Part shown: in pieces, positions 1-64,000 of the stretch
Position numbering within the stretch: the first letter of the stretch is position 1
Layout of the letters: every line of letters starts with the position of its first letter
Assembly: GCF_042453785.1 (NCBI RefSeq)
Contig: NC_091676.1
Span: 1,929,501-1,993,500 of the forward strand
Origin: Malus domestica
Lineage: Eukaryota > Streptophyta > Magnoliopsida > Rosales > Rosaceae
Direction of reading: 5' to 3'
DNA: 64,000 bases
Program-made: the position numbers and the translations under genes
Notes under the pieces: model-generated
The model's input: the letters and a program-made list of their open reading frames with translations, nothing else
Told to the model about the DNA's origin: nothing
Database searches by the model: none

Positions 1-3000
1 TCACTAAATAACATGATTACTATGATTTTTGTAAGAGAATTATAGGGTTTACCATTCTATTTCTTACACCTAAGACAGATTCATCCATTATTTGGTACCC
101 TGCGATTTTAAATAAGCAAACCCCTTTGACATGGTAGTTACAACTACCATTTTTTTTTAAATGGACAAGTTGGTGGCAGTCTTTTTTTTTTTTTTTTTTT
201 TGTGACCGTGAAAAGTCACAGAGGCATTGCAGTCTCTTCATGGCCACCATCATGTGAATCATTAGTGCCAAGAATCGAATTTAGGATGTGTCGTGTGAAA
301 TACGAACCCAAAATTTATCCACAACTATTGAACCACCCCGTGGTGGTTAGTTATAGCTACCATTGATTCTACTAAAGTTATTAGGACCATAAGGACCCCC
401 TGAACATCGTGCCTTCTAAATCGCCCTAATATGATGATGATGAATTTAAGTTGGACTGGACGAGCACACTATTTTGGCCAAAATTTAAAATAATTTTGCT
501 TACCCAATGATATGCAATTATTTATGTTTTCTATCAATAAGAAATCTTCAATTTTTATTTTAAAAAGTTAGATATTTGGGATGAATTACTTGGTGGAAAT
601 TCACTCTCTCAACAATTTATTGACTAATATCAAAATTGTGTTTTCAGCAAGTATGATGAAAGTGTTGCAATCTTTTAAGTGTGAATTTTGGGTATTCGAA
701 AGGATGATGCTTTGCTTTATCATCACCTATAGAAAGAGGTGAGCTGTGATGTTAGAAAAAGTCCTTGGGAGAACATGTACAATTAGAAACTTCCTTTAAA
801 ACATTTATCTATCTTATAACTTTGAAATTGAAATCTATAAACGTGGCTGTAAATAATAGAATGGATTTGTCTTTTTTACACACGTATGATGCTAGATGAG
901 AATCATGCATCACCTTTTTATCTTAAACGTTTTCTTTTCATCGAATTAACGTCATAAGATATACATATGTAAATTAAGTCAGTTAATTAGAGTAATAAAT
1001 GCATTTCAGCATTGCTTATCGTTTCTTCTTTACTCGAAATCAAAATGGGTTGGTCTTCAATTTCATGAACATTGATTTGATGATTTACCATCAATCTGTT
1101 ATGTTTGGTTGGATGGTTGGTGACTTGGTTAACCTTATCAATGAGCTGCCAACTTGGATTTCCTAGAGCCAATCAGAGACTTGCACGCGACCCATATAAT
1201 TAAGGAATCACAATCCTTACTAAATTAAGCACTGGATTTATCTCTGTTTTTGTCACATCTTAATATGCAATTTCTAACTCTAATGATTTTATCCAGACTC
1301 TAGAGCAATGCATTAAAAAACCAGTCAGCACAACTGCCACTTCCAATTGGTGCATCCATGAATGGTGCTTAGTAGATAATGGCAACTAGCTAAGTCTTAA
1401 TCAAACTTAATTACCAAACCTGCCCTAGGAGACTATTTAAAGTGATGAAAATTGACCGACGACCCACCAGTCGTTGGTTGTTTATAAAATTCAAGATTAA
1501 TATGATGTTGAAAAGAGAGAATATTTTGTTACTGTCTTCAAATGGTCGTAATGTTCGTGATTTTATTTATTATTATTATTATATACGTTTAAATTTCAAG
1601 ATCTATATACATAGATATAGATTTCGAAATTTAAACTTTTATAATTATAATAAATAGGATGTAAGGCGGTGAAGAGAGGACGATGAGTAAAAATACTTCT
1701 AAAAAGAAAGCATGGGACCATAGTTTGGTGAAACCGAAGTTGATCTTTCTTTTACAAGCACTGAAGCAGATGCACTTTTCGACATTTGACACGTTAACGG
1801 AATGGAATGAAGTCTGACATCAAGATCAAATGGTCGGCATTTTTTAGCATGTCACAGCGACCGGCCCACGTACCCAAATTTGACAGTCCATGTGAACCTT
1901 CGTGATAATTGGCTATGATGTGAACACATCAACCGACGAAAGAAATTTATGTGCAATCAGAACAAAACGTCAAAATGCGTATCGTTTTTGTTTGAAGATT
2001 GAATACCACCTCAACCTTCTGATTACATCAAGTTCTTCTCTAAGAACATTAAGTTTTGTTAGGGTTAACTCATCCTCAAGAACAATCTCGATCACCCTAA
2101 ATTTTACTTGGTGTACGACGAAAACTTTATCGGTTTATATTTTTTCTGTCATGAATTTATTTATTTTGATAATCAGAGTTATTAAAATCATTGTTCTAAA
2201 AATCTTCGTCTAGACCTTACTTAGACACTAAGACGTTAAATCTTTACCCACCGCTTAGCCCTTTTATAACTTTGTTGAAATACTGTGTGTCGACTTTTTT
2301 AAACCTTTATGGAAAAGAGCTTAGTTTGCATGCCTCAGAAAGTTGTTGTGCATTGTATGTATTTTATTTTATCAACGGCCCTTTCACAGATTGCGAAAAT
2401 TGTGTATTTTGGTTTTGGATTGCATATTGTATTGTCTACTGTTCGCATCTGATGACCATTTTCTCATTAAAAATGAATACACCCAACTAGTACTCATGTA
2501 CATACAAACGCATCATTGTCGTTATATTTTTTCAAAATTTTAATTTTTTAAAGCACTTGGGTAGTCCAACTGTATATTCATTAGCTTGTTAAGTAAGCAA
2601 AAATAGTATTTCTCCAATTTAATTCTAACCGTTCGTTTTCTGTACAATCGCGGAGTCCAAACTATTGAGACTATCATAGGAAGTTTTCTAACATACGCAA
2701 TTGAAAAATCTGTGGACAAAATGCACAAGTTCTGCCTTGAATCACATTCATAGTCGAGTCCACATAGCACATGCCACGTGGACACATGAGCTTACCCCTT
2801 ACCTAAGCTACAAGCACATCAGACGTTATATAATTAGAGGGTCCACAAATGAAACGAAGTTTTTTAATTAAGACATCAGTGGAAGTGCAAGCTGGTGAGT
2901 TGGGTTGTCGGATCCATACACACTCAATCAAGTTCCACAGGATCGATCGCATCGATTACGAAAGCAATGAAATTTCAATATTAATTTTTAAATTTTCGTA

Positions 3001-3404
3001 ATTTAAATGAATTTATTATAATATATTGCTAATATAAGCCAAAAATATAAAATAATTTGAGAGCAAGGCACCAGAATTGAACGAAAGAAAACAAAACTTA
3101 TGAGATTGGAAAAATAAAAGTGATTATGTACTCTAATGCTATTCATAATAAAATTGAACTTGAAAGATTTTATGGAAGATTATTACACAATTGGCGAGAT
3201 ATGAGATTAGAGCAAGAATTAACAAAATTATTAACCAATCCTTGGGCCCTTAATAGTTTCCTGGATTACAAAAACTGATAATCCTGCCTTCAAACTCTTT
3301 ATCCTTCACTATAACACCCAGAAATTCAATTTTATCTCCCTTATAATCATCTGAATTAATTTTGTAATACGTACTTACCATATGAATTAACAAGTCATAA
3401 CTGA
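1..3404. other. AT-rich intergenic stretch without a recognisable gene
   Basis: I see no gene here. The open frames are short, start in AT-rich sequence, have no recognisable domain and lack convincing splice sites. There is a poly-T run near 181-200 and a long AT-rich tract around 2960-3200. This is probably the 3' flank of the proline-rich gene that follows plus old, unrecognisable repeats. Confidence 0.5.
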
Positions 3405-3842
3405 TCACCAAAAAGCCAGGATACCCAGCAGTCCTAGCAAAACTGGCAACGCGTTAACCGAACTCCGACTGGCACTGTTGATATTCCGGTCGACAGGGTA
3501 CAACTGCCCTGGCGGACCTGTGATGTATACCAACGATGAAGGCGGTGGAGGCGGGTATTGACCAGGCGAGTATGGTGACGGTGGATTCTTGGGAGAAGGC
3601 GGCTTCTTGGGAGAAGGTGGCTGCGATTTTGGTGGTGGAGGAGGACACGGTGATGGTGGTGGTGGTGGTGGTGGGGATTGAACCGGCGAAGGTGGGCTTG
3701 GAGTGCACGAGCCGCACTTGCCCTCGCCGGGCGCGCCTGGGGTGTCATCCCCGTGGGCTGGGCCTACTACGTAGGCAGTCAGAAGGACCATGCTTATTAG
3801 CACCGCCGGATGTTTCGAGCCATATTGCATTTTGATCGCCAT
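3405..3842 (-). CDS. Secreted proline-rich (extensin-like) protein, probably GPI-anchored
   Basis: This is a single-exon frame of 145 residues. Residues 1-31 form a signal peptide (charged start, hydrophobic ISMVLLTAYVVG, cleavage near AHG-DD). A short Cys-containing segment (KCGSC) follows, then a Pro-rich core at about 48-102 with PPPPPPP runs and SPKKPPSPKNPPSP repeats, the Ser-Pro context used for hydroxylation and arabinosylation in cell-wall proteins. The C terminus ends in a hydrophobic tail (ALPVLLGLLGILAFW) after small residues, as expected for a GPI-anchor signal. It probably sits at the plasma membrane/cell-wall interface. The start is the first Met of the signal peptide. Overlapping frames on both strands are shadows of the triplet repeat. 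By position it resembles the Arabidopsis proline-rich gene next to At1g71000 (from memory). The biochemical role is unknown. Confidence 0.8.
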   Translation of the reverse strand: MAIKMQYGSKHPAVLISMVLLTAYVVGPAHGDDTPGAPGEGKCGSCTPSPPSPVQSPPPPPPPSPCPPPPPKSQPPSPKKPPSPKNPPSPYSPGQYPPPPPSSLVYITGPPGQLYPVDRNINSASRSSVNALPVLLGLLGILAFW

Positions 3843-4231
3843 AATGCTGGCTCGTCTGTCTAAAATCTTGATCGATTATGCGTCTACGTTGGTTGCTATG
3901 AATTTGAAGGAGAGGAACAGGCGGTGGTTTGCTACGTTATTAGGTGCATGGGGGGTTGAAACTTGAAAGAAGGTAAAGAAAGTGGTTTGGCTGTAGGGCT
4001 TGTGGGTTTTGGTGCGTTAGGAAGAAAGAGGATTAATTTGATGGGCAAACTGGAGTGAGTGAGAGACGTGTTCTTATGGGGCTCTTTTTCCACTAGGTCA
4101 TCGGTGGAAGGATGTTGCTTTTTGGACCAGGGAATTGCACTGCATGTGGATGGTCCAAATTAGTCGACCCCACCACCATTTACATTTCATATCTAATGGG
4201 TGTATGGGCGTATATACATGCAATCAATTTT

Positions 4232-4395
4232 AAAAAAAAAAACTAACGAAAAGTTAAAAAAAAAAAATCTTTTTAATGAAAAGTTCTTTTTAAATGTATA
4301 GTGAATAGTACCAGAAAAATGTATAAATATGATTTTTCGTTAAAAGTGAACAATACCGGAAGTGTTTTAAGTGTTTTATTAAAACTCCTTTTTTT
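4232..4395. mobile_element. MITE, family with TTAACGAAAAATCA core (copy 1, diverged)
   Basis: This is a diverged copy of a short element also seen at 7058-7205, 21075-21230 and 57935-58085. Shared hallmarks are a segment reading GTGAATAGTACC, then TATGATTTTTCGTTAAA, then GAACAATACC. The ends of the better copies are weak inverted repeats of each other around the AACGAAAA motif. This copy is interrupted by A-runs. Confidence 0.55.
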
Positions 4396-4554
4396 AATGT
4401 ACCGATATCCATAGTATTATGTACAACATTTTCTGAAACATAACAAAATCTTAGAAAATAGTGAGGGGAAGAAACCGGGAGTAAATCTCCGTACAATAAT
4501 GCATTGATTGAATTTAAAGATAACTGGTTTAATGTAAAAAATTGTAAGAAATTT

Positions 4555-5925
4555 TACCTTCGTAAGAAATGCTAAAAAGACTATTTCAAAAAGTAAAGCA
4601 TTTCATGGACTCTCTGTCCCTTTTATATTTTTAGAGCAATTCCACCCCTAAGGACTTTGCGCCAGCACTCAGCGCATTTATCCACTCAAATGAACAGTAA
4701 CATACTCCAATGAACAGTAATAGGCCAAGGCATCTCTACCCCTAAAAAAATGCGTTGGCACCTAGTGAAAAAATGCGCTGGCACAAACGATCTCCATCCC
4801 TACAAAATGCGCTGGCACCCAGCCCATTTAAAATATTTTTAAATTTTGTCTAAAAGAATAAAAAAAATAAAATAGTTTTAATTTCGGATAGGATTTTTAA
4901 CCAATCTCGTCACGCCACGTGTCATTATCTGAACGTACTATTTTGTGAATAGATTTCCGCTAAGATTTTTAACCAATCTCGTCACTCCACATTTCTCGCT
5001 TATCCATCTCATTACCCGTAATCGGGTCATGAGTAGTGTGAACCCAACATTCACACAACGTAACATCTTCAATGAGCTTCCATGAAGACATTTTTTTCTC
5101 TTAAAGTGTAGAAAATATTGAAATGTAGATAGTATAGAAAGTGTAGAAAATATTGAAATGTGGTGTAAAGGTGGAAGATGAGGGTTAGGTATTTATAGGA
5201 AAAAAAATAACATTTTTCAAAAATTTCTGTAATTTTTTTAAAATTTTCTGTATTTTTTAATAATTTTTCTGTATTTTTTAATAATTTTTAATGAATTTTA
5301 ATATAGTTAATTAATCTGGACCGTTGGATTTGAAAAATATTCAAATCCAAGAGTCAGGGAGTTGCCACGTGGCCAACGGTCATATTTCTGACCGTTGGGC
5401 CCTTTTTTTTATTTACTTTTTGTGAAAAAAACGTGGACCGTTGATTTTTGATCCGACGGTCTATTTTAAAAGTAAAATTTAATTTTTTTTTACAGTTGGA
5501 AATCCAACGGTCTAGAAAACTAGCCGTTGGAAATCCAACGGCAGAGAGGGAGCCACGTCGCAAACTCGGGGGGTGGAACTGACAACGCCTGCACGCGGGC
5601 CCGGGCTCTGAAAGCCTGTCGGGCACTCGCGCCACGCCTGCGTGAAGCGCACGCGCCAGGCCAACAGCCCGGCTTCTTGCTCAGTCTCTTTTGGGCTGGT
5701 CCAGAGCCTAGCTCGGGCTGGGTACCAGTCAACTTGAGGGGGTGGACTTGATTAACAGGGGCCTGGCTTGTTTTTTGGACTGAGGGCTGGGACATTTTGT
5801 CCCCGCTGGACTTGCTCTTAGTGCAATGTTTATAATATTAGCACATGAATTAACGTTAAATAGTGAGATAATAGATATTCTATAAAAAAATCTCATTGAG
5901 AGTCTCCTTAGCATATCTCATACAA
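4555..5925. mobile_element. MITE interrupted by a PIF/Harbinger-like element
   Basis: The outer parts (about 4555-4630 and 5821-5925) match the two halves of one MITE family seen uninterrupted at about 37575-37750 and 46375-46560. Shared features are ends near GAAATGCTAAA and CTCCTTAGCAT and an internal AGAATTAACGTTAAA-type segment. The copy is split exactly where the element at 4634-5817 sits. Confidence 0.5.
4634..5817. mobile_element. Non-autonomous PIF/Harbinger-like DNA element with TTA target duplication
   Basis: The termini GAGCAATTCCA (left) and TGGACTTGCTC (right) are inverted repeats of each other, flanked on both sides by TTA (4631-4633 and 5818-5820), the target-site signature of PIF/Harbinger elements. 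The interior has short imperfect repeats at the left (AATGCGCTGGCAC, several times), many copies of a CCGTTGGAAATCCAACGG-type palindrome at about 5320-5545, and a GC-rich island at about 5560-5720. No transposase is visible, so the element would depend on one in trans. Confidence 0.65.
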
Positions 5926-7057
5926 TCGTATTCGTAGTGCAATTTTAAAAAGTATTGGCTACTTCAAATTTTTCTTGTTTACGATGTAGTTAACTTTTTG
6001 CTCGTACTTCCATGCTTGTACTGAATAAGATACCCCTTAATTTGCATCATTTGAGACCGAGTTTTCATAAACAAATTGGATCATTAATTGGAACATTCTT
6101 ATATGTTGGGACGACCGACTCATATTTCGGGGAAATCTTCATGTTGCAGCAGATGGTTGGTGCATGTTCAAGATCGATGGATTACCTGCCTAATTGGTGT
6201 GAAGTGTCATCCGATAAGTTCTATGTCTGCTGAAACTTATAGTATACCGACACATTAGCAAGGTCGAATACAAAAGTATGATGAGACTGCATGAGAAGAT
6301 GATTAGGGTTGCCGAAGACTTGCTGAGGAAGAGCTCCAGTCTTGAGGAAGACTTGCAATGACTGGCTGCCGAGGCACGTGGGGCACGTATACGGGTCAAT
6401 CAACGTATTCGTCATTGCCTGAGTGAAGTCTTGTCAATTTTAAAGAGATTCCAAGGTTCCTTTGCCATACATTAGACACGTTTGATGACCTAGCCAGTCC
6501 CTAATTACGTCCACTTCCATCGTGAAGGGATCCGATGGAGAGATGTCCCTGTCTCTTTTTGGTGTCCACCATACGTTATTGTCCAATCATCAAAATGAAT
6601 AATTTACGAGTTAACTTCGAGAAAAAAGGACAATAATTACTGATATTAGTGGTACATGTCAATGTTCATTTTTAGAAGGGAAAAAAATCATCAAATTGTA
6701 ATGACGGGAACTTAATCCTGAAGAAAACGAATAGGAAAAGGGGGAACAGATAGGGGAATGTGGAATCTACTACATGCGTTAATAGGTAAAGAGGCACCGA
6801 CCCATTTTCCCTTAAAGCATCTACGATTCCTCCCCTCTTCTTGTTGGCTTTCATACTTCCAGCTCAACCTCCTCAATTATATGAACATTCTATTAATTGA
6901 AACAATTTTTAAGAGAGATTTTGTATTTTGTCAGACTTTTAGGACAAAGATTAATCGTTAATTTACGTGAATACTGTTCTTTTTCCCAATTAAATCCAAG
7001 AGAAAGAAACGTAAGAGGAGAAGCCAATCGCTCAAAAACAACTGTAAAAGCAAGAAA
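5926..7057. other. Intergenic, nothing recognisable
   Basis: There are only short open frames with no recognisable domain. Stretches at 6230-6420 and 6690-6850 are open for 60-70 codons but have no supporting start context or splice signals. Confidence 0.4.
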
Positions 7058-7205
7058 AACTAATGAAAATGGCTTGAAAACTTTGAGCTTTAACGATAAG
7101 GACAAAATAAAGGGTAAAGTGAATAGTATTATGATTGATCTTTTAGTATAAAAATATGATTTTTCGTTAAAATAAACAGTACCTTAAGCTTTTCGTTAAA
7201 AATCT
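7058..7205. mobile_element. MITE, family with TTAACGAAAAATCA core (copy 2)
   Basis: This copy carries the family hallmarks in order: GAGCTTTAACGATAAGGAC, AAAGGGTAAAGTGAATAG, ATATGATTTTTCGTTAAA and AAGCTTTTCGTTAAA. No coding capacity. Same family as 21075-21230 and 57935-58085. Confidence 0.7.
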
Positions 7206-8199
7206 CTTAAAACAAACCCTTGAAAGAAAAAAAAGTCCAAACAAATAACCAATCCAGCACGGGCCAAATCTACCATCTACTTTGACAGTTGAATCCAAAT
7301 AGTAGCGAAACCCCTCGGCTTTGATGGGCTGTAAACGATTAAAGCCCAAAAAATCTTACAGGGCATTCAGAAAATACAAGTCCACCAAAGCCCATAAAAA
7401 TCTAAAAGGGCATTCAGAAAATACAAGTCCAATGTAAAACTAGGAGGAGAAAAAAACAACAAAATTGCCCAAATTTTTGCCTACAAGTTGTAAGTCGTGT
7501 ACACCACCCAAAGAGAACCCATACAATGTTGAATAATACTTGCTGTTAAAAAAACGATTGAGAATTCCTATTTAAAATTATTCGTTACTAATGCAAAAAT
7601 TAATTAAAATTAAAATCGTTTAATCAATAAATTGTATAAAAACAGATGAACAAAATTTAACAAAATATTACAAACACCTATATATTTACTACACTATATT
7701 GACTAACCGACATTAGTCTTAATTCATTTTTGCAAGGATAATCTTTATGAAGTGATTCTTATAAACAAAATTTTAATCATAAGCATAAAAATCTAAGATT
7801 CAAACGTGAAAAATTCATAGTAAAAATTGTTACTTGAGCAACCGAAACTTGTTGTACAATATTTCACTTAATTGCCTTTTTGCTCATCGGATCCTCTCCG
7901 GATCCTCTTTGTAGGGATCCGGAAGATCCATCGATCACGATTGTTCATCGTACATCGTACATCGTACAGTCAATTTCTAACCGCACAATGTACGATGAAC
8001 GATTATAATTGATAGATCCTTGGATCCCAACAAAAAGGATTCTCGGATCCTTTTCCGTTCACTAAACTACTAAAGAATGCGTTGACAAAGAAACCCACCA
8101 AAGAAAGAAGAGGATACACATCCATCACCAACTCAATCGACCAACAAATGCAAACAAATCAAACACTCAAAAGCATTCTCATCATTTTTGTCCTTCCCA
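7206..8199. other. Intergenic with a GGATCC-rich foldback repeat
   Basis: About 7885-8065 is an imperfect inverted repeat: GGATCC-rich ends, inner arms around CGTACATCGTACATCGTAC and its complement, and a closing CTCGGATCC. It resembles the repeats at 9715-9859 and 15541-15600. The remainder is AT-rich with no gene. Confidence 0.5.
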
Positions 8200-9281
8200 C
8201 TAAAACGAAAAATATCCATCTCCATACATCCCTACGTTTGGTGCATGTAGAGCCGAGCCTGAACCCGAACCTCTCCCAATCCCGGAACTAGATTCGAGCC
8301 GTGTTCTCTTCGAGCATCCAGATTGTTCGAAAGCCGCGGATTGTCCACTTAAACAAGAGGACGGAGGAGGGCCGAACCCTTGGACCATCTCCATGAACAT
8401 CGCCTGCAGGTCCTCCATGCTATAACTCTTTGCCTCTCTTCTGGACTCCGCCATCAGAGACACCATTTCTTGCACAAAATCGCCGAACCCCTGCTTTCCA
8501 CATAAATAACAGAGCAACAGACGAAATCAAACTCACAATTCAACACACCATCTAACCTTTTTTTTTAAAGAAAAAAAAACCAATCAACGAACAGAAATAT
8601 CCACCTCGTCCTCTTCGTCGTCAGGTTCGTACAGGCCAGCGTCGTACATTCTTCGTTTTCTCTGGTCTGATAACACTGCATCCTCCGATCAAAGCGAACA
8701 CAGTAAACAACAAAGACGCTATTGATCTTCTTTAAAATTATAAAATAATAACTAATGATTAATTCAAACAGAAATCCCACCCAGTTTTTTATATAAATTT
8801 CACCTGAATAGGCTTCTTGAAGTTGCTGGAATTTCCGCTTGGCTTCACCCAACAAACAAGGAGTTCTTGTCCACCTGTCCGGATGCCATTGCTGCATAAA
8901 AATTAAGAAACAAGTTGACCAATACAAACCGTCAAATATACGCAGACTTCATATATTTCACCAAAATCTGGGAAGAAACAATCTTCCAGAAACACAAAAA
9001 TCCAATAAAATCTAAACTGGGTTGGTTGAACTTGAGGATTCAAACTCGTATGCATCGCTCTAGCCAATGTGATTACGCCGCGTCTGATTCTATAAATATA
9101 ATTTAGAAAAGACTGAAAAGATACGATATTTGATTAATTTTGATATAGTTTTACTTACCATAGCCAGCTTGCGATAAGCACGCCTTATCTCTTCAGTGGA
9201 AGAATCCGAGCTGACACCAAGAACGCTGTAATAAGATGGAGACCCCTGAATCCGATCACCCTCCATCTCCATCAAAACCAA
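8200..9281 (-). CDS. J-domain (DnaJ/HSP40 type III-like) co-chaperone, four exons
   Basis: Exons on the minus strand are 9281-9159, 8891-8804, 8675-8605 and 8490-8200, all with GT-AG junctions in phase, giving 190 residues. The N-terminal half is a J domain: SYYSVLGVSSDSS, helix RRAYRKLAM, then the HPD motif (QWHPDRW) at the start of exon 2, and FQQLQEAYSVLSD before the last helix. HPD is the contact that stimulates Hsp70 ATPase. There is no Gly/Phe region or zinc finger. The tail has an acidic stretch (PDDEEDE), then a segment FGDFVQEMVSLM...SMEDLQAMFMEMV that I also associate with plant homologues, and a Ser/Gly-rich end. There is no signal peptide, so it is likely cytosolic or nuclear. By sequence and position it looks like the counterpart of Arabidopsis At1g71000. 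The start is the first Met of exon 1; Met4 or Met6 are alternatives. Confidence 0.9.
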
Positions 9282-9454
9282 ACTCTCGTAGCTTCTTCAA
9301 ATCCCAAAATTGCAGCAAAACACAATTTCCTCAAATAATCTTAATTAACCAAATGCTTAGTCTGTAATTAATTAGTAACGATTAACAGAAAAGATTACGA
9401 GGGAAAGGCGGTGGTTGCGTAGTTTATGATGCAGCGATATAGGTCGGTCGTGCA

Positions 9455-9464
9455 TGATATATAG
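9455..9464 (-). promoter_or_regulatory. TATA box of the J-domain gene
   Basis: The minus strand reads CTATATATCA about 175 bp upstream of the ATG, a good match to a plant TATA box at a plausible distance for a 5' UTR of roughly 140 bp. Confidence 0.6.
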
Positions 9465-9524
9465 GAGAAGACAGAGCCGAATTATCTGCTTGGCTTTTGA
9501 TTTTTAACTCACGTTTTGCAATCC

Positions 9525-9563
9525 GGAACGTTCCGGAAACACTTTGATAAACGTGGAATTTTC
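9525..9563 (-). promoter_or_regulatory. Heat-shock elements upstream of the J-domain gene
   Basis: GAACGTTCCGGAA (9526-9538) is a perfect three-unit HSE (nGAAnnTTCnnGAAn). A second two-unit block, GAATTTTC, lies at 9556-9563. Both are 60-100 bp upstream of the TATA box. These are the binding sites of heat-shock transcription factors, so the gene is probably heat-inducible, which fits its product. Confidence 0.75.
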
Positions 9564-9714
9564 TTTCCCTAGATTTTTTCGGCATTCAGATATTTTTCTG
9601 TTTCAAGGTTAAGTGCTCGGTTTGGTATGGATTTGTATGCCGGGGTATTGTCCAGCTGACACTCGTAAGTTCACGTCTTCAAACGGAAGGAAAAGGATAA
9701 TCGCTGGATTCTTT

Positions 9715-9859
9715 TTTCTGGGGATCCAAGAGATTATGTAATCGTGTCCGTTTATCGTACATTATATGGTTAAAAAATATTTTAAATTTAAAATTAAATA
9801 TAAATAGTACTTAACGAAAATTGATCGCACAATGTACAATGAACGGACACAATTACATA
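9715..9859. mobile_element. Foldback MITE, left part, interrupted by the LTR element at 9860
   Basis: GGATCC-flanked arms around CGTACATTATATGG and CACAATGTACAATG face each other, as in the repeat at 7885-8065. The right half of the palindrome is cut off exactly where the LTR element starts at 9860. A GGATCC-rich block at about 15536-15600, beyond the LTR-derived material, could be the displaced remainder. Confidence 0.35.
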
Positions 9860-10218
9860 TGTTGATACACAAAACCAGAGGTCTTGGAACAACGTAAATC
9901 CGACCTTGAATCTGCAAGTAATGTAAATAACACAAGATGTATTGTGGTTCACCCCAAAGTTTGGGCTACGTTCACACTGATTATTGTATTTCTCTTAGAG
10001 GTGAGGGAGATACCTCTGAATATGAGAGGGGATGTGAGAGGGATGATAAGGCTTCAAAAATGGCATCCCCTAATTGTGAGGGTGAGTAGTCCTTTTTATA
10101 GAATAAGGGCTCATCACTTATTACATATTTGCCTCTTCCTTTATTATATAATTACACTTAAGTCTCCCAAGTATTTATACGAGATCTAAATACGGATGCC
10201 CTAAGTATGGTACAAACA
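9860..10218 (-). repeat. 3' LTR of Gypsy-type element 1
   Basis: This is a 359-bp repeat beginning TGTTGATACA and ending GGTACAAACA on the plus strand. It is related to 13569-13928 (roughly nine in ten bases by eye) and to the LTRs of element 2. The bases next to its right end (GTAGTCCCCCAAG, 10219-10231) are a polypurine tract on the minus strand, which makes this the 3' LTR of a minus-strand element. Confidence 0.8.
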
Positions 10219-10437
10219 GTAGTCCCCCAAGTCTTCAGTCAAGAAAGTCTTTTGGCTGGAGACTTAAAATTCAGTCCATGTGTGGGCCGAAGTAACTAGA
10301 TGGCGTCTAGTACTGATACTCGACATGAGGCGGTGCCCAATTTGAAATGATGCTCAACTAGAAGTAGCACATGTTGCGAGGCTGCTCGGCTTGTGGCTTA
10401 TGTTGCCTTGGTTGGCTCGGCTTGTGGCGTTGAAGGT

Positions 10438-10700
10438 GAGGGAGTCCCTTTTATAGAATAAGGGCTTGCTCCTCAATACATAAATGATGGGCTAGAGTTG
10501 ATGCTCGCGGCGAAGCGGTTACTCAGTAGGCGGCGATGCTCTCTAATGATGGTGAGGGAGTCACTTTTATAGAATAAGGGATCGCTCCTCAATGCATGAA
10601 TAATGGGCTAGAGTTGATGCTCTCTAATGGTGGTGAGGGAGTCCCTTTTATAGAATAAGGGCTCGCTCCTCAATACATGAATAATGGGCTAAGTCCCCTA
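10438..10700 (-). repeat. Tandem repeat block a of element 1
   Basis: There are three to four imperfect units of about 75-100 bp, each containing GTGAGGGAGTC, TTTTATAGAATAAGGG, GCTCCTCAAT and GGGCTAGAGTTGATGCTC. The unit resembles the R/U5 part of the LTR, so the array may have grown from LTR sequence. The same units occur reversed at 20090-20440. Confidence 0.7.
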
Positions 10701-10856
10701 AGTATTTTTCATGAGGCCCCATTGAGGCTCAATATATGGTACATAATGTAGTCCCCCAAGTCTTCGGCCAATAGAGTCTGTTGGCTGGAGACTTCAAATT
10801 GAATCCATGTATGGGCCGAAGTGGCGGTTGTTCGAAGGTGGTATTTGTATACCCTG

Positions 10857-11115
10857 TACCGAAGCTTTGTAGGTGAAGCTTTGCAAGTGAAGCTTTATAG
10901 GTGAAGCTTTGCAAGTGAAGCTTTGAAGCTGGAGCTCTGTAAATGAAGCTGGAGCTCTGTAAATAAAGCTTTTGAAGCCAGAGCTTTTGTAAATGAAGCT
11001 TTTGAAGCTAGAGCTTTTGTAAATGAAGCTTTTGAAGCTGGAGCTCTGTAAATGAAGCTTTTGAAGCTAGAGCTTTTGTAAATGAAGCTTTTGAAGCTGA
11101 GCTTTTGTAAATGAA
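10857..11115 (-). repeat. Tandem repeat block b of element 1 (AAGCTT-rich)
   Basis: About nine units of 24-32 bp are built on GAAGCTTTTGAAGCTGGAGC and TTTTGTAAATG. The plus-strand open frames here only reflect the repeat. The reversed counterpart is at 19835-19940 with fewer units. Confidence 0.75.
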
Positions 11116-11124
11116 ACTTTTGAA

Positions 11125-11340
11125 GCTGATTGACCTGAGTGATATTCATTAATGTGTATGTTGATTGATATGAGTGATGCTCATGGATGTTGGCATGAGT
11201 GATGCTCATGGATGTTTACATGAGTGATGCTCATGAATGTTGGCATGAGTGATGCTCATGAATGTTTATGTATGATTGATATGAGTAATGCTCATGAATG
11301 TTTATGTATGATTGACATGAGTAATGCTCATGTATAATTT
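11125..11340 (-). repeat. Tandem repeat block c of element 1 (TGAGTGATGCTCATG)
   Basis: Seven or more units of about 28-36 bp share the near-palindromic TGAGTGATGCTCATG, so each unit can fold on itself. The counterpart in element 2 is at 19655-19830. Confidence 0.75.
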
Positions 11341-11344
11341 TGGA

Positions 11345-11575
11345 AGTACTAGACATACTTTTGATCACCTGGTTGGTGGTAATAGCAGCAGGTTGCCGAA
11401 TAATTTTGGAGTACTAGGCGTACTTTTGATCACCTGGTTGGTGGTAATAGCGGTAGGTTGTCGAATAATTGTGGAGTACTGGGCATACTTTTGATCACCT
11501 GGTTGGTGGTAATAGCGGCATGTTGTTGAATAATTGTGGAGTACTGGGCGTACTTTTGATAGTCTGGTTGGAGCT
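11345..11575 (-). repeat. Tandem repeat block d of element 1 (about 62-bp units)
   Basis: Four units of roughly 62 bp contain ACTTTTGATCACCTGGTTGG, TGGTAATAGC and GTTGCCGAATAAT. The counterpart in element 2 is at 19310-19640. Confidence 0.75.
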
Positions 11576-12089
11576 ATTTTGGGCTTATAGACCTTCACCC
11601 TTTTCACAACATTCCAGCCCATTTATTTTGGGCTTTGCCATTTTTTTTTTTACCCTCTGATGGAGTTTATACAGATGTCTCCGAAAGATAAGAAAAATAA
11701 ATAAATCATACATCTGTCAAAAAAGTAAATCACATCATTCTTGTGGGGTGTTTATTCCTTGCTTTTGCTTTTCTCTTTTCCATCGCACTTTTCTTTTGCT
11801 TTTATGTTTTCTCTGCAACTTTGAAGTTTGCCTCGCTTGAAATGACGAATAGGACTAATTGGTGACAGCTTACACCTTCCTCTTTTGCTTCTGTTGTTCT
11901 CTTTTCCACCGCACCTCTCTCTTTTACTGCATTTATTAGTCTGTTGCTGAGGTCCAGATGCATTAGCCTTTGCTTTACTTTGCAGATGGCAGACAAAAGT
12001 AAAGTAAAGTTCTTTTTACTTTGCTTTACTTTGCAGATTGCAGATGGCGGGGACATGGACTTGTCTTTCTTCTCTTTTCCTATTTACAC

Positions 12090-12178
12090 ACAGTCACAGT
12101 TAACACCCCACTCTCCATCGCTGCCTTCACTTGATCAATCTTCGCGTTATCCGGCAGCCTGAACCTTCTTATGAAAGT
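12090..12178 (-). pseudogene. Captured fragment of a class I small heat-shock protein
   Basis: Reading the minus strand gives [18 protein letters not shown] followed by [10 protein letters not shown], the characteristic last beta strands of the alpha-crystallin domain of plant HSP17/18 proteins. Only about 29 residues are present, with neither the rest of the domain nor the IxI tail. It follows directly, in the same frame, on the acyl-activating-enzyme fragment upstream, which is impossible in a native gene. This is a non-functional captured piece. Confidence 0.75.
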
Positions 12179-12193
12179 GATGAGATATAGAAG

Positions 12194-12376
12194 CATGACC
12201 ACCTCTCCGTAAGAAACTCTGAGGTGGGCAAGAGCAGAAGCGAGTCTGGTGCATCGTTCAAGTGTCTGTCTCCAAGTGTAGACGATGTTTCCATACACAA
12301 CAAATGGCTTGTCTTTGTAGATTATGGCGGAGCGCTCCTAGAAGATGATCGGAGAAAAAGGGATGTAGTTGGCAGA
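12194..12376 (-). pseudogene. Captured fragment of an acyl-activating enzyme (AMP-binding) N-terminus
   Basis: The minus-strand frame starts SANYIPFSPIIF, has an in-frame TAG, then [36 protein letters not shown] and VSYGEVV. This matches the N-terminal segment of plant AAE/AMP-dependent CoA ligases (canonical ANYxPLSPxxFLERxA...YTWxxTxxRCxxLASAL). The TAG replaces the Leu of FLER, so the piece is not translatable through. It ends abruptly at the join with the HSP20 piece. Confidence 0.75.
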
Positions 12377-12549
12377 TCACCTGATCGAACCCTCCATCAA
12401 TTTTACCAGCCAGGCAGCCCTCCCTCTTGGAAATAATAGATAGAAAGCCTAACAAGTGATTAACTTCCTTGGGTTTGTGTTGCCGTCGGATTAAAGAGAA
12501 AGAGGGTCTTCCCTTTGACTTTGGGATTGCTCCAAGCACAGACAAATGA

Positions 12550-12807
12550 TTGAGCATGCACAAAGAAATTGCTAGGTTTTCTGACCCTACAATTCTCCAA
12601 ACCCTTGTGATTTGAGAGAGTCATGGGGTTTCCCAAGAAATCAACACTCAATGAAGGAAAAGCTCTTGAATTTTCATCTTTAAATTGTGAGGTGCTGAAG
12701 GAGAGAGAAACCCTGAATTCCCATTTGGGGGATTTGGAGCCAACTGCAATTTCATCCAACCCAGAAGAAATGCAGAAAACACTCTGTGATGCAATTACCT
12801 TGGCCAT
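12550..12807 (-). pseudogene. Captured N-terminal exon, probably of a chloroplast thioredoxin-like 1 (ACHT type) gene
   Basis: This is a Met-initiated frame of about 86 residues rich in Ser with a transit-peptide look (MAKVIASQSVFC...), followed by VDFLGNPMTLSN and RKPSNFFVHAQ. I recognise this as the variable N-terminal region that precedes the catalytic domain in plant thioredoxin-like 1 proteins. The domain with the redox cysteines is absent; the frame runs into unrelated sequence (SFVCAWSNPKVKGK...) and stops near 12460. The identification is from memory of the family and moderately uncertain. Confidence 0.45.
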
Positions 12808-13004
12808 GTCGAATCAAACGCCCTTTTTCTGAGATTTCACAACGAAAACAAGAAAACTCACCAAATCTCACTTGATCTTCTGCTTATTCCGACTCCAAAA
12901 GTCCATTCAGACCATCGAAACCTCTTTGATCTGAGTCGGAAGCGACCTCCTCTTCCACTTCTTCTGCTTCCGCTTCATCGTCGCTGCTGATATTCAAGCA
13001 ATTA

Positions 13005-13259
13005 TTACGCCCGACGTCGTCGTTTTGCTAGAGAGACGAGATTCCTCCGTCGACCTGATTGACAGTGACGCCGTTGGAGTGCAACTGGGAATGGATCAGG
13101 ACCGATTTGGTCTTCGTCGTCTTCGGAGTCGACGGCAGACACTGGCTGGTAGAACTTGGCGGCAGGTGCATCATCGTTGTCGTCAATGTTGGTGTCGGAA
13201 TCGCTCCCGTTCTGGTAATTTATGACTTGGATGACGTCAGGTGGAGCTGTGGCGTTCAT
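13005..13259 (-). pseudogene. Acidic coding fragment of unknown origin inside element 1
   Basis: This is an 84-codon frame with GC content clearly above the flanks. It encodes MNATAPPDVIQVINYQNG, then a Ser/Asp-rich part (SDSDTNIDDNDD, VDSEDDEDQIGPDPFP), then a basic end. A different frame just downstream (12890-13000) reads NISSDDEAEAEEVEEEV, so the original protein may have continued after a frameshift. It looks like a captured host exon of a nuclear or RING-type acidic protein, but I cannot name the family. Confidence 0.35.
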
Positions 13260-13547
13260 CGTCGTCGTTCCAACTTCCAGCGATTAAGAGAACCAAAAAT
13301 ATGAGAAGAGTGAGAACGTTTTGGGGAAATGGACCGGAAACTCGGTTCTTTGTCAGCACTGGGACTCAAGGCGGCGGCCAAGAAACCACCCTGTAAGTTT
13401 TTGCCTCATTTCTCAATTCTAAACTTCTTTTATGAAATTAAAAAAAGCTAAGAAGTTGAATTGGGAGTTGAATTATTTGGTTGGTTATCTGCAGATCCAC
13501 GGCGGAGGTGAAAAAATGAAAAAGAACCAATATAACTTTTCGTATCG

Positions 13548-13566
13548 ATTCCCACAGACGGCGCCA
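13548..13566 (-). other. Primer-binding site of element 1
   Basis: The minus strand reads TGGCGCCGTCTGTGGGAAT two bases inside the 5' LTR. The TGGCGCC start complements a tRNA 3' end of the kind used by many plant Gypsy elements. It is identical to the site at 17369-17387. Confidence 0.75.
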
Positions 13567-13568
13567 AA

Positions 13569-13928
13569 TGTTGATGCACAAAACCGTAGGTCTTGGAACA
13601 ACGTAAATCCGACCGTGAATCTGCAAGTAATGTAAATAACACAAGATGTATCGTGGTTCACCCCAATGTTTAAGGTACGTCCACACTGATTATTGTATTT
13701 CTCTAAGAGGTGAGGGAGAGATACCTCTGAATATGAGAGGGGATGTAAGAGGGGTGAAAAGGCTTCAGAAATGGCCTCCCCTAATGGTGAGGGTGAAGAG
13801 TCCTTTTATAGAATAAAGGCTCTTCACTTATTACATATTTGCCCATTCTTTTATTACATAATTACACTTAAGTCTCCCAAGTATTTATATGAGATCTAAA
13901 TATGGAGGCCCTAAGTATGGTACAAACA
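13569..13928 (-). repeat. 5' LTR of element 1, also 3' LTR of a truncated neighbour
   Basis: This 360-bp LTR (plus strand TGTTGATGCA...GGTACAAACA) is bordered on its left by the primer-binding site of element 1. On its right (13929 on) lies another polypurine-type tract, GTAATCCCCCAAG. It therefore borders two interiors, as expected for a tandem LTR array made by recombination. Confidence 0.7.
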
Positions 13929-15535
13929 GTAATCCCCCAAGTTCCAGAGTGAGGGAAGCTCATCGGTTGGGGACTTGCAAGATCAAAGTCATTGAGTAAT
14001 CACGAAACTTCTAAGTATCGAAGTGTGGTATCATTTTCACTTGCCTTATTTGTCTCATATGTAGATGTGGCATCTTCTCTGGAAGTACTTTTCCTCCATC
14101 AATGGATGGTATCTTTAACCGATAAAGATGCACAAAGTAATGTATCAATTTCACTTGAAGCTTACTTGTAGTTTCGGGCTTGGTCAAGTGCGATACAAAC
14201 ACTGTAATAGGAGTCCCCCAAGTCACCGAATGAGGTAACAGACAAGGTAAGCAATTAGACTTCCAAGCAAGCAACCTGGATCGGAGGTTCGACTTCGACT
14301 TCCGGTTAATTGTTTTCCTTCTCCTTGTGTCGTAAACCGCAACAAGGATAAGGAAAAGCAAATGGAGAAGAGATGATATGAGATACTTTTGCTTTTGAAG
14401 AAGTAACTTTCCACGGGCTTATTCTTGAACTGGGTTGGAGGGTTTTCTGGTTTCCTCCAGAGTATAAGGCCGACTCAAGAATTTGAGGGTCAAAACAAGT
14501 CCATCAAATCTAGAGTACGTTCAACCCTGATGATATGGGATACTTTTGTTGTTGACAAAGTAGTAGATGTATCGACACATGTTCTGTTACGCTTGTCTCC
14601 ACATGCTTTCTTGTATCCTTCTCACTTGCCCTATATGTTCCTTAGGCAGATGTGGTATCTTCTCTGGAAGCATAAGATGTTGAAGATGAGTAATCGAGAG
14701 CAATGTCAGGTAAGTAATCAGGCAAGGGGTTCCATGCAGTTAGTTCCTGATTGGAAGCTTGATTCCAAGTGCTGACTGATTGCTCTCTTTCTCCTTATCT
14801 TGCAGGTAAGAACAAGGGAAAATGAAAAGACAGGGAAAAAGCATGATATGGGATACTCTTGCTTTTAACCCTGATGATATGAGATACTCTTGCTCTAGTG
14901 TGGCTTGTTTGCAGAGGTATTATCGGGAGGAAAAGAAACTGAGTATTTCGAGAGACTCTGCTGATAGTGCATTTTCAGATGTGAAGAAAAGTTGAGCATT
15001 TTTTTTTATTTGCAGGTCTGCCTGCCTGTGGAGGATGGAGGTCGACATATATAGAAGTCTCCCTAACAGCAAGTAATAGTGTTATGGAGCTCCAAATGAT
15101 CAACCTTCGGTGCCTCCTCCTTCTGGAGTTTTGCCTAGTACTGAGGCTCCGAATAATTACCATATGGTGCCTCATCTTTCTGGGGCTTTGCCGACTGCTG
15201 AGACTTCTTCTGAGCAACCTTTGTGAGGGCTCCCTCTTGTTTGTTTATTTTGATTCATGTATATGTACATATTTGTAACTTATCAGAGATATCAATAAAC
15301 AAGTTTTGCTTCATTTCAACGTATTGTGTTAAATACACCAAGGCCTTCTTCACTAAGTTCTTTGAATTTTTCCTTTTGTTAAAGCTTGTATGTTGAAGCT
15401 TTGTGAGTGAAGCATGTAGGTTGAGGTAGTGCTCCCTTAATTTCCCGAGTAAGGAAAACTTCTCGTTTGGAGACTTGAAAAATCCAAGTAACTGAGTGGT
15501 CGTGAGACTTCCGAGTATCAAGGTGCATAATCATA
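13929..15535 (-). mobile_element. Truncated interior of a third related LTR element
   Basis: The stretch begins (minus strand, 3' end) at a polypurine tract next to the shared LTR and lacks a second LTR on the right. It contains internal tandem motifs such as GATATGAGATACTTTTGC at about 14370, 14535, 14845 and 14875. The repeated phrases AAGTCACCGAATGAGG and CCGAGTAAGGAAAACTTC are followed by GGGGACTTG/GGAGACTTG. No polymerase or integrase is readable. Confidence 0.55.
15070..15223 (+). pseudogene. Pro/Ser-rich C-terminal coding remnant, antisense to the LTR element
   Basis: One plus-strand frame reads APNDQPSVPPPSGVLPSTEA, then MVPHLSGALPTAETSSEQPL and a TGA. It contains two related approximately 26-codon units, each with a PPSG/HLSG-x-LP-x-xEA/ET pattern. 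Upstream are a T-rich tract and TTGCAG (15006-15016), an acceptor-like site. An AATAAAC signal follows at 15294. It looks like the last exon of an extra, antisense ORF of the kind found between pol and the 3' LTR in some plant Gypsy elements. There is a stop in frame just upstream, so it is a remnant. Confidence 0.35.
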
Positions 15536-15740
15536 TGGTAGGATCCTTTTCCCCGAATCCTCAAGAAAAGGATCCGGCGAGGATCCTTTTCCCAAACGGA
15601 ATTTGCACACGTACCATTTTATAAAGAACAATCCTTAAGCTTATTCATTTAGGAGAGTGTCTTCAATTGGAAATTTAAGATATTTTAATAGATATATAAA
15701 TCTATGGCTTTTTATGGATAAATTGATTTGTAGAGATTTC

Positions 15741-16480
15741 AGGAGTGTATTCAATTGGGATTTTGAGGGATTTTAATTCTTTTAATGAATCTAGGGGTAT
15801 TCAATTAGGATTTTAAGTGATTCTCTGAAATTCAACGTGTATTCAATCAAAATTTTAAGATAGTTTATTAAAATTCTTAGAAATCCGGGTGTATTCAATT
15901 AAAATTTTAAATAAGTTTATACATTCCAAGTGTATTCAATTAGAATTTGAATTTAAAGAATTTGGAAAAGTTGAGGAATTAAAGAGAATTAGAGAGATTT
16001 TGTAATGTATTTTAAGCATCCACAAATCTCACATCTTCCCATAAGATTTCGAGGAAATCGAATCAAAATTTTACATGTAATCTCTACAAATCAATTAAAC
16101 TCCATAAAAATCTAAAATCGCTCAAATTCCCAATATAATACACCCCATTCATGTAAAATTTTGATTCAATTATCTTGAAATCTCATTGGAAAAATGAAGA
16201 TTTGTAGATGTTATACACTACAAAATCTTTCAAATTTCCTTTAATTCCTCAACTTTTTGAAATTCTTTAAAATCAAATTCTAATTGAATACACCTGAAAT
16301 GTTATAAACTTCTTTAAAATCTTAAATACACCCAAATTTCTAAGAATTTTAATAAACTATCTTAAAATCATGATTGAATACACATTGAATTTTAGAGAAT
16401 CACTTAAAATCCTGATTGAATACCCCTATATTCATTAAAGAATTAAAATCATTCAAAATCCTAATTGAATACACCCCTCT
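15741..16480. mobile_element. Foldback (long inverted repeat) DNA element, 740 bp
   Basis: The two halves are inverted copies of each other over almost their whole length. The left starts AGGAGTGTATTCAATTGGGA and the right ends TCCTAATTGAATACACCCCT. Matching inner segments include CTTAGAAATCC versus AATTTCTAAG and AGTGATTCTC versus GAGAATCACT. A unit of the type GTGTATTCAATTxxxATTTTAA is repeated within each arm. No coding capacity. Sequence from about 15650 to 15740 is related and may be an older partial copy. A similar, more decayed repeat is at 63700-63900. Confidence 0.75.
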
Positions 16481-17002
16481 AAGTTAAATGGCATATGTTA
16501 CCACTCATTGTTACCGTTGGGCTCAATTTTGGTTCTTATTTTTTGCATTGGTAATCAAATAGTTCACGAGATATTTAAGATGATATTTCTTGGTGTATGT
16601 TTTTCGCAAATAATATAATGCTGATAAATGAAATGCATGAGTGAGTAAATACAAAGTTTAACCGTTAGCGATAAGTGTTGTAATCTAAGGGTCTTCGCCT
16701 AAGTAGGTCAAAGCCATAATATATTTAGTGCAAGTTTAGTGAGAATGAGGATCCAAATGAGAGATGGGTGATGATTGGAGATCTGGAAGTACCAAATGGT
16801 GAACGCTTTCACTATAGTAGATCAATTTTGTAAAAGAACTTAGATTTGAATGAAGATCTCAACAATAAAATACATGCTAAGTAAATATAGTGAAATAAAG
16901 TATTTAATGTATTGTGCGACCGTCCTATGTGCCTCAAGGGAGGAATATGGTGCTCCTTTTGCAACAGGATTCTTTTCACTAGTTTTTTTAATAGTGATAT
17001 AT
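16481..17002. other. Intergenic, nothing recognisable
   Basis: AT-rich sequence between the foldback element and element 2, with no gene-like frame. 17003-17007 (ATGTT) is the left target duplication of element 2. Confidence 0.4.
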
Positions 17003-17007
17003 ATGTT

Positions 17008-17366
17008 TGTTTATACCATATTTAGGGTCTCATATTTAGACCTCATATAAATACTCGAGGGACTTAAATGTAATTATGTCATAAAGGAATGGGCAAATAT
17101 GTAATAAGTGAGAAGTCATTATTCTATAAAAGGACCCCTTACCCTCACAATTAGATGAGGCCAATTCCTAAGGTTCCTCACCTTCTCAACGCTCTCACTC
17201 TCAGAGCTCTCTCTAGCCCTCACTTCTTAGAGAAATACAATACAATCAGTGTGGACGTAGCATAAACCTTGGGTTGAACCACGATACATCTTGTGTTATT
17301 TACATTACTTGCAGATTCACGGTCGGATTTACGTTGTTCCAAGACCTCCGGTTTTGTGCATCAACA
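17008..17366 (+). repeat. 5' LTR of Gypsy-type element 2
   Basis: This 359-bp LTR starts TGTTTATACC and ends TGCATCAACA. It contains a TATA-like stretch (TTCTATAAAAGG near 17130). The partner is at 20651-21007. It is preceded by ATGTT (17003-17007) and followed after two bases by the primer-binding site. Confidence 0.85.
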
Positions 17367-17368
17367 TT

Positions 17369-17387
17369 TGGCGCCGTCTGTGGGAAT
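17369..17387 (+). other. Primer-binding site of element 2
   Basis: TGGCGCCGTCTGTGGGAAT sits immediately downstream of the 5' LTR and is identical to that of element 1, so the two elements used the same tRNA primer. Confidence 0.8.
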
Positions 17388-18244
17388 CGATACAAAAAGT
17401 TGTGTTGGTTCTCTTTCATTTTTTTCACCTCCATTGTGAATCTGCAAAAATCACAAAAAACCAAGAACACCACAGTGTGTCTCTCTCTAAAAATCCTGAG
17501 ATACCCAGAAAAGCCCATATCTCTGTTTAAAAAAAAAATACAACAGAAACAAAAAGCAATATCCAAACTGCAATTACCGAATCCAAAGCAACATCCGACA
17601 CCTATGCTTTTCCCTCCCTCTCTGTCCTTGTAATTTGTCGACACCAAGGAAACCCAGCTCCCTCTCTTTCTCTCTAAAACCATAGAGATGTTCAAGTAGT
17701 CATGCTGAAGATGTTGTTTCTATCTCTCATTTTTCTTACAAACTAATATAAAATAAAAAAATATCGATGGATTTTAAAACTCAAGCTAGCGAAATGAGGA
17801 CTATCTCTCTCTCTTTCTCCTCAAGTCCTTGTCTTTTTCAACCTCTCTAAAAATCCATGGATAATCTGAGGTACCCGCCGCCGCCGACTTTGATGGTCCC
17901 CAGTCGTCACATAAGCGGGAATCTGCACACACAGAGAGCTGCTCGGAGCAGGTGGTGTAGCTGGAGTTGGCGTGCAAGGTGAGGAGCGAGCCCAAGTAGA
18001 AGGAGTAAGAGAGAGACGCACTGGAGACCCCGTCTAGTTACATAGATATGACGGTGGAGAACGGGTTCGGAGCGCAGTTCCAGAGAGGGAATGAGAATAA
18101 GTTGCATGCATTTGGAAAATTTGGCGATACCAGTTTGTTGGAGGAGACATCTTCATCATCTCAGTCACACAAGAAATCAACAGCGAACCCGGATATAACT
18201 CCCACCAGCCCGTTGATCTTTGACGATCCTGAAATTGCAGAAAA

Positions 18245-18409
18245 ATGACGGAGGAGGAAGAGCTGAAAAAGAGAATAGTGGTCGTGGAATCCCTCGGATG
18301 GCTGACAGAGTCCTCAATCATACCGAAGAAGCACCGCGCCATTAGAGGCGTTGGAGCCTCCTCAATCATGGAGCTATGGGCCCAACTTTATCAGTTCCAA
18401 GAAGAATCT
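18245..18409 (+). pseudogene. Captured N-terminal fragment of a conserved plant protein (CCDC174-like)
   Basis: The frame from 18245 reads MTEEEELKKRIVVVESLGW, then LTESSIIPKKHRAI, GVGASSIMELWAQLYQFQEES. The segment SSIxELxAQLYxxQEE is what I recall from the N terminus of plant proteins related to CCDC174. The reading then degenerates into a repeated HGPSHGPS and the frame ends at 18487 without the rest of the protein. The family name is tentative. Confidence 0.4.
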
Positions 18410-18555
18410 CATGGCCCATCTCATGGCCCATCATCCCTAAATCTTGCCTCCGTCGATCTCATGGCCCGTCTCCTCTGTTCGGCGTAGCCGAACGACGTTG
18501 TTTTTCTGCAAGGATCGACCCTGCCCTTCGCCACCATCGCCGTCATTGTCGACCA

Positions 18556-18720
18556 CCAACCTCGATCCCTCCATCATAGCCGCCGAATCTTGGGCCAGAG
18601 CCGAGGAGGCAACCCAGAAGATAGTCTCAAAGATTCAACCCACTCTGGCGGCCTACCAAATGAGGAAGGAGGTCATCCAATACGTGGCAGCCCTTATTAC
18701 ACAGCATCTCAAAGGCTGCA
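18556..18720 (+). pseudogene. Captured fragment of a non-canonical poly(A) polymerase-type nucleotidyltransferase
   Basis: One plus-strand frame reads TTNLDPSIIAAESWARAEEA, TQKIVSKIQPTL and RKEVIQYVAALI. This is the helical N-terminal segment preceding the GS catalytic motif in plant PAP/OAS1-like nucleotidyltransferases (typically WxRAEExTxxIxxxIQPT...RxxVxxYVxxLI). The GS and DxD catalytic motifs are absent and the frame becomes unrelated after about 18720. It lies in sense orientation to the element. Confidence 0.6.
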
Positions 18721-18899
18721 AATCGAGATATCAATGGCTTCTAATCTTCCTACATGACGCATAAGCAACTCAGTGGAGGAGTAGTGGATCAATCAGTACT
18801 CCACCTGCTTTAGCTGAATTCGTTGCCACTTTCATTATTGTCTTTGCCGAGAAGACTCTGTTTTTGCTCTTGGGAAGACCAGCAAGGATTTTCTATTAT

Positions 18900-19160
18900 T
18901 AACTATGTTATTATTGCCTGCCATTTTCTAAAAGACAGCAAAAGCAAAGCAAAATAGAAAAAGAAAAAGACAGAGATAGAGAAAAAGACAATGGAAACAT
19001 AATAGAAAAAGAAAAAAGAGACTGAGTGGGAGAGGTGTGGTGGAAAGGAGGAAAGCAAAAGGGAGGCACATGGGGATAAAGAGAAAGCAAAAGGGAGGCA
19101 CATGGGGACACTGCAAAAGCAAGGAATAAACACCCCACCAAAATGATGTAATTTATTTTC
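18900..19160. repeat. Purine-rich stretch with a duplicated 30-bp segment inside element 2
   Basis: Long A/G runs with GAAAAAGACAGAGAT-type phrases precede two nearly identical copies of GAAAGCAAAAGGGAGGCACA (around 19050 and 19083). The minus-strand frames here are low-complexity shadows. 11740-11810 in element 1 has related reversed sequence. Confidence 0.4.
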
Positions 19161-19309
19161 CTTATCTTTCGGAAACATTTATATAAACCCCATCAGAAGG
19201 GTAATATGTATAAACCCCATCAGAGGGTAAAAAAAAAAAGGCAAAGCCCAAAATAAAATGGCTGGAATGTTGTGTGGAGGTCGAAGGTCCATAAGCCCAA
19301 AATAGTTCC

Positions 19310-19640
19310 AACCAGGCGATCAAAAGTACGCCCAGTACTCCACAATTATTCGACAACTTGTTGCTATTACCACAAACCAGGTGATCAAAAGTACGTTCAG
19401 TACTCCAAAATTATCCGACAACCTACCGCTATTACCACCAACCAGGTGATCAAATGTACAACCCGTACTCTAATATCATTTGGCAACTAGCCATTCATGC
19501 CACAAACCAGGTGATGAAAAGTACAACCCGTACTCTAAATATCATTTGGCAACCAGCCATTCATGCCACCAACCAGGTGATGAAATGTACAACCCGTACT
19601 TTCCTTCGTGCCACTAACCATGTGATCAAAAGTACACCTA
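19310..19640 (+). repeat. Tandem repeat block d of element 2
   Basis: About five units of 58-64 bp have CCAGGTGATCAAAAGTAC, AGTACTCCA and a variable CTATTACCAC/CATTCATGCC end. Reversed counterpart of 11345-11575. Confidence 0.75.
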
Positions 19641-19654
19641 GTACTCCAAATTAT

Positions 19655-19835
19655 ACATGAGCATTACTCATGTCATTCATACATAAACATTCATGAGCAT
19701 CACTCATGACAATCATACATAAACATTCACGACCATCACTCATGTTAACATTCATGAGCATCACTCATGACAACATCCATGAGCATCACTCATGTCAATC
19801 AACATAAACATTCATGAGCATCACTCATGTCAAAC
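19655..19835 (+). repeat. Tandem repeat block c of element 2
   Basis: About six units carry the near-palindrome CATGAGCATCACTCATG separated by TCAATCATACATAAACATT. Reversed counterpart of 11125-11340. Confidence 0.75.
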
Positions 19836-19940
19836 AGCTTCAAAAGCTTCATTTACAGAGCTCTAGCTTCAAAAGCTTCATTTACAGAGCTCTAACTTCA
19901 AAACTTCACTTGCAAAGCTTCACCTACAAAGCTTCAGTGC
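19835..19940 (+). repeat. Tandem repeat block b of element 2
   Basis: There are three to four units of CTTCAAAAGCTTCATTTACA with GAGCTCTAG, reversed counterpart of 10857-11115. The lower unit number shows array contraction or expansion between the two elements. Confidence 0.7.
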
Positions 19941-20089
19941 AGGGTATACAAATACCGCATCCGAACAACCGCCACTTCGACCCATACATGGATTCAATTT
20001 GAAGTCTTCAGCCAACAGACTCTATTGACTGAAGACTTGGGGGACTACATTATGTACCATATATTGGGCCTCAATTGGACCTCATGAAA

Positions 20090-20440
20090 AATACTTGGGG
20101 GACTTAGCCCATTACTTATGTATGGAGGAGCGAGCCCTTATTCTATAAAGGGGACTCCCTCATTTTCATTAGAGAACATCCATTATTCATGTACTGAGGG
20201 GCGAACTCTTATTTTATAAAAGGGACTCCCTCACCATCATTAGAGAGCATCGCCGCTTACTGAGCAACTGCATCACCGCGAGTATCAACTCTAGCCCATC
20301 ATTTATGTATTAAGGAACGAGCCCTTATTCTATAAAAGGGACTCCCTCACCATCATTAGAGAGCATCAACTCTAGTCCATCATTCATGTATTGATGAGCG
20401 AGCCCTTATTTTATAAAAGTGACTCCCTCTCCTTTAAACG
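20090..20440 (+). repeat. Tandem repeat block a of element 2
   Basis: Four to five units of about 75 bp carry GAGCGAGCCCTTATTCTATA, AAAGGGACTCCCTCACCATC and ATTAGAGAGCATC. Just before it (20030-20100) is an internal copy of a polypurine tract plus LTR-start-like sequence (TTGGGGGACTACATTATG). Confidence 0.7.
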
Positions 20441-20650
20441 CCGCAAGCCGAGCCAACCAAAAGCAACATAAGCCACGAGCCGAGCAGCCTTGCAGTGTGT
20501 GTTACTTCTAGTTGAACATCATTTCAGATTGAGCATCGCCTCATATCGAGCATCAGTTCAAGACAACATCTAGTTACTTCGGCCCACACATGGACTGAAT
20601 TTCAAGTCTCCAGCCAAAAGACTCTCTTGACTGAAAACTTGAGGGACTAC

Positions 20651-21007
20651 TGTTTATACCATATTTAGGGCCTCGTATTTAGACATCGTATAAATACTCG
20701 AGGGACTTAAATGTAATTATGTGATAAAGAAATGGGCAAATATGTAATAAGTGAGGAGTCCTTATTCTATAAACTGACCCCCCACCCTCACAATTAGGGG
20801 AGGCTAATTCCTAAGGCTCCTCACCCTCTCAAAGCTCTCACTCTCAGAGCTCTATCTCCCTCACTTCTCAGAGAAATATAATACAATCAGTGTGGATGTA
20901 GTCCAAACTTTGGGGTGAACCACAATACATCTTGTGTTATTTACATTACATGCAGATTCACGGTCGGATTTACATTGTACCAAGACCTCCGATTTTGTCC
21001 ATCAACA
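20651..21007 (+). repeat. 3' LTR of element 2
   Basis: 357 bp, TGTTTATACC to TCCATCAACA, followed by the ATGTT duplication. It differs from the 5' LTR at scattered positions, so the insertion is not recent. Confidence 0.85.
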
Positions 21008-21074
21008 ATGTTAATTTATCTTAGACATTGCCACGTCACCTAATAATATAATGACAATCATCTAAATTTTAATG

Positions 21075-21230
21075 GGAAAAATAATGAAAAAATCTTGAAA
21101 ATTCTGAGTTTTAACGATAAGAACAAAATAAAGGGTAAAGTGAATAATATCAGGATTGACTTTTTAATGTAAAAATATGATTTTTCGTTAAAATGAACGG
21201 TACTAAGAGTTTTCGTTAAAGTTCCCAATT
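21075..21230. mobile_element. MITE, family with TTAACGAAAAATCA core (copy 3)
   Basis: Contains GAGTTTTAACGATAAGAAC, AAAGGGTAAAGTGAATAA, ATATGATTTTTCGTTAAA and GAGTTTTCGTTAAA in the family order, between element 2 and the beta-propeller gene promoter. Confidence 0.7.
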
Positions 21231-21477
21231 TTAATCGACTTCGGCTTGCTTTTGGATCCATAACTTTTATCAAAAGGCCTAACAATCTTTCCACTGAAGG
21301 TGAGCGATGGCTGTTCGATTTCTCATACAGATTCATCGGCATTAGATTAGATTAGTTTATCCCTCAAAACAAAACCCTTTGTTGTTTTGACAAGAAATCA
21401 AATCATAGCTCAAACAATACTACTGGATTGTTCGACAAGAAAACAACTCCTGATTGAGTTTAGTTTGCTTTGCCTTT

Positions 21478-21489
21478 TACTATAAATAC
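21478..21489 (+). promoter_or_regulatory. TATA box of the beta-propeller gene
   Basis: ACTATAAATACA lies about 60 bp upstream of the ATG at 21541. Because the TATA box falls inside the longer frame from 21454, it argues for 21541 as the true start. Confidence 0.7.
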
Positions 21490-21540
21490 ACTGCGGTGTC
21501 GGATGTTTCCATCACTCAAATTCCACTAAACAAAACAACC

Positions 21541-22650
21541 ATGCCTCTAATCGCATCCAGACCATCCTTAATCTCCCTCGTCGCCGCCCTTCTCATCATC
21601 TTGGTGGCCCCAATCCCATCGCTGACCCATGCCGGAAAGCCCCACCTCATCAATTTCCGATCCCCCAACCTCTTCCCCGAAGGCCTCGCCTACGACTCAT
21701 CCGCCCAGCACTTCATTGTCGGCTCCATCCGCCAACGCACCATCCACTCTGTGTCCGACGCCGGCGTCGTCGATACCCTCATCTCCGACCCCACCCTCCC
21801 CGACAACGTCACCGTCCTCGGCCTCGCCGTCGATAAACTCAACAACCGCCTCCTCGCCTGCATCACTGCGATGGACCCGCTTCCCCAATTCCACGCGCTC
21901 GCCGCCTACGACCTCCGCACGCGCCAGCGCCTTTTCCTCGCTCCCCTCCCGTCAGACGACGAGGGGCCGCGTCCGGTCGCGAACGACGTCGCGGTGGACT
22001 TCAAAGGCAACGCCTACGTCACCAACTCGGCCGGCAACTACATCTGGAAGGTCAACGCTCAAGGGGAGGCTTCCATCTTCTCCAAGTCACGCGCCTTCAC
22101 GTCGCAGCGCGTGGACCCGGACTTTCCGTACAGTTTCTGCGGCCTGAACGGCGTCGCTTACAACAGCAAGGGATATCTCTTGGTGGTGCAATCGAACACC
22201 GGCAAGATGTTCAAGGTGGACGCCAACGACGGCACGGCGAGGTTGGTGCTGTTGCCGGAGGACTTAAATATCGCGGACGGGGTCGCGATCCGAAGCGACG
22301 GCGTCGTTCTGGTGGTGTCCCACAAGACACTGTGGTTCCTGAAGAGCCAGGACAGTTGGGGGGAGGGCGGAATTTATGACAAAATTGCCCTTGATCCGGA
22401 GGGGTTTCCGACTTCGGTGGCGGTCGGGGGGGAGGACAGGGTGTACGTGTTGCGGGGGCACGTGTTGGAGGGTCTGAGGGGAAATGTGGAGCGGGAGGAG
22501 TTTAATATTGGGGAGGTGAGGTCGGAGAGGGAGAGCAAGGAAGACGGTGTTTGGATCTTCGTTTTGATCGGGTTGGGATTGGCTTATTTCCTGTTTTGGA
22601 GGTTTCAGATGAGGCACCTCGTTGGCAACTTGAACAAAAAAACCAATTAG
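21541..22650 (+). CDS. NHL/SMP-30-like beta-propeller protein with signal peptide and C-terminal membrane anchor
   Basis: An intronless frame of 369 residues. Residues 1-31 are a signal peptide or anchor (SLISLVAALLIILVAPIPSL). The body has propeller-type repeats: FPEGLAYDSSAQHFIVGSI, VLGLAVDKLNNRLLACI, ANDVAVDFKGNAYVTNSAGN, GLNGVAYNSKGYLLVVQSNT, IADGVAIRSDGVVLVVS and PTSVAVGGEDRVYVL. These have the G-(L/V)-A-(Y/V)-D strand pattern of SMP-30/strictosidine-synthase-like and NHL proteins. A C-terminal hydrophobic helix (WIFVLIGLGLAYFLFW) plus a basic tail suggests a type I membrane protein facing the lumen or apoplast. Enzymatic activity is unproven. The CDS is GC-rich in its first two thirds, unlike its surroundings. 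It looks like Arabidopsis At2g01410. The 3' end is duplicated at 30416 and 38353. Confidence 0.85.
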   Translation: MPLIASRPSLISLVAALLIILVAPIPSLTHAGKPHLINFRSPNLFPEGLAYDSSAQHFIVGSIRQRTIHSVSDAGVVDTLISDPTLPDNVTVLGLAVDKLNNRLLACITAMDPLPQFHALAAYDLRTRQRLFLAPLPSDDEGPRPVANDVAVDFKGNAYVTNSAGNYIWKVNAQGEASIFSKSRAFTSQRVDPDFPYSFCGLNGVAYNSKGYLLVVQSNTGKMFKVDANDGTARLVLLPEDLNIADGVAIRSDGVVLVVSHKTLWFLKSQDSWGEGGIYDKIALDPEGFPTSVAVGGEDRVYVLRGHVLEGLRGNVEREEFNIGEVRSERESKEDGVWIFVLIGLGLAYFLFWRFQMRHLVGNLNKKTN

Positions 22651-24327
22651 CCTTTTGGAGGCTTTTTTTTTGTTTTTTGTTTTTTTTGGTTTTTCACGTT
22701 TTTAGTTTTCATTCTGTAGATTACTATTTTAACACCTGTAAGTTGTTTGCTCGTTTGATGAAATAAAATAAATTAGTTTTTATCATACTTTGACCTAACG
22801 AAAGATATGTGCAAAACTAAATACAATACATTCTAGAGCTTCATATAGCTAATCCCACTTAATAAGATATGACGTTGTTATTGTTATCGTACATTTGATC
22901 TTCCAAAATACAACGCCATTTACCAACATTGGATCAATTATTACAATATTTTGTTGAAGAAAACGAACCAGCTAAACACAAGTGATATTTATACTCTAAA
23001 CTACTCTAAGAGGAGAGAGAGGGTTTGAATTAGAGTCGATATGAGTTGAAGAAGACCATAATCATCAGGGCAATCCACCACTAGCCCTTATGACAATTAA
23101 GAATCAAACTGAAAGACCGAACAATTAAATCCGGCTTGTTACAACTTAATCACCTTTCGAGAATACAGTTCAAAGGGACCTTACAGAAAACCAAAAAAGA
23201 CTCATCCTACTACAAAGCCAAATTTAAACCATCTTCTTAGTTCGTGATCCATTTGTATCTGTGAACAGGTAAATTTATCAGTGCTTAGACCTTTGGGATG
23301 AAAACATTGAAGCTGGAGATGACAAAACAGATCATATGTTCGGTACTTCTTACTGAGATCACCATGAATTCATCAAGACAAGCTTGATTACATAAATTAT
23401 TAAGCATACATTGCGGACAGAAATTAACTCTAGCAATGTGAACCACAAGGCAAAGATTACAAAACATGTGGCCCGCCTAACCGAGACCTAGTATCAAAAT
23501 CTTCATAACTTATCTCCACCAAAAAAATACGATTGTTAGATTCTATGGACGATAAGTGTGATTGTCTCTTCTCTGCTTGAGTGAAACTCCAGATAGGTTG
23601 GGTGCGGAATTACAATGAAATAAAATGCCAACTATGAAATTTAAGGATGCCACGGCCCATGGTTTAACATCATGCTCTTAACTTGTTTCGATATGGACAA
23701 AAGTAAGCAGATCAGCCGCATAGAAACAACCGTAACTTATACCACCAACGATGGTAAGGGGTACCATTTATGAAAAGATACACTTAGTTTCACATGGCAC
23801 GAGACGAAAGCTTCCCATAACAACTGCATAGCAGTCTGCACTCAATGACGCAAATTAGTTATTTCCTTTGAACCAACTAACTGAACTAACTGCAAATAGC
23901 TCTGTAGCCTCACATAACATAGGCCGTATCAGCCAATTGCTCGAGTAAAAAACTGCTAACCCTCCCTCATAACAAACATTAGAACATCAAAATAGTGCAC
24001 GCAAACCTTACATCTTACAGTTTAAGTTTCTCGCTAAATCTCCGGAAATAAGGAACAGAATATGCTATACTTGGCCCATAACAAAGCGTATTGACGTTCT
24101 AAGATTCATAAAACCGAGCCCACTTAGTGACTAAGGCTTTGTTGTTGTAAGGAACATAATATACTAAACTAAACTAGTCATTCATTGTTGTGAAATTGCT
24201 CATGTCTTTGATCTGTAAATACGCGAACTAAAATAGTAACATTACCCAATAAAGGAAAACCCAGATGCATTTCCAGTTGAAAACTTCACAAATAAATTAT
24301 AAAAAAAACAAAAAAATTTGAATATTT

Positions 24328-24533
24328 TGTTGGAATTTAGTTTGGAATCTAGGTTGTTATCTTGCGGGCCAAGGATTAGTTACTTGCCCATTAAGTATTT
24401 GAGTTTGTTTAGGATTTGGTTTAGGGTTTTAGTCTAGGGTTTGCTTTGGTCTTTCTCTATATAAAGACCTATTTGTTTTGTTTCTGTTTAATTCATTCAA
24501 TAAAAGCTATGTTTTTCGGTATATTGTTCAATA
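24328..24533 (+). repeat. 5' LTR of the gag-only Copia element
   Basis: 206 bp, TGTTGGAATT to TGTTCAATA, with a TATA stretch (CTATATAAAGACC). It is nearly identical to 25930-26135 and directly followed by the initiator-Met tRNA primer-binding site TGGTATCAAGAGC (24534). Confidence 0.85.
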
Positions 24534-24852
24534 TGGTATCAAGAGCAGGTTAATTGGACCTGTCTCGGTGCCGTCTGTCTGAGTGATTCATGAACTCGTG
24601 AGTATATCACCAGCACTGCACCACTGGACGCTTCCGACTGAACCTGTGCACCGACTTGAATTTGCATCTGCTCAGTTCGCTGCAATCATCGCAGCCAACT
24701 GGACCACCGCCACACCGCACCCACCATCTGTCGCACTGCTTCAGTCTGCATCAATCTGCATCTTTGCATCTGCATCAATTTGCATCAGTCGCATCTGCAC
24801 CTTTGATCTGCATCTGCACCAGGTATCGTGCTCCTTGTTCCTCAGTATTGTC

Positions 24853-25704
24853 ATGGCATCTGCAAAGGACGATTCCTTACAAGCTATTGGTGTGAAATTG
24901 AATGGAAATAATTATGTGTATTGGGCATATGTGATGAAGAATTTTTTGATTGGAAAAGGTTTGTGGGGCTATGTTTCTGGAATGATTTCTATTCCAAATA
25001 ACCCTAAAGATGAGAAACATTTTGAATTGGTTGCTGCATGGGAGATGAATAATTCAAAGATTATTACGTGGATTAATAATTCTGTTGATTTGGCTATTGG
25101 AATGCAACTAGCTAAGTTCTCAACGTCTAAGGAAGTTTGGGATCACTTGGCAAAGTTGTATACCAAGGCCAATTTTGCTAAGAGGTATCAATTGGAAATG
25201 GAGATTCGTACAATCCAGCAAGGTGATAAGAGTATTCAAGTGTTTTACAATGAACTGACCAATCTTTGGGATCAACTTGCATTAACTGAGCCTGAAGAAC
25301 TCGGCATTGTCAAGCTCTATTGTAAATATAGAGAAGAACAACGTCTTGTTCAGTTTCTAATGCCTCTTCGGGATGAGTTCGAGACACTCTGTAGCTCCAT
25401 CCTTCATCGAACTCCTCTTCCATCTGTTGATTATGTTCTTAATGAGTTACAAGCAGAAGAAGTTCGTGTGCAGTGGCATAGGCTCTCTTCATCGTCGTCA
25501 AATATTTCAGCATTTGCTGCGGCAAGGTCTCGTAGGGTTGCTATAGATGAGTGTTCTTATTGTAAAGGGAAAGGGCATTGGAAATCCCAATGTCCTAAGT
25601 TGTCTCAGCAACATGAACTTCCACATAAAGGAGGAGCAGCTGCTGTTTTGCATATTGGAACTGATTCAAAATCTGAATCTAGGAAGGATGATTGGACATG
25701 GTAG
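24853..25704 (+). CDS. Copia-type Gag polyprotein of the gag-only element
   Basis: A 283-residue frame from ATG 24853, open upstream to 24583 (373 residues) if an earlier start is used. The N terminus MASAKDDSLQAIGVKLNGNN and YWAYVMKNFLIGKGLWGYVS match the start of plant Copia Gag (the YxxWxxxMxxxLxxxxLW module). The UBN2-type core follows (EVWDHLAKLYTKANFAKRYQ, EIRTIQQGDKSIQVFYNEL). Near the C terminus is a zinc knuckle CSYCKGKGHWKSQCP (CX2CX4HX4C). The frame ends at 25704 without protease, integrase or RT. Gag would package the element RNA while replication enzymes come from elsewhere. The start at 24853 follows the family pattern; the upstream 90 codons are His/Ser/Cys-rich and unlike Gag. 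Confidence 0.8.
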   Translation: MASAKDDSLQAIGVKLNGNNYVYWAYVMKNFLIGKGLWGYVSGMISIPNNPKDEKHFELVAAWEMNNSKIITWINNSVDLAIGMQLAKFSTSKEVWDHLAKLYTKANFAKRYQLEMEIRTIQQGDKSIQVFYNELTNLWDQLALTEPEELGIVKLYCKYREEQRLVQFLMPLRDEFETLCSSILHRTPLPSVDYVLNELQAEEVRVQWHRLSSSSSNISAFAAARSRRVAIDECSYCKGKGHWKSQCPKLSQQHELPHKGGAAAVLHIGTDSKSESRKDDWTW

Positions 25705-25835
25705 TTTGAAGTTGGCATCGGCATTGACATGGTAGTTTGAAGTTGGCATCGGCATTGACATGGTAGTTTGAAGTTGGCATCAGCATTAACATGGTTGTGT
25801 TTTGAAGTTGGCATCGGCATTAGCATGGTTGTGTT
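25699..25835 (+). repeat. Tandem repeats between gag stop and 3' LTR
   Basis: About four units of 31-36 bp contain TGGTAGTTTGAAGTTGGCAT and CGGCATTGACA, the last ones diverging (GGTTGTGTTTTG). The gag stop lies in the first unit. Confidence 0.7.
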
Positions 25836-25929
25836 TTTCGCATTGGCATTAGCACTAGAATTTGGAGTCTTGTATCCACATCTACCTTGCAAACTCATGA
25901 CTGTGTTCCGCCATGAGTTTGATGGGGGG

Positions 25930-26135
25930 TGTTGGAATTTAGTTTGGAATCTAGGTTGTTATCTTGCGGGCCAAGGATTAGTTACTTGCCCATTAAGTAT
26001 TTGAGTTTGTTTAGGATTTGGTTTAGGGTTTTAGTCTAGGGTTTGCTTTGGTCTTTCTCTATATAAAGACCTCTTTGTTTTGTTTCTGTTTAATTCATTC
26101 AATAAAAGCTATGTTTTTCGGTATATTGTTCAATA
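25930..26135 (+). repeat. 3' LTR of the gag-only Copia element
   Basis: 206 bp, matching the 5' LTR with almost no differences by eye. It is preceded by a purine-rich GATGGGGGG, which serves as polypurine tract, and followed by TATTT. Confidence 0.85.
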
Positions 26136-26271
26136 TATTTGTGACTGAGGTGAGCTGGAATAAACAGGGTCAATCGATTCAGAGAACAAATATTCATTAT
26201 TAAACACAATACAGATCAAAAGAAAAGAACTTTAAGCATATTAAGTGAGTTGAAATAGTGCAAGTAGCAAC

Positions 26272-26409
26272 CTGAAGAGGAAAAGCTCTCTTCTTTGTGG
26301 TGGTGGTGGTTAACACCGACATCGAGCGCTTCGTGGGCAACTGGGTTTCTCAGACCACCGCCAGAAGACGCGAACCGCCCACCACATTGCTGCAACTAGA
26401 GAATGCCAT
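26272..26409 (-). pseudogene. Exon 1 of the thylakoid-lumen gene, pseudogene copy
   Basis: Aligns with exon 1 at 33137-33274: same ATG, same length and same GT donor context (CAG then GTTGCTAC). Codon 20, GGA in the other copy, is TGA here (26350-26352), so translation would stop after 19 residues. The counterpart of exon 2 is missing from copy A. No functional product is expected. Confidence 0.85.
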
Positions 26410-27197
26410 CCGTCTCTCCCGGCAAAGATCAACGGTCTCAAGGCTCGAACCAGTTATTTATTGCAGAGTTTGAAAGGGAAGAAGACCGGACTTAGTGGAG
26501 CTGGAGGGACAAAAGGACGAGATGGGCTGGTCTTTGACGGCTCAACTTAATTTTTGGTTCTGAAGTTATTGGGCCTTGGGTAACAGTCTTTCATTGATCC
26601 GGCCTGATCGTGATGGGTTTTTTGTTTTGGAACAAAAAACTACCGGTTTTAGTTAAACTTATACTCAATGTTTAAAATATCGGTATCAAATAAATATAGA
26701 TATGCAAATTTGTGAAAATATTGATGGATATATCGATATCGACATCGGTTGCTTTTAATAGAAATGATAGAAATTTGGTCAAAACGTGGAAATTCAAAAA
26801 GAAACTTTAGAGAATGTCACACTAGTTTAAACAAAATATAAAAGTTTCTTTGATATTTAACTGAAATATTAGAAATAGAGACCACAATTGTCCATTTTAG
26901 CTGAAATTTAAGAGTTTATCCAATATAGGGTGAAGTCTAAACATCTCCCTCTTTCCATATCTTTTTTTAATTTTGATATATATCTTACGAAATTATTGAA
27001 TGTATCGAAAAAATTTCAAACGATGCTCATACTATTTTCACACTCACTTTTTTACTAAATGGTATATGATAAATTGGATGAGACTACGACATTATATTTG
27101 ATAAATTGGATGGGACTACGACATTATATTTTTTTGGAAACATAGCTTTCAAAACGTTTTTACAAGTTGTGGTTCAATCCCCACCCACGCTACTAAT

Positions 27198-27409
27198 GGA
27201 ACCGGATGCCCTCCTGAGCTTAAGAGGCTAAGCCTCATAAGCAAATCACACGGGCCGTGGAAATTTGATCCAACGGTTGCAATTATTATAACTTTTAGAG
27301 GGGCCATCTGTTTGTAGTCGTTGAATCAAATTCCAACAGCCTGAATTCTTTACTCAAGAGGGGATCCGGTTCCTGGTATTCTCTTAAGCTCAAGAGGGGA
27401 TCCGGTTCC
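27198..27409. mobile_element. MULE-type MITE inserted in duplication copy A
   Basis: Ends GGAACCGG and CCGGTTCC with further inverted similarity (CTCCTGAGCTTAAGAGG against CTTAAGCTCAAGAGGGG). It is flanked by a direct repeat CGCTACTAAT on both sides (27188-27197, 27410-27419), 9-10 bp as for Mutator-like elements. Copy B at about 34048 has no insertion. The core (CCAACGGTTGCAATTATTAT) is shared with 41092-41290 and about 58808-59004. Confidence 0.75.
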
Positions 27410-27544
27410 CGCTACTAATACCATTTAAAGTAGTTTAGTAACTTAATACGACATATGACACTATTCACTTTGTTTAATTTGAGCCCATCACCTCTTAGGT
27501 CATTCCTCAAAAGTATCCTTGCAAAATTCCTTGAAAGATGAATT

Positions 27545-27932
27545 TGTTGTGAATAATATATGGATGGGCCACATGAATAGTTTGTTACTATTTATGCACA
27601 ATATTTTCACTATTCATTTGTGGAAAATTTGTAAAGTGAATAGTGCTTTCTTTTGTTTATAAAATGAATGAGAGGTGAAGAAGGTGGGGAGACTCACGGG
27701 ATAGATAGGAAGGAAAAAAGGAAGAGAGAAAAAGAGAGGAAGAGAGAAAAGAAAGGAAGAGGAGATGAGATAATAGAGAGAGTTATCTTTGTACTCCTAT
27801 TATTCCAAATTATAATGAAAGCACCACTGCTGCCCCGAGGATGTACTCCAGTCACACTGACTGTAGAGGAACCTCGTAAATTTTGTGTCTTGTTTCATTT
27901 ATTCCACTGCACCCATCGTCGATTTTACAACA
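27545..27932 (+). repeat. LTR of a Copia element at the end of duplication copy A
   Basis: Starts TGTTGTGAATAATATATGG exactly where homology with copy B ends and finishes GATTTTACAACA. It is followed by CGTTATCAGCAC (27933), the Met-tRNA-fragment type primer site used by many plant Copia elements. Internal features include a purine-rich GAGAGAAAAAGAGAGG tract. No second LTR was found, so it marks a truncated element. Confidence 0.7.
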
Positions 27933-28870
27933 CGTTATCAGCACAAAAAGCTCTTATGTCCGTGGAAAGCACAACGCCATAAATCCGGTGAAGCATTACC
28001 TACCTCCCACCTCTGCTAGCAAAAAATTTCACAGAATAAAAGGTATGTCCATTTTCTGTATCTCCCACCGCACCAGAAGCACCCCGCCGTATTCTGGTGA
28101 GAATTGAAATTTACAACAACCTGTAGTCGTCACGAGATAAGAAAACTCGTACCTGACAATTGGTTTCCAGAGATCCAGAAAAATCTCATCAGACTTGGAA
28201 ACCCAGATCGCATCGTTTTCGATAAATCTCGAGAACTCCCGTGAATACTTGGTTGTCTGAGATAGTGATGGCATGACTGACTCCACAAATGCATCCCTCT
28301 CTTATACCTTCATGAACTCCGCTATCATTTATGTCCCTATAGGGAAATTCTTGCTTTGTGACGCCATGTTCTCTGGGCCATGCAAGAACAACGTTAGTCT
28401 CTGGTAGCCTTATTGGATTGAATTGGCTTTGTGTGACCTCCACAACAACCCATATGGCCCTGGGTTTGAGACTAGTACAGACAGATAAATAAGAAAAAGG
28501 AAGGAGGGATTATGGAATGGTGTTTCAAGCACGGTGTGAAAAAGAATTGGAAAAGTGGAATTTTTGGACAAAGGTTTCTAATGATGCATCTGCACCATGG
28601 ACGGTTTTACCGCCTACTGCTTTAAGTTTTGATTTATGTGAATGGTGTTGGCTTAAAACACTTTCACAAGTTCTATTTACTTTAAAGCAATTTATTTATC
28701 ATGGACGGTTTTACCGCCTACTGCTTTAAGTTTTGATTTATGTGAATGGTGCTGAATTAAAGCCCTTGTCACAAGCTTTATTTACTTAAATGCAATTTAT
28801 TTACTATGGCTAGAATTACCGCTTATTGCTTTAATTTATTTAATCTTGTCACAAGCTTTATACTTTCCTT
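27933..28870 (+). mobile_element. Truncated interior of the Copia element with about 105-bp tandem repeats
   Basis: After the primer-binding site there is no readable gag or pol. At 28597-28860 about 2.5 units of roughly 105 bp repeat CATGGACGGTTTTACCGCC, TACTGCTTTAAGTTTTGATT and TATGTGAATGGTG, the third unit more decayed. No 3' LTR follows. Confidence 0.5.
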
Positions 28871-28904
28871 AAGATTTCGTAATTGTTTTTTCAAATTTGC
28901 ATAA

Positions 28905-29853
28905 AATTAGACAATTTTAATTTAATCTTGTCATTTTCTTACCAAATGAAAATCTGAAAGAGCACTATAAAATAATTTACCTATATTTAAAAAATATAGG
29001 TAAATTATTTGGACATGTGTATTAGTAATAAATTTGCCCTGTATATGTAATGATACATGCAAAATAATTTACTCCAGGGTACCCTCTTGGATGATTGTAT
29101 GCTGTCTTCTTGACATTAATAAAATCGCTATCGTTTCAACTCAAAAAAAAAAAAAAACTTATAAAAAAAATTGTTATTTGATTCAAAATAAATTTATCTA
29201 TATTTTATATAATAATATAGGTAAATTATTGCACACATATATATTAGTAGTAAAATGTGCCCAATATACATAATAATACATGAAAATAATTCACCTACAA
29301 ATAAAGGAAATTTGATTAAAAAATAATATATCTACTACTTTTTTTTATGAATTTCAATTTTTTTTATATTACAAACGTAATGTACCTACAATATAATTTA
29401 CCTATTGTTTAATCTTATAAGAAAATAATGTATCTACTGTTTTATTTTTATTTTCTTTTCGAATATGTACTGTTTTATTTTAATGGAGATAATTTTTCTT
29501 GGTTTAATTTTTACGAAATAATTTAGGCACTATTTAACTTTACCAAAATAATGGAACTACTATTTTAATTTACCTACAAAATAAATGCTATTTGATTCAA
29601 AATTAATTTTCTTATATTTTACATATAAATATAGATAAATTATTTTTAACAAGCATATATGATAACAAACAAAAGATGCCTAATGTATGTAATAATCTAG
29701 GTAAAATAATTTACCTACAACATAAAAGAATATTAATTGGTTCTTTGTTGTTTTTATCAAACAATATTATTATTTGATGCAAAATAACTGATTGTAGAAA
29801 GGATTTTTTTTTTTCATACGAAAAATGTGCCCATAATTGTTTATGAACATGGC

Positions 29854-29884
<31 letters not shown>

Positions 29885-30135
29885 TCCTAATATTTATCAT
29901 ACAAGAAAGGTAAAATTTCCATATGGGGTTAATTGCTAATCATAATTAGGGTGAGTAATAATATTTATTGACATAATTAGAGTTTTGTGGCATAAGTTGT
30001 AAATATGTGATAATAATTGGTTACATATTTGTCTACATGGTACTCTAATTGAAATTTGGGTTTTATTTGGATGTTTAATATTATGTGGGTTTTTGTTTGG
30101 AAAATAGGAGTTTCAATAGCCTTTTTCTAAAGAAC
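28905..30135. repeat. AT-rich repeat, copy 1 of three
   Basis: Contains many copies of AATAATTTACCTACAAAATA and ATGTAATAATACATGCAAAA, and ends with a segment (GTTGTGGCATAAGTTGTAAATAT..., then GGGTTTTATTTGGATGTTTA...) shared with 38690-39690 and 47840-48900. An (AT)n run of about 26 bases is at 29856-29884. No coding capacity. It is probably one non-autonomous DNA element family with weak inverted ends (AATAAAACCC-type phrases at both sides of the other copies). Confidence 0.5.
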
Positions 30136-30141
30136 CCTATA

Positions 30142-30415
30142 TACAAGTGATGTAAACTCTTTTAAATTATGAAAAAGGAGTTCGAACTCGTGTGGAAAGA
30201 AAATCACACCACTCAAACTAATTTGTTTGTTTAAATATTGTAGGATGCATGCATGATTGAATAAGGTAAATCATCCCATGTGGATTCATCAATATAAAAA
30301 TATCTGATGGTGTGGAAGGGAACTAGGGTATTATTACAAAGGCTGTGCTCGTGTGATTCTGAAATGTCGATAGAATCCGAGGGTCGAATACTAGATGTGC
30401 TCGTGTCAAACTCAG
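30142..30415. repeat. Unique-looking leader joined to duplication copy B
   Basis: This 270-bp stretch (GCAAGTGATGTAAACTC-like start, then GAGTTCGAACTCGTGTGG and GCTGTGCTCGTGTGATTCTG) precedes copy B and is repeated with the same junction at 38080-38352. Its last part (GTGCTCGTGTGATTCTGAAA) recurs alone at 44964-45020. Confidence 0.7.
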
Positions 30416-30540
30416 GAGAGCAAGGAAGACGGTGTTTGGATCTTCGTTTTGATCGGGTTGGGATTGGCTTATTTCTTGTTTTGGAGGTTTCAGATGAGAC
30501 ACCTCGTTGGCAACTTGAACAAAAAAACCAATTAGCCCTT
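30416..30540 (+). pseudogene. 3' end fragment of the beta-propeller gene (copy B)
   Basis: Matches codons for SKEDGVWIFVLIGLGLAYFL through the stop of the gene at 21541-22650 with few substitutions, but nothing upstream. A longer frame reading through it from 30307 is out of register with the parent protein. Confidence 0.8.
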
Positions 30541-31273
30541 TGGAGGCTGTTTTTTTTTTTGGGTTTTTCATGTTTTTGGTTTTTTTTTTGTATTTGTTTT
30601 CATTTAGCAGATTATTATTTTGACACTTATCAGTTGTTTGCTCATTTTATGAAATAGAATAAATTAGTTTTTATCATACTTGTGCAAAACTAAGTACAAT
30701 GATATTCTAGGATTTCATACCGCTGACTCCACTTAGTAAGATATGGCGTTGTTATTGTTATTGTACATTTGATCTTCCAAAATACAATGCCATTTACCAA
30801 CATTGGAACAATTATTATAATATTTTGTTGAAGAAAAAGAATCAGCTAAACACAAGTGATTATGTCTACTCTAAACTACACTAAGAAGAGAGAGAGGGTT
30901 AGAATTAGAGTCGATATGAGTTGAAGAAGACCATAATCATCAAGACAATCCACCACTAGTGTCAAGTTCAACACGCTTTTTTAACCTCATTTGCTCCTCA
31001 TGCGTTGCAAAATTATAAAATATTCGGTTTAAAGTGCTGTTCCTCTCTGTCGAAAAGGAAAATTCCAAATTACTTTGATTTGGAGTGCAGATAGCTAAAA
31101 CAGAATTGTCCAAAGTCGTTAACTAGGAAGCAAAAATGATCACGCACTCATAGGTTTATTACTCATAGGTTCATAAAGTTCTCAACTAACAGGGCAAAAG
31201 TCCGCACCAAACAAAAAGTTTGATCTACCCCAACAGTGGGATGACCATTTATCTGAATCGACAATTACCCATC

Positions 31274-33274
31274 TCAAGGGAGAATTACTTCAACAGGTGG
31301 TAGCAATGTCTGAGGCTTTTTCTCCTCCGACGATGGCGGTGATGGGTACGCCTTTTTCCCGTCATTGGTTTTTGGCTTTGACAAACCAAACTGCTCCCTT
31401 ATCTTCTCTAACTTTTCAAAAATCTTCTTCCTGATCTCGGGATTGACAACGCGTGCTTCCACAGGTTCTATTGGAAGGGTGAGTGCTGCCAGTGTCCCAA
31501 CAGGCACAGATAACATCACATCTCTTCGTGAAACTCCAAAGGCTTTCGGAGCCTCTACTTTTTCTTTTCCCTCACTTCTCAACTGCAAAGATAACATCAC
31601 ATCTCAGAGATGAATTGAGAAGTAAAAGACAAGTAATTGTTCTACAATCCATCACGGTTTCAGTTTCTGTAAAAGATGATGCTCGAAAGTACTAAACAAT
31701 GAAAAATCAAGTTGCAGCCTACTTACCCTACATCTCCGGCCCTTATGACAATTAAGAATCAAACTGCAAGACCGAACAATTAAATCTGGCTTGTTACAAC
31801 TTAATCACTTTTCGAGAATACAGTTCAAAGGGACCTTAATAACCTGAAGCATAATGGACAACTGCACATAAAACCAAAAAAGACTCATCCTACTACAAAG
31901 CCAAATTTAATCCATCTTCTTAATTCGTGATCCATTTGTATATGTGAAAAGAAAAATTTATCAGTGCTTAGACCTTTGGGATGAAACCATTGAAGCTGGA
32001 GATGACAAAACAGATCATAAGTTCGGTACTTCTTACTGAGATCACCATGAATTCATCAAGATAAGCTTAATTACATAAATTATTAAGCATACATTGTGGA
32101 CAGAAATTAACTCTAGCAATGTGAACCACAAGGTAAAGATTACAAAACATGTGGCCCGCCTAACCGAGACCTAGTATCAAAATCTTCATAACTTATCTCC
32201 ACCAAAAACATAGGATTGCTAGATTCTATGGACGATAAGTGTGATTATCTCTTCTCTGCTTGAGTGAAACTCCGGATAGGCGGATGCGGAGTTACAATGA
32301 AATAAAATGCCAACTATGAAATTTAAGGATGCCACGGCCCATGGTTTAACATCATGCTCTTAACTTGCTTCGATAGGGACAAAAGTAAGCAGATCAGCTG
32401 CTTAGAAACAACACTTATACAACCAACGATGGTAAGGGGTACCATTTATGAAAGGATACACTTAGTTTCACATGGCACGAGACGAAAGCTTCCCATAACA
32501 ACTGCATAGCAGTCTGCACTCGATGACGCAAATTAGTTATTTCCTTTGAACCAACTAACTGAACTAACTGCAAATAGCTCTGTAGCCTCACATAACATAG
32601 GCCATATCAGCCAAGTGCCCGAGTAAAAAACAGCTAACCCTCCCTCATAACAAACATTAGAACATCAAAAAAGTGCACGCAAACCTTACATCTTACGGTT
32701 TAAGTTTCTCGCTAAACTTCCGGAAATAAGGAACAGAATATGCTATACTTGGCCCAAAACAAAGCGTAATGAAGTTCTAAGATTCATAAAGCCGACCCCA
32801 TTTACCGAGTAAAGCTTTCTTGTTGTAAGGAACATAATATACTAAACTAAACTAGTCATTCATTGTTCTGAAATTGCTCATGCCTTTGATCTGTAAATAC
32901 GCGAACTAAATTAGTAACATTACCCAATAAAGGAAAACCCAGATGCATTTCCAGTTGAAAACTTCACAAATAAATTATAAAAATGACAAAATAATTTGAT
33001 TTTTTGTGACTGAGGTGAGCTGGAATAAACAGGGTCAATCGATTCAGAGAACAAATATTCATTATTAAACACAATACAGATCAAAAGAAAAGAACTTTAA
33101 GCATATTAAGTGAGTTGAAACAGTGCAAGTAGCAACCTGAAGAGGAAAAGCTCTCTTCTTTGTGGTGGTGGTGGTTGACACCGACACCGAGCGCTTCGTG
33201 GGCAACTGGGTTTCTCCGACCGCCGCCAGAAGACGCGAACCGCCCAACACATTGCTGCAACTAGAGAATGCCAT
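31274..33274 (-). CDS. Predicted thylakoid-lumen protein, two exons
   Basis: Exon 1 is 33274-33137 (46 codons) and exon 2 is 31582-31274 (102 codons plus stop), joined in phase 0 across a 1554-bp GT-AG intron, giving 148 residues. The N terminus is Ser/Thr-rich and basic with almost no acidic residues (MAFSSCSNVLGGSRLLAAVG, SVSTTTTTKKRAF), typical of a chloroplast transit peptide. A second, lumen-targeting signal follows: twin arginines (GVSRRDVML), a hydrophobic stretch (SVPVGTLAALTLP) and an Ala-x-Ala-like site (PVEA). The mature part is about 70 residues, with a charged amphipathic helix (NPEIRKKIFEKLEKIREQFG) and a Pro/Ser/Lys-rich tail. I do not recognise a named family. Tat-dependent import is inferred from the RR. 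A duplicate at 26272-26409 is dead. Confidence 0.7.
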
Positions 33275-34189
33275 CTGTCTCTCTCGGCAAAGATCAACGG
33301 TCTCAAGGCTCGGACTAGTTATTTATTGCAGAGTTCGAAGGGGAAGAAGACCGGACTCCGTGGAGCTGGAGGGACAAAAGGTCGAGATGGGCTGGTCTTT
33401 GACGGCTCAACTTAATTTTTGGTTCTGAAGTTATTGGGCCTTGGGTAACAATCTTTCACTGATCCGGCCTGGTTGTAATGGTTTTTTTTTTTTTTAACAA
33501 AAAACCACCGGTTTTAGTTAAACTTCTTATTTATGAGTGATGTTATACTCACTCACTTATACTCAATGTTTAAAATATCGGTATCAGAGAAATATAGATA
33601 TGCAAATTTATGAAAATATTGATGGATATATTGATATCGATATCGGTTGCCTTTAATAGAAATGATAGAAATTTGGTCAAAATGTGGAAATTCAAAAATA
33701 AACTTTAGAGAATGGCACACTAGTTTAAACAAAATATAAGAATTTATCTGATATTTAACTGAAATGTCAAAAATAGAGACCAAAACTGTCGATTTTAGCT
33801 AAAATTTAAAAGTTTCTCCAATTTATGGTGAAGTCTAAACTTCTCCCTCTTTACATATCTTTTTCTAACTTTTATATATTTTTACGAAATTTTGAATGTA
33901 TCGAAAAAATTTGAAACGCTACTCATACTATTTTCACACTCACCTTTTGACTAAATGGTATATGATAAATTGGATGGGACTACGACATATATATATTTTT
34001 TTTTTGGAAACATAGCTTTCAAAACGTTTTTACAAGTCGTGGTTTACTAATACCATTTAAAGTAGTTTAGTAACTTAATACGGCATATGACACTATTCAC
34101 TTTGTTTAATTTGAGCCCATCACCTTTTAGGTCATTACTCATAAGTATCCTTGCAAAATTCCTTGAAAGATGAATCATTAATCTGACAT

Positions 34190-34405
34190 TAGGAGCATTT
34201 TTCCTTAACACTATCAATTATGGTGTATACTCAGCATACATTTAAAAATTTGTCACGTATTATTTCATTTAACCTTAATTTAACTTTTTTTTCAAAATTA
34301 AAAAGGTAACATTTAATGTGAAAGTTAACTAAAGTTATATGAAAAAACATGTGGCAGATGATTAGGTGCATAGTAAGTATACATCATAATTTATGATGGT
34401 GAAAA
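34190..34405. mobile_element. MITE-like inverted repeat
   Basis: AATTATGGTGTATACTCAGCAT at the left faces ATAGTAAGTATACATCATAATT at the right, with AT-rich sequence between. Non-coding. Confidence 0.45.
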
Positions 34406-36015
34406 AAAGACTCATTAATAGAATATTGTTGAAGCAAAAGAGTTTCCTCCAAAAGCATATCAAGTACACAACCACATTTGGAAATGGAAATGGCAGCTCC
34501 CTGTAGTAAGTATGACTTTAAATTTTGAGGATCTGTGATGAAATGCATATTAGCCACAAGATTATATTAGGTTAAGATCTAAAGTATTTGACAACTTAAT
34601 AAAGAAAAATCAACTTAAATCCATGAACCTTTAGAAAACTCATTTTATTATTTTGTTTTATTAAGTTATCAAATATTTTAAGTCTATAAACTAAACTAAT
34701 CTTATGGTTAATTTGCATTTGATATTCGCAAGTTCTCATTTGAGGACCTTAAGAGAGCATGACTCTTTAATTTAATAGGAAAATTGGTTACTGCAAAACA
34801 ACCAGCTGGAAGTAGTGGAGTACCGTGTTTTTTTATATTTGGGGATGGAGGGGCATCCACAAATCTTGATTGATTGGAAACCAAGTTTAAACCCACTTCA
34901 CTTTGTTCACCCTCCAAAAACGAAAGAAGGTTAATTTAAAGGATGTGATATCCACACACCTCTTTTTACTTCTCACACATCCTTCTAATTTTCGGCTATC
35001 GGATCGGATGAAATGAAGAAAATCAACGGACATAAATTAACAAGGGGTGTGTGAGAAGTAAAAAGGGATGTGTAGATAGCACATCCCTAATTTAATTGGT
35101 AAACCAGATAACAAATTCTACTAATTTGTTATAAAAGTGAATCAGAGAAACCAAGGAATCTAAAACTGCGGCGAGTACAGTGGTGATCAGTGTGTGCAGG
35201 GAGATGGATAAAACTAGACTAGAAACCTAGCTAGAGTTTTTTTTTTTTTTCTTTTTTTTAGAAAATAAATTTACGATTAGTAAGAGGAAGAAAATAGTTC
35301 GAAACTATTACATTAGTTTAGGGGAGCGAGAAAGTTTCAAACTCATAACACATGGATAAAAAAATTCAACATCTTATCTACTAGAATATTAAAGTGGAAA
35401 TTCAGTTCAAAATCTTACTTTGTATCGGATATATAGGGAATGAATTATAATATATTAATTTTCAAAACCATATAAATTCAGTTAGCATAAAAAAGGTTTA
35501 TGAATTTCACATTATATACTGGTAACAAAATAAAAATACAAGAATTTCACATTGGAATATTAACAAAATCGAATGACTTATGTTTAGTTGTTTCATGTCT
35601 AATTACATCGAGACATTTTATGATACAAACTCCACAATATTTATTGTGTTATGCAAGTAATATATAATGCAAGCTGGGAAATAATGTCAATGTAATTATA
35701 TAGTAGTGAACCGTTGACTCTTCGCTGTTTGCTCCAAATCTTGGCATTTGTATCAAATCGAGCCTCTAAGTAGCAACTGATCATGATCCTCCATCGTCCC
35801 TTCACTGTGAGTTGAGCCTCCATGCATCATCACAAATCACATGTTGAAATTTGTCAAGAAACATTAAATTTATTAATTTGAAGAAAGAAAGAAAAGTTGA
35901 TTAGATTAGGCTAAGAGAGACGAAGTGAATTATCTGGGCATAATCACCTTTCTGATGAAAGTTGATCCGCTTCCTAATAAACTTCATATGCAAACATAAG
36001 GTCAAGAATCAAGAT
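34406..36015. other. Intergenic with one short MITE and a SINE-like fragment
   Basis: 34935-35090 is a short inverted repeat (GGATGTGATATCCACACACC against GGATGTGTAGATAGCACATCC, with TTTTTACTTCTCACAC and its complement inside). 35265-35395 resembles 47380-47490 (GTTCGAAACTATTA and CATGGAT...CTTATCTACTAG phrases) and may be a decayed SINE. No gene is seen. Confidence 0.4.
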
Positions 36016-36902
36016 GTTGAATTCCATGCAAACCCTTGTCAAATGAACAGTCTCTTGCTTATTCCTCAGGCTCGCTGTCTCTTCGACCTATCAACATTCT
36101 ATGGTAGCAGGCTAGCTAGTCACCACTAGGTAAACCCTAAACCACATTATTTTTCTAATTAATTAAGGACTTGCTTATACGGCTCATGCTAATTACATTC
36201 TACAGTTCGAAACCAAGGAAATACTACTTTAGTGTAATAAGTAGCTTTATCTAATTTGGTAACTAGATTAGTTTCAAATCCAATTCAATTAGTATAACCC
36301 ACATACACCTGAAAATAGAAAGTTGGTGGCCGCAGCCGCAATAACTAGGGTAAAATTCCAACGATTATCAAAATTATGATGTTAAATTACCACAAAAGTG
36401 GTACTTCGCAACTTATAGCCAGCCTATTACTATTTCTTTCAATTTCTTTCTTCTTCATATTTCAAAAGGAAAAGAAGGAAAGCCAAAAGATACCTAAACC
36501 ACTTCCCAAATGAATCTGATAAACGCATATATATAAACTGGATTAGCTTGGGAGTTTTTGCTTTTTTTTTCCGTTCTAGTTTAATGACTGTTTTATGCAT
36601 AACTCAATAAATTTATAGGTTACTGCAGTCGATCTCGATCAACTACTAGGTCATACTCCAAGATGACACAGAATAAATAGCTAGTTATCTACTAATAAGC
36701 TGCCTTGTTTAACTTCTTAGATGATCAATCAAGTTGATTAATTTAGAAAGAGAAAAAACATGATTACTTTCTAATTAGGGTTTTCAAGGGTACTATGCCT
36801 AACCTTTAATTACCTTAGGTTTCAGGTCGAACAGACAACGAAACTAAGATTATTTGCAAAGGTACTGCTCACTTGACAAGCATAGCATGAAATCCACTCA
36901 CC
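36016..36902 (-). ncRNA. MIR858: MIR858 precursor, locus 1
   Basis: The minus strand at 36842-36822 reads TTCGTTGTCTGTTCGACCT followed by GA, the miR858 sequence known from apple and other plants. A complementary arm lies at 36090-36071 (plus strand CTCGCTGTCTCTTCGACCTA), so miR858 is on the 5' arm. The pairing is not limited to the miRNA: about 80 nt around it (36818-36902) are inverted-repeat with 36016-36095, including a second well-paired block (plus strand CTCACTTGACAAGCATAGCATG against CATGCAAACCCTTGTCAAATGA). The spacer between the arms is about 720 nt, very long for a plant miRNA. miR858 targets R2R3-MYB transcripts of phenylpropanoid and flavonoid control. It sits in tandem with locus 2, same strand, with a similar promoter. 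Confidence 0.8.
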
Positions 36903-37225
36903 CATATCAAAACACATCAACACATCCGCGATCCTCGATCATATATATTTGTTGACTTGTTCTAGATTTCTTTATTTTCTGCAAAAATCTCACACAAGTT
37001 ATCATCCCATCTGAAAAAAAATTAAAAAAATTTAAAAAAAATAAATAAACACAACACAACAAACATATTTGATTTGGACTAAGTACGTAAATCAAACTAA
37101 ATAATTAGCAAAACTACGGAAGAACGTATACGTACGTCAAAGCGGAAGAAGGGAGGGAGAAGAACGTGGTCTTTTGAGCAAGAGACCTAACTGGGAGGTG
37201 CAATACAGCTGCTGGTTTGAGCTTC

Positions 37226-37233
37226 ATTTTATA
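37226..37233 (-). promoter_or_regulatory. TATA box of MIR858 locus 1
   Basis: The minus strand reads ATCTCTATAAAATGAAGC about 385 bp upstream of the mature miRNA. The locus 2 promoter has the matching ATCTCTATAAATTAAGC, so the promoters are homologous. Transcription would start near 37200. Confidence 0.6.
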
Positions 37234-37259
37234 GAGATAAGAAGGAACCTTTCCATGGT

Positions 37260-38079
37260 TTATCACTTTCAATTACAAATCATTGGTGGAGCGTGCGAAT
37301 TCTATACGGATCTTCATGTCAGCTAAAACTTTACACGTGACAGATCATTGACTAATCGATATTTAATTGTTGTGTTTCCCTCTCATAATAAATAGTTAAT
37401 TATAGGTAAGATTCATTGATATAGGATCAACGGACGGTGTAAATTGTATCAGCTGTCACATTAGGGATTTAGGACAACATATATAGTCCGACATTCATGT
37501 AAAACTTTTAACGCGGTGGACCACTTACTTTATAGCTTTTGATTAATTCACAAGTAATGCTAAGCATATTAGTTTTTCGGACTAAATTTTAAGAGAAATA
37601 CTAAGTAAACTTTCAAAAGTGGGAATCTTCATAGACTCTCTTTTATCTTATGTTTTTTTATACAATATTTGATAGTATTGGTACGAGAATTAACGTTAAA
37701 CTGTGAGGTGATAGAGAGTTCACGAAGAGTCTCACTTTGAAAAAGTTTCCTAAATATTTCTCAATTGGTAAATTATATGTTGTGTCAGGGATAGTAAATA
37801 AACACATTAATCACACTCAAATAATAATTCAATCGTCAACAATCACTTCATATAGTTTACAAAATTTAATTTAAATAATCAATCTTTCTAAAATTACCTT
37901 TAATTCATTAGCTAGCTCACTTTCCACTCATTTGTTTCATGTTACTTTTTTGCTTCGGATGATTATATATACACCTTAATTTGTTCTCTTTTAACAGATT
38001 TCTTGAAAGTACCCCTTGATGGTTGGCCGAAATTTCATGATATTTGGACAATAAATACACTAGATTTTTTTTATATATG
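37260..38079. other. Intergenic, with one MITE
   Basis: 37575-37750 is an uninterrupted copy of the MITE family also found at 4555-5925 and 46375-46560 (GAATCTTCATAGACTCTC, AGAATTAACGTTAAACTGTG, AGAGTCTCAC). Otherwise nothing recognisable. Confidence 0.45.
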
Positions 38080-38522
38080 CAAGTGATGTAAACTCGTTTA
38101 AATTATTAAAAAGGAGTTCGAACTCGTGTGGAAAGAAAATCACACCACTCAAACTAATTTGTTTGTTTAAATATTGTAGGATGCATGCATGATTGAATAA
38201 GGTAAATTATCCCATGTGGATTCATCAATATAAAAATATCTGCTGATGTGGAAGGGAACTAGGGTATTATTACAAAAGGCTGTGCTCGTGTGATTCTGAA
38301 ATGTCGATAGAATCCGAGGGTCGAATACTAGATGTGCTCGTGTCAAACTCAGGAGAGCAAGGAAGACGGTGTTTGGATCTTCGTTTTGATCGGGTTGGGA
38401 TTGGCTTATTTCTTGCTTTGGAGGTTTCAGATGAGACACCTCGTTGGCAACTTGAACAAAAAAAAAACCAATTAGCCTTTTGGAGGTTTTTTTTTTTTTT
38501 TTTTTTTGGTTTTTCATGTTTT
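38080..38522. repeat. Segmental duplication, short copy C
   Basis: Repeats 30142-30579, including the junction between the 270-bp leader and the last 120 bp of the beta-propeller CDS (38353 on), then stops in a poly-T run followed by unrelated sequence. The shared junction shows copies B and C derive from one another rather than independently from the gene. Confidence 0.85.
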
Positions 38523-38689
38523 TGTTGGACTTCTCTCTATATTGTATGCGCTTATAAGTAGTTGGCCTTCTCCATATATTGCCACGTAGTTTTATAATGG
38601 AACCTCAACTTCTTCAATACTGCATTATACATAAACTTAATTTGACCTATACTGAAAATATGAGTATACCCCTTAGAATTCAATTTTTA

Positions 38690-39690
38690 TTAACTAAAAC
38701 CCACAATTGTAAAATTTTTCTAATAAAAACCCAATGACTAGGCTCCAACCAAGCAATATCCATAATTAAGTATGACTTGGCAAAATTGGTATTTTTGGAT
38801 GTCAAAATTACCCCTAATATCATTGACTTTGGGTCTATTACTTGTTATCTACATTTATTTTATATTATTTCATTCAATTAAACATTTTAAAACGTTTATG
38901 CATATTTGGAAAAGAAAAATTTTAGTGTCTTGATTTCCAATGCATATTAATAACAAAAATTACATGATATTAGAGTTTTGATTCCTTATATAGTTGTTTT
39001 CTCATTTATGTAAAATGAGCATTTTTTTTTCCTTTTCAAATAATTGTAACAGGTAAATTAGTATTTTTCACAAATATACAAATGTTGTTTTAGTCAAAAT
39101 TACCAATAATAATATCAAAACGTGTCTAACATATGTAATAATACATGCAAAATAATTTACCTACAGAATAAATGAATGTTGATTGATTGCAAACAACACA
39201 TAATAATAACAAATGTGCCTAGTATATGTAATAATACATGCAAAATAGTTTACCTACAAAATGCAAGGATGTTTTTAGCCAATTGATTCAAAGTTTATTA
39301 ATTACCTATATTCTACTTAAAAACATAGGTAATTTATTTCACACAGATATAATAATAACAAAATGTGCCTAATGTATACATGCAAAATAATTTACCATAC
39401 CTAAAATGATTGTCAAACAAATATACGAATGGAACAGATGATGGTAAGACAAGTATAAAGCATATACTTTTGTAATAATAAAGCACTTATTTGCCATGAT
39501 TATGGTGGATAATTAAATTCATCAACATAATTAGGGTGTTGTGGCACAATTGTAAATATTTTGAAAATAATAGGTATTTATTTATTTACATGACAGTTTA
39601 TTTCAAATTTAGGTTTTATTTGGATGTTTAAAACGAAATGAGTTTTTGTCAAGAAAATAAGTATTGCATGGGCTTATATCTAAAGAACCC
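38690..39690. repeat. AT-rich repeat, copy 2 of three
   Basis: Same family as 28905-30135 and 47840-48900: AAAACCCAATGACTAGG at the left, internal ATGTAATAATACATGCAAAA and TTACCTACAAAAT units, and a GTTGTGGCACAATTGTAAAT...GGTTTTATTTGGATGTTTA segment at the right. Confidence 0.5.
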
Positions 39691-39927
39691 AAAGAAAAAC
39701 TTCAGCCTACATATGTAGGGCTTGGAAGATCATATTCCTACTATATATGTTGCTAGAAATCAAACCAACATTTTTATAACGGAAACTGTATGTGCATTCT
39801 CCTTAAACATCTCGATCAACGATAGAAAACTGGAGATAGCTTTACTTGTGTTAGTTTGATCATGAGCTGTTTAATAAGTTTCTTTTAGAGTTAATTAGCT
39901 GGATAAGCAATATATATAATCTGCTCA

Positions 39928-40219
39928 TCAGAGATCTTGCCAGGCTCCAAGCTGATGAGGTTCTACGTATACTCCAGTCCAGATTATATTATGTAGCAAG
40001 CTAGGGAACAGAAGTGGGTCATCATATAGCTTGGCCTTGCGATGATCTGGGTATGGAAACTTCCTTTTCCTGCACATCATTATTGTACATATCAATAAGG
40101 ACAATACTTGCATCATCATCTGTGATTGATACATACAACTCTCGTACATGATGAGAACAAGTAGGCAGAGCAGCTCCACATACGAGGCCTATATGGATTG
40201 TACGACAATTAAAGACCAT
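39928..40219 (-). pseudogene. Frameshifted coding remnant of unknown family
   Basis: Two overlapping minus-strand frames look protein-like. One reads RELYVSITDDDASIVLIDMY and NNDVQEKEVSIPRSS. The other, after a shift near 40070, continues KRKFPYPDHRKAKLYDDPLL and FPSLLH...WTGVYVEPHQLGAWQDL to a stop at 39928. Together they suggest about 90 codons of one broken gene, perhaps an F-box-associated type of domain, but I cannot name it. Confidence 0.3.
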
Positions 40220-40440
40220 AACTAAGAGGGAGTGTGCAGAAAGAGCTCCGCATACGGGGACATATGATTCCTCAGTGTTTTGTGGGGGTGGGGGGAGGGG
40301 GGGAGGAAGGAGGATGGGGGGTGGGGGGTGGGGGGGGGTGGGGATGGGGACAATGAACTACTTGTTGTAGCAGCAGCTCCACATACGGGGAAGGGGGGGG
40401 GGGGTGGGGGACGGGGACAATGAACATATGATGCCTAAGC
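40165..40440. repeat. G-tract-rich low-complexity region with a local duplication
   Basis: Runs of 4-12 G separated by T or A (40283-40352 and 40389-40420) would support G-quadruplex folding of the plus strand. The phrase AGCTCCACATACGGGGA occurs three times in variant form (about 40170, 40240, 40375) and GGGGACAATGAAC twice, showing local duplication around the G tracts. Confidence 0.6.
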
Positions 40441-41091
40441 GTGTAGAATAGCTAGGGCTGACCTGTCTTCAATGAGGAAAGCTTAAAGGTAGGAATTAAC
40501 TAGTTATTAGTTATATCTTTAGTTTGTAGTTGAACTGCGTGTGGAACGGATGTGGGCATTGCCAATTTAATAAAGAACATTCTAGTCAATTGTGAATAAA
40601 AGTCCACGTGTCAGCTCCAGAATTTTCTGAATTATTTTTTGCTCCACACCAGTTACTTACCATATTGGCCTGTTTATGCCAGCCAAGACCAGATTGCTTG
40701 TATCGTGTCATCCACGGGCTTTGCTTGGGTCATTGAAAACAAATTAAATCAGCTATTATATATTTAGCCATACGGGTAGGGATGGCAATTTGACCCATCA
40801 AACCCATTTTCTGTAGGTAATCGATCCGAACGGTTTGGTTTTGGGGATTAAATTTCTGGTATTTTACGGTTATGGGTAACCGTCATGTAAATTTTTTGGT
40901 TTCGGGTTTGGTTATGGTTATTGGGGTATCCGCCCCGAACCTATACCCAAAACCGAACTGGTTTTGAATTAATACAAAAATATCAATATTTATTATATAG
41001 AGAAGAGAGTTATCAATAATCATTAATAATATAAATTATATTCTTATCAATTATTAATAGTATTAATCTCGTTTTTAACAATATTTATTAC

Positions 41092-41290
41092 GGAAGAGGA
41101 TCCTCTCCTAAGCTCAGGATGAGGATCCTCCTGACCAACCCATCTGGGTCGTTCAAATTTAATCCAACAGCTCCAAACAGGCAGACCCTCTAAAAGTTAT
41201 AATAATTGCAACCGTTAGATTAAGTTTGAACGGCCCAGATGGACTGGTCAGGAGGATCCCCATCCTGAGCTCAGGAGAGGATCCTCTTCC
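41092..41290. mobile_element. MULE-type MITE with GGAAGAGGATCC ends
   Basis: Perfectly facing ends, GGAAGAGGATCCTCTCCT and AGGAGAGGATCCTCTTCC, with long inner arms (CTCAGGATGAGGATCCTCC). Flanking direct repeat ATTTATTAC/ATTTATCAC (41083-41091, 41291-41299), 9 bp with one mismatch. The core is related to 27198-27409. Confidence 0.75.
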
Positions 41291-41861
41291 ATTTATCACA
41301 TGCATTGTTTGTATCAATTGTATTAATAACACTATTTAGTATTTAATATTTAATCTTATTGAATATATGATGTATATGCATTGTATCAGTAATCTATTTA
41401 ATTTTTTATTTAAAATTTACTATTTAATTAATAATATAAAAATATTATAATGGGAAAAACCGTTGCCTGAAAGAAAATTCGTTACCCAATGGGTTTGGTT
41501 ATGGGGAAAACCTGTTTGGGGATTCTACGGTTTCGAGTTCGGGTACGAGGATGGCACATCCGAACCCGATCCGCCTCATTGCCATCCCTACATACGGGAA
41601 ATAAAGATAAACAATAAGCTCATCTGTATACTCAATTGTAGTTAAAAGTAGGAACGGTTATTGTACACTCCAATATAGTCGGTTTATATAATTCAGTAGT
41701 AGCATTCAGTTATGTGAGAGAGAAAGAGAGATCAGACCGGGATAGCAGGTGCTGCCTGGGCTGGTGTACGCCATGTTCGGTGAAGACAGTATATTGGTGT
41801 GGCAGTAATGGGGACAATTAGAAAACTGACAGATAAGAGAGGGTTGGCGATCGATTGGGGT

Positions 41862-44143
41862 GTCACATTCCATGCAAAACCTTGTCAAGCGAACAGTCCC
41901 TTGCATAAACCTCATATTCATTGTCAGATCAACCTTGCATTGCATACCCTTAATTAGCTAATATACAATAAGCCATTTTCTAGCTACCTTCTCAAATTTT
42001 AAGGTAGAGAGGGAATCGATCAAGTTATTTGAACCGTAGTATGGTAAATTACTTAACTGTATGGAGGAGGAGACCTAGAGTTCTTATTTTCCAACATCAC
42101 CTTATTTTCACCTTGCCATTGACCCTTGATCATGTAAAAGGGCCAAAACTAATTGCATGCATCACTCTAGCCATCTATATGTGCTAGAATCTTAACCTTG
42201 CCTTCAACGTTAATTAGCAGTCCATATTTCAGTTGTGTAAAAATATGCTACCCTCCATATGTCATGAGAAAGACAATATAACCCATTAATTCAATTATAT
42301 ATTGTTTAAGATGAAGTAAATACAAACATATTCCTATTAAAACTAGCTTATACACAAATATATGGTTTAATTGGAGCAATAATGATCCCGGGATCTTAAT
42401 TAGTTAAATGTTCCTAAACTAAAAACTCGTGAGTATTCCTCTCTAAATTACTTATTACGATTTGTAGCAAAAGTCTTTGTGGGTAACTTCGTTATAATAT
42501 ATCCATCCATTATTTTACGGGATATTTTGGATACGGTCTCTAACCCTTAACATTCTTTGATTAAAACCTTAATAGTATTCAAAGTTTGATCAAGGTCCCT
42601 TGACTTTGTACACCTCATTATATTACTATTAATATTTATATTTTTATAGTTTTGACATTAATTGTTTGATATTTTATGAGATTTATAATCCTATAAATTT
42701 AAAATCCCTCATTATAATACTATTAGAAACGGTTACAATAAAAAAATTCAAATATTTTGATTGAATAAATGTATAAAAACTATGTAAAAATAAGAAATAA
42801 TAAATGGCAAAAGAATGTATTCATAGTGTTAAAAAAATTGGTACATTTTACAAAAAATTTGGTACCTTTCACATATAACAAAGTGGTACATTAATAAAGA
42901 AGAATGGGTACATTAGAAATAAATTAGGGTATAGATAAAAGATTAAAAATTATGAATAAAAATGAATTTTTTAAAAATATAGGCGCTAAAAGAAATTAAT
43001 ACATGGGTACAAAATAAAACTAAAAAGAAAATACTACAAATTTAAAAAAAAAATGTTGCAAATTAAAAGTGGGTACAAACTAAAAATATAAATTTATGAT
43101 ACAAAGTTTAGGCATAAAACATAAATATACCATATGTAATTTTTGTATCATTGATTAAATATACAATGTCACATGACAGTATATACATGGGTACAAACAC
43201 AAATAAAACTTTAAAAAATATGGGCACAAAAAGAAACTAATATATGGGTACAAATTAAAAATGAAAAGAAAATTGGTACAAATTAAAAAATATTTGCAAA
43301 TTAAAAATAGGTACAAACTAAAAATAAAAATATATGATAAAAAATTTAGCCATAAATATAAATATACTAATTGTAACATTTTTAACATTAAAGGAATATA
43401 TTTAAAAATACAAATATTTTATTATTTGAATAATTAATGATGTTATTAATACCTAAGGACCTTGATCAAAAATTGAAAATTAATAGGATTTTAATCAATG
43501 GAGTAACAAAAAGAATGATGTGAACCTAATTTTCTCATTATTTTACCTTTTAAACTCTTTATTTTGGATGAAATTTCTGATAGTGTTACTCAAATGGACC
43601 ATTGCTCTATATTGTGACAAGTTCAAGGGCCAATACTCATGACCTTGTAGTTCATGAACCAAAACTCCAATTAGACTAAAGTTGATAACATTATTAGAGG
43701 CTGAAATTGAATGGATATTCTTTCACTCTAGCTATATATCTACATAGATATGCACCCAACTAGCGTTTTGGAATTCTCACTGTACCTGAAAATCACATGC
43801 AAAGCTGTACATCTACCAAACAACAAAATGCACACATGTAACGAAATTCATGGAGGGTGGGCACATTTTCCAGGTAATTAAGAATATGTATGAGAAAAGC
43901 CAAAAACAATTATAGTAATTAAAAAGTTGATCGACACATAAACAAATCTGGTTACTCACGAAAGAAAAAAAGAAAGTGGTCTTGGAAGCTGAATATTCTC
44001 TAATCCTATAACTATGCAAGACAATTCGAGCTAGGGTTTATATATATATATATATCAAGGTCGAACAGACAACGAAACAAAGGGCAATCCAAGAAAGGGC
44101 TGCTCGCATGACAAGCACAGCACGGAAAGTACTCATCCATGTA
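41862..44143 (-). ncRNA. MIR858: MIR858 precursor, locus 2
   Basis: The minus strand at 44076-44056 reads TTCGTTGTCTGTTCGACCT followed by TG, the miR858 variant that I recall as Arabidopsis miR858b. The complementary arm is at 41937-41918 (plus strand TTCATTGTCAGATCAACCTT). As in locus 1, the arms pair over about 85 nt, including a second block (plus strand CTGCTCGCATGACAAGCACA against CCTTGTCAAGCGAACAG). The arms are about 2.1 kb apart. Roughly 0.98 kb of that spacer is a foldback element (42535-43526), so the original spacer was about 1.1 kb. Whether such a long hairpin is still processed is open. Confidence 0.7.
42535..43526. mobile_element. Foldback element inside the spacer of MIR858 locus 2
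   Basis: The left end has GGTCTCTAACCC, ACATTCTTTGATTAAAACC and TTTGATCAAGGTCC. The right end has the complement of these: GGACCTTGATCAAA, GGATTTTAATCAATGGAG and AAGAATGATGTGAACC. The interior is very AT-rich with repeated GGTACAAA(T/C)TAAAAAT-type units. No coding capacity. Confidence 0.65.
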
Positions 44144-44410
44144 TAAAAATAGCATAGAATCTCTTCCTTCAGATTCTGTACGGCTGGAAATTTATTTCCA
44201 TCTGGTGTAAAATTGTTGTACTCAGAATATGCATAGAACTTATAAAGTAACCAAATTAAGTAAAACACGAATAGCAGAACGCAGAAGATGTTTCGTCCAT
44301 TAGAAAAAACGCAGAAGATAATAAAAAGAAGAAGAGCAAGTAGTACCTCTGATCTGAGCAGAGAGGATGTGTTAGCCTAGCCTGGTTTTGTCATAAGCGT
44401 CAGGGGCTTA

Positions 44411-44417
44411 ATTTATA
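44411..44417 (-). promoter_or_regulatory. TATA box of MIR858 locus 2
   Basis: The minus strand reads ATCTCTATAAATTAAGC about 340 bp upstream of the mature miRNA, homologous to the locus 1 promoter at 37226-37233. Confidence 0.6.
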
Positions 44418-44892
44418 GAGATGGTGATATATTAATTGATCAAATATGAAAATAATAAATAAATATCTGATGAGAGGGGTTGAAGCGTGTGAAAGTGGGA
44501 ACATATGGGATTGAGCTACATTTGACACGTGACAGAGGGGATTTGACTTTGACTCACGGGTGACACATTGCACACATGAAGAAATTAGGGAAGTGAATGG
44601 TATGGTGCATGTCACGTGCCTCTCATTCTTAACAACTTCCCCTCTACCTCCTATCTCTCTCTCTCTTTCTCGTCTACTCAAATTCTAACATGTAAAGAAA
44701 TATGCAGCACACAAAAAAATTCCCTTTTTTCCCTTTATCTTAATTTTTCCCTTTTAAGTTCATTTTACTTGTTTTTGGCTTACGGTATCTTATTTCTGAT
44801 TGGTGTTGATTGGCCAGAAGTAACTAGTCAGAACCTTACTTATAGAGTAAACAAGCCGGGTATGATAGTGGGATTATGTAATCAACACCCAA

Positions 44893-44897
<5 letters not shown>

Positions 44898-44923
<26 letters not shown>
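44898..44923. repeat. (GA)n microsatellite
   Basis: About 13 GA dinucleotides. A related fragment of the copy B/C leader (TGTGCTCGTGTGATTCTGAA) follows at 44964-45020. Confidence 0.8.
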
Positions 44924-45194
44924 CATTAATAAAGAAAGAAAACAAGACGACCATGATGGAGGTTAGCTGTGCTCGTGTGATTCTGAAATGAAGATAGAAT
45001 ACGAGGGTCGAAGATGTGTTTGTCCAACCTCTCACATGATGTCACGTCTTATCTACCCATAAACTCAAAACTCTCATTCCGTGCTGAAGTTTCATATCTG
45101 AGCGTAATTGACGCTTTATTGTATTTAGTTTAGTGCGTTAAACTAGACATCTCTTTCACAGTTAATCTTTTAGTAAAATATAGCAACACGGCAA

Positions 45195-45990
45195 CACATG
45201 GACACTGAGATTAATAGTGTTGAAGACATCAGTCGTTACCTCAATGGTACTACGGATTGGGCTTATTCTATCCCTATGCAACTCAAAATATAGAACACCC
45301 CCTTGGTTTTTTGAAAGGGTAATGCTAGAGAAACCAAAATTTTAAACTAAATTTTGTAAACCAAATGATGTGGTTGTTAATGATTGGTTTATTACTTAAG
45401 TATTGATTAATATCTCTATTTCATAGTGGTGACACATCATTTGGTTTGCAAATTTAGTTTATAAATTTGGTTTCTCTAGCATTATTTTTTTCAAAATTAT
45501 GTTTGCTTTGTTGGATATGCTGATGCAGGTTATTTATATGACCTGCATAAGGCACGTTTTCAAACTAGTCATGTCTTTAACGTTGGAAACACCACAATAT
45601 CTTTAAGGTTAACCAAACAAACCTTAGTTGCGACTTCTTCAAAACATTGAAATTCTAGTCCTTCACAAGGCCACACATGAATTTTTATGGTTGAGAGCTA
45701 TTGTTGAGTATATTCGGAACACTTGCTGACTTCCTTCCGTCATTGATGTACCGACAATGACCTATGAAGACAATGCCGCTTGTATCAACCAAACCAGGAA
45801 GGGATACATCAAATAAGACAACCCAAACATATTGCGCTGAAGTTCTTCTCCTATCAGTAGTAAGAGCATCAAAAATTAATTGAAGTCAAGCAGATATGTT
45901 CTATGTTCCCAAAACAACTTTACCAAGTCACTACGGAAGTCTACTTTTCAAAAGCTTGTTCTTGAAATTGGCATGAGTGAATTTTCTGAT
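45195..45990 (+). pseudogene. Decayed Copia pol remnant (end of RT and RNase H)
   Basis: Pieces of Copia polymerase can be read in shifting frames: VEDISRYLNGTTDWAYSI near 45220, then GYADAGYLYDLHKARFQTSH and TKQTLVATSSKH between 45510 and 45650, and a terminal STFxKLVLEIGM-like piece near 45945. These are the RNase H signature (GYxDADxxxD...KQ..VxxSSxEAE) and the usual end of the polyprotein. There are many stops and frameshifts. A MITE (45320-45484) interrupts it. A possible LTR remnant with TCTATATAAGTGC lies at about 46190-46330. Confidence 0.65.
45320..45484. mobile_element. MITE with TAATGCTAGAGAAACC ends
   Basis: A 165-bp inverted repeat: TAATGCTAGAGAAACCAAA at the left, TTTGGTTTCTCTAGCATTA at the right, with CCAAATGATGTG and CACATCATTTGG inside. 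It sits within the Copia pol remnant. A related start (AATGCTAGAGTCACC) is at 47740. Confidence 0.75.
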
Positions 45991-46374
45991 TTGCAACGCT
46001 TGTAGTTCTTAGGGAGAGTTTTATCAAACTCAGGGGAGTATTCTGAAGCATACTTATTTTACCTTAGTGCACCTTTTTCCCTATGATCAATATTATTTTG
46101 CCCCATTGAGTTTTTGTTGCCTTACGAGGCCTATTTACTCTTGTGGGCGTTTTACTTGCATCTAGAAGACTTTAGTTTTGACTTATTGCAGTTACTCACT
46201 TTTCTTCTTAGATTATATGTTTTGTCCCACATTGCTTTACCATAATCAAATTTTGTGAGATTTACTCAGGTGGAGTTCTCTATGTATGACTCGCATATTC
46301 TATATAAGTGCATGCAAGGTAACTTCATCAACTATTATGACGTCCTACCTGAATATCTGATACTACTATTTAAG

Positions 46375-46560
46375 TATTTGAGAAATGCTAAAGGGACTCT
46401 CTCAAAAGTGATCTCTTCATAAATTATATACCACCTCACATTGTAAAGGTCAATTCTCGTGCCAACATTATAATACATTGTGCCCAAAATATAAGGTGAC
46501 ATAGAGTCTAGAGCCTCACTTTTGATAGAATCTCCTCAACATTTCTCTAAGTACTCCAGG
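46375..46560. mobile_element. MITE, same family as 37575-37750
   Basis: AATGCTAAAGGGACTCTCTC at the left, AGGTCAATTCTCGTGCCAAC internally and TTTGATAGAATCTCCTC at the right, matching the family that was split at 4555-5925. Confidence 0.5.
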
Positions 46561-46704
46561 GAAAGTGTTCTAATTAATATTTGATGTTATGTGTTTGTGT
46601 AAATACTAGGTAGAGTTATGATAGAATTCTTATGTAATATAGGTGATTCTTTTCCGTTAGACTTTGTGTTTTTTGTGAGAAATTTTTCTCTTTATATTGT
46701 TTAA

Positions 46705-46705
46705 T

Positions 46706-46733
<28 letters not shown>
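46705..46733. repeat. (CA)n microsatellite
   Basis: About 14 CA dinucleotides. Confidence 0.85.
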
Positions 46734-46737
<4 letters not shown>

Positions 46738-47839
46738 AACTTTTTTCTTCCCTCACTAAATAGGGAACAACAATTAGCTTATTATTCTGTCTCTTTTTCT
46801 TTTTCTTTTTTTTGTATCCATGCACTTGCAATTTTTAGTTGGTTTTGGTGATATATTTCGTCATTTTATGGGTTAAATAGAATGGGCCAAGTCATTTCTG
46901 AGAGGTCCAACACAAGCCAATTCATGTCCTAATAGAATGGCCCAGATAGTGATTAGTTAATATTTGGGCTGGATCAAGGTTGCCAGACCAGATAAACAAT
47001 ATGATATTGGGCTTGTAAAAAAATTTGTGATATTTGGATTTGGACTTGCTGAAAGTGACAGATTATATTGGAGCATCTCCAATCATGTTTTATTTTTAAG
47101 TTAAATTGTAGCTAAAAAAATTAAAAAGTTATTTTGAACTCCTTATAAAATTTAAACTCCGATCTTACTCTCTATTTTAGAAAATCATGATAATTGTGAT
47201 TTTGTGAACTATATGATTTTATTTTTTATTTTTTGTCAAACGATAGATTTTGTTAGATTAAATATTAGATTAGTTATCGACGGAGTTCGAACCCACACCC
47301 TCATGCAAGAACTCAACTCTTTTCCACAACTGTGGTAGGCCACTTGCTTTTATTTACAATTTAATAAAATTGTATTTTAAGCGGAGGGGGAGGAGTTCGA
47401 AACTATTAGATTAATTTAGAGGAGGGGGAGTTTCAATCGTAGGACGCATGGGTATAAACCTAATACCCTATCTATTAGGATATTGGACTACCTTCATATT
47501 ATTAAAATTGTAATAATTAATGCTAGGAGCTCCTTTCTCACTCGCTAGATTTAGGAGCTCCTAGAGGTTTTGCCATCTTAGAGCATAGTAGGGATGGGAT
47601 TGGAGATTAATTTTTCCAAACTTCTACCTATATTTTCTTTAGGAGCTCGTTTAAGAAGCCTATTGGAGTTGCTCGTACTAATTTACTACCATGCATATAG
47701 AAACTTAAACGTTATAAGATAAATATATATCAATAATGCTAGAGTCACCATTTGTCACCAAATTTGTTCACAAATGATGTGTCCACGCATTTGTTAGTAA
47801 TAAATAAATTTTAAATCAACCCATATTTTTTTCTTCTGA
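46734..47839. other. Intergenic with SINE-like fragments
   Basis: 47270-47495 contains GGAGTTCGAACCCACACC and GGAGTTCGAAACTATTAG, reminiscent of tRNA-derived box B sequence, followed by CCCTATCTATTAGGATATTGGAC; 35265-35395 is related. Possibly decayed SINEs. No gene. Confidence 0.35.
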
Positions 47840-48647
47840 AAATATGATTTTAGCCCCTGAAATTTAATTTTTTCCACATAAAACCCGTCATAAGTTTTTT
47901 ACTCAAATAAAACCCATTAACTAGATTCCACATTAGCAAATTCATTAATTATGTTTTATGTACACAATTAGTTACATATAGATTGTAAGGGAGAATTAAT
48001 GATTTTACGAAAATAATAAATAATAAAGTTATTGCCTAATATATAATAACAACAAAACATGCCTAATATATGTAATAATACATGCTTAGTTAAGTCAACA
48101 AATTATATTTCACATATAAATGTAGGTAAATTATTTCACACACATATATATAACAAAATAAAATAAAAATAAAAATAAAAATGCCTAGTATACGTAAAAA
48201 TTCATGCAAAATAATTTACCTACAAAAAATGTTATTTGATTCAGTGCACCTACTATTCAAATTTTAAAATGTTAGATTGCTTAAAAAAAGCAAAATAATT
48301 TCTCCACTATATGTAAAAAACATGCAAAATAATTTACCTACATAATAAAGCAAACCCAATGTATGCAAAATAATGTACCTACATAAAAAAATATTATTAT
48401 TTTATTCAATACTATTTTACCTAATATTTTGTACATATAATAATAAAATGTGCCCAATACATATGATGATACATACAAAATAGTATACCTACAAAATATA
48501 TGTTATTTACTCATCATAAATTTACATATAGGTAGATTAATTAGTATAATATGTTTGATCATATATGTAGTATTGTGCATACATACGTACATATATATAT
48601 ATATATATATATATTGAGCTTGTGGCAGTACTAGTTACATTTGAACG

Positions 48648-48706
<59 letters not shown>

Positions 48707-48900
48707 GGGGTAAGGTGAGTAATAATATTTATTGATTTATTTTGAATGTTGTGGTACAAGTTGTAAATATTTTGTATTAATAGGTCAATTACTTTCCTAC
48801 ATGGCAATCACTTTTAAATTTGGGTTTTATTTGAATGTTTATAATCAGATGGGTTTTTATATAGGAAATAAAAGTTACATGGTCTATATCTAAAGAACTT
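47840..48900. repeat. AT-rich repeat, copy 3 of three
   Basis: Has the family segments AAATAAAACCCATTAACTAG (left), ATGTAATAATACATGC and ATTTACCTACA units, and GTTGTGGTACAAGTTGTAAA...GGGTTTTATTTGAATGTTTA (right). It contains an (AT)n run at 48593-48613 and a (GT)n run of about 25 units at 48655-48704. Confidence 0.55.
48655..48704. repeat. (GT)n microsatellite
   Basis: About 25 uninterrupted GT dinucleotides after ATATATAT. Confidence 0.9.
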
Positions 48901-49306
48901 TTTTTTTTCTGAAAAAATATGTATATATCTAAATTTACATTAATCAAGCCCTAATGCATCATTTAATGAATAAATTTGGTGTCTCCAGCGATACGAATGC
49001 CTCTTTTATTTTATTTTGTCAAGTATGCGTGGTATACAGATTGAGAAAGTGTATGTGCTTCCAAGAAGTAAAACTACAAGAAGATATTAAACAAGGTGCT
49101 CGAAATTTTCCCTGTATTTTCTATGGAATTCCAATAACCTTCTGGGAACTGGAACACTATATTCATTTTCTAATCCAACTCTGCAAAAATCAACACTAAT
49201 TTCCCAGAAAAGAAATGAAAATAATGAGGAAGAAACATAACTGTGCATTGAGTTATCAATCTTCCAAGGTCATGAAAACAAATAAATAAAATAAAATAAG
49301 AGAAGT

Positions 49307-49350
49307 CCCGTTTCTGCTTCTGCTTCTGCTTCTGCTTCTGCTTCTGCTTC
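49307..49350. repeat. (TTCTGC)n hexanucleotide repeat in the presumed 3' UTR of the IDA-like gene
   Basis: Six to seven units of CTTCTG, just downstream of the stop at 49369 on the minus strand. Confidence 0.8.
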
Positions 49351-49368
49351 TTCTAAGGTTAACTTATA

Positions 49369-49641
49369 TTACGGGCACATGACATAATCATCGTGATTAT
49401 AAGAGAGCTCGGTGTCCCGGAATGGGCTGAGCTTGTTATGGCATGGCGACGGTCCAGAAGGAGGCATGAGGCCTCTCGGAAGCATGCCTTGAATCGATCT
49501 TTTAAACTCATCGGCTTCAACTTCCTTCAAAACTCTGCTGCAGCTTCCCGTTGATGTCATTCTCAAAAGCAGAAGCAGAAAAATAACATAAGTGATTAAC
49601 AAGCTCTTTGGAGGAGATAACATTATGATCAGCATGCTCAT
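49369..49641 (-). CDS. IDA-like (IDL) secreted peptide precursor
   Basis: An intronless frame of 90 residues. Residues 1-33 form a signal peptide (PPKSLLITYVIFLLLLLRM...TGSC). A variable middle (RVLKEVEADEFKRSIQG) leads to MLPRGLMPPSGPSPCHNK at about 54-71. This matches the C-terminal EPIP motif of IDA and IDA-LIKE peptides (consensus P-I-P-P-S-(A/G)-P-S-x-x-H-N), which are cut out by subtilases, hydroxylated on proline and perceived by HAESA-type receptor kinases in abscission, root and stress responses. A further 20 residues follow the motif, longer than in IDA itself. The Pro-Cys in place of the basic pair before HN is unusual. Met7 is an alternative start. A TATA-like TATATATA at about 49660-49680 on the minus strand would be close upstream. 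Confidence 0.65.
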   Translation of the reverse strand: MSMLIIMLSPPKSLLITYVIFLLLLLRMTSTGSCSRVLKEVEADEFKRSIQGMLPRGLMPPSGPSPCHNKLSPFRDTELSYNHDDYVMCP

Positions 49642-50829
49642 TTCTAATATATATTTTTATATATATAGAAAGAATTATAGGGATGATAAGAGAATAAGTT
49701 GAGTGCCGTCTGTATTGGACTGGGTACTGTTAGAATTTTTGACATAAGGGGATTAAAAAAAAACTAATTAATAGGACTATTTGAATGTTATTTAATTTTG
49801 TTGTTGGTAGAGTTTCAACGCCAATGAAACAAGGGTGCTCTTAACTGTTGAATTGTGTATGTGTAGTTTTTGAATGCCGTAGATATGATTGTCAAAAAGT
49901 TGAACAAACGCAATAGCAGCCATTTTGGAAAACACAGAAATTAAACAATATTGAAGTTTAAATTGTAACAACACCTTTTTTTATTCAAACGAAAACTCAT
50001 CCCTATCAAGTAATTATTAGTTCGATAGTCTTACCGCCTACTGTTATGAAATCTCAGCCTGTGCGACTGACCACCATTTCGATTAATTTTTATGTGTTTA
50101 AGAATTAAAAAATGACGTATAAACCTGCCTAGGTTAGGTTAGGTGCATACCTAGACCCGTCTAAGTTGAGACTCCTTATATTCTTATTCCCCATGTTTTC
50201 AATATGTTCTAATACTTTATAATCTATATATGTTATTCTATTTTGCAATTTATGTATCTCTAGAGTTTAAGACTTCACGATTCTTACTCTTCTACTAGGT
50301 CAAGTTACTCGATATTCAAATTACCTGAGAGCCAGGTAATATTAACGACATTCAATAAGGTTTTACAACATCAATATTATCATCTACTTATATAATACGT
50401 GAATTAGTAACACAACGTGACTGTTTCACGGTCACACTTGATATTTTTTTCCTTTGCAAGGCACAAATGTGAAATGAAAAGGAGGCATTATAAGATTAAA
50501 AGATGCTCTCCAAATTATAATAGTATGGAAATTCTTTGAAATAGTGTTTGACTTGCTATGCTTTGCAGCAGAGACAAAATCGGAACCAACTCTACACATG
50601 GGTTTGTATGAAAACAGCTCCATATAGAAAAACGTGACAATTAATTGTTTGATGTAAACTATGAACGGCTTCTTTGGCAGGGTTCCAAGAAAGTGCCTAC
50701 AAATTAACAATGTCCTCATTCGGATCTTGCTATTTTTTGCCCAGAAAAATAATGAGAAATCGCTATCATCCACGAGTTAGACAGAAATTATAGAGATTTG
50801 ATACAAATATTGGTTAATTAAGCAGGATA
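49642..50829. other. Intergenic, nothing recognisable
   Basis: AT-rich. A minus-strand frame at 50432-50773 is open for 113 codons but has no recognisable domain. Confidence 0.4.
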
Positions 50830-50830
50830 T

Positions 50831-51985
50831 TTAGGGTGAGTTTGTTTCACCTCTTTAGGAGGGACTGGCTTAAGTAGGATTATAATATTGTGTTTGGTAT
50901 GTCCTCGGCCTTCCAGGGTTCGCTAAAGCAGGCTACCTAATCCCAAGCTTTCGCTTGGTATTAAGGGGACTATAAAGGAAGGCCGACATCTAATCCTCAA
51001 GTTTTGCTCACTAACATCTGGTCCCTGCTTCTTCTGCGGTGCCATCACCAGGCGTTGCGGTGCTTGCTCCTTCGTGGCCTAAGTCGCCGGGGGGGGGGGG
51101 GGGGGTTGGGGGACAACTGCAGCTCACAGTTGAAGCGGCGCTGCTGTAGGTGGACGTTACGGCCAAAATCGATGTGCCAGTGGAGAACCTACAATGAGCT
51201 GAGAAGCGAATTTCGAGTCCCTAGTTGAAAAATCGCATTGAATTTGAAGAACTCAGATGAGCGACAAGTCTTCGAGCTTTGTGGAAATTTAAGTGCTTTC
51301 TCTCTCTTTTCTAGAAAGCAGATATTTGGCTTCTTGCTGCCCTGAGAAATTTGCAGGTTGGGTTGGATATTAAAAATGGGGCAAACAAAAAGGGGTTGAG
51401 TTTTTGGGGCATATTTGACAGTTTGAGGGGGGGGGGGGGAGGGGGAGAGAGGAGTGGAGGGCTAATTTGGAAAATGAGGAAAGATTGAAAATCAATGGAA
51501 AGGTGAGTTTGAAAGTTTGAAAAATCAATGTGATTTTTATCTGACTTCTTCTAATTCATATGAGTGGTAATTCAATAGAAAGTTGAGTTCCCAATTGAAA
51601 AATTCCAAGGGTTTTAGCTGGGCTTTTGGGTTCCATTGATTTATTGGAAAGTTTTGTTTTTGGGTTGAGAGAATGTAAAATTTGAAGGTTCAAATCACGC
51701 TTTTTGAGAGATTGTAAAATTTGGTTGCTAGGTGTAGTTGGACTCTACATAAAATTTTGATGTTGGGTTCGATTTCTTTGCATTAGAAAATTCTAGAGAA
51801 AGTTTTGTTAACAAAAACTTTGTTTTCCTTTTTGTCCTTATTCTTATTCAGCTTCTTAGTCTGACTCTGCACCAAACATTTCACTAAGCCAAACCAGTAC
51901 TAAGTATAGTCTAAGCTATTACAACTTAGTTTATAAAGCTAGTTCGGTCTGAGATAATCCAGTGCAACAAAACACACTTACTAAA
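50831..51985. mobile_element. Candidate non-autonomous hAT-like DNA element
   Basis: The left end AGGGTGAGTTTGTTTCACC and right end GTGCAACAAAACACACTTA are imperfect inverted repeats. The interior repeats related phrases near both ends (GGCTTAAGTAGGATTATAAT against TAAGCTATTACAACTTAG). It includes G runs at 51088-51107 and 51427-51441. No transposase is readable. The target duplication is unclear, so class and limits are tentative. Confidence 0.35.
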
Positions 51986-52904
51986 TTAAACCATGTGCCT
52001 GGTGCAGTGCAACCTATTATTTTTGGACTTGTGAATTGAGAACCTACAAATTATCAAGTTAAAATGCAATTATGAGGTAGAGTTTCAAGATAAAAGGAGT
52101 AGAGAAAGACTTATGAAAACTTGAAAATAAGACTTTAAAAAAGATACAGAGTATTTGGAGTTAACAAAAAACTTAACGTAAAACTGAATACAGTGATATT
52201 CTATAATTTATACAACCGACTTACTTAGTGAAATTATTGATGTTGTATAATCAATGTAGATCAATTTCCTAATAAAAATCCTCTGATATCTTATCAAACT
52301 GTCAGACACGTTTCAAGTTGTTATTTCTTTCTTAAATTCGAGTAAATGGCTACACAAGTACAGCTGAAGACACCACTCATTATATTGAATCATTGCAACT
52401 TGACGTTCGAATGTGGATACCCCACCCTCCTCGAAAGAAAAGATTGCTACTTTTTTACTTTGACCACCAAAGATTGCTACTTGACAATCCAAGAATACCA
52501 AGAATACCAAAGTTGCAAACTTTTTAGACTCATCTTGTTTGTTTGTTTGTTTATTTATTTTGAAAAAGCTTTTTATATAAAATGATATTAAATTACAATT
52601 TCTCTTTTCTTTATATTATATTTTATTACTCGTTTAAATGGCGCTTTCCAGCCTCATGATTTACATTATATAAGTGATCAGTCGCTTAAGTGAGAAATTT
52701 TATATTTAAATTTCGAAACGTGAAAAGTGAATTCTGCCCTTATTAATTTACTTCTAAGGATATGGTATATTGAAATAGAAAAACAATAATAATTGAAAAG
52801 AAAAAAAATGCGTGCCCACTAGGATACTCTTTTGTTACGGCCTCGATTTCGGGGTGAATTGTGATAAGTTGAGTGATGACTTGGTATTGATTTTAAGGAA
52901 GTTT
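51986..52904. other. Upstream region of the QPT gene, no other gene seen
   Basis: AT-rich sequence with no separate gene. The frame that contains QPT exon 1 is open upstream to about 52812 but has no earlier ATG in that stretch. Confidence 0.45.
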
Positions 52905-55900
52905 ATGGTGATGGGTTGCGCCTCTCGTTGTTTCTCTCTCCAAAACTCGGCCGCAACTGGTTCGATTCTCCACCCTCCTCCCCTCTGCTACCGCCTTCGA
53001 TCGCCAGTCAGGTAAATAGCACTAACCTCCACCCCACCCTACTTTCGATACTCTTTGTTTCCTTTTCTCGTCTTATGAATGTTTCTCGTGCGCAAATTAA
53101 TGGAACCCATCACTCAATTTTTTGTGTTTTCATGGTTTTTGTGTATTTTTGCTTTAAAGTTTATAGCTTTAGTTCATGCTGTATTGTGGAATTATATGAT
53201 GTGTGTTGTTTAAATTTGATTTTGGCATCATCAAATTCCGGGCATTTCTCAGTTGCATTGCTTGTGGCTTTATAATTTTTTGGTCGTAGGTTGTATGTTT
53301 ATCTCTTCCAGTTTAACAAAATTGGTGTTGCTCTGCCCATTTACCGTTCATGGTTACTCCATTTTTTAGTGTTGTAGTAGATTTCAGAGTCAGTAGATTG
53401 CGTTTTTGTTCTTGTTAAGAGAAAGTTAATTGAATATGATTTTGACAAAGAAAGTTAGTAGAATATGCTTTTGACAAATTTTCCGGTAGCGATGTCAACT
53501 ACGACTAGTCTAGTCTCTATCTAATGGTCATTAACTTCCTGATGAGTTTATGTTGAATAATGTACTCTCTAAAACCTTTTGCCATGCTCAGGACGAGCGC
53601 AAAAGTAACTTCTTTCCTCACATTAATGCGTAACGTGACTCTAGGAAAGAAACTGTGTGGTTTTGTCAGACATCTTAATTCTGTTCTTAAGTTACATTTG
53701 TCCCAACTCTATAATGAAAGTTCAGGTTCTGTTAATGTTCATAGTTGATGACATAATAGACAGATGATGTTCGATGATTTTAACTTGTCTGGACCCGTGC
53801 AGGAAGATTATTAGAATGTCAGCTACTCAAACAGAAAATCCCAGAATATCATTTGAATCCTTGCCAATAAAACCTCCTTCACATCCGACCTATGATTTGT
53901 GGGGTGTCATCAAGTCAGCCATTACTGAGGATGCTGGGGATCGAGGTTTGAATTTTTTCTTGGTTTCTAAGAACCCATTTCAAGTGGTTTTAGTACTGAG
54001 ATCCAATTGCTCTGTTCGATTTTTGAATGGCGAGTGTAAGATTTCCTTCACGTTCGAAAGATATTATTTAGCAAGATTGTTGTTTCAATTGTAGGTGATG
54101 TGACATGTTTAGCTACCATTCCAGCTGATATGGAAGTAGAAGCCCATTTCTTGGCAAAGGAGAATGGTATAATTGCCGGAATTGCACTTGCGGAGATGGT
54201 ATTTTATGAAGTTGATCCATCTTTGAAGGTATAAAAGCACTGAATTTTGTGTACTCAACAGTTTTTGTTCTTTTCATCCTTCCATTATTGATTTACATTT
54301 CAATACAGGTTGAGTGGTCTCAAAAGGATGGAGACTCTGTACATAAAGGCCTAGGTTTTGGAAAAGTTTATGGTAATTCAGATTCTGAAGAAATTTTAGG
54401 AGCTTTTGAGAATTCCTTGAAAATTTAACAAATTGATATGCAGGACGGGCACACAGTATTGTTGTGGCTGAGAGGGTAGCTCTGAATTTTATGCAGAGGA
54501 TGAGCGGAGTAGCAACTTTAACTAAGGTAATATTTTGTTTCCTTTTATGTTTTGTGCCAACTTTTAATCTGTAACATTAGAGAACATAACAGGTTTATGC
54601 CATTGCAAAAGGGAGGCTCAATTTTTTCAATGTGGATCGTGATGGTTTAGAAACCTGAAGGGATTGTTTACCACTTTTATAGTTCATTAAAAGATGGTTC
54701 CTCTTCCTCTATGAAAGAAGAGGCCTGGAATTTACCAGGCGGGGGCGGGAGGGGGGGGGGTGGTGGGGAAGAATTTCAGAGTGGAGTAACTCTTCCCTGT
54801 TATGGAGTCCTCAGTATCATAAGATTAAAACACTGTATAATACTTAGTTGTGTCTAAATCTTTAAAAGAGGGTCATTGTTTTCTTTCAGTTAGTTGTTAC
54901 TGATATATGTCTCCAACTTGCTAATAACGGAGCGCTGACCACTTTGAGAAACCATAAAGGAAATCGACAATAGAAATCAAAAGTGGATAGTAGATGAGAG
55001 AGAAAAAGTATTTGAGTCATGTTATGCCTACTATATGTGTATTAATATGGCATCTTTTGTTAGCTGTGTAAAGGGACGATTTTTAATCAGTGTTTCATGC
55101 AGGCAATGGCAGATCTTGCAAGTCCTGCATGTATTTTGGAGACAAGAAAAACTGCTCCGGGTTTACGTTTGGTGGACAAGTGGGCGGTGTGGATCCTTGC
55201 TTATTCTACAAACCAACACACATGGACACACACATATGCACGTTCTTGTCAGGTGTATATTAATTTTTGCTTGACCTTGAAAAGAAACCTCTTGCCGCAG
55301 GTACTCATTGGTGGAGGTCGGAATCACAGAATGGGTTTATTTGATATGGTAATGATAAAAGATAATCATATATCAATTGCCGGAGGCATCACAAATGCCC
55401 TGAAATCTGTAGACCTGTATCTAGAGCAAAGGAATCTTCAGATGGAGGTTGAGGTAATTTTTGCAACTCATCACATAGTTTCACTATCTTGCTTCTATCA
55501 CTATTCATGACATCCCTAGTTATTTCCGAGTTTTTCACCGACATTCTGTGTGTTGATATGTCCTGCATTGATGTTGCAATCTGTTACAAAATCCTTCGCT
55601 CTCTCTATTATCTCTTGTGTGTGCATGTGGACACATGTGTGAATGCTGACTAAACACAGGGACAGGATCAGCTTTCCTTGGGGCAAAAATCATTAATGGT
55701 GTATTTCGTTTTGATTCCCAGGTTGAGACCCGGACGTTTGAGGAGATAGAAAAGGTATTGGAATATGCATCTCAAACAAAGACTTCCTTGACGCGGATAA
55801 TGTTGGATAATATGGTTGTACCACTACCAAATGGGGATGTTGATGTATCCATGCTCGAACAAGCTGTGAAATTGATTGATCGGAGATTCGAAACTGAGGT

Positions 55901-56785
55901 AGCTTAAATTATTTATTCAGTTTTTCTATTATCTATAATCAATGGTTCTGCTAAATTTGTTTTCCTTTAGTCCTAAAAACTGATATAACTTAAAGCGTAT
56001 TTCTTTAAAATGCTTCAAAGCATCCGATTTCTTTTATACATTCGCCATGCCATTCCATAATCTTGGTGTAGATGATGTAGATGATGTAGATTGTTAGGCT
56101 GTTTGGAACTTTCCATAAACATCTTATATCGTAGTTTCACTATTTTCTTTTAAGGACACTTTCTTTATATCTAGGTTAAAGAAATTATCTACTAATCGCA
56201 TGGATTCGATTTTTCCCTTTTTATTTCTGACTTCTCTGCTTCACTGCAACAGGCATCTGGTAATGTCACTCTTGAAACCGTACACAAGATTGGACAAACA
56301 GGGGTTGACTTCATTTCTAGGTAACGGCGCAGCTTCCTAATCTGTCATTAAGCCTGCTGGCTTGGCATGACTTAAGCTGTTTAGTCTGTCGTCTGGAGTT
56401 ATTTAAATGAATAGTAAATCATTCTGCCTTCTTCTTCTTGGCCATTTTATAGTTCCATTTTGATCATCCTCACTTCACATCTGCTGCTTGTAGATAGGGT
56501 GCACTGCTGCTCCGTTGAAATAAGACGGTGGCAGTGTGTCATCTCATCGTTTGAGGTTGTGAAAATTGCATCTCATTGCAAATAGGCTGGCAGGGACAAC
56601 ATACGAAATGCTATTTTACCGATATTATGGTTCAGTCATCGTTAGTATATTATTGGCATGGTTTACCAAGTGCTATTTATGTTTGCAGCGGTGCACTGAC
56701 TCATTCTGTAAAGGCTCTAGACATCTCCCTCAAGATTGATACGGAGTTGGCCCTTCAAGTCGGACGGCGTACAAAACGAGCATGA
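52905..56785 (+). CDS. QPT: Quinolinate phosphoribosyltransferase (nicotinate-nucleotide pyrophosphorylase, carboxylating), ten exons
   Basis: Exons: 52905-53011, 53803-53945, 54095-54228, 54309-54372, 54444-54526, 55103-55186, 55301-55453, 55722-55898, 56253-56320, 56689-56785. All junctions are GT-AG and phases fit, giving 369 residues (367 from the second ATG). It converts quinolinate and PRPP to nicotinate mononucleotide, CO2 and PPi, the entry to NAD in the plastid de novo pathway. Residues 1-40 ([19 protein letters not shown]...) look like a transit peptide. The N-terminal domain has [13 protein letters not shown] and [12 protein letters not shown]. The catalytic barrel has [57 protein letters not shown] and SGNVTLETV...FISSGALTHS, covering the Arg/Lys/His substrate-binding residues of the family. 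Exon 1 lies 790 bp upstream of exon 2 and would be easy to miss. Apparently intact. Confidence 0.95.
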
Positions 56786-57934
56786 TCGAGAAGTTATCGG
56801 CCGGGTAAGGTGGTGACTTTGAATTTGTCAACAATTGGTGCAAAACCCTCTTATGGTAGCCAAATGTATCTTAAAGACAGGCATGCCCCTTTCGCTTGAC
56901 CTCGTGCCGCCAGACGAGCAACACGCCCTTTGAAGTTTTGAACAAATCTTCAACATTATACTACCACCCCAATTTGAACAAGTCTCATGTCATGAATTGA
57001 GATATATTCTGCAGCAATTTCTGAAGTTTTTGATTCCCATTTGACAAATGATAAGACGACGACGGCGCATGCATCCTTGAATAATAGCGATTGATTTGTC
57101 GACTTAAATAAGAAATAGTTGCTGCTGTATTGCTTACCTAATTGCTGTTGTACTGCAAAATACAGTAGAGCTTGGAAATATACAAAGCATTTGACAAGTT
57201 TATGCAATACGATCCATTTATCCTAAGCTCAGTTCTTAATTGTGTTTGGTGTGTGAGTACGTCAGTTTTTAGACTAAGCTAAAAAATTAAGACAGGCTAT
57301 TTTTGAACTTGCATTCCGCAGAAGGAAAAAACAATGGCACATACTATTTGGCAGACAAGGATTGAGTTTTTAGCTAAAATAGTTTATGAGATTAGCGTAA
57401 CTCTTCATTTTGATCTTTGAGAATTAAAATCGTTAGAAGTGGTCCATGAGATTACTCACGGCTTTACGGGAGAAGACTTCTCTTCATCTCTTGTAAGTCA
57501 CCGTCGTATCTTGAAGTGTTAATGTGATGTTAAATGATAACGTAAAAATACATGGTATCGCGTTATTCGTTTGAAATGGTACAAACCTATTGTGATATAT
57601 CGGAACCGCAAGTAAGGTCTCTCCAAATTATGGGGCGATGTTCCTTTACTTTCTTTGTATTTGCACTCGTTTAAAAGTCGAAACATGCCATATGACTACA
57701 TGTAGCAAAGTCAGAAGTTTGGTAAGTATTAATTTAAATCTACAATTATAGCATGGATTAATGAGTTGCTTGATTCACACAATTACAGGTAAAGCTGCAC
57801 GTTGCATTTAAGTTGTGCCTGAGATCTGACCTACCACCTGCATGAAATGCTGCCGTTAATTAATTTAATTCGATTAGTTAAATTAATATTGAGACGACCA
57901 ACTATCCGAAAATGTGGACTGTTTAATTTAAAAA
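56786..57934. other. 3' flank of QPT and intergenic
   Basis: No further gene. 57395-57450 resembles the arm of the inverted repeat at 59165-59505 (AACTCTTCATTTTGATCTTTGAGA). Confidence 0.4.
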
Positions 57935-58085
57935 AAAAAAAAACTAATAGAAAAATTTTGAATTTTAACGATAAGAATAAAATAAAAGGTAAAGTGAATA
58001 GTACCATAATTAACTTTTTAGTGTCAAAATGTGATTTTTCGTTAAAGTAAACAGCACCATGAGCTTTTCATTAAAGTTTCCAATT
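57935..58085. mobile_element. MITE, family with TTAACGAAAAATCA core (copy 4)
   Basis: Contains GAATTTTAACGATAAGAAT, AAAGGTAAAGTGAATAGTACC, ATGTGATTTTTCGTTAAAG and GAGCTTTTCATTAAAG in family order. Confidence 0.7.
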
Positions 58086-58807
58086 TTAGTGAATGAAATT
58101 ATGTTGCAGATAAATTAGCAGGAATTGATCCTTCTTTGGAGTGTGACTGTCATCGTGTTTTGTGGTTGTAGGCAGGAGTGGATGGACTTAGAGATCAAAG
58201 GGGACTTCATAAAGTATAATGTATATATGTGAAGGTTTTTCGAGGACCATCTGAATGTTTGATACGAGTATTTTTTGTGTATGTTTCATGTAATGTTTGC
58301 TAGGATATCTCAACATGTTGTGTCGACAACACTCGACAAATTTTCTTTGTATCACCTATCAGATTGCTTCGGCATATGTCGATATTTGTTAACATGTGTG
58401 CAACTTGGTTTGGCTGACAACAAGCCCACCAAATGTTCAATGAAATACCTCTGTGAATAAACTAAATTTTTTTTTTTGCACAATTCGCGCTCTGTTTCTA
58501 TCTAAAACTTGTATCTAACACTGCGACCCTCAAAGTTTGAATTCTAAATAGACCTTCATTTTTACCCAAAAACAAGTGTAGACTGTCACAATAATGTATA
58601 TACATATATATTTCACAATAATCCAAACCTGTCGTTCCATCTTGATATATGAAGTGGAAAAGAAGTACGTTTCAATCTCTTCCTCAAGCAATATACTACA
58701 TCATTGACCCAAAAAACATTTTGCTACTTGCTATATCAAAGTAATTAACTTTAAATTAACTTGAGTATTTTATTAACTTTTTGCGGCACATGAATCGTAT
58801 CGTTCTA

Positions 58808-59004
58808 GAATTGAATCCCCTCCTAAGCAAATGGTGGGATCCTCATGATCCACTAATAGGGATTGTTGAATTTTAATCTAACGGCTACAATTATTATAAA
58901 TTTTAGAAGAATCCCTTATTTGTAGCCGTTAGATCAAAATCCAACGGCTCATGTTTGTAAATCATAAGGATCCCCACCATTTGCTCAGGAGGGGATCCAA
59001 TTCC
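58808..59004. mobile_element. MULE-type MITE related to 27198-27409
   Basis: Facing ends GAATTGAATCCCCTCC and GGAGGGGATCCAATTCC, with CCACCATTTGCTCAGG and its diverged complement inside. The core TAACGGCTACAATTATTATA matches the two other members. Flanking bases give only a weak target duplication. Confidence 0.6.
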
Positions 59005-59164
59005 TATCTTTCTGACGTGTAATCTTAAGGAAATCACATTATCATATCAGAAAAAGCACATTCCAAAACCGCACGATGTAAAAAGTAGACTAACTTTAGA
59101 TTAATTTGAATATTTTATTCAATCTCCACAGTTCATTAACCCTATCTATCTTTTTAAGCTTTTT

Positions 59165-59505
59165 AGTTAAAATGATATCTGAAATTAACATAACTCATCG
59201 TTTTAGTCCTTGAGATTTAAAATCAATAGAATTGGTCTCTGAATTTGTCCACTATCAATAATTGTGGTAATTCCGTGAAAAATCTACGTAAATAAGGAGA
59301 AAATGACAAAAATATCCTAAATTTTTGTCAAATCATTTTGGACCAATGTTTTTAAATTAAGGGTATTTTCATTTTGATCCTTATTTAACAGAAAATTTCA
59401 CTGAATGATCAAAATAATTGACGGTTGACAAACTCAAAAACCATTATTATCGATTTCAAATCTCATGGACCAAAACGATGAGTTATGCCAATTTGAAAGA
59501 CTATT
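59165..59505. mobile_element. Inverted-repeat MITE
   Basis: The left arm has TAACATAACTCATCGTTTTAG, CCTTGAGATTTAAAATC and ATAGAATTGG. The right arm has GATTTCAAATCTCATGG and ACCAAAACGATGAGTTATGC. No coding capacity. Confidence 0.6.
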
Positions 59506-60594
59506 GTTGCTAAGAAGTCATGTTTATGACAAATAACAAATAACAAATAATATATACAACCAATGTTAAATGAGATAAAAATACATCTTCTCGTGACAAC
59601 CTGTTACTATGGATCAATGTTCCCTTAGGAAAAGGAAAAGCAAATAGAATAAAATAACAAATTTGATGGACCATAGGAGCTAACATTTGAATAAATAACA
59701 ATGGTATACTTTTTAATTCCTAGTAATCTAGAGGACTAAATTACTAATCCAGCCCTAAGGTCACCTTTTTACCTACTTAATTAGCAGTAAAAAATCCATA
59801 AAGATTTTATAGCTTTATTCTTTTTCATCACCAAACAAAGTTCGACGCTGAATGCCAAATATACGAAATCTTTTCAAGCATGATGAATTAGCACCAATTA
59901 TTTCACTGTTTGATTGAGACATTTACCGACCGGCTAGAGAGAAAATAGGGTTAGTGGACTTCCATCCATGCACAGCCAATGTCATTTTATCAGGGTAACA
60001 AAAAGTTTAGGGAAATAAGAGGTTATTCCATTTCAGAGTTGGGACATATCATAAGTCTTTTTGAAAACTTATAATGAGGGTTTTAGTTTTTTTTTCTTTG
60101 ATTTTTACAGATCGTCTACCAAAAAAGATTGCAGGTAACTGAACTCTAACCTAAATCTTGGTCTTTAAGGACTCACGTATAGTAAATGTTATTTCGATGT
60201 TGTAGCCGACCATATATATTAGGGTAAATACATGCACATATAATACACACGCCACTCTAATTTCATTGAACGAATCATTTCTTTGTAAGAGCACACCAAA
60301 CTTTTCAAGGATGATGTTGAAAGATACGTACCTATATTTTTACGCATGAATCTTAGTGCTTAATTTGTTTAATTCTGGTTTAGGGTGGCTAATATTGTTT
60401 TTTAAGGGTGGCCGATGACAGGTTAACATCACACCTTAAATATGTTAACATCATGCCTAAAGATGCTACTCAAATATTTATTTTTTCACCCCAATTCATG
60501 CCTTAATGTATTGTAAGTTAAACCATGTTTAGGAAACGCCCTAAATATTCATTTTTCTAATGCATTACTTTCATAGCTATATTGACTTTAGGGA
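59506..60594. other. Intergenic, nothing recognisable
   Basis: AT-rich, no frame with a recognisable domain. Confidence 0.4.
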
Positions 60595-60603
60595 TTACTA
60601 AAA

Positions 60604-61014
60604 GAACAATATTTGGCTACTCAAAGATGAGTAGAAACTCCTACTCAAAATTTCTCAAATTTAGTCATTGTCAATTTATAAAACTTCGTATTTATAATTA
60701 GAACCATTCATATTATAAATCACCATATAAAGATCGCCTCTGCAAAAAAATCAATTGAAACTATGGTGGTTTAATCATCAAACTATTTAAAAACAAATGA
60801 ACGGTATTGGTAAAAGCATTACGAACCATCTATGTATTTGCTACAATAAATTGACTAAAAGACCTTAGTTTTAATTTATTTTTTGCAAAGATGATTTTTA
60901 CAGTGTGAGTCATAGTATGAATGGTTCTGATTATAAACACAAATCTTTGTGATTAAAACACTAAGAGTTTTTAGTAGAAGTTCCTACTCATCTTTGAGTA
61001 GTCAAGTATTGTTC
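60604..61014. mobile_element. Mutator-type MITE with a perfect 9-bp target duplication
   Basis: The ends GAACAATATTTGGCTACTC and GAGTAGTCAAGTATTGTTC, extended by AAAGATGAGTAG / CTACTCATCTTT, form long inverted repeats. It is flanked by TTACTAAAA on both sides (60595-60603, 61015-61023). 411 bp, non-coding. Confidence 0.8.
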
Positions 61015-61023
61015 TTACTAAAA

Positions 61024-63600
61024 TAGAGCGAAGATAAGGGATTTCAAAGTACAATGGGATGGGTTAATGTGAATAAACTTTTTAGTGTGCCGAGAATACG
61101 GCTTAATATACATAGTGTCATAATACAATTGGTTATAATTTTTTTCTTAAAATTTCCAATCAATCATATTAAAATCTCTCGTTAATGTGGGGTTTTCCTA
61201 ATTTTATTCTCTTGATAAATGATATGACATTTACAAACCTACTTTCATAACGTATTGTTAACTTGTATTATAACAAGTCACAATGATTCACAACTTATAA
61301 TCAAACTCATATATGCACATATTATTCTGACATTTGTGTGTGTCAAATCTAAAATCTTCTCTACCTAAATAAAACGAAATGTCGCTAGTCCAACTTTCTT
61401 CTCCTTTTCACTTTAGGGTTTCTTAGACATAGAGGAAACGAAGCTGTGGGCTTTTGGTAACCCTGATTTGACAAAGCATTAGAAAAAGACTAAAGGAGGG
61501 GCGGTTACGGCCTGATCGTAGTCTTATCCAAAATACATGAAAAGAAAAGAAAAGGTAATTAATCAAACAAAATAACATGTCCATGACATGGACATGAGTC
61601 ACGAACGACGACGATGACGATGATGATGAAGGAAAATTGGGTAGGGGCGGCTGTATGTCCCTCTGATTCTCTTATCCAATCCATCACTCACTGTTTTTGT
61701 GTGCGAATGATGGAACTTTATATTGCTGAGTATATTTTTAAGAAAATATAACCCAATTTGGTCAATAAGGTTGGGGAAGGATGGGGATTTGGAAAAACTA
61801 TAACCTACCAAAAGAAAACGCCAAGGAGAAAAGGAGAACAAAAGAGTATGAAATAATAAAAAGCTTCATCTTCCTTTCGGTAGACCTCGGCGGCAGAAAA
61901 CACTTTTGCAGATGTTGGCTTCCCACCAAATGAAAAGCTTACCAAATCCCCCTCCCCTGCTGTCTTCTGCCGGGGACATGACAATTGGCATCTCCCTTTT
62001 CTGCACAATATGCATGGGCACAAGAGATTTTTAGTGTTCTCGGAACATAAGTGATGTACTACGTGTTGTAATATAAGAAGATGAATATTGAAAAATATAT
62101 TTTCTCTCCACTTAAATGATGACCCATGGCATTGGTGAAGCTAGAAATAACATGCATGGAGAGCACAATTAAGCAATGACGGATGCAAGTCCTCATAGAA
62201 TTTCACACATAGTGCATGTAGCACCAAAAGATATTTCAATTTCAAATTAGGCATTTTGTTGAACACTTGGGCAATAATTACCCATTAAGTTGACCAAAAA
62301 AAACTCATACGCATTTTGTGCTTAGCGTACATCCCCATCATTTGAGACATTTTAATTGTTTTTTTAGGGTCAACATTGTTCTAGTAAATAAATAAATTAT
62401 ATATGCATAGTGCTAGGAAGTCAAATTTATTAGACATGTGGAAGGAATTCTTCTTCGTGAGCCACTTGAATCAACTATACAATTAAACTTTGTGTTATAT
62501 CCGCCTCCTGGTGGTTTTCGATTTGAAGCGAGTGACAAAGTTGGTGATGGTGGTGAGTTGATTATTATTTGTTGTAATCTGATTCGACGTTAAATCGAGC
62601 AACGAAAGGCGGCTGCTATATAAGCGGGGCCATAATTCCTGCTCATACCACCATTTTCAAGGCCAAGAACTTAGGGGGAGGGGGACGTGCTCCCTCTGGC
62701 CCTTAATGCGTTTCGCCCCATGGTGTACAAACTAGTGCTCCAAATACATGAAAAAGTCTCTCCACGAGTCAGATATTTGGGTTCTTGCTTATCGAGATTT
62801 AAATAAAACCAATCTGTTATGCCACGTGGTGAAAACATGAGCTGATTCTAATTGTCGATATAATGCAAGTCTTATGTGCATCAACACACAAATTTTACTA
62901 ATAAAAATTTACAGTTTGAGTTTGTTTAAGTGACCCTTGTTCAAGGCTAATTATGATCCCCATCAGTAATAGATCTCTCCTTTGTGTGAGTTTGTGGTAA
63001 TTACCATCGCTATTAAAATTAGTCACATTATTTATCACGATCTTCCCATTACAACTCGGTACCCAAGATGCCAAGCTACCGGGTCAACCTTAGTAAATCG
63101 AGAAGCCTTTGATGCTCAAGGAATAAGTGTTCGGGTCACAGAAAACCCGTGAAACCTGACCCACCAAACCACCTAAAATTGACACCCCTGTCGGCCCATC
63201 GCGTGCCCATATGGATACGGTTCTAGATGCCGTCACGGAGCGTGTGATACCGACGCCAAAATTCATTGCCCAAAACGGTTTTTAATCTGCACACTGATGC
63301 TGACCAATCGACGGCGAGTGCTTCCTGTGGTTGTACAAACTCATACAAGAAAACTCAAAAAGCAAAGTTAATACTTAGAAAATTAAATAAGACTTTAGCC
63401 CTAATTAACTATCACGCTGACCAATCGCAGTCTTGAATGCCATGTTAATGAAGAAAAAATTTTCTTCAATAAAAGCACCATAGACTATTTTATGGGGCCA
63501 TTCGAGAGGGACAGCGCGGTGCGACTATATCGTTATAGCAACGTTTTGAATTAGTAATGTAATGTTACGTGAAGAAATTTTGAAATATAAATACGACATT
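61024..63600. other. Intergenic, no gene that I can support
   Basis: Open frames at 61599-61841 and 61805-62023 (minus) look partly protein-like (LVSFSFGGKPTSAKVFSAAE) but have no family match that I recognise and no splice context. A TATA-like CTATATAAGC lies at 62617-62626 on the plus strand, with no clear frame behind it. Confidence 0.35.
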
Positions 63601-63699
63601 AGTGGTGTACTCGTTCGTTGCAAGTTTTTCTTTCGGTCGAGATTTTTTTCTTTACTTGTGTAAAAAGCGTATCTTTGAAAGGAACATGTAGAAAATTTT

Positions 63700-63905
63700 A
63701 ATTGAAAAACTTAGGGGTATAGTTAAATTAAGATTTGGAAAGATTGATTTTAAAAGACTTTAGAATCATGGTGTAGTCAGCTAGAATTTTAAAAGACTTT
63801 GAAACCATCGTGTAGTCAAAGTAGAATTTAACAGGATTTAAAAAAATGCATCGAAGTCCAGGTGTAGTCGACTAAGATTTTAAAAGACTTTTAAGGAGTT
63901 GATAC
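63700..63905. repeat. Decayed tandem unit repeat at the window end
   Basis: Three to four units of about 65 bp contain GATTTTAAAAGACTTT and GGTGTAGTCGACTA. The pattern resembles one arm of the 740-bp foldback element at 15741-16480; the other arm would lie beyond the window. Confidence 0.45.
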
Positions 63906-64000
63906 AAATCTATAGGTATTCAAAATGTCATATTAACAAATAAATTTTTAAACTTATTTTCTATTAACGAATAATTTTTTAAATGGCAATAAAATCTCTC

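Follow-up and report, generated by a model that had tools for sequence, protein, structure and literature searches.

A high-copy LTR retrotransposon family of apple with fixed ends and host gene pieces in a changing centre

Two LTR elements of the apple genome lie in opposite orientation, have the same ends and carry unrelated centres that contain pieces of host genes. The question that this locus raises is how such centres are filled. Very probably, host mRNA is captured repeatedly during reverse transcription by a non-autonomous family that would use the proteins of a partner.

Architecture of elements A and B

The window is the whole stretch of DNA analysed, 64,000 nucleotides of Malus domestica (NC_091676.1, positions 1,929,501 to 1,993,500), and positions below count from its first letter. 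Its features are as follows.

9860-13928, minus strand: element A, 4069 bp
9860..10217, minus: 3' LTR of A, TG..CA ends, 91.3% identical to the 5' LTR of A, K2P 0.083
10218..11767, minus: 3' frame of A, tandem-repeat blocks common to B and matched in 10/10 fetched copies
11768..13489, minus: whole cargo of A (self-comparison and genome matches)
13490..13568, minus: leader of A, about 80 nt, present in 12/12 copies
13545..13566, minus: primer-binding site of A, 22 nt complementary to tRNA-Lys(UUU) plus CCA
13569..13928, minus: 5' LTR of A (LTR comparison)
13929-15540: another internal region, X, its polypurine-like end adjoining the 5' LTR of A
15741-16478: long inverted repeat between A and B
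17003..17007: left target-site duplication of B, ATGTT (sequence comparison)
17008-21007, plus strand: element B, 4000 bp
17008..17366, plus: 5' LTR of B, K2P 0.099 to the 3' LTR of B
17367..17446, plus: leader of B (self-comparison, leader motif)
17369..17390, plus: primer-binding site of B, tRNA-Lys(UUU) (tRNA complementarity)
17447..19113, plus: cargo of B, composed of pieces that match different places in the genome (genome search)
19114..20650, plus: 3' frame of B, tandem-repeat blocks (self-comparison)
20651..21007, plus: 3' LTR of B (LTR comparison)
21008..21012: right target-site duplication of B, ATGTT (sequence comparison)

The initial annotation described an oppositely oriented pair with common LTRs, primer site, leader and 3' repeats, and this holds except for the leader, which is about 80 nt long and not about 60 bp. 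Both elements have TG..CA ends and paired LTRs, with an identity of 91.3% in A and 90.3% in B by self-comparison of the window. The 3' tandem-repeat frame that they share spans ~1.5 kb: 10217-11768 in A aligns with 20651-19113 in B at about 79-92% by piece, with the repeat blocks in the same order. In the genome, 17 tRNA-like sequences match the 22-nt tRNA-Lys(UUU) complement exactly, versus 0 for the reversed control. Within an internal region of about 3.3 kb in each element, the 1.7-kb centres (11768-13489 in A, 17447-19113 in B) have no match to each other in the self-comparison; the initial annotation had put this unrelated sequence between leader and repeats at 1.8-2 kb. Target-site duplications were examined in A and B: ATGTT flanks B (17003-17007 / 21008-21012), and none surrounds A, whose left flank is ACATA and whose right flank is region X.

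The interval between the elements (13929-17007) is part of neither. Region X was considered as the autonomous partner and set aside. Its relatives are abundant (7730 first-look candidates in the genome, 40 scored), and one copy, on C6, was examined. This copy contains similar tandem repeats, but 410 nt at its 3' edge have no match to A or B. In the 2.5 kb read, its sense ORFs of at least 60 aa reach at most 243 aa, and the two longest are repeat-derived.

Copies of the family in the apple genome

The genome of the window (Malus domestica) was searched with a 541-bp query of LTR plus frame. The search gave 4242 first-look candidates, and all 40 that were scored matched, so the likeness of A and B is not chance. 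Together with A and B, ten copies fetched from the 39 other listed genomic matches and picked without regard to cargo make up the sample. LTR, leader and 3' frame of this type occur in 10/10 fetched copies, and the end point of the leader is almost constant across all 12. Centre length ranges from 961 to 1870 bp, and no centre is empty. A and B belong to a non-autonomous LTR retrotransposon family that is present in high copy number.

Long stretches are common to only one pair among the 12 centres, L039/L040, which share 594, 173 and 149 bp, a large part of the 3' half. When cargo starts are compared over 300 nt, beginning 30 nt beyond the leader motif, the 12 copies fall into 12 different clusters. 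The cargo of A matches none of the other 11 centres; of the 46 genome matches listed for it, one further location has 1162 bp in common with it, at 92%. In a biased sample, 45 non-redundant cargo starts form only 25 clusters, and the L047 cargo has a 93% full-length match on C2. These cases and L039/L040 show that not every transposition makes new cargo. The genome comparison proposed earlier, run on this sample, gave ten more copies with the same ends and, except for L039/L040, different cargo; the sample does not share one common cargo, and the five junctions read (below) show no boundaries of nested insertions.

The cargo meets the 3' frame at a purine-rich tract. Purine content is 78-92% in a 60-nt window of this tract in all 11 anchored copies (L047 excluded), and AAGCAAAAG is present there in each of the 11. 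The rest of the cargo lacks this motif and is lower in purine in 10/11 copies, L045 being the exception on both counts.

Host gene pieces in the cargo

The pieces distinguished in A and B are listed below.

13344..13489, minus: piece P1 of A, matched twice on C15 and once on C12
12930..13341, minus: P2, from host gene C3:4389197-4389709, with sequence upstream of the start codon, the start codon itself and two exons
12555..12883, minus: P3, from host gene C14:28266745 (95%), with sequence upstream of the ATG, the ATG itself and the first exon
12173..12556, minus: P4, from the AMP-binding enzyme gene C5:4701376-, with an upstream exon, the ATG and the second exon
12083..12178, minus: P5, internal small heat-shock protein (HSP20) fragment (Pfam HSP20 5.2e-08, profile 56-87/102)
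18224..18408, plus: piece of B from host gene C10:37587733, ATG included, second match on C5
18431..18686, plus: piece of B from host gene C11:4544468, ATG included, second match on C3
18674..18808, plus: piece of B matching C6:30703099 (93%) and C14:26910225 (88%), from the match table

No gene-like source was found among the genome matches of P1, and those fetched (L014/L038, L034) are elements. P2 has a second match on C11 and P3 one on C6. P2 is common to A and L014, L019, L029, L030, L033 and L034, with different flanks. For only some pieces of B was a gene-like source found. The genome search for sources covered seven of the 12 cargoes; it revealed up to five host loci chained within one element, at identities that vary widely (about 77-96%) and are highest in L012 (95%), L016 (95%) and L075 (96%). 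Two templates alternate in L046: one C8 stretch is matched by cargo positions c94-166 and c398-717, whereas the segment that separates them, c169-404, has its matches on C5 and C10.

The pieces lie in sense orientation. A Pfam search with 104 sense cargo ORFs matched 16 families, and one with 96 antisense ORFs matched a single family, weakly, at E 0.0024. Source alignments and Pfam matches bear out the statement that the cargo contains sense pieces of host genes. Two aligned GT-AG introns are exactly missing, one of 94 bp from P2 and one of 463 bp from P4. Gapped exon-by-exon matches to an SBP gene (C9:30026711-30027786, three blocks), with further gapped matches on C9 and C17 and at C15:144567-144832, come from match tables with splice signals unread and suggest more missing introns. 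The exact losses, with the tables hinting at more, point to capture largely via spliced RNA. P4 ends in a 3' tail of 28 nt, which stem from about 400 bp beyond the second exon in the source gene. This tail was rejected as a third exon since it has no AG at the acceptor; it is not ordinary splicing and may reflect a jump within unspliced RNA.

All nine distinct readable gene-like source loci (L012, L016, L023, L053, L059, L070, L075, L080 and L085; L023 judged by eye) supply a gene 5' part with the first in-frame ATG, and in two cases the piece begins 25-35 nt downstream of a TATA-like box, also by eye. Four internal domain matches (HSP20, SBP, Alliinase_C and Tim29 by Pfam) weaken the idea that all pieces are exact mRNA 5' ends; internal mRNA pieces exist, so 5'-end switching is not the sole mode. 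Five junctions have both sources known. Three are fusions overlapping by 1, -1 and 3 nt, and the others hold 25 and 46 unassigned nt, one filled with 12-bp-unit copies of the incoming gene. By eye, none of the five shows an insertion boundary, target-site duplication or terminal repeat.

Origin of the cargo and known systems

In the cycle that we infer, the element would replicate with the proteins of a separate partner. A tRNA-Lys primer would start minus-strand cDNA, which, after transfer to the element RNA's 3' end, would copy U3 and the tandem-repeat frame. Within the A/G-rich tract at the frame's 5' edge, the cDNA end would switch to a co-packaged host mRNA and copy it towards its 5' end, with one or more further jumps to another mRNA or element RNA. 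A final landing on the A-rich leader end would restore primer site and leader, and the product would keep its fixed ends around a newly assembled series of sense gene pieces, mostly without introns. Only tentatively, the family may be a standing mRNA-sampling machine: most cycles would rebuild the centre from co-packaged mRNAs by run-off at capped 5' ends and re-landing at the fixed A-rich leader site, and its many insertions would preserve the 5' ends of earlier transcripts and continue to generate new chimeric first exons.

Later nested insertion of MITEs or retrogenes into one ancestral element would fit a constant frame around differing cargo, as well as the unassigned nucleotides at two of the five junctions. 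It is extremely improbable given the other three junctions, fused within 1-3 nt, the lack of duplications or terminal repeats, a leader-side boundary nearly constant in every copy, and the absence of any empty centre among the 12. Filling of the centre at the DNA level is very improbable, whether by capture or by ectopic recombination or gene conversion involving elements and genes, routes of the kind discussed for Pack-MULEs or Helitrons. Recombination is expected to leave pieces common to elements with different neighbours, and the internal region adjoining the 5' LTR of A and the non-canonical last 28 nt of P4 agree with it, but it predicts neither the exact loss of two aligned introns nor domain matches nearly all on one strand. 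Both origins are rejected on intron loss, sense bias and tight junctions, although exchange between elements may have added to the mixing.

Capture through splicing, with read-through element transcripts cis- or trans-spliced to host first exons, would give pieces that end at splice sites. By eye, a GT-type exon edge coincides with or adjoins the end of the P3 piece and of the SOUL piece (2/5 junctions). P4 once seemed a further case but continues 28 nt downstream, and the generalisation was dropped. The P4 side of the P3/P4 joint has no AG and the RPS21, ARM, P2 and L059 pieces end without GT in the gene (by eye), which leaves this route improbable. A few ancient captures followed by amplification, recombination of co-packaged element RNAs and loss of copies could also leave survivors that look different. 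The shared P2, the likeness of L039 and L040, the full-length match of L047, LTR K2P values of 0.083-0.099 and many source matches of only 77-93% speak for such old chimeras. The best sources are nevertheless closer than the LTR pair of A, though coding exons change slower, and all 12 cargo starts differ in a sample picked blind to cargo, so this history is rather unlikely. Repeated mRNA capture remains the preferred reading.

The proposal of a gene-capture vehicle with fixed ends and exchangeable cargo stands, but its label LARD does not. LARDs are characterised, in the definition cited, by a conserved non-coding internal region of large size, usually >4 kb (PMC4668562); here that region is about 3.3 kb and its centre is not conserved. 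At 4069 and 4000 bp, A and B are also not the very small elements called TRIMs. Assignment to Gypsy is unproven, and no gag or pol family was found by Pfam among the 104 sense cargo ORFs. Pack-MULEs and Helitrons likewise occur in numerous copies whose ends agree and whose host-gene pieces differ. They are DNA transposons, whereas this family has direct LTRs and a primer site at its ends and pieces with introns missing.

To our knowledge, few families with RNA-based gene capture by LTR elements have been described. If the favoured reading is true, this family amounts to a natural experiment of large scale that bears on template switching, on how chimeric genes arise and on sources of siRNA. 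Many junctions with identifiable sources should exist in one genome, which makes capture start and end testable. Caution is due in annotation, as such cargo can be called as genes.

Gene-capturing LTR elements such as Bs1 and GmaRetroS15 are already known, and the nearly copy-specific cargo is the new part; no earlier description of this family was recognised in searches of open PMC papers. Bs1 of maize is an LTR retroelement with pieces of three host genes (PMC13317346). The apple family resembles it in having fragments of several host genes between LTRs with introns absent (two by alignment, the P4 tail not being a canonical splice), and is set apart by description, as the portion of the review cited describes one chimeric cargo and here the cargo changes from copy to copy (PMC13317346). 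Soybean GmaRetroS15 and other gene-carrying TRIMs are also non-autonomous, with 5-bp target-site duplications, exon-only pieces of up to three genes and one piece from a 5'UTR, but measure 1,172-1,449 bp, in contrast to about 4 kb with a tandem-repeat 3' frame (PMC4717578). The 30 elements reported form seven subfamilies, all but two with at least two copies (PMC4717578), compared with 12 different cargo starts in 12 copies here. In rice and sorghum, hundreds of captured genes (672 and 1,343) lie inside LTR elements; the cited part of that survey tallies all elements and names no single exchangeable-cargo family (PMC3726574). For complex Triticeae elements, abnormal template switching in reverse transcription has been proposed, and their shared-LTR complexes resemble the X-A arrangement, but in the cases cited two retroelements are fused, not host mRNAs (PMC1950507).

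A fixed frame with changing cargo

The window lies on contig C16 (C16:1929501-1993500) of a 651-Mb genome of 19 contigs, and it contains two LTR elements of one family:

Element A: 9860-13928, minus strand
Element B: 17008-21007, plus strand

In a self-comparison of the window, A and B share LTRs, a primer site, a leader, and a 3' tandem-repeat frame of about 1.5 kb, while their centres (the cargo between leader and 3' frame) have no match to each other. K2P distances are 0.083 and 0.099 within the LTR pairs of A and B, respectively, and 0.126-0.159 between the LTRs of the two elements. The primer site comprises 22 nt complementary to a tRNA 3' end including CCA. It is matched exactly by 17 tRNA genes in the genome, with TTT in the anticodon loop, and by 0 in the reversed control; the pairing tRNA is tRNA-Lys(UUU).

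A 541-bp query (3' LTR and adjoining frame) returned 4242 first-look candidates, a figure that counts matches rather than elements and is no measure of copy number. The best 40, which were scored, include 39 matches besides A at 88-92% identity. For 10 of these 39 (list rows 2-10 and 12), picked by score and not by cargo, 3.3 kb each was fetched; with A and B they form an unbiased sample of 12 copies, although the ten rank among the closest to the 3' end of A. LTR, leader, and 3' frame are present in all ten, including copy L047, in which the match to the frame starts further along and that to the leader spans 62 nt. In all 12 copies, the leader ends at almost one point, after ..GAATCTGCA and an A-rich tail.

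Among the 12 centres, long shared stretches occur only in copies L039 and L040 (594, 173, and 149 bp; 87-90%), and five further pairs have 26-94 bp in common. With the ends shared by 10 of 10 fetched copies and long shared cargo in one pair, this sample supports the proposal of the initial annotation of common ends around different cargo. Each of the 12 unbiased cargo starts falls into its own cluster. A larger set of 45 non-redundant starts (three duplicate loci dropped, starts below 250 nt excluded) yields 25 clusters and is biased, its loci having been fetched for sharing cargo with A, B, or copy L041. Some cargoes have been amplified, such as that of L047, with a full-length match on C2 (93%), and that of A, of which 1162 bp are found once more (92%). 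Nine matches (93-94%) to part of the cargo of copy L046 lie within 135 kb at C3:5581325-5715918, mostly about 15 kb apart, and resemble a segmental array in tandem that includes part of an element.

Host-gene content of the cargo

A Pfam scan of the 12 centres covered ORFs of 50 aa or more and accepted matches with E up to 0.01. In sense orientation, 104 ORFs (8580 aa) yielded 16 families, including Alfin, EAF, SBP, ribosomal S21, HSP20, I29, AMP-binding, DOG1, SOUL, Bax1-I, and Alliinase_C, versus a single family (E 0.0024) for the 96 antisense ORFs (7325 aa), which bears out the earlier claim that host-gene pieces are carried in sense orientation. A few sense matches, such as Herpes_UL92, are probably due to chance, and none of the 16 families is a gag or pol family. 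DNA searches of the genome covered seven of the 12 cargoes (A, B, L041, L045, L046, L044, and L047). In these, the matching places change from piece to piece and are often paired, which we take to fit the apple whole-genome duplication.

Among the loci fetched with the cargo of A, B, and L041, 15 lack LTR and frame in the stretch examined:

A and B cargo: L012, L016, L018, L020, L023, L032, L053, L059, L060
L041 cargo: L070, L071, L075, L080, L081, L085

Judged from their sequences, these look like the source genes themselves, representing nine distinct sources. L018 lacks an intron at the site of the L023 intron and may be a retrocopy. For all nine gene-like sources (L012, L016, L023, L053, L059, L070, L075, L080, and L085; L023 judged by eye), the first in-frame ATG lies within the piece, together with some upstream sequence, and by eye the L023 and L075 pieces start 25-35 nt past a TATA-like box. 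A strict 5'-end rule is opposed by the profile positions of HSP20 (56-87 of 102), SBP (39-74 of 75), Alliinase_C (284-333 of 363), and Tim29 (57-110 of 169).

Spliced RNA and proposed template switching

Two pieces of the A cargo, P2 and P4, align to their sources with a 94-bp and a 463-bp intron gone, respectively, each exactly at GT..AG. Beyond the second exon of P4 come 28 nt taken from about 400 bp downstream (source L016 1775-2176). GGT is shared and a GT is present there, but the source has no AG acceptor, so this tail is not a product of ordinary splicing and may represent a jump within one RNA. Matches broken into separate blocks point to the loss of more introns in L044 (C9 SBP gene in three blocks, and C11:35423885-35424291), L041 (C9 and C17), and L047 (C15:144567-144832). 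Locus L079 has about 270 bp extra (1697-1967), bounded by CAG/GT..CAG and absent from L041 at cargo position 192, as if the element RNA itself had been spliced.

Up to five loci are chained in one element:

L041 chain: L085 locus, C9/C17 pair, SOUL, ribosomal S21, and what is presumably an armadillo-like N-terminus

In L046, a C5/C10-pair piece lies between two pieces of a single C8 stretch. Five junctions were examined: three have overlaps (P3/P4, 1 nt; SOUL/RPS21, -1 nt; RPS21/ARM, 3 nt) and two have unassigned nucleotides (P2/P3, 46; L059/L053, 25), the L059/L053 gap being made of copies of a 12-bp unit from the incoming gene. An A/G-rich tract stands just before the 3' frame in all 11 copies with the anchor found (not L047); purines make up 78-92% of its best 60-nt window, and it contains 1-5 copies of AAGCAAAAG. 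In the rest of the cargo, 10 of 11 elements lack AAGCAAAAG and 10 of 11 have lower purine peaks, with L045 the exception in both.

The simplest account is template switching during minus-strand synthesis, which would copy the 3' frame first, switch onto a host mRNA within the A/G-rich zone, run towards the 5' end of that mRNA, and, after more switches, return at the leader. Under template switching, one expects pieces in series and in sense orientation, the loss of introns, a restored primer site, and 5' parts that face the leader or the interior of the next gene, all of which are seen in the elements. In this account, we infer that host mRNA is packaged, as well as the enzyme and the timing. 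The main remaining rival differs in degree, with a smaller number of original captures and later exchange between RNAs of the elements; pieces shared between copies show that such exchange happens.

Searches of an open literature library turned up no recognisable earlier account of this family, and one may exist elsewhere. LTR elements of the same kind are Bs1, which carries host gene pieces (PMC13317346), the soybean TRIM GmaRetroS15, whose pieces come from three genes and comprise a 5'UTR among them (PMC4717578), and the LTR-captured genes of rice and sorghum (PMC3726574). The apple family differs in its nearly copy-specific cargo, carried by members of a single family whose leader is fixed and whose 3' frame consists of tandem repeats.

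Shared LTRs and neighbouring sequences

Element B is flanked by the target duplication ATGTT. No target duplication was found at the flanks of A, and its 5' LTR is joined to the polypurine-like end of an internal region:

Region X (with loci L089 and L090): 13929-15540, minus strand, 3' end of the internal part of a very abundant family, for which 40 of 7730 first-look candidates were scored

In the window, the boundary between X and the A-type LTR coincides exactly with the edge of that LTR. The X family has similar tandem repeats, and in the one C6 copy read there was no match to the A/B LTR. In L046, a 3' frame (103-1063, element sense) lies immediately 5' of the 5' LTR; together with the junction of A and X, this indicates that shared-LTR arrangements recur.

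Other features of the window are:

15741-16478, between A and B: long inverted repeat, arms about 340 bp, 86.6%, MITE-like by eye
24583-25701: 373-aa ORF with a match to Copia-type gag
22530-23000, 30415-30875, and 38352-38526: another dispersed repeat, copies 85-93% identical
55064-55507: partial quinolinate phosphoribosyltransferase gene
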